From Clavelina lepadiformis (taxonomy: Eukaryota > Chordata > Ascidiacea > Aplousobranchia > Clavelinidae), in the NCBI RefSeq assembly GCF_947623445.1, contig NC_135247.1:2234501-2298500 (forward strand): a stretch of DNA of 64,000 nt. Reading direction: 5' to 3'. Below, one piece after another: positions 1 through 64,000 of the stretch (position 1 is its first letter; every line of letters begins with the position of its first letter). The notes beneath the pieces are model-generated. The model did no database searches. It saw only the letters and a list, made by a program, of their open reading frames with translations, and was not told the origin of the DNA. The translations under genes were made by a program, and so were the position numbers.

Positions 1-242
1 GGCCAATTGTCAAGTGTGGCCGGATGTTACTTTTCAACGCATGCGCCACCCATATTTGTAAGGCATACGGTTGGGATATAGGTTGTTTTTCACGTGTGGA
101 TTTTGTGAGGACCGCAAACAAACATGTTAGCCACATAAAAACTTCTGTCTGAGTTTGAAGAAATTCCTTTAGCTTTCTCCTATATGTTTACAGCTAAATG
201 CATTAAACATGCGAGTATGACTGTAATTTGTTTTTGTTATAG

Positions 243-357
243 ACGGTTGCGACAGGCACTGACACAGATGAGCGGGTTTATTTCGCGAATGATTTTGACG
301 GTTTGAACGAAGTTGCCGGCAAGCTTAGAGCAGCTATTCTATCATTTGTGTTGGAAG
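243..357 (+). CDS. partial gene: exon of a von Willebrand factor A domain protein
   Basis: A 115-nt exon is bounded by an AG acceptor at 241-242 and a GTGAAG donor at 358. It reads TVATGTDTDERVYFANDFDG and on through LNEVAGKLRAAILSFVLE. This matches the end of a vWA (integrin I-type) domain: a last beta strand with a small 'V-A-x-G' turn, then 'F-x-x-D-F-D-x-L' leading into the closing helix. vWA domains bind extracellular ligands, often through a metal site, but that site would lie in upstream exons outside the window. I found no convincing further exon up to 6 kb, so the rest of the 3' end is unassigned. The match rests on pattern recognition of one short exon. Confidence 0.55.
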
Positions 358-1870
358 GTGAAGGAGTTTTTATATTCCCTACCAAAGCTTGCATCCTTGT
401 ATGCTGTATTTTAGCTCTTATAAATTTACAATTCGAATATAAAAAACCTGCATCACTTTCACAAAAGGTACAATTGCGACTGGAGGCGGACCATCATACC
501 AGTTAGAAGTGGCTGAAACCGGAATCTCCATTCATGCATCTCGGACGGTAAACTACATAAACTTCGGTTGGAAAATTAGGTGTACCATTGTGTGTGTGGG
601 AGCGAATGTTGGCTGTATGTTTGTCGTCGTTTGCTTGTATGTCCATGTTTTGTCCTGTACGCGCAAGCTCGAAACATCGCAATTTTCAAGCGATTACGTG
701 CAAATTGCCAAACATTTTGGTAATTTATCCATCTATGAAACAAGAACATAGGCCCAGTGATGAAATAACAAAGGTAAGTGAACCAGGCGAGGTCATTCAA
801 ATCCTGCTCCGGGCAATATCTAATTTTACCCACTCAAAGGAATAACACAGGTCAGTTCCCTGTTCCAACTGAAATGTAATATAAAACGATTTTGTCAGCT
901 TTTTCTTGGTGACTTACTTTTTGTCTAACAGCTCCAGGCAAAACGTTCAAGCTAAGTCAGCTACTTTACCAAGCTATCTTTTGATGTTGACCAAACCTTC
1001 AATTATACGCTTTGTGGACAACAACGGTATTCGATTCTTTTAACTTGTTTGGTAAGATGATTTGAGAACGTCAAATTTGTTCAAACAGGGAAAATTGTGT
1101 TTGTTATTAGATAATGACGTAGCGTCCCGTGCAACCACACTTTCAAGCTTAGGTGTCATATTTAAACCATGTTTATTCAATAGATTCGATTTATCTAATG
1201 CAAATGACTAGAAGTTAATCAAAATGTCAATGGAAAGCTTTGCAAGACCATCAACTTCTAGAGTCGGTGCAGTGGCGTGGCGCATCTGGTTGAAAGGAAA
1301 TACCCAAAATTCTTCATATGCTCATATGCAAGGAATCAGATATTACAATAACGCAAATGATTATTTATCAATGAACTTGGAAGGCCGCTGATAATTTTTC
1401 ACATTGGATCATTAACAAACAATCCTACATTACTTCTTTCCGTGCTAAACCCACGGAGATGGTTGCAAAGTGCCCTAGAATGATCCGTTAGTAACATCAC
1501 ACTTTGTATGCTCTCCTTTTATGACAATAGTGACGTGAGGATTTGGAACGCGGATCATAAGTATAAGTCTGTCTTCTTGCCAACAATGCCTACATTACGT
1601 GGTCCGTTCAATACCAAAGAATTGCAGTCGTGCCAGGTGCAACAAGATGAGAAGTTATCAAGATCTTCTGGCATGCAAATATGGATGAGCAATGTCCGAA
1701 ATTATCCATATTGCAAATGAAATGAAACATCTTATCTTCGCAGTTTTTAACCCACTGCACTAAGCTTTTTTCATTCCACGATTATGAGTTTCTGAGGGAC
1801 GAACATAAATTAAACTTCAGTCTAATGTATTTCTTGTTTTATATATAAGCGAGGTACCTCATAAACAGCA
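358..1870. other. no gene recognised
   Basis: I saw only short unconvincing frames on both strands. Some could be untranslated or intronic parts of the vWA gene. No repeat with clear ends was found. Confidence 0.4.
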
Positions 1871-1874
1871 ATTT

Positions 1875-2195
1875 TTAAACGCGATGACAAACCAACACGT
1901 CCTTGCTACATGCTGAATCAATCGACTGAAACTCCGCAAAATTATCTTGCTTGCCGGGTGGCAGCAAAGACTTCAAGCAAGGACAAGTGGAATTTTTCGC
2001 AAAAATGGACTCGATTTCATTCGAATCATTTGGAAAGTAAGACTCTTGCCCTAAAAATAAAACGAAAATAAGGACACAAGTGAAAATAAGGACATTTCCT
2101 AGAAAAAAGGTCAAAAGTATTTTCTAAGACACGGACCTTCAAAATAAGGACAAATCTTAGAAATAAAGACGGTATGGCAACCCTATATAATATAG
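1875..2195 (-). mobile_element. degenerate hAT-like element end with a short open frame
   Basis: Read on the minus strand from about 2190, the sequence starts TAGGGTTGCCATACCGTC and continues with repeated 'TGTCCTTATTTT' words. Such starts are common in hAT-type repeats of animals. Behind it an open frame of about 50 codons (to 1875) has no recognised domain. The other terminus and a target duplication were not found, so this is a one-ended relic. Confidence 0.3.
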
Positions 2196-2667
2196 GGCTC
2201 TCTGGAATTTTGCATGTCAATTTAGTATGCTTTGGACTACCCTTCCATAAAATTCCATCAAAAAAACATGATTCAAACTATTTTAACAGAAGCACAAAAA
2301 AAAACTTTGGTCTAAAAAACCCAATTTTAGCTACTTTCATGCTACTTTTTAGTCAAACTCTGAACGCGACCTGGGACATTGAAGCACGCCAAATGCTAGG
2401 GTAATTCCCAGGTTAGAAAACAACACTAACCATGCCACCTTCTGATTGGTCTAAACATGTTTGTTAAAGCCCTACGTAGGACGTCCAACAAAATCATAGA
2501 GATCTTAGTTTTAAGTGTTTGACCGCTCCTAAAAGACAAAGAGATGTTCAAAACAGGTCAGCTTTAAGTAACGAAATGTTTATACTGGTCTTTATGGCGT
2601 AACCACTTGATATGAAAATTGCAACTCAACAACCGCCTATAAGCGTCGTAGTAGCAAAAAATACATG

Positions 2668-2765
2668 ACCTAATTATGTACAATACTATGGTATGTACAT
2701 TACAACTGTACAACTGTAACTGTACAATAGTATGTTATGTACAACTGTACATTACATTTAATTAG
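2668..2765. repeat. short imperfect repeat of TGTACAACTGTAC-like words
   Basis: Several overlapping copies of 'GTACAACTGTA' and 'ATGTACAATA' lie in about 100 bp, forming imperfect direct and inverted repeats. No function is implied. Confidence 0.5.
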
Positions 2766-3267
2766 AGTTCGTAATACGTGCACCACTAAGCACTTCTCCT
2801 CGTCATATTGTGTACAAAAACATTAGCATAAATAAAAAAAAATTCAGACTGATTACAAATAGAATATAGTACAAAATTTATTCTGAGATCAGCGCTTGTA
2901 TTTTGAAAGTGTCTGTGGTTACTAGAATGAAGAAATGTTGCACACGGAGCAACCAATGGTTGTCTTAAAATATATCCCCAAAAACAGCAATGTTCTACTG
3001 TTAAAGGTCATAAGACTCTTATATATTCTTATACAGTAATAAGATACCCAGTATCGCTTTAAAAAAAAAACATGGTGTATATATATGTTGATTATATGCA
3101 CAGTAAGTAAAAGAAGTTGGAACAAGAAAAAGTGCAGTTAACAGTCCTAGAGGCAAACTATGCTTCTAAAAACAGGAATTTGGATAGTATACCTGTTCGA
3201 TTTTTTGTGAAAAATAACATTTCTATCAAACTTTATTCTAATAACTACTCTTTTTAGTCAGTGTCCT

Positions 3268-3512
3268 CTTCAACATGAAGCTTCTCATGTTTCTTGAACA
3301 CTAAAAACTTTCATCACACGCACCATCACCAACGCAACACACATCGCAACAATATGGTTTTTCCTTGGTGTGAATGCGCACATGTCTATCTCTAATGCCC
3401 CTTTCTGAAAAAGATTTCGAACAATAAAAACATGAGTATGGTTTTTCACCGGTGTGTGTCCTCGTATGGCCATTTAAAGGGCCTATACTGGTAAATCTCT
3501 TTGGTAAAAATC
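3268..3512 (-). pseudogene. C2H2 zinc-finger relic
   Basis: On the minus strand one frame reads part of a finger (K-R-F-T-S then H-T-R-T-H), the linker TGEKPY, a complete C2H2 finger (C-x2-C-x12-H-x3-H, starting [12 protein letters not shown]) and a second linker HTKEKPY. The next finger starts C-C-D-V-C but loses its pattern and meets a stop. C2H2 arrays bind DNA in the nucleus. Here about one and a half fingers survive with no flanking exon structure that I can place. It could be an eroded gene fragment or one exon of a real gene with a decayed end, and I favour a relic. Confidence 0.5.
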
Positions 3513-4734
3513 TTTGTAGCTACTGTTTTGCAAATAAACTACATACTCTGCAATCTTGTTTGAATTACCAGAAGTGGGTATCCAACTTTTTTGACGGGTA
3601 CCTATTCTAACAGAGGCAGAATTCACCACTAAAAAAAGAGTATTCATTGTAAACTGCATGTAGAAACAGCCTCAAAAAAGGTAGTTTTTCAGTTTTTGTT
3701 GGCTTAACACAGCAAAAAGAATTTTGTTTATTTTTCGCCTTCAATGTGGAGTATGAAAAAATTGTGCTCACGCAGTTGATCGCAAACATATTAGCAACAA
3801 TGATAATTACCACAAATAAAAAAGGTTAAATGTGGCAAGACTTCAAGGACAAAAATGTGCATTACGATGACATAAACAAAAAAAAGTTTAAATTTTAATG
3901 TCCACGCGGCCACCAAACTCAATGGATTTCATTTAATTTCGGATAGCCTACCCAACTAAACAAAAAATTAAAACTGCTTATCGCCTGAAGCCAAAGAGGC
4001 TTATTTAGATTTAAAATCCAAAGTTTCCCAACAATGAGAGTCAAAACCAGTAATTACAGAAAATGTAAAATTTCAGTTAAAGGTTTTGGTAGAATAATAT
4101 AGTCTAAATTCAAATTAAACTGCATGTTATAACAAGTAGCCTACCTAAACAGTACACATTCCCCGAACTGCAGAGTATGGTATAGTTTTTTCCGAGACTA
4201 TGTCAATTTATGTACCAGTCAATACACTGTTAAGCGCCATAGTGCAAAGCATGGCAACTGCACCTGCGAGATTTTTGAAGACTATGCTTGCTGCAACTGA
4301 ATGTTTCACAATTACCACTCAAAATTAGAGCTCTGCGTTTTGCCTACCAAAATGAAAATTGCATTTGGTGCACCCTTTTGGAACAAAGTCACCCCAATTT
4401 TACCCGAATTGAACCCGGTCATCCCAGACTGCAGAGCAAAAGCAAAAGCACAACCAAGATTTTCAAGGACTCGCGAGATTTAAGCTTTTACTGGAGTTAA
4501 GATTTAAGTTAGGTTTATGTTACTATGTTTAGTATGTTATAACATTTAAGTTGACTATGAAGACACTGTGTAAACTAACTTGAAATGCACGATTTTTTCC
4601 GGTGAAAGAGTGGCAGTCAAAATAAAATGCTAACCATTACGAAGTAAAAAAAGTAAGAAATCCACCAGCAAACAATGAGCAGCAAAGCCCAAAGGCTTAA
4701 AACGTGAAAGAATAATGTAACGGTTACATGCACG

Positions 4735-4790
4735 CCGCGTGCATACATGCATGCGGCCCGCGGGCCGTAGTTTGCCCACCCCTGATGTAA
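4735..4790 (-). mobile_element. terminus of a hAT-like repeat
   Basis: On the minus strand from about 4789 the sequence starts CAGGGGTGGGCAAACTACGG and runs on through GCCCGCGGGCC. This is the familiar start of short non-autonomous hAT repeats in many animals. The matching opposite end was not seen nearby, so it looks truncated. Confidence 0.45.
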
Positions 4791-6132
4791 CCAAATGATA
4801 AAAATGAATAACGGTTAGGGCTAGGATGGTCACCAACGACGAAAATTCTCATTCATTCATCTTATTTTTCGCCTTATTTGAGGGTGACGAAAAATTGTGT
4901 AGGTAAAAAATCTGTACAGTACGTAATTACGTTTGATGTTGAGCTACCTACGAAGTTTTAAAAAAAAGCAAAACACAGCATGGACAAAACACATGTTCTG
5001 GGCGTCACAATGTTTGACCATAGATATTACATTGTTACATGGTTCGAAGTACAGTTCCAAATATTTACTAAAAAGTCGGTTAAAGTTTGGGTTGTCTATA
5101 TATATTATATCCATTCTAGGGCGCAGATTTTGAATTGTGAAAAATATTTTGCAAACGTTTCGCGTCATGCGCTTTAATTAACTTGAGGATTTTTGCAATC
5201 ACTCTGTGGCCTGCTGCTGACTTTCATAAAATGAATGAAGAACATCTCGGAAGTTATTTATTAACGCCTGGTTTGAATAAGAAGCTCTTTGTATCAGTTC
5301 ATTTCCTTATTGATGACCTTAAACACAGTCTTAAATCTCAAGAAAAAATTGCTTGTTCAGCCGATTTTTTCACTTTTTATGAGCATTAATAACAAGCATA
5401 ATGTCCAGCTTATAAGTAGGAAGTTAACACAAATAGCACATTGAAAGTTGGGAAATATATGGCGCGCTAAATACTGCGTAAGAAAGAGAGAGTAAGAGAA
5501 AGAGGGAGAGAAAAGAAAGAAAAGACATGCTTTGCCGTAAATTTCAGGTAAAGGTTGCAGTTGCATCTATCATCCACTTTACACAACAGTTATAAAATAT
5601 GGTAATTTTTGTAAAATTAATATTAGCCTGAACGTTTGGGCAAAACTATATACAGTTGAAACCTGTTAAGTCGAAGCTAAATTAATATGCTTTTGATTTA
5701 TAAAAAGCTTGAGCAAAAGCATCTTTAATTTGTAGTCAAATTGCCGGAAAATGTTTTAGCCGAAATGAAAAGACAACAACAAACATCCTTATCAATCTGC
5801 AGACATGCGGTTTTTATAACTTTTCTTACAGGTATGTCTTTAAAACATGCCATTCTATATCAAACAATCAAATTAAAAAGGTCGGTACGTTACAATAGCA
5901 AAAAATGGATTAGTTAGTTAATACTAGTTATTATTAGTTAAGCCTGTTATATTAGTTACGTTATTACATGACAATAACGGAATGAGTTAGCAACTTATTT
6001 GGAGACGGCCGCCCAACTAGCGTTATTATAACCTTGGGACCACAAAAAAAGTTTCGAGTTAAGCGGAATTCTGAGTTAAAAGCAGTTGCTTTACTGATTA
6101 TTATTAAACTATCAATTTCAAGATGTCAGACA
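4791..6132. other. no gene recognised; GA-rich tract inside
   Basis: The stretch is AT-rich with no frame that resembles a known protein. A purine (GA) tract lies at about 5480-5525. The 3' UTR of the neighbouring P450 gene is expected in the right part. Confidence 0.4.
5480..5525. repeat. GA-rich simple repeat
   Basis: An almost pure purine tract of GAAA and GAGA words. Confidence 0.6.
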
Positions 6133-9100
6133 TTACTTGTACAACAAAAGAGCATTTTGAATCCTTGCTTTTGCAACTATTTTGTAATGATGTGGCGTGT
6201 ACAGAAATCCTTTAACACCGTCAGTCATTTCTGGAAGTTTAGGGCTGGATGGATCGGATGAAAACTCAAAGTTCTTGACGAGATTAGTGACCAAAAAAAA
6301 CATCTCCATCCGAGCAAGCTTCTCTCCTGGGCAAACTCTAGCTCCGATGCAAAACGGGATAATTTTCTTGGGGAAGATGAAATCTCCTTCTTCGTTCAAA
6401 TGACGTTCCGGTTGAAATGCTTCCGGATTTTTCCAATGTTTTGGGTCATGATGAACTGACCAAATGTTTCCCATCACCTGCGTGTTAAATTGAAGTTACC
6501 ACTACTAAACCAAAAAGAACAAAGTTTTTCAAAAATCTATTTTTCAAGCAAATTAAAATACCGGAGTGCCTTTTGGAATAAAATAGCCTTCAAGTTCAAC
6601 ATCTTTAGCAGTCATTCTTTGCAAGCCAAGAGGAGTAACAGGTCGGCAGCGGAAAACTTCCTGAATAAACGCATTGGTGTAGGGACAGTTTGTATGGTCG
6701 CTCCATCCCGTGACGCGACACCTTATCGAAAGACACTTTATCGAACGACACTTAATCGAACGACACTTTATCGAAAGACACTTAATCGAACGACACCTGA
6801 TCGAAACGACACCTGATCGAAACGACAGTTGATCGAACGACACTTTATCGAACCGAAAGTTGATCAAACGACACTTTATCGAACCGACAGTTAATCAAAA
6901 CGACAGTTGATCGAACGACACTTTATCGAACCGACAGTTCAATTTTTGCGTGTTTCTCAAACATTGAAACAATGGGTCATTGTGATGTTCAGCTATCTGT
7001 CCATGTTTGTTTGATAAAGTTGGATTTTGTAATTTTTGAGATATTGTGATATTTATATAATTTTTCTCTCTCTCCGCATTGAAACGTATTACTCATTTAC
7101 GCACCAATAACTTGACTAACTATTCTTTTTCGTTCTCTTTTCACAGCGGGGGCGCGGCGTAACAAGAAGAATTTATAGAAATGTGTCACTTTTAGAAATA
7201 CCTAATTTACACTAAATTCACTTTCTTTAGTTTTACAATTATGATGTATACAGGAAGCCAGATGATGTTTCTACTAACCTGTAATAATCTCATCAGTCTA
7301 CGACGCATAGGTTTCTAGTAATTAACGATTGCAAATGTGTGTGCGGGGTTGGCCACACCTAGTTTTTTTAGTAAACTCGCGAGCCTGGTTAGGATAGGGT
7401 TAAAAGATCCACAATTTATTGAAACAACTGACGATATGCACTGTTAAAAGAACGACAACTGACGAAGTGCACATTTCAATCGCATTCATTTAATTACAAG
7501 TTGTGTGCAATTGCTCGAAGATAACTTTTTATGTCCATATTTGTTGAGTCATAATTTTCAACTATGCTCTTCAGCCGTTGGTTGACAGCGTCGTAGCGCT
7601 TCTTCCGAGGTGGGCCATCGATTCCAGCACTCAATTGCTCAATTAACATTTCGTTGGAACCTTGTTCCCGCTTAATTTTTTTGACGAGTCTTCGAAGCGT
7701 CGGATGGGATAATGAGACACGCTTGCTGAACGCATTGTGCCATCCTTCAATGCTATTATTCGTTCTTGGAAGGTCATCTTGAACCCGGTGGAAAACATTC
7801 CAACACCGGATAGGAAATAGAGGTTGACGACGATTCCTGCGACACAATCGTCCAATCCAAGTAGTTTCAAAATAGTCAATGTATTCAGACAAGTGCTGCT
7901 CATCGTCGTCACTGAACGTGGCCAGGAAGTCCTCGAACCGTTGTATAACGTCGTCGGGCGGAACGAATGCCAGTGCCTGGAAGCATTTTATGCGAAGGGC
8001 ATGCTCTGCATCTTCATTGAACCACCGCTGCAGAGAGAGAGCCTGAATTTTCCGGAAGCTACATTGGCCAAAATGGAAAAGGCAGCCGAGAATTTCTGCC
8101 CGAGGGAAGCTGGAAGAAAGAGCATTAAATGCTGCCATTTCAAAGTCTATTGTTACGTCTAGAGTCAAAGTCTAAAGTCCATTTTGCCTTCAATTCCTTA
8201 CTCTTTGTATCTATAATGACTAGTCTAGTCTACTGTACAGACAATCTCGTACTTAGTAATTCTCGTGCGTATTTTTGTGATATCTTATTAATATGTGGGC
8301 GGGCCGGCCGCCATGCGAAATCGAACACTTTATGATACAAATATAAAATATAGATATAAAATATAAATCGTCAACTTTATGATATATACATCACAATCAT
8401 TAATGCACACCATTACAAAGACCGCACATCACAATGGCTCATTGTTTCAATGTTTGAGAAACACGCAAAAATCTTGCTTGAACTGTCGGTTCGATAAAGT
8501 GTCGTTCGATCAACTGTCGTTTTGATTAACTGTCGGTTCGATAAAGTGTCGTTCGATCAGCTGTCGTTTGGATAAAGTGTCGTTCGATCAACTGTCGGCT
8601 CGATTAACTGTCGTTCGATAAAGTGTCTTTCGATCAGCTGTCGTTTCGATCAGGTGTCGTTCGATAAAGTGTCTTTCGATAAAGTGTCTTTCGATAAGGT
8701 GTCGTAGTACCATAATACGCAATTAAACAACATATTCCATGAAACGCTGTCTTGAAAGAGAGTTTCTCCTCGACCGTTGATAAAATGTTTTGGATTTCTG
8801 ACTTTGCTTGGATAGCGATTGGAATCGTTTGTGGAAAGTTTCAAACCGACTTATAGTTTTAACCTTCATAAATATACCGCTACATTCAACGATAGAAATT
8901 CAAACGATGCCTAAGTCGCCAAACATGCCAAACTCACTATCTGATATAAAATTAATTTCGTCGTAAAGTTTCTTCTGTATTTCGGGGTAGTGAATGAGAA
9001 ATAGCAAGGCCCATAAAGTGGAAGTTGAAATCGTTTCTGTGCCAGCAACAAAAAAATCCAACAAAGCTCGCATCAGCTGCGGGTCCTGAAAATATAATGA

Positions 9101-11973
9101 TCAAAATATTTATGAAAGAACACAGAAACATATCGATGGACTGTGAAAGATTCTTCGCTTACTGTAAAGCCATCCCCTCCATTGCGGGATTTCTGTTCGT
9201 GCAAAAACGCGGTAAGATAATCAGAAATTGCATTTTCATCAATGGAGTTGCTATGCTTTTTCAAGGCATTATTAGCAAAGCCTACAGTGTAAAAAGAAAG
9301 TAAGAGACACATAAGTCATCTTTTTAACGGTTGCTGGTTGTTGAACGTAGTGCTTGCGGTATAAACTCGCTTACCTGTCAGTCTATTAACCTTAGACCTG
9401 TAATCATCGGCAGCCGCTTTAAATGGATTTATATGCTCGACTATAGGATATACTATCATCACAGCCAAAGTTTCTGACATTTTTTCGTCACCGTATCTGA
9501 AACATTTTAACATACCATACCCTGGAACTTTATAGCCTTTTGAAGGAACATGCCCGATTGCATAATATACGTGTACTTGGCGTTCTGTTGTGTCTAATTA
9601 TTTTTCCAAAATTTTAAATACTGTACTTCATTCATTCAGTCTGATAAAAAAGACAAATAGCTTATTGAATAAATCAGGTTAGCTTACAAATTGTAAATAT
9701 CCTTTACAAAAGCTTGAAACTTTTGGTCTTCAAAATCATACTCCTGTCCAATTGCAATATGGCAGATTACATTACAAACGGTTGCTCCAAGGACGCCCTA
9801 AACGAAAGATTTCATCAACTAAAATATTTTTAAATTTACCCAAAGCAAGAAGCAAAAAAGCAAAAGATGTGGGAAATTTGTCCTTACACTAATGTCAAAG
9901 GGTCCTCCATTTCTTTTGCGAATATGATCTATCAGTTTTGCGACCGCTTTCTTGACACGTTCTTCTACTTTCAACTGTATCAAACCGTGTCTGCAAACAA
10001 TTAGACAATGTTCACAATCATTTGGAAAATAAACGTTTCGCAACCGTAAAAGTCTACTATTGTTATACCTACAAAAAAAACAAGATCATTCTGTTGACAA
10101 AAGCAAGCAAGCCACTTTGGGCATTTTTTTTCAATGCGTTTCCATTGATGTTCTTCGGCTCAATCGCGAAAAGAGGTTAGCTACAGTAATTGCGCAGCTA
10201 TGCTGGTTGATATAATAAATAATAAATTTCGCTTATTTGTGATTATTAGGTAACTAGTTACCTATTATTACGTAACTAATCATTTCAAATCGATTATACG
10301 CACTCTTTTAGTTTGCTCAAGGCAAAATTCCTTTGAATCTTCCACTCTGTGTCAGCATCTCTAAATGTAAATCCAAGCCTTCCACCAGAAAGTGTATCGA
10401 ATAAAGGCACCGGCGGACGATCCTTGAAACTCCAACCTTTTGTAATAAACGCCTGCACAATACGGCTTATGGGCAACGTTCAGTTAAAGCTCGTACACCA
10501 ACAAGCATATTGTTGTTTTTAGAAACAGTTGCATAAGCGTGGCGGGCCGAGAAGTTGCCATAAGATTTGTTGCGTCATCAAGATCCGACTAATCTTAAAT
10601 TTTGCGATTTCCATGGCAATATTGAACATTCTACGTAATAACTTAAAAAATTCTGTTAGACCAATCAGAAGCCAGTATGGCCACTGTTATTTTTCACTGC
10701 GGGGATTACTTCAGCAAATGGCGCGTTAAAAACTTCCAAGTCGCATGTTTAAGTCAAGCTAAAATATAGATGAAAATTTATGAAATTTGACATTTTTAGC
10801 CCAAAATTGTAGTCTTGAGTTTAGTGGACTATTGCAAGACCTAGAACTGATTTATTGAAATTTCATGAATTGCTAGCCTAAGCCGTACTAAAACCACATG
10901 CAAAATGTTAGGGAGCCCCATTGAGAATTTCTTAAATAATTGAATTTTTGCTAATTTCACTCTATAACAAAATAAACATGAAAATTAGCTCTTTTTACAA
11001 AGTTAGTCAGAACGTTAAAGTTTGATTGACTGATAAAATTTGTGGCATACCCATTAGGAAATATCATTCGGTCATATTGATGTGACGTCACCTTATTACA
11101 GTCCAAATTTGGTTAGATTTTACGTCTTGCAGTACCACGATAAGACTTTCACAAGTTAAAAGTGGCCAAATTCCATACCCAAATTTATCTTGTTCTTATT
11201 ATCTTATTCTTCTATTCTATTCTATTCTATTATTCTTATCTTATTTTATTTTTATCTTTATCTTTACCGAAATTTCGGGGGCGTGGTCTCTGGATCATTT
11301 CTTTTTCACTCCGGGAAAGGATTTTACTTTTAGTCACAAAGTTGCAACGTAAAACATATCTTTTACGAAAGATAGCATTGTACGTTAACTAAAACTGCCA
11401 TGACTGACTAAAACTTCAGTAAAAACAAACCTGTCTGGCTCCAGAGTATTGTTCAAGCTCCATATGACAAAAATGTCAAAACTGACAGGGCAAAAATCTG
11501 AATGCAATTCTTAAGATGTTTTTACTGAACTATCTTATTTGGGGTTTTGTTTAACCTACGCAAGTTACAAAATCCAGGCCCTAAAGAAGATCAAAACTTC
11601 AAACTTTTAATACTTGATGACGAAATGAAATCCGTTGGGAACTCTCAGACCCCTGTAGAAAATTTAAACAGATGTTTTTGCAATCACCCACTGAGTGCAG
11701 TTGGTCGTAGTCGTTTATTACAACTATGTCTTTAGTTCCGAAACGAACTGACATGATTGGTCCATATTTCTTTCGACTCCATTTCGCAATCGCTCTTTCA
11801 GGATACCTGCCCAAATATGGAAGAGCGCCCACTACTGGATAACCTCTAACACCCGGGGGGAAATTAGCACTAGGGTAAGACCACCATCTGTACAGCATGA
11901 ACGCAAGCCCAGCGAAGACAATGGACCACAAATTTTCATAAACCAGAATTAACGTTGAATACAAAAACTCCAT
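6133..11973 (-). CDS. cytochrome P450, CYP clan 2-like, interrupted by a MULE
   Basis: A haem monooxygenase of the endoplasmic reticulum; substrate unknown. The nine exons I read are 11692-11973, 10304-10452, 9888-9990, 9688-9797, 9375-9496, 9163-9281, about 8934-9085, about 6562-6700 and 6133-6477, all in frame and giving about 506 residues, a normal P450 length. The ATG at 11973 opens a membrane anchor and the proline-rich hinge NFPPGVRGYP. Later come the I-helix FFVAGTETIST, the K-helix E-V-F-R, the PERF-type motif FQPERH and the haem loop FCIGARVCPG with its cysteine ligand. The I-helix and haem sequences resemble CYP2, CYP1 and CYP17 proteins. Exon 8 starts only 15 bp from a MULE end, and the J-K loop is about six residues short. 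The usual-looking donor GTGAGT of exon 7 would break the frame, whereas a GT four bases further on keeps it. The locus may therefore be damaged or spliced around the insertion. Confidence 0.85.
6716..8704 (-). mobile_element. MULE DNA transposon with long repeat-built inverted ends
   Basis: The ends are long inverted repeats (about 6716-6950 and 8470-8704) starting CGACACCTTATCGA. They are built from about 15-bp units of the CACTTTATCGAACGA type, some with GATC replacing TATC. Between them lies a minus-strand transposase remnant. No clear 8-10 bp target duplication flanks the ends (left GTGACG, right TAGTACC), so the ends may be miscalled or the flanks altered. The element sits in intron 7 of the P450 gene, touching exon 8. 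Confidence 0.8.
7494..8168 (-). pseudogene. MULE transposase fragment
   Basis: A 224-residue frame shows the middle and end of a Mutator-like transposase: the DFE-M-A-A motif carrying an acidic catalytic residue, then G-C-L-F-H-F-G-Q with a following R-K, and the C-terminal N-N-S-I-E-G-W-H block. Complete MULE transposases run several hundred residues with an N-terminal catalytic aspartate and often a zinc finger. Those parts are missing here, so this copy is internally deleted and non-autonomous. Known families use the enzyme to cut and paste the element through its inverted ends. Confidence 0.75.
11187..11268. repeat. TTCTA/TTATC simple repeat
   Basis: A pyrimidine-rich low-complexity tract of TCTAT and TTATC words, inside intron 1 of the P450 gene. 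Confidence 0.7.
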
Positions 11974-13278
11974 TTATTTTGGTGCTGTAGTTAACGTTAT
12001 CCTATAATCTTGTCAAAAAGTAATTTACCCAAATTTAACAAAAAGAAACAACAGTAAATCAAATAAAGCAACATTTAACGTTTTCCAGAAATCAAATAAA
12101 GTTTATAGCTTAGTTCTTGTGTCAAAGTTTTACTAAATGTGCTGTACATATGTTATTTTAACGCACGTTCACAATTGATTACAGACTGTATATCAGGATT
12201 AGAAAGTTATCGCAAGTAAGCACTAACTTCTACAACATGAAATAGCAGACGAGCCATTTCATTTCAAAACCAATACAATAGGCATTATGAAGGAGATATC
12301 TTCTAGTTCTTCAAAATTTTATCTACGAAATTACAAAAGCGCGGAAGTATACTCTAATAAACCTATATACCAATTCCCACGCCTCAAAATGATTCACTCT
12401 CACATTTGTGCAGGTGATCGGTGTGTGACTACATTTGTAAATGACTGTAAATCTATTTTTTCAGCTGATCATATAAGTCAAGTCATTTCTACCAAAACTA
12501 TTGTATCCCAAATTCTTAAATCACGAATTCTCTTTTGACTACTTGCTTTTTTACTATTTATCTACTTTACTTGACCCTGGCCAAATAGGCTTAATTCCGG
12601 GAATCGTTTTTCAAATTCAGTACAGCGATTAAAGTAACCTAAGGCAGAACACACTCTCGATTAGCCTTAGTTCACTAGTAAAATATTAACTTAGCTTACG
12701 AGAAGATCCGGTAGAGTTTAACAACAGGAACCACCAAGCACTTGTAGTTAATATAATTTCCAAACTTTACTCAACGCTTGGTTAAATATTGGGTTAACTT
12801 GTGTTCGCTCATAAACTGTCTGCACCAGTTATAGCTTGTAGGCTAAGTCTGTGCGCTGTTGTCTGCAATCAACTACAAAGCGGCCTTGCTGTCAGTGTGC
12901 TATGTTTTGTGGTTTAGTTAAATCATTTACAAGCATTGAACGGTAAGCATTCTACACATAACCGAATAACTAAATGTGCGATTTGTATTCTAAAAAGCTC
13001 TAAAGCACACCATTTATAAATATGCAATTAGCTTTATGCTCCCCACAGTCAATGGCGAAAAATAAACAATAGCCTACAATCAAAAATCAAAATGTTTATT
13101 CAAAATCAAAACACCATCAAGTTATTAAAAAGTTGTTTAACCCACCGTCATCATGAGTTAGAACGAATTAGTTTGTCTACAAACAAGTAGCCTACGTGTC
13201 AGCAAAACGGCGCAAATTTTCTAAACATTTTTAACTTTTCTTGTTTAGAAATTGTAGGCCTATTCCGTTTTTAGTATG
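11974..13278. other. no gene recognised upstream of the P450
   Basis: This should hold the P450 promoter. I saw no convincing TATA-type element or coding exon. AT-rich intergenic DNA. Confidence 0.4.
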
Positions 13279-13286
13279 GTTTAGAG

Positions 13287-13634
13287 CAGTGGTTCCCAAA
13301 CCTTTTCAGCTTGTGGCACACTAGAAAAATTATAAAACGCTCGCGGCACACTTACAAGAGAAGAAAAGTTACCCTAGAACTAACCAGAGTTAAAAAAATT
13401 TATTTTCACATTTTAATGACGTGGCAATTACCCTACTCTATCGGCAATGCCATAATTGGTTTCATCGTCACATGTGCTTATTTATCAGCTATTGAAGAAG
13501 TTAGAGCGGTTTTAAGTCGCATATGCTTGTCTGCATGCCTTATTTTAAATATTTATACAGTTCTTTTCCAAAATTCCAAAATGATTCGCGGCACACCTGA
13601 GAATCTGTGGGGGCACAAAGTTTGAGAATCACTG
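13287..13634. mobile_element. hAT MITE, 348 bp, with 8-bp target duplication
   Basis: The element begins CAGTGGTTCCCAAACC and ends with GTTTGAGAATCACTG, its inverted partner. It is flanked by the perfect 8-bp duplication GTTTAGAG (13279-13286 and 13635-13642), the hallmark of hAT transposition. Internal 'GCGGCACAC' words near both ends are typical of this repeat type. It carries no transposase and would have moved with enzymes from elsewhere. The small open frame inside is not a gene. Confidence 0.9.
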
Positions 13635-13678
13635 GTTTAGAGGCTTAATTTCAGCACAGACAACGATTGACTTGACTT

Positions 13679-14056
13679 TGTGATAAATATATCACTTAAT
13701 GTAATATAAAATTGTGTACGACATAGAATTCTCATCTATGGAATCAATGAAGCATAACACTTTGTGACGTAATCGATGCTTCCCCTGTGCGTGCATTTTG
13801 ATTTATTCAGTCCTTTTTTGGTTTCTACGTTCAACGCCGCAACATGTCTTTGTGCTGTTGCTGTCACAGTGTTCTATCTTGATGTATTCGTTCAAAGAAG
13901 CTTCAAATATAATCAGATTATACAGTAGTCATTCCTGTGTCATTATTGCTGAAGTCTATCAAGGTTCACTGTTAAGATATACACAAGGAAACAGACTTTG
14001 TAGTGTAAGTGGGTAAACCTTACAGGCTAAGGGACCATATACCACTTTTCATTACA
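13679..14056 (+). repeat. left LTR of the short LTR element
   Basis: Terminal TG...CA, offset from its partner by exactly 1552 bp. The open frame inside is shared with the right LTR and is not a gene. Confidence 0.85.
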
Positions 14057-15230
14057 AACTGGTGCCCCGAGTGAGGACGAATTGACGATAAAAAAAAAGA
14101 CATTTCCATTACAAGTGTGGTGGAGCCGAAATCGCTGAGAACTACGCTTTTCTTTTTTGAGCAACCTATGAACAATTAAATTTGAGGTTGAGAGAAGTCT
14201 AGTGATCTCAGACTAGAAGTTTCGAAGATATGTATCGTCTAAAACCCATGCAACACTCATTGGATCCAGCCAACGGACATCTCGACAATATGATATTCGA
14301 ACAAATCAACTACAACGACGGTGACGAAGAATCGCCTGGACTTGTTCAACCAACTTCAAATGCAAGAATGACCGACGAACAAAGCACTCCAGTGAAAACA
14401 CTTTGTCGGTATTTGGACATTCAGTAATGATTTTTGTTTGTTTTTTTCTCTATATAGTATATTATATATCATAGCGTTATTGTTCAGACTACGTCTAATT
14501 GATGGTGGCTTAGTTGCCATACTCTCTAAACGGTTTAAGTCATGCCGTGGAGAAATATTTCTTTGTGTTATTTTGTTATGCTTTAAAACATAGCGGTTGT
14601 TTTCGAAGGTTAAACATATACCCAAGGCTAACACCGATACACTATGTTGAATGTCAATTACAAAACGTATTTGACTAATTTTATATATATTTTGTATAAC
14701 GCGTATTTCCAAGTGAAATATTCACACAGCTATACTGGTAAAACCAGATGCTGAAATATTATTAAATGGTCTTGTGATGATAAGACGAGATTAAACTATA
14801 CAGAAGAAATAATGTATAGAGTTTTGTTTACGGAAATCAGCATCAAGAAACGTGAGATGAAAAATTTGCTGACGATTTCCTAATTTTGCGAATCTGCTCA
14901 AACAAGCTAATGCGTTGTGTGTCAAATGACATCCTGTGTTCTGTTTTCTATTTAAAGTCGTGACATTGTTTTGTTTTGTACACTAATTTTGCTTTCTGAC
15001 TTAAGGACAACATGTACCCACCTTTTTGCGAATCTCTTGCCAATATGAATTGTATTGTAACTATGTTTCAACGTTTATTGTTATGTGATCTACATTTAAC
15101 GTGGTATGTTGACTTTTGTTATCAACACTATTGTTTTAATTATTGTTCACTGAGAATTGTTTTTATTATGATCATGAAATACCGTTCATTTTTTTTCAAA
15201 AAACTTACGATATTTCATTGGGGAAGGTTA

Positions 15231-15608
15231 TGTGATAAATATATCACTTAATGTAATATAAAATTGTGTACGACATAGAATTCTCATCTATGGAATCAAT
15301 GAAGCATAACACTTTGTGACGTAATCGATGCTTCCCCTGTGCGTGCATTTTGATTTATTCAGTCCTTTTTTGGTTTCTACGTTCAACGCCGCAACATGTC
15401 TTTGTGCTGTTGCTGTCACAGTGTTCTATCTTGATGTATTCGTTCAAAGAAGCTTCAAATATAATCAGATTATACAGTAGTCATTCCTGTGTCATTATTG
15501 CTGAAGTCTATCAAGGTTCACTGTTAAGATATACACAAGGAAACAGACTTTGTAGTGTAAGTGGGTAAACCTTACAGGCTAAGGGACCATATACCACTTT
15601 TCATTACA
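15231..15608 (+). repeat. right LTR of the short LTR element
   Basis: Same sequence as the left LTR as far as I can compare by eye, followed directly by the ACTT target duplication. Confidence 0.85.
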
Positions 15609-16373
15609 ACTTGATTAGAGTGGAGTTAATTTACCAAAATAACTCCAGGTGACTTGGATTTTTAAAATGCGTCTTTGTCAAAGCCGTAGTTAGTGTAGAA
15701 ATTTTACAGAAACAAATATGTCAAGCACGTCCCCGGTTCACTCGGTAAAGTATATTGTTAAATGTAGTTTAGCACGAAAATGTTTTTGTGCTACACTATA
15801 CTGTATATGGAGGCAAATGCCTCATTTGCTTTAATGTAGCTACGGCCTAGTTTGTCAACCTATGACTGACAAAAACATCTGTGACACCTCTTGACACACT
15901 TTTTGTGCACCAATGTCAAAAATGTGCATTAAAACGTGTAAGAGTTTGTTCTATGCAAGGGTGTAACGGTACAAGCGAAAAAGTGCGCGAAACTTGAGAT
16001 TTAAGGCTTCAGTTTTGGTTTGTAAAATAACATGGGCTATTCCGCGTTAAAGTTTAATCCGCAGTTGAGTGAAAGTAAGTAGCCCAAAGGAATAATTCGC
16101 AAATGATCGGCTTTTAATCGAAAATGAAGGCTAGCCAACCATGTGACCGTTTAATCATGTTCCCAAGCATAGGTGGGCAGTAGCCTACCACAGTACTTTT
16201 TTTGTACTTTTGCAAAGAAGTACCGAATTATTTTTTTCAAGATATTTCAATCGGTTCCGGTACTCGGTACTTTTCACGTGATAATTTCAAAATTTTAACA
16301 AGTAGGCTATCTTTTCAAAAATGCATGTTAATTAATCCTTTGTAATGGAATGGGTGTATATGGTTGTTGAACT

Positions 16374-16777
16374 TGTAATGAAATGGTTGTATGTCGTACC
16401 TTAACCTGTAAGGTTGACCACTTCACTACAATGTTTGTTAGTAGAATTGTTTATTGCACTCGATGTTATATGAGTCTCAAAGGTCATTATTCTGCTTTTC
16501 TCAATCTTAGACTTAATTGTTCACCTTGACAACTGTATATTCTGATTATATTGAAGCTTCTTTGAACTAATACATCTAGATAAAAACATTGGTACAGCAA
16601 CGGCATAAAGACGTACATGTTGCGGCGTTGATCGTAATAGCTAGAAAGAATGAATAACTCATACTGCACGCACATTAAGCAGGAAGTAATCGATTACGTC
16701 ACGCAGTGTTATGCTTCGCTGATTCGATATTCAAAGATGGGAATTGTAAATGTTACATTAGTTATAATATTATCACA
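16374..16777 (-). mobile_element. old LTR relic related to the 13.7-kb element
   Basis: In reverse orientation this matches the LTRs at 13679 and 15231 along most of its length: the TGTGATAATATTATAA start (near 16777), the GTGACGTAATCGAT block, the GAAGCTTC region and the end with CCTTACAGG-like words. It is diverged and has no inner region, so it is a fossil solo LTR or one of a pair. Confidence 0.6.
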
Positions 16778-17352
16778 AACTTGACAAGTTGATTCACTTC
16801 ACTACAATGTTTGCTAGTTGAATTGTTTATTGCGGTCGATTTTATATGAGTCTCATAAGGTCGTTGTCTGCTTTTTCAACCTCGGATTTTATTGTTCACC
16901 GTAATGAATTATTGTCTTATGAAGGTGACAACTTTGTTGTCTAACTTGACACTGAACTTCTTCAAATTGAATTCAACAGTAGTTTTCACTAGAATAACAA
17001 CTGTATAAACTGATTATATTGTAGCTTCTTTGAACGATTACATTTAGACATAACATTGGCACATCAACAGCATAAAGACGTCCATTTTACAGCATTGATC
17101 TTAGTAGACTTTTTGCTTATTGGCAACTGCATAATATTACTGGTACTGATAATAGTAAACGCTAATGAAAAACTTATACTACAAACTAAACGCATGCAAG
17201 AAAGGCAAGCGCGACATCTACGTCACAACTTTAAAACAATACTCAGGAAGTTATCATGACGCAGTGTTACGCTTCGCTGATTCGATACTCGAAGACGAAA
17301 ATTCTATATCTTATACAATCTGTATATTACATTAATTATAATATTATCACAC
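16778..17352 (-). mobile_element. second old LTR relic, adjacent to the first
   Basis: It shares with the neighbouring relic the blocks CACTTCACTACAATGTTTG, TTATATGAGTCTCA, the GAAGCTTC/GAAGCTAC region, GCAGTGTTACGCTTCGCTGA and TATAATATTATCACA, in the same order. It is longer because of extra inner sequence. The two may have been LTRs of one element that lost its interior, or two nested insertions. Confidence 0.55.
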
Positions 17353-17603
17353 CTTAATACTAATTTTACTATTTGTTGATTTTTTTAATCTAGAAATGTC
17401 AAGTAAAATTACAAGCGATTAACGTCACGTGTTTTGACCTGGAGTAACCTTTACCAGGGACATAATTGCGGCAAACATTGCATTTGCAGCAGCATCTTTT
17501 ACACAAAAAGTACCGAGTACTGACAAAGAACCGAACTACATTTTTAAAATAGTACCGGAACAGTCGGAACTATATTTTGCCAAGTACCGTTACCGACGGT
17601 ACA

Positions 17604-18491
17604 TACATTCGTGGCCAAACGTTTATGACCACTATGCGGAAAGTTGAATTTTTACTTCTGAACTCAACTATTATATTATAAAGCAAATTTATTGCACCAT
17701 ATTACATCATTTTTCTGCCAGTCTGTGGCAGTCACTTTCAAAGTGCCCATCAAGTAGCAAACATATGTTTATGACTAGCTTCATCTTGTTTTTGAGTGTT
17801 TGAACCCTTTTGAAAATGGGTCGAAAATCCTCTCTTTCTGTTGTTCTGCGTGCTCAAATTGTGGTTTTTCAAGAATAATATAATAAAAGACCCTAGTATC
17901 ATGATTTGCGGGGGAATATCGGTGAACGGAACGGCTGGATTGTTTTTCCTACCATCATGAACGGCCAGAAATGCGTTGATTTGTTAAAAGACAAGTTGGA
18001 ACTACACATGGCTGTTCATAATTTGCACGATGGAGCACCATGTCATCACTCCAAGATCGTAACCCAGTTCTTGAATTCGAAAAAGACCCAAGTACTGGAC
18101 TGGCAACAGTCCAGATTTGAACCCAATAGAAAACTTGTGGACTATTATGAAGGACAAAGTTTCGGAGAAACAGCCAACTAGTGCTAAGGAACTGGAAAAA
18201 GTAATCAAAGAAGTTTGGGAACGTGAATTATCAGCTGAATACTGCCGAAGTCTTGTAGAGCACATACCAAAACGTTTGGAGGATGTAATCAAATCTAATT
18301 GCGGACCAATAAAATACTGACGTTTTGGAAAATTCTGGTTCAAACAAGCATGATTTATATTTAAATTGATTTTTTGTTTGCTATACTCACATAATACACA
18401 AAGTTGTTGAGCTTAGTTCTGAGTAAATATGGTATTTATTGTCTGATTCAGAATTTTTAGAGGTGGTCCTAAACTTTTCGCCACCACTGTA
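17604..18491 (+). mobile_element. Tc1/mariner transposon, internally deleted
   Basis: Inverted ends TACATTCGTGGCCAAACG (left) and, on the complement of the right, TACAGTGGTGGCGAAAAG are bordered by TA. Inside, about 17817-17878 reads the Tc1 transposase start MGRKSSLSVVLRAQIV. From about 17906 it continues with the catalytic part (LHDGAPCHHSK, then SPDLNPIENLW in another frame). The copy is about 0.89 kb against about 1.3 kb for complete Tc1 elements. A large internal deletion removes most of the DNA-binding to catalytic linker, and a frame change lies near 18110. It is inactive. Confidence 0.85.
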
Positions 18492-19035
18492 ATTTCATGT
18501 CATGTCAGCAAGAAAAATTTGTTGTAATTTATAGCATCATTTCGATATATATAAAAACGTTTAAATATTTTTTATAATAGCTTTTGCCGACAGATCTACT
18601 ATAGATTAAAACATTTGCTGTTACTTTGAGGTTGTTTACCGTATGAAAAAAATAGTGGAGAATTTGCAAGCAACAGTGCAATGCGTGGGTATGCAACTAC
18701 TTACTGCAATGGCTCACAATGCACAAGTGTAATGATGCTAAGGATCAAGCAACAGTTAACAGTATTTGAAAATATTGCCCTACTTGATGAATGTGTGCAG
18801 AAGGCAGGCCACATAAGTGGGTACCACGGTCCGTATGTTGCATACCTTTGGTGTAATGGATGTGAAGAATTTGAAGGAGATGCTTCGATGCTTCGAGAAG
18901 GAGATGACTAGGCATGCTACCAGACTAATGTCTTCTAAGCATATTGTACGTTTGCCATTTATTGGTAACTTATAATTATTGTTATCATTCCTAATCTAAA
19001 GAATGACAATAGTATATATATGATACAACCTTGGT
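18492..19035. other. no gene recognised
   Basis: A plus-strand frame at 18681-18911 has no family resemblance. The stretch may belong to the upstream part of the decayed LINE that follows. Confidence 0.35.
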
Positions 19036-19039
19036 AACA

Positions 19040-20325
19040 AATGAAGCACAAAATTGAAAATGGATGGAACATTTCCAGCAGACACTCAACCAGCCAAATC
19101 CGATTGCTTTGTTTGAATTTGCATCAGAAAAACTAACAAACAGCACATCGTTAAAATTCCGCATGAGCAAAACCACTAAAGAAGAGACAAGAGATCCAGT
19201 CAAGATATAAAAGAAGACAAAGCTGCATGATTAGATGAGATCTTACGGGGTTGATAAAACTTGGAGGTGGTAGATTGATCACGGTCAGCTCGTCTAATAA
19301 ACCAATGAACAGGTCTCATTGGAATGACAGATAAGTGTAATTGTAAAATTAAATACCGCCAGACTATAGTAGTTGGCAGGGCATTACCCTACTCTCAGTC
19401 TTTGGCAAAGTGTTCAGCATAGCAGTGCTGCGACAAGCTTTTAAATTTGTCCTTCGAAAAGAACAGGCTGGCGATTGTACTAATTGCTCACGTACTGAAC
19501 AAATATTCACTCTGCACAACATCAAAACAACACCAAAACCAGTAATAATAAATTTCAAATTTTTCAAATAGGCATTTTATAGTATCCACAGACAATCGCT
19601 GGGTGATATTATACAGTCATGTGACATATCTTTAGGGCAAAGATTTTTCATCTTCAAGAGCCTTTATATTAATTCAAGCTACTGTCTAAAAATTGTCTGA
19701 TTGTATCAAAGATTTTTGATATTGTCACTGGAGTTGACCAAGGCTGCATTCTCCATCCCTTTTTATTTTTGCTGACCATCACGTTGTGCTTGAGCAACAG
19801 TGGATATGTCATTCCATTAAAAGGACAAAAGAAGTTGAATGACTTGGATTTTGCCAATGATTTTGCTCTGCTAGCAGGAAGCAATTGTGGCCTTCATAAG
19901 CTACCTACATCCTTGCAGCAAGATGTGTCAAAGCTTGGGCTTAGGTTAATAACAAGAAGACCAAGATAATGAAGATGATCCCCCACACAATCCTACAAAC
20001 ATGGTCAAGGCTAATCAAGAAAATTTGAACAATATGACAGGTTCTCTTACAATATCAAAATGGATGTCCACTGTGGGGCCGGCAAGACAACCATGGATGA
20101 TGATCGATCAATATAGATGTTACGATTTATATAATTAATGCCGTTGTTATTTGCATTCCAACCGACACCAATGAGACATGGAAGTGAGCAAAAAACAAAC
20201 AAGCTCTTTAACACTTTTCATCAAACGTGCTTAAGAAGGCTGATAAAAGTGCCCTGGTATGATCGGATCATGAACGAAGAGATTCTCAGAAAAGTAAGTC
20301 AACCAAATATCACCCACTAGTACAA
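19040..20325 (+). mobile_element. decayed non-LTR retrotransposon (LINE), reverse transcriptase remains
   Basis: Across several frames the plus strand shows the order of a LINE reverse transcriptase. First comes HFQQTLNQPNP...LTNSTS at about 19060. Next are GITLLSVFGKVFS and EQAGD...CSRTEQIFTLHNI (19380-19520), VDQGCILHPFLFLL (about 19735), and LNDLDFANDFALLAG, where the catalytic F-A-D-D box reads F-A-N-D (about 19835-19880). A C-terminal piece TCLRRLIKVPWYDRI lies near 20227. These match a very common invertebrate LINE type (RTE/CR1-like; clade not certain). Frames are broken many times and the 5' part is absent, so it is an old, 5'-truncated copy. Confidence 0.8.
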
Positions 20326-20329
20326 TGTA

Positions 20330-23300
20330 CGTATAATATATTGTGTAATGTAGATTTTAGTTATCGTGTGACAATTTTGGTTTAGCTAATGTGCAAAGAT
20401 TTGATATGTACATTGGAATGCCGGCTATTCTGGATAAGCAAGTACAATTAATACCAAATTATACCTGATTTTACAAAAGTTTGTTATTTTCAAATTTTAT
20501 TGAAGTTTTGATAGTAATTTTTAGTGAAGTTTTTAAAGTGATTGAATCCCATAAAATTGAAGTAAATAACAATTACTTTATAAATCTATTTCATTTTTAA
20601 AACTTCACCAACAAATGGATTAACATTTTTACCAATGAAGTTGTCATTCCTTTGAACGCCAATATACAGTAGTTTACTAGTAAGAAAATTTTGTGATTTT
20701 CAAGTACAAGTGATAAAAGTCATTCTGTGACTTAAATTAAATTCCTAAAATTTAAAAACTGCATTGATCTGCAACCAACTTGCAGTGACAATCAATTTTG
20801 TTTTTATTTAACAGCAATTTGGTGCAAAAAGTTGTTTTTTTTTCTAGGATTTTTACTCACTGAAAATTTTATCCTTGAACTGAGAAAAGTCTTTGCACAA
20901 CTTAAACTCAGTGTCGACGATGATTCCTCACTGCTCAAGCTACGGTTACAAAGCATGTCTTTTGAGTAAGCTCTCAGAGATACAAATTTTTATATTTGTT
21001 TTTTTCTTGTTTGGTTATATTGCACGATTTTGGAACTGCTCACCATGACTACTGAACAGAAGCAAGCATTGTTTTTACCTTGCGTAAAAGTATTATAGCA
21101 GTAACACAACTGGGAATTGAAGCTGTTTCATACATTTACAAGCTGCTAACCGCTTCGCCACCAAGCCGCTTTATTTGTTGTTTATCATGACCTATTCTAA
21201 AAACACAGCTACCATTTACATTTACAATAGCATGTTCACCAGAGACCAATGCATAAACCATGTTATGTGTTATGTACAAAATATTCATAAAACAAACATC
21301 CTTACACTCTGCATGCGGTAATACGATATGCAAAAGAAATTGGCTAAGTATCGAATTTGAACTTATATAAATAATTTCTACTCTAATCTGTAATGCATAT
21401 TACCATGGAAATCTGCACATGTATGTTATTATACTAGTCTTTCACTCATTTGCTCTATTTTTAAGATCATTTAAGAGTAATGCAATCAATTTTTTTATTA
21501 TTGACCAAAAGTTGAAAATTAAAAAATAAATTGAGGCATGGTTCATAAAGGTTTGGAAAATGGTTCATTGTGAAAAATGTTTAAAATTTAGTATTGATAT
21601 AGTTCTTAATAAATTGCAACCTTACATATAAAGCATGTTTGCAAGTGATATCAACAAACAGGATTTATTTAGCTTAGCAACAATCTCATTGCTGCCTTAT
21701 TTTCTACCTACTTCTTGCCTGGCATTCCATACTTTTGTGAAATGAACAGTTTTTGTTACTAATATCTACTGCAAAGGTATATTATGTAAGCTTCTGTACA
21801 ATGGAGTAATTTTAAAGCAGCAATACGCATTTAATTAATAACCTAACAGGAGACTTTTTTGTGAGCACTTTACTAATGTCAAATACCAATTTTATAAAAT
21901 CGTTGTTCCAGTCCAAGTATATATCTAACATTGCTCATCCAATTGTGAAAGTGTGACATGTTTGTGACAGCTTCTAACAACTTTATCACAAACAAAATGA
22001 CTAACAATCAATTTTGCAGCACAAAGGTATAGTACCATGTTGTACTCCCACAGAACCTGCCAATTAGGCTTCCATAAATAACCTATCAAGCTTTAAAATC
22101 GTCAGCAAAGAGTTTTGCTTTTTAAACAGTTATTACTGTAGGCAGTCATCTGTAAACTTGAAAACTAGATATGCTTGTAAGGGTATTTCCTGCATAATCA
22201 CACAAAGTAACCATTCATTCCAGTGACTTAATCACTGAAAGTAACTATGGCTTAAACCTAAGCACTTTATTTCTTCCATATATCTTTTAACAAATATAAG
22301 TGCACACATGCCTGTACCTGCTAGTAACTACACTGCATTTTACAATGTTTCTTTATACAATACTCTTTTGTCGGTTTTCACTAGTTGTTAATTAATCATA
22401 TAAACTTGATTTTTCTGGCCTTTTGCACTTGTAATTGATAAATGCAATGGGTCTGCTAAATGAACGTAGAAATTTTACTCCTATCACATCCTATAACAAT
22501 AAATGTCTTCAGCTAAAAAGTTCATCTTGTTGTTGCAGCATTTGCCACTCTGAACCGTTAGATAGCGATAGAGCACGTTATTCCAGTGATCGGACAGAGA
22601 TATACACGCGTGCTTCTGCGTGTTATTCTGTAATTGTTGATTTATTTGTGCTGTTTTCTTTTCGATATAAGACTACAGATGCTTTTTAAAGAGTGTTTCG
22701 CTTGTCACAAATTATGCCTGTGTTTTGACACATCTCAGGAGTTCCTCGCGCTGATCTGAGGGCAATGTCTTAAAGCAAAAGTCAAACAAAGGCAGTGCTT
22801 TTCCAGCAACACCCTTCGGCGTTTGACGTGTACCAGACCACGTGCTATCGTTTACCAGATAAATAAATGTTTGACCGTAAAACCTCGTCTATACGTCGCA
22901 ACTCGCAAAGTCGTTTTGCTTTAAGAAAAATTTCGAGCCAAAAAAGCGAAGTGGCAAAGGGAAATTTAAATATTACAGAAAGTCAGGCTTTTCAAAGTAC
23001 TTTCTTTATTTCGACCAATCCAAGCTACGTTTCAGACGAATCAAATGTATAAAACCGAAACGTTAACAGTATCAAAAGCGGATATTACACCGACAATCGA
23101 CACAACTCATTCGGTGACTGAAGAAGCTAAACTCTATTCTGCACAATGTCGCACCGATCAAAAACTTCGCTTCGAGCTCAACAACAATAGATAGAGAGCA
23201 CTAGGTCTTTGAGAACATGGGCAAAAAGGCGCTTTTATTGCCGAAGTACGAATTGCAAGGGTGGAAAGATCCATGTTATATCAATGTCGTACATATATAG

Positions 23301-26300
23301 ATATCATTTTATAGCGTATGTCTTTTGTTTGCTATATATTTGCATTATCTTTTGTATATGGTTCTACAATAAGTTCAAGTTACTTTGACGTTCAAGTAAA
23401 GCTTTTATTTCAGCTTCAAACCTATTGCACACAAACAAGCGCCTCACTGTTACCGCTCTGTTGATTTTAAGCCTGCTGTTTGTTTAGTTAATTGTAATCT
23501 TACCTTAAGCTAATTTGCAGGTTCGTAAATTGCCTTTAAGCGGCAAATTATGTGTTATCATAATCGTTTGAAATGTCTTTTCATGGAAGCCCACAAGACA
23601 AAAGATTGCTTGGTTTAACTTGAAGGCACACCATAAATTTCGGAATTGGTTGGCTAAAATACCAGGTGTAAATTTTTGAGATTACTTGACAAGACATACC
23701 GTAAAATTTGGGCATGTTTTTCAGAAAAGCAGTTATTCATCTTTTTAGGTTTTATTTATTAGTCCGGTAGGGACGGAAACAAATCTGGTTATGAACATAG
23801 GCCTAACAAGTATTAATGCATGAGACCAAGTACCCAATCCACAACGCCTTGCAGGTGCACGATAATTACGAGCTTCTACGAAACAGATTAATTATATATA
23901 GTTATAAACAATTCTAATTAATGCTTTCTTGATTTCAGGAAGAGTTTCATTCATCTCAAATGCGACAGTTCAACGGCGATAGTACCAAGTTTTACTGCCT
24001 ACAAGCATGTTAAGGTTTGCAAATCGACATTCCATGAAAACGTTGGTCCCTCGTAAGTACATAAAAATCTTTTTCATCTTTGATACAACATTTGAATGTC
24101 CTTTTATTCCTTCGATGGTATTTATTCTACTTAAAAGTGAAAATTTTTATACGGTACATACTGCGCTACTGACTGTGTTATCGACGTTGGCTTTGTCACA
24201 TTAAAAAATACTTTTGCTAGTTGTATTTCGAGTAAAAATAAAGCCATCTCTTTTAGACCCTCAATGTTTCGGCAAACATCTAATATGCACGATGTTAACA
24301 GGATTAAAACCTGCTGCCGTAACAACAAATAAAATCAGGAATGAATAGAATTAAATCGGTAACTATGCTTGTGTCGAAGGATAAGACTCGTAATGCGTGA
24401 ATTTTCTAAAATTATTTTGAGAAAATTTGTTTAGTTTGGTAAAAATCTTGCACACAGTTTTCTTTCACTTATGTTTTTCTGATGTCTGCGTTCGCATGTT
24501 ACAGCATACTTTGCACCATAGCGACCATTAGCGGGAATAGTTATGTAATAAGACCTTCCACATGCTGATATATGCAATGAAGTTTGTAGCTGATTTTGTG
24601 TTCTAAGGCTCATTGGCAAACTGCACCCAAGTTGTTGTTTACTGATTTGTTACAATATTACCAGGTTATGATGTTATTTTTCTATTTGTTAGTTTTCAGA
24701 GTTTTGCAAACTTGTATGAGCCATTGCTGGACCCTTCACTTCTGTGTACTTATACTAGTATCTTATTATGTAGTTGCAACGAAATGATGGTGTTATGTTA
24801 AAACTTGTAATTGAACTAGGCGATCACACGATCAAGTTACAAAGTTGCAACACATAGTTGTTTATAATTTCTGGGCTATTGATTATATGAGTCTCCACGC
24901 AAGGTCGTATAAACTTTTCACAACTAGAAAGTCAGATTGTTCGTGCTGATTTATTATCGTCTGATTGCAGACAATTCTTCGCAGTCATTTCAGTTTAAAT
25001 TGTTTGTAACTTGACTGCCTATGTAAGCACGACCGCTTACTCGATTAGTTTGATGTTGGATCTTTTTCAACTGTCGCTAGTTGCTGCCCAATTGGCTTGG
25101 CATCAAGGAGCATTGGTTAGACATGATGAAACATAACATTGAGTCGAGACAGCAAAATAGCAACGTCTTTTTGACTGGATTGTAGTAGAGTTATAATGAA
25201 TTATATTGAGCGTAACTCATTGCAATAAACAGCTACGCAAATTAGCACAGCAAAAACACATCATATAGAAATAAACACAAGAGCGACACGAAACGGAAAT
25301 TACATTCAAGAAACCCAGTATTCAATAGGAAATTGTTTGCAGGCTGCCGTCACATAGCCACAAAAGCTAAACATCATAAACGTCCGACCGCAATGGTTTT
25401 TTAACTTCGCCAGACGTTTTCAACGACCTTTCTTGTAAGTCCAACTGTCATGCGTAAATACCAGCAGTCGCTGTATGATTTTGCATGTGACACGTTATGG
25501 CGCTGCCCTACAAAGTGTAACGTGTCTTCATGTTTTTGTCCATTGTTTTTACGTGTGATTATCATAAAACCCTGCCCCTGCAGGCTTACAGCTGCAGGGG
25601 CTTATCTGCTTTTTTCCGCTATTGTATTAAGGTGGAAGTAAAAGTAAGTTACCAACAATGCGCATAAAATTATTATTTCTCCAAATTAAAAACGATGCCA
25701 ACTAGCTGGATGGAAAATGTTATTGGTTATCGTCTATTACATCACCACATCAGAAAACATTTCACACGATACCATTGCTTTCTAGTAGATGTTCACATGT
25801 GAACATCTGAAATCATTCGCTTAAAAGAAATCCTTATCAGCGTGTTTAGAAAAACGCTAAACATTATGTGTTTTTTGCCAATGCTGTTCGGTTTCTGCGG
25901 TGATTAATAATTGATAACACAGCATTAGAAATTCTAAGCCACTCTCTTTCGTATTCTATCAGGTCATAATTTAGACGGTCTGGCAGTTTCTGTTTTATAT
26001 GTAACCGCGTCTACGATACGGTAGGATCGATAATAATCATCATCTGGTCTGGAGGCTGGTTTTGCCCAGATATTACTTTTGCAACGTGTCAAAAGTAACA
26101 ACCACATATCATATCAACCACTATTTTAGATTACAATATAACATAGAAATGTTTAACAAACGGCATACAAATATCCAAATAGGTTCTATAATGTCCTTAC
26201 AGTTATAAGGTCATAAGCGTCGGAGACTTAAAGGCCAAGTTTGACTATTTCGTTTAAAGCATTTTGCTATGCGGAGGTCACTGTCACTAATACAATGTGG

Positions 26301-26340
26301 TTTTGTAAATTGCTTTTGATGTTTGCTGTCGTTAAAAGTA
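20330..26340. other. six kilobases without a recognisable gene
   Basis: AT-rich DNA. No frame on either strand resembles a known protein, and none shows a convincing chain of splice-bounded exons. At about 24790-25150 the words TATATGAGTCTC and AAGGTCGT recall the LTR relics at 16.4-17.3 kb, hinting at another eroded LTR, but the match is too weak to call. Confidence 0.4.
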
Positions 26341-26357
26341 CAAACCTATCTATCTTT

Positions 26358-26873
26358 GGGTTCCACGACATATGGCCGCGGGAAAGTGGCCGCGAACAAA
26401 CTCACCGGGGTCAACTGAACGTGACGTAAATTGACCGCAGACAAACTGACTGTGACATAAACTGGCCGGCGATCAAATTAACCGTCGATAAATTGGCCGG
26501 CGATCAAATTAACCGGCGACAAATTGGCCGTCAAAAGGTCAAAATTCTAATTCACTATCTAGTCACTTCTGTTTATTTCAATAAACGTTTCAATGTGTAT
26601 TGAAATAAAAAACAATTTTGTTAAAAACAAAGGAAATAGTTACAAACAAATATTTACTTTACATATCATATACTACCGAGTTTAAAATTTTGACCTTTTG
26701 ACGGCCAATTTGTCGCCGGTTAATTTGATCGCCGGCCAATTTATCGACGGTTAATTTGATCGCCGGCCAGTTTATGTCACAGTCAGTTTGTCTGCGGTCA
26801 ATTTACGTCACGTTCAGTTGACCCCGGTGAGTTTGTTCGCGGCCACTTTCCCGCGGCCATATGTCGTGCTCCC
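26358..26873. mobile_element. foldback MITE with ~185-bp inverted ends and 8-bp target duplication
   Basis: The left arm (26358 to about 26550) and right arm (about 26687-26873) are near-perfect inverted repeats starting GGG(TTC/GAG)CACGACATATGG. They are separated by about 135 bp of AT-rich spacer. The target duplication CTATCTTT lies at 26350-26357 and 26874-26881. Each arm contains two copies of GGCCGGCGATCAAATTAACC-type units plus related 'GATAAATT' words. There is no coding capacity. The near-identity of the arms implies recent activity or strong arm homogenisation. Superfamily is undecided: a MULE-like or Merlin/hAT-like origin would fit an 8-bp duplication. Confidence 0.88.
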
Positions 26874-26881
26874 CTATCTTT

Positions 26882-27761
26882 GTCGTCATTTGATAACCGA
26901 GTGCGGCAACAGTGTTTTACTACATTAGCGCAATTGGTATGACACACGAATTGCCGTCGTTTCACGTGAGGGCTTCAAGGCATGTCGCTTATTTAGTCCA
27001 TGCTTCATAATTATAAACCACAGGAAGATCTGTAGCTATCGTTTTACCGGTTATTTGAATGCGCTCATCGTTACACTGCGTTAATGAGTAGGCCAGAGAG
27101 CACTGAACAAATAAGACATAATCTCCTTCAGTATTTTAGGTAGTGCTGGCCTTTCATAATCAAACAGTGCGTTTTATAAATAACAATATGATTACTTGTT
27201 TCTGCTTTTCAATATTGAGTTTTCATTACGTTTCGATACACTGTTTTTTAAATTGTTTATTCGCAAAAACTGCACTATGCTTGCAAAGTTTGCTTTTAAT
27301 TCTCCCTAAGCAACGGAGAAAAGCTTTCTATATGCACAATATGAGCATTACATAGCATTCAGTATATGAGCACGTAATATATATGCATTCAGAGAATGTA
27401 TCATAAGGTACAACATTGGCCCAATATGAGCATAAGTTTTGTAATTGCTTGATAAATTAAATTTGTCTGGTAGCCATGTCTACAGTACATACTGTAAATA
27501 TTCATGTATGTAGTTGTCATGTACACGCTAAACAAAGTAACTAGCAAGAAAACAGTTGCTATTCAAAGACTCTAAGACGTTTGCGTGGAAGTTTGCGTAC
27601 CCTTGATAAAGTAAAGCAATTTGACTCGAAGTAAATATGGAATGAAACCTGTTTAAATAAACTATTTTCGTCCATTTGTGCAGTAGCGTTGAGTCGAGAT
27701 TTTTGGAATTTGTGTAGTAGTGGAATTTGTGTAATTTAATCTTTTTTGTCATCAAAGGTTT
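26882..27761. other. no gene recognised; 3' flank of SLC6 gene A
   Basis: AT-rich sequence downstream of the stop codon of gene A. It presumably holds its 3' UTR; no clear polyadenylation word was pinned down. Confidence 0.4.
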
Positions 27762-30700
27762 TTACAGCATTTCCTCATTTTCATCATTTTCGTGACCGTT
27801 ATAAAATTCACTGCACATCTTATCTCCCTTTGTTGATTGTTTTTGTTTGTCTTGTCTGCGCCGAAGCTGTGGGTCAATATACAACTGTTACTCTTCTGCA
27901 AAACCAGGTGTTAAAATCCTAGCGTTCTCTGACAACTGACCTCTTTCCAAGACTTCCTCGAAGTTATGGCAATATACACGGCATAAAGAGGGATCCACAC
28001 GGCTGAGCTTGCTGAAATAATCTGACAAAGAGCTTGAGCCCACGGTGGATAGATGTATTTACCGTAAGCCAAAGGACTGTACGCAGTTACGTAATAAACG
28101 GATACCACCTACATTTAACCACAAAAAGGTAACGAAATAGCTGGGTGTAATAGCAAACGTCACCTTAAAATTAATGCAGATAGATTTCGGTTGTACTAAC
28201 CAGACATAAAATTGGAGTCACGTATTTCCACATGAAAATAATCAGAGGTCGGATCTTGCTAGGTCCTATCATTCGGTTGATTTCATCCCAGTGACGGTCA
28301 GCACCGTACACCCAACCAATTGCTATACACTCACATGCAGATATGAAGAACAAACTCCATCCTGCTATGCCATATGTGTTGAACATTTCAAAGACATAAA
28401 CGCCACCCTGTACATGATAAAAATTTTAGTTCAGTTTGTAGGTTGGAATTCTGGACCTTGGGTAAAGGTCAATATCTTGAAACGGTTTGGCCTATATGTA
28501 GATACTAGATACATAATAGCTAACAGCTAGAAATAGAGATACAAAGTAAAGTACTGAATTTCTTTCACCTCAGTCATAAAAATGAGACCTCCAAGGTAAA
28601 AGCCTACGCTGCTGAAAGCCAGAAAGATTTGCCTTGAATATTTGTGGAATGTTCTCAATGGCCGAATGTAGTCGAGAAAGAATGCACAAAAGCTTTCGAC
28701 GTAAACGAACTAAAGCATATTCGAGTCACACTTGAATAGAATCAAAGCCTAATTTCGTTGAAACGAGAAGGGTGTTATAAGTGTCTTTCGGAAGTAATTC
28801 ACGATGGTGGTGCAGTCTGGTATTTGACACCTTCTTTTCTTCGGAAGCTGCTAGTTGTTTGCATCAAGGCTTTTGCATTGCCCACAGCTAGTCCAAGCGG
28901 GATACGACGATTTTTACGGTTAGTCTTAGTTTATGGACCGATGATTTTATTGCCATCTTTAATTATGCTTCAGATGACAAAACGTTCAAAACAAATTAGA
29001 TTCAACGGTAAGTTGACTCGTACAATGCATGATAAAGTGTTCACCTGCGAATCGAAGCCCAAAAGAAGGATTGTCAGGAAAAACATGGCGTTCCAAAACT
29101 GCGGTAAAGGCAAGAAAGTTAACGCTTGTGGATAAGCTATGAAAACTAATCCCGGCCCAGACTGTGCGACTTCATCCATAGTTCGGTTCTGAGTCATACA
29201 AAATCGTTGTAAAAACCGGCTTCGTCCTGTAGTCTTTATATTAGTTCAACCAACCTGCAAATGCGCCATGGAGCCCAAAGTTGAAAAAACGGCAAATCCG
29301 CAAAGAAAACTTGCCAGACCATTTGAAACTACGATCATCAGAATATCTCTGGTAAACAGTAATACCGTTATTAGCTGACTTAAAGTAACACGGCACTGCC
29401 GTTATGCATTATTGAAGTCGATTATAATTTTTTTAAGCGCGCGGTCCATGGTTTTCAACAACTGATTTCTTTGCGCTTTACGTACGTCAGAAGATTTTGG
29501 TGATATTTGTTGTAACTTCCGAGAGTAATGAGACTACCAGTCCCCAAGCAGCACGAATATAGAACTTGCGTGGCTGCGCTAATCCACACCTGCAAGATAT
29601 AGGAATATACGTTTTAGACTTTCACACTGCAACAGACAGCATTTTACTCGTGAATGTTTGTTACTTCAGGATTTTTCAGCAGTGTTGCGTTTGGTGTCAG
29701 ATATTGATAGATTCCCAATGAGGCACCTTCTAACGTTGCCCCTCTCACGACCACGACAAGTATCAAGACAATCGGTACCGTTGCAGTGAAGTAAACCACC
29801 TGGTAATTCTTCGTTTTAGTAGAGCAATAACTGTCAGTTAAAATGGCGATGACGTTTTAGAAGTGATTTCTGACCTTTGCTGACCATTTTATCCCTTTAA
29901 AAGTTGCAAAATAACCCAGAACCCAGATTACTCCAAGATAAAGCACGAGGTCTACACGAAGATTGCCAATTGTTTCGACTCCTGAAGAAATTCCCAGTAC
30001 CTCATAGCTGTAAAGGCTTTTGTTAAAGATCGTTCTTATTCCTATAAACCTTTATGTTACGCAAGCAATACTTACTTCCAAAACTGTTCTGCCGACGACA
30101 TAGTGCTGGTTTCGTTTGTATGATTCCATGCAATTCGCGGTACTGTACTCGTATTCAAAGCGGATGCATTTGATAAGTTGGAAATTTCATCTAGAATGCC
30201 CTTACAACCATCTCTGTTCCACGCGTTATCGCAAGTAGCCCAAGGCAACCGCGCATTAAAACTTGAAATTAAATATTTTAAAACCCAAGCTAGTATGACT
30301 GGGTAGCAGAAGTTTGAATGGAAGATTAAAACGGAGCCGGCAAAAGCAATGCCTGCAAACAAAACCACAAAGAATGACAAATGTTCGCATCGAGTCCATT
30401 GAAACACGACGTCATACGGAATAATGTTACAACAAGCACATAATGTCTCACACAACCGTGTGTTTAACTCCAGAGCTATACTTTATTTCCTTACCTTTAA
30501 ATATAGGGACCGTAGACCAAGACGCCATTAGACCTTTTCGTACCGACTGGCCAAGCGAAACTTCAAGAATCAGTAACGGAATAGCCAAGATTAGGACAGA
30601 CAACCAGTACGGCAATAGAAACGCACCTGATTACAATTGTACCAGCAATATTTAACAGTAAACCTAAAAAGCTATAGAACAATGCGTAGAAACCCAACCA

Positions 30701-30880
30701 ACCTCCACCATATTTGAAGCAAAGATAAGGAAACCTCCAAATATTTCCCAAACCAATGCACATTCCAACGCTCGATAGAATAAAATCCCAGCGTTTGCTC
30801 CAAGTCTGTCGCGGTTTGTCTTGTGACATATTCTTTTCCATGCTCGACGTCGATTCGCTTGAATAAGATATTGATTCCAT
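27762..30880 (-). CDS. SLC6-family Na+/Cl- coupled transporter, gene A
   Basis: A 12-helix plasma-membrane symporter of the SLC6 (NSS) family, GABA/taurine/creatine-like branch; substrate unknown. Exons: 30703-30880, 30495-30626, 30076-30352, 29875-30007, 29665-29799, 29486-29589, 29255-29348, 29045-29188, 28569-28709, 28201-28407, 27941-28108, 27762-27866. They sum to 605 residues, normal for the family. Seen: TM1 [10 protein letters not shown], with glycine where monoamine carriers have aspartate; GGGAFLLPY in TM2; the EL2 disulphide pair in [17 protein letters not shown] in TM6; [12 protein letters not shown] in TM7; DSQ in TM8. The tyrosine, glutamine and serines matching the GAT1 chloride site are kept. 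Intron 1 is only 76 nt. The tail is acidic (ends NEEML). It is the most 3' member of the array and differs most from C and D in EL2. Confidence 0.93.
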
Positions 30881-32889
30881 TGTTCAGCTCACAAACTTCG
30901 CTCTTAACTTAATAGTTTTCTACAGTATGGTCCACAACCACGATGATGTAAGTGCTTTTGTTACTGTTGTTCTCAAACTCCTGTGCTTTTGCAATTGGCT
31001 CTATAAAATTAGGTAGATGCAGTCGGTTGTTTAGCGAGCAAAATGGTTAATATGTTTATAATTTTTGTAAACATGTAAAGTTGTAAACTATTCACAACCG
31101 TAACGATCAAATGTATGATAGTGATAACTGATAACTGCTTAACATCAAATTTATAATTTGAATTCACTTTTTAAACTAAGTGCCTTTAAAATACCCATGA
31201 GAGATGCAAACGACTTCTTGCATCTTGCGCCTACATTAACAAATTACAAGCTTTAAAACATAAAATAAGAGACGATGACCTCCACATTATTTGCTGGCTT
31301 ATGATTACATTAGACCGATGTCCTTTTCAAATGTGACGTCAAGCAACAAAATTTCATTGGTTTTACTATATTTTCTTTAATCTCTATAATCAGACTTTGT
31401 TCCTTTTTCCACAAGTGACAAGTGTGGCAGTTTTGCGACAGACCCTCATTCTAGCTTTAAGTGGTTAACTGTTAACAGGCATTTTATCTGTTAACTGATT
31501 CACTTTGATAGCTCATATCTGAACGTTCCGGTAATTTTTTTGCATTGTATACCAACACCTCTGTGAATAGTATGCTTCCAACTGTGAATTGGACCAAATA
31601 ATCCTCTAGGGGTTTTCTGCGTTTGTTGTTGGGACAACGCCTGTCGACCATCAGCTTATTATTCATTTAACCTTTATAATTATTAAGAAACTCACAGCCA
31701 GAATATACGTGCACAACTTAGTATAGACTATACTAGAACCATTAATGCTTGATATACTTCAGCCAAAACCGCTTCTGCATTTCTTAAGGACTGAGAGAAA
31801 AACATATTTATAAAATACGTTTTTGCTAAAACCTTCCAGTATTAAAAGGTGTTCCTCTGGTAAAATGCGGTACTGAATTTGAATATAACTTATTGAACTA
31901 GGAATAGGAAATTGTTTAGGCTTTATGATTGGCAACCCAGCTTCCTGTTTTCCAGAATGTCCTATACACCGGTTCTAGCATTTTTGTTGTCAAAGCATGG
32001 ATGTCGAGTTTTGACTCATCGCCGAAGCACTGTGCTGTTCGTGAGATTTACAATTGGTTTCCGTCAATGTGACAAACCTATTTCGCTTCATTGGTTTATA
32101 ATGCGTTTATGTTCTGCCCATTTCGTTTTTATTTCCATCAGCTTTTTGGCGAAGCCACAGCCTGACTGATGCCAAATAACGATTAGAAACTCCAGTTTTT
32201 TGTTCATCGCACTGGCACTTGCAGTGTTACAATTTGATTCGCACTTAACTTATAACCAGCGTTTAGGAAGCATTTTATAGGGCAATTACGTTGATAGTAC
32301 CAACATTCTTAAGACCTTAGATGGCTGTCGTCTAGTCACTTTACCAGGCTCATCACCAGTCTGATCACATTTGTCACTGGCTGTCTCCTTTCAGGTTTTG
32401 TGCTCACGCGATCGGTCGATTACCGTTTTATAATAGCATTTTTTTCTGTTCTCGTGGTCGATAAAATTGCACGGTTACTTTTTTCTTTTCTTTTCTCGTC
32501 ATTTTTGGCTGTGAAATGTAAATTCACTAGTAAATAGGTGGTTTGCACACAGTAAACGTATAATTTAGTTTATTCATAAGCCGTTAATTTTGAACGAAAA
32601 AGAAAGCTCAAACGCAGAGTCCAAAGCTACAATTTATATCTACAGTACCTTTTTTACCATCTCGTTTAATACAGCCACTCACCACCAACGATACCACTTA
32701 AAAAATCGTTCTGTATCGGCCACCACATTTTTAGGGTTGTAATATCATTGCTGCTGCTATTATCTTCACCAAGCAAAATTTAATTGCAGTTTAGATGTAT
32801 TTAGAAGTTGAAAGTAGCTGGTAGCCCTTACGCCATATTGTTTACAGTTTGCTTAAATATATCTACGTGGTCACTGCAGTTCCCACGTC
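30881..32889. other. intergenic between SLC6 genes A and B
   Basis: No gene recognised. It should contain the promoter of A and the 3' flank of B. Confidence 0.4.
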
Positions 32890-35800
32890 TCACATCATTT
32901 CCAGTTTTTCTTCTTTGAAAGAATCGCTTAGATTTTCTCTTTTGTTGCTTGTTTCCATTCGACGCAGCTGCCATAACAAACGTACCAGTTGAGCAAGGCA
33001 ACTACATTTTGGTTAACTCACAACGTTCCCACCTTGGACCACGGCTTCTTTGTAGTTACGAGAAGGTACAACACGTACAGGGGAATCCAGATACCAGAGC
33101 TGGTTGATATCAGGTGGCAAACAACTTGGGCCCAGACCGGATACACATAGCTTCCATAAGATAGCGGGCTATGTGCAGTAACGTAGTATATTGACATCGC
33201 CTGCACATGTAAACTGTGACTTTGTCAAACGCTGTACACTTGTACAGCACACGGCGTAATCAACGCTTCTACGACTTCAAGTGGTCAATATCTGAATTGT
33301 AAAATAATAGTACGTTATTTTTATTTGTCAATTTACCAGACACAATATCGGTCCAACGTATTTCCACACAACAGTAACTATCGGCTGTATTTTACGAGGT
33401 CCTATCATTCGGTTAATCTCTTTCCAGTGGCAGTCAGCGCCGTACACCCATCCAATTGCTATAAATTCACAAGCAGCTATGAAAAATAAACACCATCCCG
33501 CTTTTCCGTACATGTTGAACATTTCAAAGACATATACGCCCCCCTGTTAAAAGATAATACAATCTAATGTTGATAATCAAAAATATTTGCTTAGCTTTTT
33601 GCCTCACTCCAAAGATGTCTATAAACTTTTGTTAATATAACAATGAAATCAAAAAATCCAACCTTTGTCATGAAAATCATTCCCAGTAAACAGAAGCCAA
33701 CACAACAGATGGCGAGGAAAAGTTGTCTGGAATATTTATGGCACTTTCTTAAACGAGGATTGATGTCCATGAACAGAGCACAGAAGCTCTCCATGTAAAC
33801 AAACTGTCAAATTTATAAACTTCCGCTGATCTCTTTAAATCAATTTGAGTGCTTATTTTTAGTTTAGATGAAACAGGTTATTACCTGTGAATCGAATCCA
33901 AGGAGTAGCAATGTCAGAAAAAATATAATGTTCCAAAATTGTGGCAAAGGCAACAAAGCTAACGCTTGTGGATAAGCTATAAAGACCAGTCCTGGCCCTG
34001 ATTGAGCAACTTCTTGGATTGTTAAGTTCTAGTTGACAAGTTTACTTGTCTTTGAATGGTTTTTATTTATATGTCAATATGAGGCGATTAATTGTTTGTA
34101 AACTGCACCTGAAAATAGGCCATTGATCCCAAAGTTGAGAAAACAGCGAATCCACAGAGAAAACTTGCAAAACCGTTAAAGAATGCAATCAATATGCTGT
34201 CCCTGTCAATCGAAAGCACAATTCAAAATAAATCATGTTCAAATATGTCGCACTAAGTCTTCAATGTGACTGTGATTTTAAGAGGATTTTAAGGCCGTTA
34301 CGTTTTGACCTGATAAAATTTTGGTTGTATTTGTTGTAGCTTCCCAAAGTAATAAGTCCTGCTCCACACAACGCATAGGAGTAAAAAACTTGGGAGGTAG
34401 CTCCTATCCACACCTGCAACACAAAATAAAAACTATAGTTAGTATAGTATGGGCTACACAAGATATAGTTAGAATGGGAATTTTGCCCATCGTGGCGTTG
34501 AAAGAATTTAAAAATAGCAATTTTTATATCAGTCTCACTTTGCGTTGATTTTTGATTCACAAAACGATTAAACACCGATAGGTTGCTCCTACATTGAAAT
34601 TTTTGGAGTTATTATTTATAGGAGCAATTTCAAACCTGAGGCAACATACCTCTGGATTTTGTAGTTTGCTTAGTTCTGGCCTGAGATAGTAATCGATTCC
34701 CAACGACGCGCCTTCTAGTGTTGCCCCTCTGATCGTCACGATTATTATGAGAACAACTGGGAGTGTTGCGGTGACGTATACCACCTGATGTGTTAGAGAT
34801 GTTGTCTGAATATGACACTGATTTTGGTGATAGCGAATTAATGATACATACCTTTGCTGACAACTTGATTCCCTGGAAAATCGCCAAGTAACCAAGGATC
34901 CAGATGACAGCCAAATAGAGCGCGAGATCTCCCTGCAGTCCGCCTATGTCGTGCAGTCCTCGCGAAACCCCCAAAATTCCATAACTGCAGTTGCGGATTG
35001 AGTTAACACATACCGTATTGGATTATACTTGCTTGTTGCTTTTTTCAAAACTTACTTCCAAAATTCTTCTGCTGCAGACATTGAAACCGTTGCACATGAT
35101 CTGTTAGTTGTGTTTGGCATTATCTCATTGAAATTATTTAAGGTTTTGATTGCTGTACCGTTGCCACCATAAAACAATTCTATGCAATGTTCTGTGTTCC
35201 ATTCGTTATTACAACTCATCCAGGGAAGGTTTTGAGTAAAACTCGACACAAAATATTTGAAAACCCAAGCTAATATTACCGGGTAGGACATGTTGGAATG
35301 AAACATTAACACTCCGCTGGCTAAACTGATTCCTGTAAAATGTGGTGTAACGCTTAAGGTTAATCGTTAGGTCTATCATGAAAGACTACCTTAGTTGATT
35401 ATTACGTTTGTTTTGCCTCAATTAATTCGATGCTTAGTCGTTTTTTTAATTTATTTATGTATAATTTTATTTATATTTTAATATTTTAAATTTATAATAA
35501 AATCGTTTTCCATACCTTTAAATATTGGTATTGTTGCCCACGAAGCTATTACACCCTTTTGTACCGATTGACCAAGTGAGACTTCTAATATTGTCAATGG
35601 AATTGCTAACACAACAACTGCGAGGATGTATGGAATTAGAAAAGCACCTGCATATTAAAACAAGTTTAGAAGTGTTGATATCGGATAAACTCTTTGAACT
35701 TGTATTTAAGGTTTAGTTTAACATGAATCATGTATTGCCCTTCTGAATCTAGTATTTCTGTTGCGGGTCATCTTACCTCCGCCATACTTAAAGCATAGAT

Positions 35801-35942
35801 AAGGAAACCTCCAAATATTTCCAAGTCCAATGCACATTCCTGCGCTAGAAATAACAAAGTCCCACGGCTTACTCCATGTCTCCCGTTTCGTCTTCGTTTT
35901 TTTTGAGGTACAACTGTTGTCCATTTTCAATGGTCTTTCCAT
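32890..35942 (-). CDS. SLC6-family transporter, gene B
   Basis: Exons: 35777-35942, 35516-35647, 35056-35332, 34852-34984, 34650-34784, 34310-34413, 34109-34202, 33885-34028, 33663-33803, 33337-33543, 33033-33200, 32890-32967. They give 592 residues in one frame. I start at the ATG at 35942 ([10 protein letters not shown]); a later in-frame ATG nine codons on is possible. Seen: TM1 [16 protein letters not shown]2 [10 protein letters not shown]2 [12 protein letters not shown]6 [15 protein letters not shown]7 [12 protein letters not shown] and TM8 GFDSQ. EL2 has several N-x-S/T sites (N-G-T, N-T-T, N-R-S). All ten middle exons match those of A in length. Expected role: Na+/Cl- driven uptake of a small amino-acid-like solute. 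It ends with an acidic tail (EEKLEMM). Confidence 0.93.
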
Positions 35943-36195
35943 TGCTTGCAATTACTGTCTACCCAATCTATATGGCACCAACTATGACTGCATTAACGAT
36001 CTGCCGAGCCCAAATGGCAATGAATAGTATGCATTGGATATGTAGCCAAAATCGTGCCCGTTTGATTTCTTTCATGAAAGGTTCAGGAAATTTTAATTTC
36101 CTTATCTATACCGAACCAGTCGGTATTTGATAAATTGATTCATTTTCGTTAGTCGTTATTTCAATCGCGTTAGTGTATACGCGTGGAGTTTTCAC
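35943..36195. other. short 5' flank of gene B
   Basis: No feature recognised. The left edge of the duplicated 6-kb unit follows at about 36196, so B's promoter region borders the duplication. Confidence 0.4.
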
Positions 36196-36756
36196 TTTTA
36201 ACAAACAGATTTATGCGACCTTAAGATTGTAATTTAACCTGACGTTTGCTAGATTCCTTATCGAAAATCTTTGCATTTTGTGCATGCCAGCAATTCACAT
36301 CAAGCGTGCCGACTATATGTTTCATAGTTTTAATGTAATTGACTATTATAAATAATAAAGACATTTTTTTCAAACTAGATGACGTTTGCGCACTTTGAAA
36401 GGCTCATCTCAAACGCAAACCGGTTTGCGTAGTTTGCGTGAGGTAGTCTCATTTCTTGTGTGAACCTCTATATTTACCCACACACATTGTCTGTTACCTG
36501 TCCCAACAGCCACTAGGTTTGTACAATTTTCTTAGTTGTAAACACATACACGTATATTATATATATTGTACGTATTCTAGTATTCAATCCAACCTAGCAT
36601 TACAAGTAACGTCAAAAAGCTTGTTTTACAAGTCGGAATCCTGAATAACTAGAACTAGAGTATTAGTGCAATAGCGTATATGGGTTGATTGATATGCATA
36701 GGATAAGATGGTTGCAATGTTGCTACATTCTACATTGATTTCTCATATGTCGGCCT

Positions 36757-39700
36757 TCAAATCATCATTTCTTTTTCCTCTGTGCTGGTAAGACTTATGT
36801 TCGTTATTTTGCTTTTTTCCTTCCGGCGTAACTGTTGATAAGAAGAACCGATGAGTAATATATGCAGGGTTTTACATTTTGCAGAAACGTTTTTTCTAAG
36901 TCTAACCTGAGACAAAGATTTTTTAGAAGTGGCAACAAGATAGAAGGCATACAGAGGAATCCAGACGGCAGAACTAGTAGAAACAAGATGGCATATAACT
37001 TGTGACCACGGTGGATAAACGTAACTTCCGACAGTCAATGGTGTGTGTGCCGCAACGTAATAAACAGAGACGGCCTAAATGTGGCACAGAATGAAAGAAT
37101 TTCAATAATGAATTATATTTTTTTGTAATGTCTCATTATTTTATACAAAAGACTTACCAAACAAATCGATGGGCCAAAGAACTTCCAAATAAAAGTAACC
37201 ACAGGTTGTAATTTGCTGGGTCCTATCATTCGATTAATTTGCTTCCAATAGTGACGAGCACCGTACACCCACCCAACCGCCACAAATTCGCAAGCAGCTA
37301 TGAAGAATAAACACCATCCAGCCACGCCATAGGTGTTAAATATCTCAAAGACATAAATTCCACCCTATTTTTCAACACAAAAAATGCTGATTTAAATAAC
37401 TTTTTAACGTTTCCAGCATGGAACTGTAGCTTAAGTAGCAGTTGACACTTTACCTCTGTGACGCAAGAAAGTCCAACTAAGAAGAATCCAATGTTACAAA
37501 CTGCCAGAAATATTTCTCTGGAGTATTTATGAAATTCTCGTAAACGAACAGAAAAATCCATAAAAAGCGCACAGAAGCTCTCCATATACACAAACTGCGG
37601 AAAAGTATTTGTATTAAGCACAACTGGGGAAAGATTGTCATAATAATAATACTGCGTACACATACAGTATTGCAGTTGTTATTGTTTGACGAAGAAATTG
37701 AATAGTTGTTACAGATTTTCTTTTTTTAATTGCTCAGCATAAATTGCCACACATAAGCACATGCCTGCGAATCCAATCCAAGGAGTAATAAAGTTAGGAA
37801 AAATATAGCGTTCCATAGTTGTGGCAGAGGAAGTAACGTCAAAGCTTGTGGGTAAGCTATAAAAACTAATCCTGGCCCTGACTGGACAACTTCAACCATA
37901 GTCAAGTTCTTTATTAGCACAATATCAAAGAGTTAGTTTAACACGCCAAGTTTCCGCATTAGAAAAGTCAATTAATACCTGATAGAACGCTATCGACCCT
38001 AAAGTAGAGAAAACAGCAAAACCGCACAAGAAACTCGCAAATCCGTTTGATACCGTGAAAATAATCACGTCTCTAAAAAAACGTTGTTATTTTATCTCTT
38101 ACAAAAATGAGTGTATTTTGCAATTTTCTATCCCTGTCTAAATAAACCGTAATTTTCCAAAATTTTTTCCAGTTATGTACATAGGCTACCTGATAAATTT
38201 TTGATGGTATTTGTTGTAGCTTCCCATAGTTATCATGCCAGCGCCACACAAACCGTAGGAATATAAAACTTGGGTCGCTGCACCAATCCACACCTGAAAA
38301 AATTGTATTGTATTGTATGCAAAATTGAGCTTTAAAATGTCTTGCATGGTTTGCTGATTATAACTACATAAAACGTATGAAATGTGCTAAAACACTAACC
38401 GTTATTTTGTTATTGGTAGCTTTTATGGCATTACGCTTTGTCAATTTTTACCTCTGGGTTTCGCAATTTTGTCAAATCCGGTTTTAGATAGTAGTAAATT
38501 CCAACAGACGCGCCCTCGAGTGTTGCTCCTTTGATAGTGACGGTTATAATCAAAATAATTGGAACAGTTGCCGTGAAGTAAACTACCTGCAAGGTATTGT
38601 GTGCAGGTATTGGAGTGATCATCACTTCATGTTACAATGTAGGCTACGTGCCTTTGATTACCTTAGCTGACCATTTAATTCCTTTAAATGTTGCTAGTTA
38701 TCCCAGAATCCATATCACAGCCAAATAAAGTACAAGATCAGGTCGCAAAGACCCCACCTGATTCAGTCCCTTGGAAATTCCCAAAACTCCGTAACTGAAA
38801 TGGCAAATAGGTCTGTTATGTTTGTAACGTTTGTTTCCACTCACGTCCAAGTAAGAAGTTTTCTTTAACTATACTTACTTCCAAAACTCTTCCGCTGAAG
38901 ACATTTGAAAGAGATTCCCTGTTTCGTTTGTAGCTTGACGTACAATTGTTGATACATTGAGAAGGTTCTTGGTCTGGTTTTCATGGCTAGCCTGCTTGTA
39001 ACTCACGCAGTGTTCGGTGTTCCACTCATTATCACAACTAACCCAAGGTAAGTTTTGAGAAAAACACGACACGAAGTATTTCAGAACCCATGCTAATATC
39101 ACCGGGTAAGAGATGTTGGAATGGGTCATTAGCATTCCAGCTGCCAGGCTAATACCTGAATAAAACATTGGGATAGATAATGAGAGACAACGGGAGACAT
39201 TATTTCCCTTCCCTTCCTACATACTCGTATATATGCACAATAGCTTCATGATTTACTAAAGGTTCGATGTGTGCTTACGCGAAGTTTTACACGAAAGCTC
39301 CCTGTAGTTAGTTAATAGGGTGTTAAAATGTTTTACCTTTAAACAAAGGTACAGTTGCCCATGACGCAATTACACCTTTCCTAACTGATTGTCCGAGTGA
39401 GACCTCCAACATCAAAAGCGGTACCGCCAAAAGGACAACAGATAACATGTATGGAATAAGAAATGCACCTGGTGAAGTGGAAATTAAAGGGTATTGCATT
39501 AAGTCATAAACCATTTCCGCGTCCATTTATAATATAGTAAAAAACAAGCTTAGCATTTTTCATCATGTGCGTTACATTGTTACTGTTTCTAAGCAGTCGT
39601 TGAGGCCAATTGGAAAGAATTTTTACTTAATGTGGTGGTAGCAAATAAAGTGATATGATTAAGCACGTAATTTAACTGTAAGTTACAAATTATAAAAAAT

Positions 39701-40015
39701 AATCTTTGATAAAAATTTAAAGCTATATTTTCCGTATAAATTTAACATCGCGTTACATTATCTAAACAACGTTATATCTAAGTCGGCCAACAACATTTGT
39801 ATGTCAATGTATGATTTTTAAATTTAACTAATTCAAACATTCGTACCTCCGCCATACTTGAAGCACAAATATGGAAATCTCCAAATGTTACCAAGTCCAA
39901 TGCAAAGACCAGCGCTTGATAATAGGAAATCCCACGGTTTACTCCACGTTTGTCTCTCGACTTTTGTCGTTTTTTTAACCACGTCTTTGTCAGTATCGCC
40001 AGAACTCGATATCAT
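36757..40015 (-). pseudogene. SLC6-family transporter, gene C, with an in-frame stop at codon 225
   Basis: Exons: 39847-40015, 39337-39468, 38879-39155, 38662-38794, 38452-38586, 38190-38293, 37979-38072, 37765-37908, 37454-37594, 37158-37364, 36907-37074, 36757-36831; 592 codons. The frame is intact except for TAA at 38698-38700, where the tandem twin D reads TAT (Tyr) in [12 protein letters not shown] truncated product would stop near the middle of the membrane domain and could not transport. The other motifs are intact: [52 protein letters not shown]. Splice sites look sound apart from a GC donor after exon 8, which D shares. The single break may be a polymorphism, a new pseudogene or an assembly error. 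Confidence 0.85.
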
Positions 40016-40084
40016 TGTTCACTTTTTATCGTTTCAACAGCTACATATATGTAACAACTTTGTTCTTTGCAGCTGCAGATAAAC

Positions 40085-40800
40085 GTTATCATTATACACA
40101 AACCTGCTTACAGTTTACACACGCTGCACTACTCTTATCACTACTTAGAACACTTGCATTATAGAATTGAAATCATGACCTATGTTGTCAAGTATACATC
40201 TACTTGGCATTCTTTTTGCGGTGCAGTGTACAATAGAAAAAGCTAAATTGCGTAACTGCAACAATGCTCGGAAACAAGAAGCTACCAAAAAATTCACGAA
40301 ATGGGTACAAGATTAAATTAAGTTTGACTTATCATATCAGCTTATCATTTGCCGGATAAAGGCTCCACCATTCTTAACGCGCATTAGTTTAATGCCATCT
40401 GCATTTACGGAAGTAGCAGTGTCGTTCTCATGAAACCTACGTTATTTCCGTTGTTCAGCTGAATTCCTAGCAATTTCCTTCACCATTCTAGCTGAGCTAG
40501 TTTGTTGATGATATAAAGGGTACTAACATTTATGTCTTATCATAACGTATAAGTACGAACTTGTCAAACTGTATAGTCTACGTACTAAGTACAGTAGCGG
40601 ATTAAGGCGTACGGGGCTGCATGATGGGTCTGCAGCCCCAGGCCCACTGGCAAGAATAGACAAACCTGAATACGAACATCCTTATCAAAATGTAACCGTG
40701 TTTACTGCAAAATTCTGCAAGTACGTGGCTTTTTTGTCAAACTTTACTTGATTGATTCTGTCAGTCAAACCCTGTATAACGAAATGCAAATAAACATGAA
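40085..40800. promoter_or_regulatory. 5' block shared by SLC6 genes C, D and E
   Basis: This ~700-bp stretch upstream of gene C recurs at about 46325-47045 (gene D) and 57378-58095 (gene E). It runs from CAGTTTACACACGCTGCAC through CGGATAAAGGCTCCACCATT to the CAGTAGCGGATTAAGGCGTA region. The CAGTAGCGGATTAAGG part itself looks like a transposon end. The position directly 5' of three transporters suggests promoter or enhancer content; that is inference. Confidence 0.45.
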
Positions 40801-42200
40801 TTTTACAGTGGGCCTATATATACTCACTAAATCTTCAGCATTCGATGACAGCTAGAAGTTCCTCTTAATGACTTCTTTGGATGATTGTTTGTTGCATTTG
40901 ATTTGCATTATTATCTTTTTGTATATCGTTGGATATTTCGTTACGGGTAATGGGTGACATATTTTTTCAAATAGTACTTATGTGTAGATAGTTTGCGATT
41001 GTAGATGAATTTTACATAAAGTGGAGAACAGTTGACATATGATACACGAGTACCCCTCTAAGCATTCTCAGCATTGCATTGTCTGTCAGCGAGATGTTTT
41101 CTTTCGGATTTATCGGCCAAACGTATTTCAAATGCTAGGACGCTAGTATAAACAAACATCAAAGTCTACTTCTAGTGCCATTATTTCCGCTCCAATCTCC
41201 CTCTCGCAAAAGCGTAAATCAACCGTTTCCGCACGTGCCAGGAAGCTGTTTTTCATTCTGTCACTTGTCGTTTCGCATGCAAGGAACCATGTCAGGATTC
41301 ACGACAATGTGAACTAAGGTGAACAAACTGTTACCACCAAGTGTTTTCGTGAAAATATATTCAACGTTTAGTTTTAGCAAAACCCCTTGTTTTTTACGCT
41401 GTGCTATATCCAAGCAGACGTTGATAAGCAGATGTTCGCTATTTTAAAATTGGTTTCTTTTTTTTCTGTTATAAAAACATTTTTAGAACAAAATCCTCGA
41501 AATCATGTAGAAGATTATATGTGTTAGTCGGTAACTCTAAAACAGGTAATTTTTGCAACAGAGGCCAAAAGTGACACTTACTTTCAAAATACTGACTGCA
41601 TTTAGCTCATCGTAAAACACAGCAACTGTTTTTAAGGTTGAACTTTGTTCACTTCCTACAAATTTTAGACATTGCAACTTTTTCGAACTAACTGTTAATT
41701 TCCTATTCTGCATTGACAGAAAAAAATTTGAGTTACAATTGGTGAAATTTATTTTGATTTGTCCTTTATAAAAACATAAAATTTTAGCTAGTCTGTTATC
41801 AAATGCCTGTCAATGTCCAACTTCCGCTTTTTACATAAAAATCGCCGACTCATGGTTTGACATCTTCGTTAACTACTCTTCAGTCTAATAATTCTGAACA
41901 CAGTTAGGATGATATCATCATACAACTGGCCCATTATCACCTTCTGTTTCAAGATCGACACCAAACGTGCGGTGTCGGAGAAAAAGCTTTCAAACGAGTA
42001 AAGATTTAGACAAGTTTTTGCATTTATCGTGCACTTTCTATGTACCTGGTTTCGGTTAAATGCTTTTCAAAAACGAGATACGTTTGCTAGGTAACCTGAA
42101 AACGTTTTCAGAAGCTCTTCGATGCCGTGGCCATGACTCTCCTTATTATGACACTACCGCATGAATGAAATGCTTTCAACGATAAAAAGAGATTGATTGA
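40801..42200. other. non-coding remainder of duplicated unit 1
   Basis: Aligned with the flank of gene D (47.0-47.7 and 50.6-51.3 kb). No coding frame was recognised. Confidence 0.5.
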
Positions 42201-42781
42201 TTCTCTTTTTACAAACCGATATATGCGACCTTAAAATTGTAATTTAACTTGACGTTTGCTAGATTCCTTACCGAAAATCTTTGCATTTTGTGCAGGCCAG
42301 CAATACACATCAAGCGTACCGACTATATGGTTTATGGCTTTAATGTAATTGACTATTATAAACAAAAAAGACATTTTTTTTCAAAACTAGATGACGTTTG
42401 CGCACTTTGAAAGGCTCATCTCAAACGCAAACTGGTTTGCGTAGTTTGCTTGAGGTAGTCTCATTTCTCGTGTGAACCTCTATATTTACCCACACGCATT
42501 GCCTGTTACCTGTCCCAACAGACACTTGGTTTGTACAGTTTTTTTAGTTGTATACACATACACATATATTATATATATTGTACATATTCTAGTTTCAATC
42601 TCATTCTCAATCCAACCTAGCATTACAAGTAACGTCACAAAGCTTGTTGTGCATGTCAGAATTCTGAATAACTAGAACTAGATTGTATCAGTGTAATAAC
42701 GTATATGGGTTGATTGATATGTATTGGATAAGATGGTTGCAATTTTGCTGCATTCTACATTGATTTTTCATGTGTCGGCCT

Positions 42782-45700
42782 TCAAATCATCATTTCTTTT
42801 TCGTCTGTGCTGGTAAGACTTATGTTCGTTATTTTGTTCTTTTCCTTCCGGCGTAACTGTTGATAAAAAGAACCGATTAGTAATGCATGCAAGATTTTAC
42901 ATTTTGCAGAAACTTTTTTTCAACATCTAACCTGAGACAAAGATTTTTTAGAAGTGGCAACAAGATAGAAGGCATACAGAGGAATCCAGACGGCAGAACT
43001 AGCAGAAACAAGATGGCATATGACTTGTGCCCACGGCGGATAAACGTAACTTCCAACAGTCAATGGTGTGTGTGCCGCAACGTAATAAACAGAGACGGCC
43101 TACATGTGGCACAGAGTGAAATTATTTCATTAATGAATTATAATTCAATGTAATGTCTCATTATTTTATACAAAAGACTTACCAAACAAATCGATGGGCC
43201 AAAGAACTTCCAAATAAAAGTAACCACAGGTTGTAATTTGCTGGGTCCTATCATTCGATTAATTTGCTTCCAATAGTGACTAGCACCGTACACCCACCCA
43301 ACTGCCACAAACTCACAAGCAGCTATGAAGAACAAACACCATCCAGCCACGCCATAGGTGTTAAATATCTCAAAGACATAAATTCCACCCTATTTTTCAA
43401 CACAAAAAATGCTGATTATTTAACTTTTTAACGTTTCCAGCATGGAACAGTAGCTTAAGGAACAGTTGACACTATACCTCCGTGACGCACGAAAGTCCAA
43501 CTAAGAAGAATCCAATGTTACAAAGTGCCAGGAATATTTCTCTGGAGTATTTGTGAAATTCTCGTAAACGAACAGAAAAATCCATAAAAAGCGCACAGAA
43601 GCTCTCCATATACACAAACTGCGGAAAAGTATTTGTATTAGGCTAAGCACAACTGGTGAAAGATTATCATAATAATAATACTGTGTACATATACTGCAGT
43701 TGTTATTGTTTGATGAAGAAACTGAATGGTTGTTACAGATTTTCTTTTTTTAATTGCTCAGCATAAATTGCCACACATAAGCACATGCCTGCGAATCCAA
43801 TCCAAGGAGTAATAAAGTAAGGAAAAATATAGCGTTCCATAGTTGTGGCAGAGGAAGCAACGTCAAAGCTTGTGGGTAAGCTATAAAAACTAATCCTGGT
43901 CCCGACTGGACTACTTCAACCATAGTCAAGTTCTTTATTAACATAATATCAAAGAGTTAGTTTAACACGCCAAGTTTCCACGTTAGAAAAGTCAGTTAAT
44001 ACCTGATAGAACGCCATCGATCCTAAAGTAGAGAAAACGGCAAAACCGCACAAGAAACTCGCAAATCCGTTTGATACCGTGAAAATAATCACGTCTCTAA
44101 AAAAACGTTGTTATTTTATCACTTACAATAATAAGTGCATTTTGCAATTTTCTATCCGTGTCCAAATAAACCGTAATTTTCAAATGTTTTTTCCAGTTAT
44201 GTACATACCTGATAAAGTTTTGATGGTATTTGTTGTAGCTTCCCATAGTTATCATGCCAGCGCCACACAAACCGTAGGAATATAAAACCTGGGTCGCTGC
44301 ACCAATCCACACCTGAAAAAATAGTTCTGATCCATGTCCAAATCATAATTGCCGCTGATACATGCGTTTGAATAGTATGCAAAATTGCGCTTTGGAATAT
44401 CTTGCATGGTTTGCTGATTATAACTATATAAAACGTATGAAATGTGCTAAAAAACTAACCGTTATTTTGCTATTGCTAACTTTCATGGCATTACGCTTTG
44501 TCAATTTTTACCTCTGGGTTTCGCAATTTTGTCATATCCGGTTTTAGATAGTAGTAAATTCCAACAGACGCGCCCTCTACTGTTGCTCCTTTGATAGTGA
44601 CGATTATAATCAAAATAATTGGAACAGTTGCCGTGAAGTAAACTACCTGCAAGATCTTGTATGTTCAAGTATTGGAGTGATCATCACTTCATGTTACAAT
44701 GTAGGCTACGTGCCTTTGATTACCTTAGCTGACCATTTAATTCCTTTAAATGTTGCTAGATATCCCAGAATCCATATCACAGCCAAATAAAGTACAAGAT
44801 CAGCTCGCAAAGACCCCACGTGATTAAGTCCCTTGGAAATTCCCAAGACTCCGTAACTGAAATGGAAAATAGGTCTGTTATGTTTGTAACGTTTGTTTCC
44901 ACTTACGTCCAAGTAAGAAGTTTTCTTTAACTATACTTACTTCCAAAACTCTTCAGCTGAAGACATTTGAAAGAGATTCCCTGTTTCGTTTGTAGCTTGA
45001 CGTACAATTGTTGATACATTGAGAAGGTTGTTGGTCTGGTTTTCATGACTAGCCTGCTTGTAACTCACGCAGTGTTCGGTGTTCCACTCATTATCACAAC
45101 TAACCCAAGGTAAGTTTCGAGAAAAACACGACACCAAGTATTTCAGTACCCATGCTAATATCACTGGGTAAGAGATGTTGGAATGGATCATTAGCATTCC
45201 TGCTGCCAGGCTAATACCTGGATAAAACATTGGGATAAAATGATAGATAATGAGAGACAACGGGAGACATTATTTCCCTTGCCTACATACTCGTATATAT
45301 GCACAATAGCTTCATGATTTACTAAGGGTTCGATGTGTGCATACGCGAAATTTTACACGAAAGCTCTCTGCAGTTAGTTATTAGGGTATTAAAATATTTT
45401 ACCTTTAAACAAAGGTACAGTTGCCCATGACGCAATTACACCTTTCCTTACTGATTGCCCAAGTGAGACCTCCAACATCAAAAGCGGTATCGCCAAAAGG
45501 ACAATAGATAACATGTACGGAATAAGAAATGCACCTGGAGAATTGGAAATTAAACGGTATTGCGGTACGTATAACGGTACGTCATACATGTTTTACCAGT
45601 AAACATATTAACTTGAAATGATCTAGAAAGTGTGTTTGCTATATTTTATAGTATATATGTGTGTTATAAGTGAGGTTTTGATCATACGCGATACGTGGTA

Positions 45701-46241
45701 AAATGTTAACACCCACTATGCCTAATAGAAATTAAACCATTTCCGCGTCCATGTATAATATAGTAAAAAACAACATTAGCTTTTCTCATCATGTACGTTA
45801 CATTGTTAATGTTTCTAAGCAGTCGTCGGGGCAAATTGGAAATAATTTGCACTTAATGTGGTGGTAGCAAATAAAGCGTTATGTTTAAGCACGTAATTTA
45901 ACTGTAAGTTACAAATTATAAAAAATAATCTTTGACGAAAATTTAAATCTATATTTTCCGTATAAATTTAACATCGCGTTGCATTATCTAAACAACGTTA
46001 TATCTAAGTCGGCCAACAGCGTTTGTATGTCAAAGTATGCTTTTTTAATTTAACTAATTCAAACATTTGTACCTCCGCCATACTTGAAGCACAAATATGG
46101 AAATCTCCAAATGTTACCAAGTCCAATTGAAAGACCAGCGCTTGATATTAGGAAATCCCACGGTTTACTCCACGTTTGTCTCTCGACTTTTGTCGTTTTT
46201 GTAACCACGTCTTTGTCAGTATCGCCAGAACTCGATATCAT
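42782..46241 (-). CDS. SLC6-family transporter, gene D (intact twin of C)
   Basis: Exons: 46073-46241, 45403-45534, 44941-45217, 44724-44856, 44512-44646, 44209-44312, 44003-44096, 43789-43932, 43478-43618, 43183-43389, 42932-43099, 42782-42856; 592 residues with no internal stop. It is nearly identical to C, with scattered replacements (for example GLSIGLGN in TM1 where C has GLCIGLGN). Family motifs are all present: GGGAFLIPY, the EL2 pair in [10 protein letters not shown], several N-x-T/S glycosylation sites after it (NVS, NET), [17 protein letters not shown] in TM8. The glycine at the monoamine-aspartate position and the tyrosine in ISYPVILAW (matching Tyr140 of GAT1) favour an amino-acid or GABA-like substrate. 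Intron 8 begins with GC rather than GT. The tail ends EKEMMI. Confidence 0.93.
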
Positions 46242-46324
46242 TGCTCACTTTTTATCGTTTCAACAGCTACATATATGTAACAACTTTTTTCTTTGCAGCT
46301 GCAGATAAACGTTATTATTATTTT

Positions 46325-47045
46325 ACACAAACATGCTTACAGTTTACACACGCTGCACTACTCTCATAGTCATCACTAATTAGAACACTGCATTATAGAA
46401 TTGAAATCATGACCTATGTTGTTAAGTATATATCTATTTGGCATTCTTGTTGCAGTGCAGTGTACAATAGAAAAAGCTAAATTGCGTAACTGCAACAATG
46501 CTCGGAAACAAGAAGCAACCAAAAAATTCACGAAATGGGTACAACGTTAAATTAAGTTTGACTTATCATATCAGCTTATCATTTGCCGGATAAAGGCTCC
46601 ACCATTCTTAACGCGCATTAGTTTAATGCCATCTGCATTTACGGAATTAGCGGTGTCGTTCTCATGAAACCTACGCTATTTCCGTTGTTCAGCTGAATTC
46701 CTAGCAATTTCCTTCACAATTTTAGCTGAGCTAGTTTGTTGATGATATAAAGGGTACTAACATTTACGTCTTATCATAAAGTATAAGTACGAACTTGTCG
46801 AACTGTATATAGTCTACGTACTAAGTACAGTAGCGGATTAAGGCGTACAAGGCTGCATGATGAGTCTGCAGCCCCAGGCCCACTGGCAAAAATAGACCCA
46901 CCTGAATACGAACGTCTTTATAAAAAATAACCATGTTTACTACAAACTTCTGCAGGTACGTGGCTCTTTTGTCAAGTTTTTACTTGGTTGAAATACTATC
47001 AGTCAAACCCTGCAGTCAAACTTTCAGTCAAATCCGGCCTATATA
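46325..47045. promoter_or_regulatory. 5' block of gene D, shared with C and E
   Basis: Second copy of the block described at 40085-40800, in the same position relative to its gene. Confidence 0.45.
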
Positions 47046-47743
47046 TACTCGCTAAGTCTTCAGCATTCGATGCCAGCTAAACGTTGCTCTTTACGACTTC
47101 ATTGGATGATTGTTTGTTGCATTTGATTTGCATTGTTATCTTTGTGTATATCTTTGGATATTTCGCTGCGGGTAATGGGTGACAGATTTTTGCAAATAGT
47201 ACTTATGTGTAGATACTTTGCGCTTCATGATGAATTTTGCACAAAGTGGAGAACATTTAACACGTGATACACGAGTATCCCTCTAAGCATTCTGAGCATT
47301 GCAATATCTGTCAGCGAAATTTTTCTTTGCGGATTTATCGGCCAAACGTATTTCAAATGCTAGGACACTAGTATAAACAAACATCAAAATCTACTTCTAG
47401 TGCCATTATTTCCGCTCCAATCTCCTTCTCGCAAAAGCGTAAAGCAACCGTTTCCGCACGTGCCAGGAAGCTGTTTTTCATTCTGTCACTTGTCGTTCCG
47501 CATGCAAGGAACCATGTCAGGATTCACGACAATGTGAACTAAGGTGAACAAACTGTTACCACCAAGTGTTTTCGTGAAAATATATTCAACGTTTAGTTGT
47601 AGCAAAACCCCTTGTTTTTTACGCTGTGCTATATCCAAGCAGACGTTGATAAGCAGATGTTCGCTATTTTAAAATTGGTTTCTTTTTTTTCTGTTATAAA
47701 AACATTTTTAGAACAAAATCCTGGAGATCATGTAAAAGATTAT

Positions 47744-50614
47744 CACTGGCCAGCAAAAAAATTTTGGCATGGATGGTAAGAACAATTTTAGAGTATATCA
47801 GGAGCGCTGAGCTCGAAAATGCCATTAGTTTTTGCAAATTGGCTCTAGTTTTTAAAATACTAGCGGATTTCGTTAATTTTAGCACCTTTTAATTTTGAAG
47901 CTAAGTTGCATATTATCTTAAGGAACAGCCTATATTAAATGCTGTAGTAAGTCTATCTGTACTAAAACCACCAGAATACGCAAATGTTAAAGACACAATG
48001 AGATTAGCTAAATGAAGAAGTGCTGCATAAATCTATTCTTTTCCATACATTCAACACAAAAAATGCCCCATTTATTCGTATTTTCATCGGATTCTCCTAA
48101 CATATTGCAATTTGTGAGACTAAGCTTCCAATACCACATTAAAACTTGCTTGAAGTGAACAATAAATAGCAGTAATTTGGTAATAACAAACCAAGTATGC
48201 CTAAGCCTACACAAGAAAGACGACAATTTGTAAACAAAGACGAAATGAACAAGCAATCAATTTTTTTCATTTACCACGGAGTATTGAAAGCAAAACACTT
48301 TACAAAGAAATATATCCATCTCAAGATGTGCATTAGTGAAGTTCTTAGATGCACTCTAGTTATTTACTCAAATTAGTTTGAAGTCATCTACAGGAAAGTC
48401 CTCTTGTACAAATTTCGCTTGTAGTCTTGTTGTGGACAGCTTCGCATTACGCACCAGCATTAATCTGCCATCATGTGAGTATCCCATCTACCTTGATATC
48501 TTGGTGAAACCTTTCACCTTGTTCCTCACTCATATTTCCGAGGTTTTCTGGGAAGCGATCCAACTGACTAAATATGATAGGGAAATTTTATGCTAATCCT
48601 TGATCCAAGAACTTGAAAGTTCGTAAGCATCACTTGTACGAGATCCACATAGTTGCTTGCTTTTGTGTTTCCAAGAAATCCTTTTACAACTGCAACGAAA
48701 GAGTGCCAGGCTGCCTTCTTCAGCTTCTTCTTCCTTCAGCTTTTCAATACTAAGACCAGGAAATAATTTGCACAGGTAATCAAAACAAGCAACATCTTTA
48801 TCTAAGGCCTTGACAAATTGTCTCATCAAATCCAATTTAATGTGCAATGGGGGTAAAATGATGAGATCACGACTGGCGAAAGGTTCATTTACAATGCTTT
48901 TATCTCCGTGCACAACTTGTTCACGTATGAGCCATTCCTTTTTAATCCAGTGTTGATCAGTGACCCGACTACTCCAGTAAAAAATAAAGCAGGGATACTT
49001 GGAGTAGCCGCCTTGTTGTCCTAAGAGAAGGTTGACCATTTTCAAATCAACGTATATCTCCCAGTTATGCTCAGTATAAGAAAGTTTCTTCAGGAGCATT
49101 TTTTGACTTTGGTAGTGTTCCTTTTAAACGACTGAGTGGCCAATGGGAATTCAGGCGAACTTTTTTCAGTTGTGAAGTAGCACACATTTCAAACTGTTTT
49201 TGGAGCTGTCAATGAATTTACCTCCATTCTTCTGGTTTACATTCAAGTAAACCCATAGATGAAAGAAGTCCTTCGATGTTATTACAATAAACAAAATTAT
49301 CTTCTGGAGAGAAAACATTAACATTTTTTCTCTGTCCCGGTAAAACGTTATTTTTGTTGCCGAATCAAGATTGTTATGATAACGGAGGCGAGAAGCCAGA
49401 ACTTCAGACGCTTCTTTAGATAAATCTAAATCACGAACTAGGTCGTTTAGCTGATCTTGAGTAAAAGGCTTCGGTTCACTCTGCATTTGTGAAGATTTTG
49501 AGGAATCGGTGTCACTGCAGTTGCTACAACTGCTACTATTGCCATCTTCATCTTCCACTACATCCAACATCGCAGCTTCATCCGAAATCAGATCTGGCAG
49601 GGACGTAAAAACTGGAACAGGAATTTCAGGGCAGTGTGCAGCTGGCCGTAAAGCAGAGTCAATGTTGGGGTAGTGCCATGAATTCTTCTTGTTTTGGTTC
49701 CAACCTGACATGTCATTCATGCAAAAATAACAATTATCATGGTGATTCTTAGGCTCGCGCCAAACCATATGGATTCCAAATCACATAGATTTAACTTTAC
49801 CTTGCGTCCATAAGCACAAAGTTTCAGTGCAATGCTTGCAGACCATGTGAGGTGCCCAGCATTAACGTTGATCTCCCGACTTCATGCCAAAGTACGCTTT
49901 GTAAGCTCTCTTGGTGAAGTCTCGCACATTGAATCCCAGCTTCTTCATCGTGTGCTCGCCACAGATGTAGAAAAACACATCAGGGTCATTACAACACTTT
50001 CTCCATCTAACTGTACCACTCATTTTAATAAAATATACTTAAAACACCCGTGAATTAAAATTTCTGAAAATGTTAAAGCAAAAATTAAAGTCATGGCTTA
50101 AGGTGCGTTATCTATATCCTGACTTTAAAAAAGCATGTTAACTTTGAGCCTACTAATCGTCGGTGATGAGATACCTGTCATTTGACATAATTCTTCAGAT
50201 CAAGTGGGAGGATGAATTAGTGTAAGCTGTCTATTCAGCAAAATAGCCTTTAACTGATAACTTTCAGGATAAAATTAACTATTGCCTTATCAGTGCGCTA
50301 CAAAGCTTATGTTAGTGCTTGATGGGAGATGATATAAACTAATCTAAGGCCTTATTTACCTCCCAAGCGAAAAATTCGTGCCAGACAACTCAACATTTGG
50401 GAAAAACTAAATAGCTGCTTCACATGGCTTCAGTTTTTATTAACCTATGTTACTCACTAGCATACTTGTCGTGGTTTATGTAGGAAGAAGCAATACCTCA
50501 AAAACTTGGGCCAAGTCAGCAAACGTATTTTCGGACTCAGCGCCCCTGATATACCCCTAAATCGATCTAACATATCATGATGCCTTTTGAAAAAATAAAA
50601 ATTTTTGGCCTGTG
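47744..50614 (-). mobile_element. CAC-ended DNA transposon (Chapaev/CMC-like) with decayed coding region
   Basis: The sister duplicate at about 41518 gives the empty site. The inserted 2,871 bp starts CACTGGCCAGCAAAAA and ends with the inverted CACAGGCCAAAAATTTTT. It is flanked by the 4-bp duplication TTAT (47740-47743 and 50615-50618). CAC termini with 4-bp duplications fit the Chapaev branch of the CACTA/Mirage/Chapaev group; that assignment is inference. It was inserted after the C/D duplication. Confidence 0.75.
48380..50022 (-). pseudogene. decayed protein of the CAC-ended transposon
   Basis: On the minus strand a family I recognise from very many invertebrate genomes appears in order: RKCCNDPDVFFYICGEHT (about 50000), AYKAYFGMKSGDQ, then MVWREPKNHHDNCYFC at 49768. 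Next come FTQDQLNDLVRDLDLSKEA (about 49460), KFIDSSKNSLKCVLLHN (about 49190), LLGQQGGYSKYPCF (about 49020), LPPLHIKLDLMRQFVKALD (about 48820) and FPENLGNMSEEQGERFHQD (about 48525). The family is multi-copy, usually annotated as uncharacterised, with cysteine-rich zinc-knuckle-like stretches at its N-terminus. Because it fills a TIR-bounded insertion, a transposase role is a fair inference. Stops and frame changes between the blocks make this copy dead. The two long open pieces are 49166-49768 and 48593-49099. Confidence 0.7.
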
Positions 50615-50618
50615 TTAT

Positions 50619-52450
50619 GTGTTAGTCAGTAACGCTAAAACAGCTAATTTTTGCAACGAAGGCCAAAGGTGATATTTACTTGCAAAATGCTGCATTTAAC
50701 TCGTCGTAAAATACAGCAACTGCTTTTAAGGTTGAACTTTGTTCACCGCTTACAAATTTCAGACATTGCAACGTTTAAAAACAAACTGTTAATTTCCTGC
50801 ACTGCATTGACAGAAAAAAATTTGTGAGAAAATTATAGAAATTTATTTTGATGTGTCCTTTATTAAAACATGAACTTTTAGCTCATCTGTTATCAAACGC
50901 CTTTCAATGTCCAACTTGCGCTTTTTACATAAAAATCGCCCACTCATGGTTTGACGCCTCCGTTAACTACTCTTCAGTCCAATAATTCTAAACATAGTTA
51001 GGGTCATGTCATTATACAACTGGCCCATTATCACCTTCTGTTTCAAGATCGACACCAAATGTTCGGTGTCGGAGAAAAAGCTTTCAAACGAGTAAAGATT
51101 TAGACAAGTTTTCGCATTTATCGTACACTTTCTACGCACCTGGTCTCGGTTAAATGGTTTTCAAAAACGAGTTATGTTTGCTATAGGTAACCTGAAAACG
51201 CTTTCAGAATCTCTTCAATGCCGCAGCCGTAACTCTTCTTATTACGACACTACCACATGAATGGAAACCTTTCGACGATGGAAAGACATTTTTTGTTAAC
51301 AAAACGGCATTGTTTCATTCTCAAATGGACTACATAGTGAAATGAATCGATTATAAAATCATTTTCTCCCACTGATGTAACTTTTGTAGTTTGTTGCTTT
51401 TGTGTTTAACTTTTGACGTAACTGTATAAAGAAAGATACATGTACGTCAAGCAGACCATGGTGCTTCTTCTTTTAGTCGTTTCATTTTACCATAATGTTT
51501 CTTTCAAGAAACAACAAGATAATATGCCATAAATGAACCTATAAAGCGGAACTATAGATGCAACCAGGTGACAAATAGGTTGTTAGTCGAGTAAAGTAAC
51601 CCCAATTGATAAAGCGATTGTACGTTTTCGAGTCTTTGCTATTTTGTTTTCAAATGTTACGCTTTCGATACATTACTGCAGAACGTGCTTCTCTCGGTCG
51701 ATTTGGTATTTCCGTTTCCATTTTGATGTTTTCCTTGAAACTATAGCATCGGAAAGACTACAAACAGTATAGCTAAGAATTTTTTTTGCTCTACGCCTTG
51801 CTGCAGCTTGCTGTCGAAACTGCAGAAGATAGATATTCCCACGTTAGTGTATGACAAGCTTTTTCTGTTCCAATCCGTAGCGAAATCCAACTGACATACT
51901 TATGATTTCAATGATCCGTATTCATTTGTTAAGTAACAATAGAAATAACTTTATTTTTACGGTATAAAATGATATATTGTACTCGTTGTAATATATTGAC
52001 AAGCCATAGCAAGTAACAAGAAAAGCTAAAACAGCCAATACGTCAAAAACATGTATTTTATTAGGCTATTTTTTGCAAATCTATGACAGTAAACTGTCTA
52101 TGTACATAATTTACTGCACAATGATCCGTATTCATTTGTTATGTAACAATAGGAATAACTGAAGCTTTTCTTTTACGGTGTAAAATGATATACTGTACTC
52201 GTTGTAATATATTGACCCATAACAAGTAACAAGAAAAGCTAAAACAGCCAACATGTCAAAATACTATCAGGCTTTGTTTTTGCAAATCTGTAACAGTAAC
52301 CTGTCTATGTACATAATGTATTAATTATTGTTTTTTGAATCCTCAATAATTTTGAAAGGAGAGATATACGAAAATTAGACTTGGTAATTGCAATCGGGAA
52401 CACAATAAAAAGCTAATAGCAATAATAATATCAAGCTTAAAAACTTTATT
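50619..52450. other. flank of duplicated unit 2 and intergenic DNA before gene E
   Basis: To about 51285 this is duplicated flank; beyond that it is single-copy AT-rich DNA containing a two-copy tandem repeat (see 51909-52322). No coding frame recognised. Confidence 0.45.
51909..52322. repeat. two-copy tandem repeat, ~210-bp period
   Basis: Both units start CAATGATCCGTATTCATTTG (51909 and 52119) and run through CTCGTTGTAATATATTGAC, AAGCTAAAACAGCCAA and CTGTCTATGTACATAAT, with several small differences. The array lies directly 3' of SLC6 gene E. Confidence 0.85.
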
Positions 52451-55400
52451 TTACAACATTTCTTCTTCTTCGCTGATGATATTTTCATGTTTTGTTTCTT
52501 CTGTATTTACCTTCCGACGTAACTATACAACCAGAAAGAAGGATGTGTTAGCTATACCTTAAATATCATTTTATCCTATTATGCCTTACCTGTGACCAAG
52601 GTTTCCTTGAAGTAACAACGAGATAGAACGCGTATAGTGGAATGCACATGGCAGAACTAGTCGCAACAATATGACATATTGCTTGTGCCCACGGTGGATA
52701 GACGTAACTTGCATAAGAGAGGGGGCTGTGTGCGGTCACGTAGTAGATAGAGATCGTCTACAGAGTAATTGTGATATGGTTTATCTACCGCATAGATTTT
52801 AGATTTTTAGAGCATTGTTTGGAAATTCGTCAAACAAGTATGTAAATTCCTCACCATGCAAATTGCCGGTCCAATATATTTCCAAACCAAAGCAACCACA
52901 AATCGTATCCTGGAATATCCAACCATTCGGTTGATTTCGTCCCAGTGACGATCAGCACCGTACACCCAACCAACCGCTACAAACTCACACGTAGCCACTA
53001 AGAATACGGACCAACCTGCCGAGCCATATGTGTTGAATATTTCGAAAACGTAAACGCCACCCTGTTGATATGAATTGGACATAGTAACAAAGCTAAACCT
53101 TTGGAAGGCATAAATTTGGATCACACCTTTTTATCTATGAAAATAGTGCCGGAAAGGTTTTTTCTTACATGATAGAATTCGTTATGTTTCAAACGACCTA
53201 GTCATATTTACCTCTGTCACGAAAATAATACCAAGCAAACAAAATCCAGCGTTACAGACCGCAAAGAATATTTCTCGGGAATATTTGTGAAAATTTCGTA
53301 AGCGAGGATAACTGTCCATAAAAAACGCACAGAAGCTCTCCACGTACACAAACTGCGAAAAACAGTTACCAGTAACCCAACTTGGACTGTGTTGGCAAAC
53401 ATTAATCACTTGTCGTTTCAATCTTGAGCCAAAACGTGATTTATAACAGTTAACCAGTTATTATTTTGCCCATCGGTTTTTGACTTAAACCTGTGAATCA
53501 AATCCCAACAGCAATATTGTGAGAAAGAATAGAACATTCCATAATTGCGGTAGAGGGAGCAAAGCTAACGCTTGTGGATAAGCTATGAACACCAGTCCTG
53601 GTCCTGATTGGACAACCTCATTCATCGTTAAGTTCTGGTTGATATAACAAGGTTGTAAGTTGAGAATATTTAAAGGAAAATTTTTACAAGTTTACAAATT
53701 TTTTCTAAAACTGTTTAAAAAAGAAGTTTAAATTTACTACACCTGGCGAAACGCCATTGATCCTAGAGTGGAAAATACAGCAAAACCACAAACAAAGCTC
53801 GCGAAGCTATTAGAAAATGCGATCATCGTCACGTCCCTGCGCGAAACGGCAATCATCATTCAATTTGCTAAGGTTGGTTTTTGGTTAACTAAAGAAATCA
53901 AGAGACCGTTCAAGATGCATATTATATAAATTTTAAATAACCTACCTGATAAAGTTGTGATCATAGTTGTTGTAGCTACCCAAAGTTAAAACTGCTCCCG
54001 CGCATACACCACTAGTATATAATACCTGAGTGGCAGCCGCAATCCAGACCTATATAATGCAAATTTTAGAAAGCATTTCAATCAGCTGTGTTCAAAAAGT
54101 AGGGAACTGTGTAATAAGCAGTCTCTACTGGAAGAAGAACTGTATATTATAATTGTTGCAGGTGGTGGAACTTCGCCCAGTACTTAAGATATATTTTCTA
54201 CAGTTCATATTGTGACCTACATATACAGGAGACAAATTTGACCATAATCACAACACATTTTATGGAATGGCGGTTGAAAGGGGTTTTTGTTTTCTTTGGG
54301 TTGTCTAAATAGATTAACATGGGTTTCGTTACTCTTGGTTGGAAAATACAGCAAATTTATGCCATGAAAAAGTTTCTCGTTATCATTATTAAGTGTTGTT
54401 TTCTCATGGAAGCAGCTGGCATTCGTACAGTTGCACAGCTTAAAGGGAACCTTAGCTTAAAGCAGGGGTTCCCAACCTTTTTATGTTCTCGTACCACTTA
54501 GCCACCACGGATTGTCAACACGTACCACTATTTTCAAAACAACTAATTTGATCCAATATTCGCACAGCAGCATTGTATTAATAACAATGACAGCAGGCAG
54601 CAAGATCGACAAAAGTAGCTTACTGAGTGCAGAGAATTTAGTACGGAAAGAAATAAAAGTGTTGTTCGCATATTTTAGCAACTCAAATTTAAATTGTTAT
54701 ACTACTATACTGTATATCGCATGCAACGGAGAGCTGCTCGCGTACCACCTGAAAAGCTCCAGCGTATCACTAGTGGTACGCGTACCACCGGTTGGGAACC
54801 CCTGGCTTAAAGGAAAGCTTAAAGCAACTATTAGCATAAAAGTTACGCGTATTTGACTGAATTGCATTGCATGCAAGTAAGTATTTGATGGTTTGGTACC
54901 TGCAGGTGTCCAAATCCTTACCCCGGCTTCCCACCGACTAAACAGACAATTTGTTTTATTTTACCTCGGGATTCTCCAGCTGTGTCATATTTGGCTTTAG
55001 ATAGTAGTAAATTCCAACAGACGCGCCCTCCAGTGTTACTCCTCTGGCCATGACGATTATTATTAAAATAAGTGGAAGCGTTGCTGTGACGTAAATAACC
55101 TGCAGTGTACAGCACGATTTTAGCTGAAGAAACGTGATCCAAGCTATAGCTCGACCATTATTTGTACCTTAGCTGACCACTTAATTCCTTTAAAAATTGC
55201 AAAATATCCAAGAATCCAGATAAAGGTCAAGTAAAGGACAAGTTCTCCGTTCAGGCGTCCTATTTCACTAAGACCATTTGATATTCTTAAGACTCCATAA
55301 CTAAAAAAAACGTTGTGTATTATGCAGTGCAGTGTAATTTTTCTATACAAAGTGCTTTCAACTTTTAAGATTAAGTTTTTCTAATGTTAGTTTGTTTGTA

Positions 55401-57374
55401 TGTTTGAGTCAACCAGTTTGTACCTTGGTGATGCAGTAACGTTTTAAAGTTAACAGTTTTTAACATGTTTTCACAACCTAAGTTAAGCAATCCAGTTACA
55501 AACGAAGATCGATGTAAAAGCGTCCTGTGGTGGGTTAGTAAAGGAAAGAGATTTTTTATGGGAATTGCTGCTGTAACTTTAGTTTGGGAGTGGTTCTATT
55601 TTTATAACGTTTTGGTACTGATTATAATAAATGTTGCTACATTTAGTGGGAACTAAATAAACTTACTTCCAAAATTCTTCGGCTGAAGATGTTCCAAGTA
55701 TTTGACCTGTTTGATTTGTTACATTTGAAACTGTGATCATCGATGCGTTGTTGGTATCATCTAAATATTGCTTCTCCCATAAGCTGACGCAGTGTTCAGT
55801 GTTCCATTCATTATCACAACTCATCCAGGGCAAGTTTGAGGAGAAACTGGAGACGAGATATTTGAAAACCCAAGTCAATATCACCGGGTAGGAAAGGTTT
55901 GTATGGAATAAAATCATCGCGCTCGCAATGGAAATACCTGCATTGTAAAATAAAACTATTTTAACGTCGATTTTTATTACATTTTCATTTTATTATTCGT
56001 GAACCTTGTTTGCAATTTTAGGATACGTTTTAGTTAACTCCGCTGTGATACAAGTTATAGGATATTATGATGGATCAAATTCTTTCGTTTCGACCCATGT
56101 TAACAGCTTTTCCTTTTTTAGCTATTCTTATTGGTTATTGCGGACAATTACGCATTGTACATTTGTACAATTACACCTTAAATTGAGTTGAATGTGAAAA
56201 TTAGCACAGCTTCCTAAGGAGATTTAACTTTTCGAAACATCTTCGGTGAAGACATCAACACTTGTTTTATGGAATGAAATTGTTTCCATCAGGCTTTTTT
56301 GTGATTTGAGCGTTTCTTATCTTGGAGATCGTTTCTTTGGGCATGAAGTTTATTTTAGATCAACATTTAATAATTTGTCTTGTTTTATTCTGTTTTTCGG
56401 ACTTCGATACACACGAAGATTCACCCTATCTTTTTTCAAAATTTGGGTTTGGTTAGACCACCCAAACCACATTACGGACGAAAAAGCTGTTCCCAGTTAA
56501 CAACAATATGAACTATCATCAAAACTAAATCTACACACATCACAGCAAAAATTCAAACGGTGAAATATTTTTTCCACAGCTGCTTTCGCAGAAGTATGCA
56601 ATCTCTTACGGCTTTTTAAGTTGCATTGTTTATCGCTTAGCTGATTATATGAATGCTCTGGGAAAAAAAGGTTTACAGTAGCTCCATACTTTAGTCAACT
56701 CCTTCGTAGCCTATGCATGAAATGTTCAGTCATATAATTGTAAACGAACTTTCCGCGGCAATTACGCAGTAATAAAGCTTGAAACTAATATAGGCCACTA
56801 TAGAAAAGTGTAATTCGGGTTGTGCAGAATGATACCTTTAAACAAGGGTATAGTTGCCCATGATGCTGCTAAGCCTTTCCTTACTGACTGACTTAGTGAC
56901 ACTTCTAAAATCATCAGAGGGAATACGATAACAATGAGAGTCAGCAAATATGGGATGAGAAATGCACCTAAAAAATTGAACATAATAACTGGTCATTGAA
57001 CGGTAATGAATTTGTATAGCAGTGAGCAAAAACCAAGAGGCAATGTTTTTAACTTACACGAACATTTTAATTAAGGCTTTACTTAAGCTCCAGTTAAGCA
57101 CATTATGAGCCGGCTGTTTTATGTTTTATTGTCGTAAACCCTTGTTGTGAAAAATGTTTGGTTACAGCCAAACAACAATAGTTTCATTTGCATATTTCTT
57201 ACCTCCTCCATACTTAAAACACATATAAGGGAACCTCCAAATATTTCCAAGGCCTATACTGACACCAACGCTTGACATGTAGAAATCCCACGGTCTACTC
57301 CACGTCTGTCGCTTTTTCTCCTTCGAGTTTGTTACTACCGAATCATCCTGTTGACTATTTGTATTTCGCTCCAT
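52451..57374 (-). CDS. SLC6-family transporter, gene E
   Basis: Exons: 57203-57374, 56836-56967, 55667-55937, 55168-55300, 54965-55099, 53946-54049, 53743-53836, 53491-53634, 53212-53352, 52855-53061, 52590-52757, 52451-52522; 590 residues. The same exon phases as A-D are kept, but the protein has diverged. TM2 reads EVSLSQ instead of EVSLGQ, TM6 reads [14 protein letters not shown] (a threonine where GAT1 and the other four genes have the chloride-site serine), and the following loop is [11 protein letters not shown]1 [17 protein letters not shown]2 [12 protein letters not shown]7 [12 protein letters not shown] and GFDSQ in TM8 are kept. It is likely a working carrier with altered ion or substrate preference. 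Introns are larger than in its relatives, and intron 5 holds a hAT MITE. The acidic tail ends EEEEML. Confidence 0.92.
54463..54804. mobile_element. hAT MITE, 342 bp, in intron 5 of gene E
   Basis: The ends CAGGGGTTCCCAACC and GGTTGGGAACCCCTG are perfect inverted partners, flanked by the 8-bp duplication GCTTAAAG (54455-54462 and 54805-54812). GTACCAC words recur near both ends. It has the same general design as the MITE at 13287 but a different sequence, so it is a separate hAT family. No coding capacity. Confidence 0.92.
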
Positions 57375-57377
57375 CAG

Positions 57378-58095
57378 TTATTATACAGTTTACACACACT
57401 GCACAACTCTCATCACTACTTAGAACACTGCATTATAGAATTGAAATCATGACCGATGTTGTCAAATATATATCTACTTGGCATTCTTTTGCGGTGCAGT
57501 GTACAAAAGAAAAAGCTAAATTGCGTAACTGCAACAATGCTCGGAAACAAGAAGCTACCAAAAAGTACACGAAATGGGTGCAACGTTAAATTAAGTTTGA
57601 CTTATCATATCAGCATATCATTTGCTGGATAAAGGCTCCACCATTCTTAACGCACATTAGTTTAATGCCATTTGCATTTACGGAATTAGCGGTGTCGTTC
57701 TCATGAAACCTACGCTATTTCCGGTGTTCAGCTGAATTCCTAGCAATTTCCTTCACAATTCTAGCTAAGCTAGTTTGTTGATGATGTAAAGGGTACTAAC
57801 ATTTATGTCTTATCATATCATAACGTATAAGTACGAACTTGTCGAACTGTATAGTCTACGTACTAAGTACAGTAGCGGATTAAGGCGTACGGGGCTGCAT
57901 GATGGGGCTGCAGCTTCATGCCCACTGGCAAAAATAGGCCCACCTGAATACGAACATCTTTATAAAAAAATAGCCATGTTTACTACAAAAGTCTGCAAGT
58001 ACGTGGCTTTTTTGTCAAATCTTTACTTGATCGAAATGCTGTCAGTCAAGTCCTGTATAGCGATATGCAAATAAACATGAAATTTACAGTAGGTC
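57378..58095. promoter_or_regulatory. 5' block of gene E, nearly identical to those of C and D
   Basis: The match to the C and D flanks begins about four bases upstream of E's ATG (CAGTTTACACACACTGCAC follows) and ends near 58095. In C and D the same block begins about 70-85 bp upstream of the ATG. A promoter role is inferred from position only. Confidence 0.45.
57449..57589 (+). CDS. small open frame of 46 codons, divergent from gene E
   Basis: ATG at 57449 opens MTDVVKYISTWHSFAVQC and runs to TAA after KYTKWVQR: a lysine-rich peptide with no recognised domain, no signal peptide and no membrane segment. The corresponding stretches upstream of C and D carry a base change that shifts the frame after TSTWHSF or SIWHSC, so the frame is not kept. 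It is probably chance within the shared 5' block, or a former exon. A real gene is unlikely. Confidence 0.15.
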   Translation: MTDVVKYISTWHSFAVQCTKEKAKLRNCNNARKQEATKKYTKWVQR

Positions 58096-60235
58096 TATTT
58101 ATAAGCCTACGCATTATTACTGTATAAAAGCAATAGTTGAATAACGTAGAACCCCAAAGGTTAACATTTGTTTATTTCTATCAACTTTTGGAAGCTTGAT
58201 TTTGCTTCTTTATGTGTTATTGTACGAAATATGTAGCTGTGTGAAACTTTCGCATCCCTTAGTCATGTATTTGTGTTAGACCAGGTGATTGTTTTTTCAC
58301 AATTTTTTTCAATTGATTTTATTTCGCCCCTTTACAGGAATTTTTTCCGTGATTCTGGGAATACAACCATTAGTACAACAACAACTTTTTGAAATGAATA
58401 TTGCAAATAAAATTCAAAGCGTTTTCGAGTTTTAGACGTTTTCGAGTCCTTGCTACAGAGCGTGATTTCTGTTTTCATTCTGTGGTTTTTCTTCAAATTA
58501 TCATCGAAAATAGTACAAAGAGGCCACCTATGAATCGTTATTGTTTAAGCTATTACCGCTTGCTGTCGTGCTTGCAGAATGCAGAAGATAGACACAACCT
58601 ATACATGGCAAACCCATTCTTACATCACATTTAAAGTCACGAATAGCTACTCAACAAACTCATGAAAAGTTTTATATCTTGCGTATAGCCAATACTAGGC
58701 TTAGTTTGTTTTACATTTATTATAAGGGATGATTGTTTTGCGAAACTAACTTTATTTCGTTCTTAAATCTTTAACATCACTTGTTTTCTGTCGAACCAAA
58801 CTTGGCACGTAAACGTTGCTTCCATCTGTAGAACGCGGTGAAGTTGGGCTACTTTGCACCGTATTGGTATAGAAGAACAGCTAATACTAAGAATTCGTGT
58901 ACATAAACGTTCAGTAAAATGTTGAGCAGCATATAAAAATTGTAGCAAACAAACAACTTGATTTACAAAATTAAGTTAAGTCGTCGAATATTGTAATTTA
59001 TTGGTTCCAATTAATGAAGAAGCAATAAAAATTGCGTCGACGAGTAATTCCCCTAATGTAAAACCACAATGCAACTTCCTAAATCCATCATAACCTACAT
59101 ATAAGTTTATTTGCTTATAAAACAATCGAAACTTTTAAATAAGATTTAAAGAGAATGTTTTAGTTAAATATTTTTAACAAGTTATTTTTATGACACGTTT
59201 AGAGTAATACTGTTTGTAAATATTTCATATGCATTTTGTTTTGTTGTAAATGGTAGAGAAGACAAGATTTAATGTAGGTCCATTGACACCTTTTAGCCCC
59301 CGGCCTACAATGTAGTTTATCTGCTATGAACTTGTAGTTATATGATACATTAGACAGTAGTTTTCTTTTCATTAAAATCACGATCACAATAACTTTTTTA
59401 CAAAATGTAAAATCAAGGTTTTGCCAAGCACGAGATCGAGTTCGAACACGTTAGGCTCAAACTTCAGCATTTTCCAGCGTTCTCACAAACTTGAGCTTCA
59501 CTTCTGGATTTATCCAAAGGTTAACTTATAGAATAAAATAAACACAACTAATATTATTGCAAGATAATATTTTTTAAAAGGCAACATTCGCCCTTTCCTT
59601 GCAACCAGCTTAATTCTTCCCTACCGCATTCGTGATCCCCTTCTTGCTTTAAAAAGGATGTTTTGTTATTTGCTGTTATAGCTGCTTCGTAGGCCTACAT
59701 TCTTTATTTACAGCTTGTTCGTCGTTTTGTTTACGCAGTTGTTGAATGTGTTAATAAGTGTTTCATGCAGTCAGTGATTATATATCTGTGTTAATCTTCT
59801 ATTTGTGGCTGGTTACAGAAAACTGTTCGAATCTCTGCTTAATACACTTCGTTTTGTATTCTGCTGGAAAATCTGTATGAATAAATTTGTTCTGAGGAAG
59901 TTGTCAGGTAAATTTGATAGTGTATGGAGTTTCATCAAACAAAGCATTGAATCACATCATTTGTGCGGGACGACAATAGTGTGTGGTAGCGAAAGTAAAA
60001 CACAATCATTTGAAAGAAACTTTCACTAGCTTGAAAGCTAAATACAATGTGTTTTATTCCTCAGCTGGACAAACTTGTGCTCGTATAGCATAAGCGCAAT
60101 GTAGCGTAAACAATTCATAAAGCATGGTTCGAAAGCCTGTTCTAATACTATCAGCAATTACGATTGTTTTTAAAAAAAAAACATGGTTTTAAGTGAAAAC
60201 CATTAGTGGGATAGTTTTAATAAGTGTATCCATTT
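58096..60235. other. no gene recognised between SLC6 gene E and the fucosyltransferase
   Basis: AT-rich DNA without a recognisable frame. TTTATT at 60053-60058 (AATAAA on the minus strand) lies about 180 bp past the fucosyltransferase stop and is a plausible polyadenylation signal. Confidence 0.45.
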
Positions 60236-62907
60236 CTATCTTGTCGGTAAAGATTTTATCAAACCTGTCATGCTTCGAGCAAGGTTTACGTCCATACATT
60301 CTCTTCTGACAGTGCCTTCCCACCAGTCATTTACCAACTTTATCGTGTAGGTGTCGCTGCTGTGCCGGTCATGCAGTTTTCGGCACAAACCACAAAATCC
60401 ACTTGGAATTGGATTCAAATATTTCAAGATTGTTTTGCACTGCTCTTTGCTTAGTAGATTAAATTCTGCATTCGTTTCCACATTTGATGAAAGTTCGCCA
60501 TTTTTGTCCAGAAATTTGACCCAAGTTCTCCATTCTAAATACTCGGCGTATGCTGTGACGTTTTTATCCAGGTAATAAATATATTTCACCAAATCTGCTG
60601 GATTTTTAAAATCCTCTGTATGAATATAAGATTTCGGTGGCAAGACAGCACTGATGTCATCTTTGTGCGGTCCGAATATGATTGGAACGGCTCCGCTGTA
60701 TAAAGCGTTGTACCAAAGCTTCTCTGACATGTATCCATTACAATGATATGCGTTTTCGAAAGCAAGATAAAACTTGTATCTAGACATAAAACTGATTACA
60801 ACTTTGCAAAATATCTTAAACTGCATTATACGCCAAATAAAATTCAATTAACTTGGTTATTTAAATCGACAACAATTCATCAGTATACAGTTGACGCCAT
60901 CTTAATTTAACAGTTAAATTCAAATTTTCAGTGACTTACAAGCTTAAAACTTTTCTAAACGAAGGGTCCCATCTGCTTGCTATTGGAAAAGGTACTCCTG
61001 AACATCGACCAAACTGATCGATTTTTAAACCATATTTTCGGAGGAGGTCTGCATATTCGAAACGCAAATACGAAGATGGAATGTTTCCACAATTACTAAC
61101 TATCCATGCGATTAACCTGTCGTAGAAAATCTTGTTAAATGGTTAAATTCTCTGTTTTCTCAGCAGTTTTTCTTACCCTTTTTTATAGTTAAGCAACGTC
61201 TTAAGCTCGGCGTTACTTTGGTGAAGTTCAATATTGGCTGCACCAAACGAGTTTACAGGAACTGAGTGGATGGCTTTATTCAGGCTTTCTGGGTCAGTCA
61301 GTGTCACGTTTTTCTCTTTCGCTATAAAGTGCATGATATCGCGGCCATGTTTCTTGTTCCTGTGTATAAAAATTTTATTGCTTAGACAGACATGAATGCA
61401 AATGTTTTATTTCTATTTCTGTTTGTACCACAGCATTTTGAGAATCCAAGGTAAAGTTGAATACGGAGAATGCACTCCGGATGATCTTCGGACGCTCATT
61501 GTCAAGTTGAAGAAGAAATCTGGAACAGCTTTAGTTCGAAAGGGAACTCCCGCAGTGCTTTCCTGTAGCCACCAGATGTAGAGTTGCTTTTGCTGTCTGC
61601 GTTGTTAAACGAAAAAACCTGTGTTGCTTTTATTGTTCATGGCAATGACAATAATTGATTACAACAGCACACAAGATGAGTAGCTTACACTACGTGTACT
61701 CACAGCTTAGCTCTGGTATAACCTATTTTGGGCAACCAAAATACTGTACATAAAATAGAGTTTCGTCAACCTGAGGGATTTTTCTGGAAGGTCGTATGAC
61801 CGCTTGTTGACATCGGGTACATAAAAGACGACAGAATCACTTTTACTTATCAATGTTCTATCAAATGTGAGTCGGCACTTTCCGCAGATCTTTGAATCGA
61901 CGGTTATCCTGGAAAGCTTCTACGATTAACTATTGGAAATAAAGCTTGACAAAGTTTTACATAATAAGCATACGGTTCATGAACTCAATTGCACACTTAC
62001 TCATTGTTGACATCGTTTATAGTTACATTGTTAGTTTCATGCAGATATTCTAAAGGTACAGTTCGGTCGATTCCGTACGGTACAAACCAGAATAGGATAA
62101 CTTTTTCCGTCGAATCTTCGAGTCTAATAAAAGAAAACTTCTTTCAAGTTCAATCGTGTTTCTGTCAAAGGTTTGTGGCAAAAAGATACAGAAAGCATAT
62201 ACATTAGAAGAGTTAAATAAGTTTTTTTTTTCTAAACCACAGGATTTTGTTGAACGTTTGCAAGAAAATAGGGCAATAGTTTTACTGGAAATAAAAATTT
62301 AAATATTTGTTGTAAATTTTTGCTACTGATAGCTCAATGCGTCAGCTCGGTTCTTGCTTTTTGCTTTTCTTTGCATATTCTTGGTTTCGGAGGAATTTCC
62401 GTGAAAAATTCGCAAGAGATAACCTTGAACGCTGAAATCCCTTCTTCAAAAATTTGTTGCTGAATAAAGAAAACGTATAAATTAAGTTCAATCGTTTGCT
62501 GTCGATGTGTTACTAAAACATAAACAGGACGCACAAAGTGCAATTAATTAATTATACTTCTACTAACTTGTATCTTAAGGTATTTTAACATGTCTACAAG
62601 AGAGCTGGTTAAATATTATTTTGTTGGGACTGAAAGTTTAAGCTCTAAATCTTTATTGTAAGTTTGTGCTATTAGAAGTACAACAGCGCTCTTACTTTTT
62701 ATCTTCTGAATAAATTCGGTTTTCAAGGATTTTCGTTTATTCATACTCAGTGGAGAGACTAGAACGAGGATATTGTTGATTTTTTCTTTAAGCTTGCGCG
62801 ACATATGGACTAGTTTTGCCTCCATTTTTTAAATAGATGGTGAAGGTGTAATAAATTGTCGCTAGGCATAATACTGCCAGTAACTTCCACAACATATTTT
62901 TTTGCAT
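60236..62907 (-). CDS. alpha-1,3-fucosyltransferase (GT10 family)
   Basis: A Golgi type II enzyme that moves fucose from GDP-fucose to N-acetylglucosamine-containing glycans. Exons with matching phases: 62001-62123, 61771-61908, 61429-61596, 61177-61359, 60940-61116, 60236-60779, giving 443 residues. Seen: VILFWFVPYG; the block LYIWWLQEST then FFNLTMSVRRSSGVHSPYS; GLIAWIVSNCGN; and the GT10 signature FYLAFENAYHCNGYMSEKLW followed by GAVPIIFGP. The C-terminus has closely spaced cysteines (C-G-L-C) as in other members. A start exon is likely at 62907 (MQKNMLWKLLAVLCL, a hydrophobic signal anchor), but the join from there to 62123 is not resolved; one or more stem exons lie between. Exact linkage specificity cannot be read from the sequence. 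Confidence 0.85.
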
Positions 62908-64000
62908 GATGCCCTCTTTGCTACAGCACAGTACTAAGTAGCGTGTCAAGACGATTGCCCAAACATTCCACAGCAAAACTTAGTTTGAAAAGGAAATTTA
63001 ATATTTTACTTCAGCACTTTACCAACTTGCAACTGAATATGGATACTGAATATGCAAATGTGAAATAAAAAAATATGCCAACTCTACAGTTACTTACGCA
63101 CTTTATTGATGAATGAACGTTACACTCTCGATTAAACGTATAAAGAGAGTGACATGTTTTTGCGTAACTCACATGTCATAAATACCATACGATATCTCAT
63201 ATTTCGCTATATAGAGAAAAACTTGTAATATCGTAATTTATTGTTTGCAAATTAAGAAATGAAAATCAGATGCAGTGCTTTAAAATCAGATGCAAAGTTT
63301 ATAAGAGTTTTGAAATTCGATATAGTGTATACTGTAGTAGTAACGCACAACATTTGAAAACATCTTAAACTAACAAACAACTAACAAAATCTAAACACTA
63401 TGTTTCTGCTAACCTCTACACTCGCTCAAATAACGCAATGTTTTTCTTCAGCAACTCAAATTGAAATTGCAATAACCTATAGCTTCCAGCAACGTTTTTT
63501 ATAAAATAACCAACTGCTAACAAAACTGTTTCAAACAGTTTGAAACAAACCTTTCAGTTTTGTCCAACCTATTCGAATTCTAAGTTTTCAGAAGTCTATT
63601 CGTGGAATAGATTCAATATTTATTTCCTTCTGTAGCTTCCTTCGTTAAACCATGTCTATCTATTGATGTAAGTAATTCTATACTTTTGTCTGTGACACGA
63701 ATAAAATATCAAGCTATCTTTTTTAATTGTTCACCAGATTCGACTATATCTGGTAACTTTCTCTGTCACAACAAACCTCTGAATGAATTTACGAATAACT
63801 TTTCAATAAACAGCAGTGTCAGTTCTTCAGTTATTGGTCAATGCAAGTAAGTTTGAGCTGTTTGACAGAGATAAAAAGCTTATAGCAGTGGACAAGTCCG
63901 ATTTTGTTTGTGATGTAAATTCCGGAATGCAGCAGTAAGAAAAATTATAACGTGCTTCTTGTAATGGGTTATTGCGAGTACGTGTATGTGTGACTTATTT
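62908..64000. other. no gene recognised at the right edge
   Basis: AT-rich DNA upstream of the fucosyltransferase. It probably includes its promoter, but no motif stands out. Confidence 0.4.

What the first reader, a model, noticed from the sequence alone, without database searches (positions are those of the whole stretch)
57378..58095. A diverged transporter (E) with a 5' flank nearly identical to those of C and D
The coding exons and introns of E differ clearly from C and D, but ~700 bp starting about four bases before its ATG is almost the same as the C and D flanks, then similarity stops. Equal ages cannot explain this. Gene conversion, or copying of a promoter block onto E, would give the three genes shared control.
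Basis: partly seen in the sequence, partly recalled or inferred. Interest (0 to 1): 0.7.

Follow-up and report, generated by a model that had tools for sequence, protein, structure and literature searches.

The report
Sea-squirt transporter promoter passed between genes
In a sea squirt, a 0.7-kb piece of DNA containing the probable switch of one transporter gene was carried long ago onto a distantly related neighbouring transporter, and the same switch also sits in front of five copies of an unrelated sugar-transferase gene.

Summary
In Clavelina lepadiformis chromosome 8, window 57384-58103, upstream of SLC6-type gene E, is 91.7% identical to C and 91.2% to D, although coding synonymous sites are saturated (C-E dS 1.34; C-D 0.09). 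Both edges are abrupt.

Three corrections. (1) Direction is probably E-type to C/D, not onto E: the distal third (57870-58103) starts an old dispersed transposon that continues in E to about 59308 but is cut at the block edge in C and D. (2) The block is composite: the proximal 477 bp was found at eight places genome-wide, all within about 70 kb; the distal third is dispersed. (3) The five other places lie beyond the window, in a 4,565-bp tandem array where E-type promoter plus SLC6 exon 1 stands upstream of five GT10 fucosyltransferase copies, same orientation.

C carries an in-frame stop, so 'three genes under shared control' is doubtful. Promoter activity is not shown; slower change of the proximal part is weak support. 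The kind of event is known; the double redeployment of one promoter is the interesting part.

The parts
57384..57869 (-). Proximal part of the shared block upstream of E: probable promoter and 5' leader
   Evidence: 94.8% to C and D, 95.2% to array unit; 57384-57860 found at 8 places in the genome, all on chr 8 in this locus
57870..58103 (.). Distal part of the shared block: left end of a dispersed transposon starting CAGTAGCGGATTAAGG
   Evidence: 32 listed matches outside the locus (lower bound), 71-85% identity; starts located
57870..59308 (.). The E copy of the transposon, continuous across the block edge apart from an internal gap near 58421-58429; old, about 25% from other copies; imperfect terminal inverted repeats in 4 of 5 dispersed copies viewed
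   Evidence: 20 of 22 dispersed copies align past 58103 in E; right extent 59296-59308 with 4 of the 7 long copies fetched, shorter with the other 3; termini viewed
52590..57374 (-). Gene E, SLC6 sodium:neurotransmitter symporter (nine exon segments, no internal stop)
   Evidence: Pfam SNF PF00209 E=6.4e-121 for a draft of joined exon segments; exon segments and stops
40109..40822 (-). Copy of the block upstream of gene C; transposon alignments end at or before 40821
46338..47012 (-). Copy of the block upstream of gene D; transposon part shorter by a small further change
36907..40015 (-). Gene C, SLC6 type; in-frame TAA in exon 4 at 38698-38700
42932..46241 (-). Gene D, SLC6 type, tandem duplicate of C; no stop in the nine exon segments
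36191..42194 (.). Duplicated C unit, repeated as 42201-51290 (D unit, with about 2.9 kb of extra DNA at 47744-50615)
60236..62907 (-). GT10 fucosyltransferase gene next to E; relatives form the array 24-51 kb beyond the window's right end, where the E-type block and exon 1 lie upstream of five copies
   Evidence: Pfam Glyco_transf_10 E=4e-34 for an array copy

Best explanation
The block is the native 5' flank of an E-type SLC6 gene: about 490 bp of probable promoter, backed by an old dispersed transposon. A 0.72-kb piece of it (promoter plus the first 234 bp of the transposon) was joined once, 93 bp upstream of the start codon, to the progenitor of C and D, before C and D arose by tandem duplication. 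The transfer was made by ectopic conversion, templated insertion or a deletion fusion; I cannot tell which. Separately, an E-like gene paired with a fucosyltransferase lost everything downstream of intron 1. Its promoter plus exon 1 then stood upstream of the neighbouring fucosyltransferase gene, and unequal exchange amplified that unit to five near-identical copies. Shown: shared block, abrupt edges, transposon truncation in C/D, old coding divergence, grouping (C,D) against (E,array), array anatomy. Inferred: that the block is an active promoter, the direction (strong but indirect), the recombination mechanism, the history of the array, and any effect on expression.
For: (1) Edges and identity. 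(2) Age contrast: C-E dS 1.34, D-E 1.31, C-D 0.09, E-array exon 1 0.10, against proximal block differences of 3.7-5.9% in all six pairs. (3) Direction: 20 of 22 dispersed transposon copies align past the block edge in E, 0 of 22 in C (edge 40822), and in D none beyond 47014 (edge 47012). The copies were chosen by similarity to 57865-58103 only, so not for their continuation; they are the 22 of 32 listed dispersed matches for which loci were returned. The sequence that follows the cut in C (40823-41518) was found only in C and D, so no later repeat insertion is seen there. (4) One event before the C-D duplication: sites grouping C+D against E+array are 6, 5 and 3 in the three sub-regions, against 1, 5 and 0 for the other two groupings together (14 against 6). 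(5) Array: the fragment (57080-58277 equivalent) lies 686 bp upstream of the ATG in each of five fucosyltransferase copies, same strand, with exon-1 ATG and splice donor kept in 5 of 5. The copy at the right-hand end of the array lacks it. (6) Constraint: proximal C-D difference 3.8% against 6.8% in introns (p=0.015), 8.1% in the 3' flank (p=0.002) and 6.5% in the upstream flank (p=0.048).
Against: No outgroup genome is held, so the flank of C/D before the transfer is unknown, and the truncation in C/D could be a later deletion. In the transposon part the site groupings conflict (5 against 5), so repeated exchange is not excluded. No homology between C/D and E is left beyond the right edge, which plain gene conversion would usually leave. 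The slower change of the proximal part is modest: against E-array intron 1 (p=0.6) and distal flank (p=0.17) it is not significant, nor quite against the E-array transposon part (p=0.054); and the proximal part does not differ from exons. No transcript data were available.
Confidence: 0.72

Rival explanations
1. Direction reversed: the block with a whole transposon belonged to the C/D progenitor and was copied onto E; C/D later lost the rest of the transposon.
For: Star-like distances (proximal 3.7-5.9% for all six pairs) give no polarity by themselves.
Against: Needs an extra deletion exactly at the block edge before C and D split, and the transfer would have had to carry the whole transposon, of which C/D shows no trace beyond the edge. 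E's exon 1, intron-1 start, block and the next stretch of transposon are together in the array units too.
Confidence: 0.12
2. Deletion fusion rather than copying: an E-like gene lay upstream of the C/D progenitor, and a deletion removed its coding body and the old C/D promoter, fusing its promoter to C/D. This is a variant of the best explanation (same source, same product), so its probability is part of that one.
For: The array shows that such a truncation to promoter plus exon 1 probably happened to another E-like gene. An exon-3 remnant of SLC6 type lies 3' of a fucosyltransferase copy.
Against: It explains one edge only; the cut in the transposon needs a second break.
Confidence: 0.25
3. 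Strong purifying selection has kept an ancestral promoter shared by descent in C, D and E.
For: The proximal part changes more slowly than most neighbouring non-coding DNA.
Against: The transposon part of the same block, not expected to be constrained, differs by only 10-11% between C or D and E while synonymous sites are saturated; A and B are not among the places with the block.
Confidence: 0.03
4. The whole block is a high-copy mobile repeat with no special link to these genes.
For: The distal third is one.
Against: The proximal 477 bp was found at 8 places only, each directly 5' of an E-type SLC6 exon 1 or of C/D exon 1.
Confidence: 0.02

Closest known systems
CYP11B1/CYP11B2 chimeric gene of glucocorticoid-remediable aldosteronism (PMC3848474: start of abstract in a search listing; the control-region detail is recalled)
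   Same: Recombination between neighbouring paralogs puts one gene's 5' control region on another's coding sequence.
   Different: There one crossover makes a hybrid gene in patients. Here a 0.7-kb piece with two edges was fixed, between paralogs too diverged for easy crossing over, then duplicated with its new gene.
HMA4 tandem transporter cluster of Arabidopsis halleri (PMC3749932 and PMC4566976: start of abstract in listings and passages)
   Same: Tandem transporter genes shaped by ectopic gene conversion, with interest in their promoters.
   Different: Mirror image: there the coding sequences were homogenised and the promoters diverge. Here the promoter is shared and the coding sequences diverge.
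Chimeric and partial gene duplicates that recruit foreign 5' sequence (review PMC3449122, passages only)
   Same: Partial duplication or deletion places control DNA of one gene beside another; the fucosyltransferase array fits this.
   Different: The same promoter is involved twice at one locus, next to two unrelated gene families.
Imperfect-inverted-repeat DNA transposons, possibly hAT-like (recalled label)
   Same: Start CAGTAGCGGATTAAGG and end ...TTAATCCGGCTCTG are imperfect inverted repeats.
   Different: Family not tested; an 8-bp target duplication was suggestive in one of five copies viewed.

Membership tests
Ectopic (interlocus) gene conversion tract | Short tract of high identity between paralogs whose surroundings are much more diverged | tested here: met
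Ectopic (interlocus) gene conversion tract | Homologous sequence outside the tract on at least one side to seed the exchange, normally both | tested here: inconclusive
   Left side: exon 1, 65% identical. Right side: none left, 45%.
Ectopic (interlocus) gene conversion tract | Donor and recipient can be told apart | tested here: met
   Transposon continuous in E, cut in C/D; indirect, no outgroup
Recurrent conversion / concerted evolution | Network-like site patterns among copies | tested here: inconclusive
   14 sites for one grouping against 6 for the others; 5 of the 6 lie in the transposon part
SLC6 / SNF transporter family (gene E) | Pfam SNF above its cut-off | tested here: met
   405.1 bits, cut-off 27; best solved relatives by sequence are creatine, betaine, GABA and taurine transporters
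GT10 fucosyltransferase (array genes) | Pfam Glyco_transf_10 C-terminal domain above its cut-off | tested here: met
   118.3 bits, cut-off 23.9, for one array copy
Promoter | Transcription starts inside the block | not testable with these tools
   No RNA reads held

The most novel reading that the evidence does not exclude
One transporter promoter became a locally mobile control module. Over a span of about 70 kb it was placed upstream of a distant transporter paralog and, with its first exon, upstream of an amplified fucosyltransferase gene, so that two unrelated gene families now share one expression programme, the fucosyltransferases through an alternative first exon spliced from SLC6 exon 1.
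Probability: 0.25. Interest if true: 0.62.

Novelty: new member of a known kind. Interest (0 to 1): 0.42.

Why it matters
It is a clean natural case in which a control region and the coding region behind it have different histories, with a transposon serving as an internal marker of direction. Duplicate genes are usually treated as if flank and coding part shared one age; here they do not. If the block drives D, E and the fucosyltransferase array, the locus would be a direct test of how co-expression of unrelated neighbours arises by rearrangement, in a chordate whose tunicate relatives can be assayed by electroporation (recalled).

Tried and rejected
Shared ancestry with constraint: rejected by the transposon part of the block. 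Whole block a high-copy repeat: rejected for the proximal 477 bp, true for the distal third. A structured RNA in the block: one chance-level Rfam match outside it, E=0.87. A later repeat insertion breaking the transposon in C/D: not seen, the sequence beyond the cut was found only in C and D. Tandem Repeats Finder on L012, a 10-kb piece of the array, gave 0 rows; its longest period is 500 bp. A first alignment of dispersed transposon copies mixed both strands and was not used for any count; the search replaced it. Simple single-step tandem duplication as origin of the array: rejected because the leftmost fucosyltransferase copy of the array keeps its own 3' flank and lacks the fragment there. 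Two SLC6-exon comparisons showed a stop; that of B lies at the second residue, before the conserved part of the exon, and I read it as intron read-in; that of C is inside exon 4. Literature: searches listed no paper that by its title concerns this locus; not all matching papers were listed (species name plus SLC6) found 0 papers. This covers only the held library. PMC3924832 and PMC4777540 (ectopic conversion in Drosophila; mouse urinary proteins), listed, may hold closer precedents and were not read.

Full report
WHERE. The window is C8:2234501-2298500 of a 209-Mb genome. The contig length, 19,509,797, equals the N90 scaffold length and the 19.51-Mb chromosome 8 of Clavelina lepadiformis reported in PMC10884593 (passages read); contig C4, 25,070,715, equals the reported N50. 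Not every figure agrees: C1 is 28,783,666 against 28,789,166 reported, and 95 contigs against 102 scaffolds, so the held copy differs a little from the published one. All genes discussed are on the minus strand, so 'upstream' means higher coordinates. For the region beyond the window I use coordinates that continue the window's (position = C8 - 2234500).

THE OBSERVATION. E 57384-58103 is 91.7% identical to C 40109-40822 and 91.2% to D 46338-47012, while E's other aligning segments match C and D at 64-79%, one 36-bp piece at 89%. C and D themselves are about 92% alike over 36191-41518, gene and flank. The left edge falls after ...GTGTAAACTGTA, 9 nt before E's ATG but 93-96 nt before the ATGs of C and D. 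On the right, C-E identity drops to 45% while C-D stays at 91%. Over nine exon segments C-E has dS 1.34 and D-E 1.31, against 0.09 for C-D. The block differs by 5.2% (proximal) and 10-11% (57870-58033) between C or D and E. Equal ages are excluded.

THE BLOCK IS COMPOSITE. Searched alone, 57384-57860 is found at eight places in the genome: C, D, E and five more, all on chromosome 8 between 2274609 and 2345366. Searched alone, 57865-58103 has 40 scored matches of 59 candidates, 8 of them these loci and 32 elsewhere on chromosomes 1 to 9 at 71-85% (lower bounds). It is the start of a transposon that begins CAGTAGCGGATTAAGG. Of seven long copies fetched, four reach a common right end and three stop earlier; imperfect inverted ends show in four of the five viewed.

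DIRECTION. In E, 20 of 22 dispersed copies align on past the block edge at 58103 (two, L043 and L045, stop before it; L039 continues after a gap). In C, 0 of 22 pass 40822 and the furthest ends at 40821; in D, 0 of 22 pass 47014. The E copy runs to about 59308. The DNA that follows the cut in C was found only in C and D, and no match to the missing remainder of the transposon was found in the C-D unit. So E-type sequence is the likely source and the C/D progenitor the recipient. This is an inference from parsimony; no outgroup is held.

TIMING. Among C, D, E and an array copy, informative sites favour (C,D) with (E,array): 6 against 1 in the proximal part, 5 against 5 in 57868-58033, 3 against 0 in the tail. 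One transfer shortly before both duplications fits; the conflict in the transposon part means that later exchange cannot be excluded.

BEYOND THE WINDOW. Continuing to 134 kb, the five other places form an array with a 4,565-bp period; four of the five units were compared and differ at 0-3 positions of 4,565, while the left-hand stretch 88456-93300 is about 99% identical to them. Each of five fucosyltransferase copies (GT10; Pfam for one copy) has, 686 bp upstream of its ATG and in the same orientation, a 1.2-kb piece equivalent to window 57080-58277: SLC6 intron-1 start, exon 1 with ATG and splice donor, the block and a further stretch of transposon. Exon 1 of this piece is 96% identical to E's. 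The fucosyltransferase copy at the right-hand end lacks the piece, and the leftmost copy keeps its own 3' flank, in which an SLC6 exon-3 remnant survives. The simplest reading, an inference, is that SLC6-fucosyltransferase gene pairs were duplicated, one E-like SLC6 gene was reduced by deletion to its promoter and exon 1 behind a fucosyltransferase gene, and unequal exchange between flanking fucosyltransferase genes multiplied the unit.

FUNCTION. No transcript evidence could be read. The proximal part changes more slowly between C and D (3.8%) than introns (6.8%, p=0.015), 3' flank (8.1%, p=0.002) and upstream flank (6.5%, p=0.048), and no differently from exons (exon limits there are approximate and the tests are not corrected for number). 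It is slower than the transposon part in all six pairs, at p<0.05 in five. For E against the array copy it is not significantly slower than intron 1 or the distal flank. A regulatory role is therefore likely but weakly supported. A TATA-like and an initiator-like stretch can be seen by eye about 60-100 nt upstream of E's ATG; this is my reading and no tool tested it. C has TAA in place of D's TAT in exon 4 (38698-38700), so C may not make a full transporter in this haplotype.

VERDICT. The finding is real and its core idea is right, with the direction probably reversed and the 'three genes' picture changed: one possibly dead (C), two without a stop in the nine exon segments examined (D, E), plus five fucosyltransferase genes. 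Regulatory capture by recombination between neighbours is a known kind of event (chimeric CYP11B genes, start of abstract in listing; review PMC3449122, passages). The HMA4 cluster shows the opposite pattern, shared coding and separate promoters (passages).

Noticed in passing
38698-38700: Gene C has an in-frame TAA in exon 4 where D and E have TAT; C may be a pseudogene in this haplotype.
   Followed up: yes
C8:2322956-2349177 (24-51 kb beyond the window's right end): Tandem array, period 4,565 bp, four of five units compared differing at 0-3 bases of 4,565, each with a GT10 fucosyltransferase gene and an SLC6 exon-1 and promoter fragment upstream.
   Followed up: partly
C8:2322104-2322166 (continuation coordinates 87604-87666): A short SLC6 exon-3 remnant 3' of a fucosyltransferase gene, within a stretch repeated at 95% near two other fucosyltransferase copies; suggests old SLC6-fucosyltransferase pair duplications.
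   Followed up: partly
47744-50615: About 2.9 kb present in the D unit and absent from the C unit at the matching point, with open frames of 176 and 204 residues and no Pfam match; probably an inserted element.
   Followed up: partly
59835-64000 and C8:2350153-2354319: The window's fucosyltransferase region has a 97.8% identical second copy about 56 kb to the right.
   Followed up: no
13679-13978 and 15231-15530: A 300-bp direct repeat listed at 100% identity.
   Followed up: no
26364-26550 and 26682-26868: A 187-bp inverted repeat, 99% complementary, with a 131-bp spacer.
   Followed up: no
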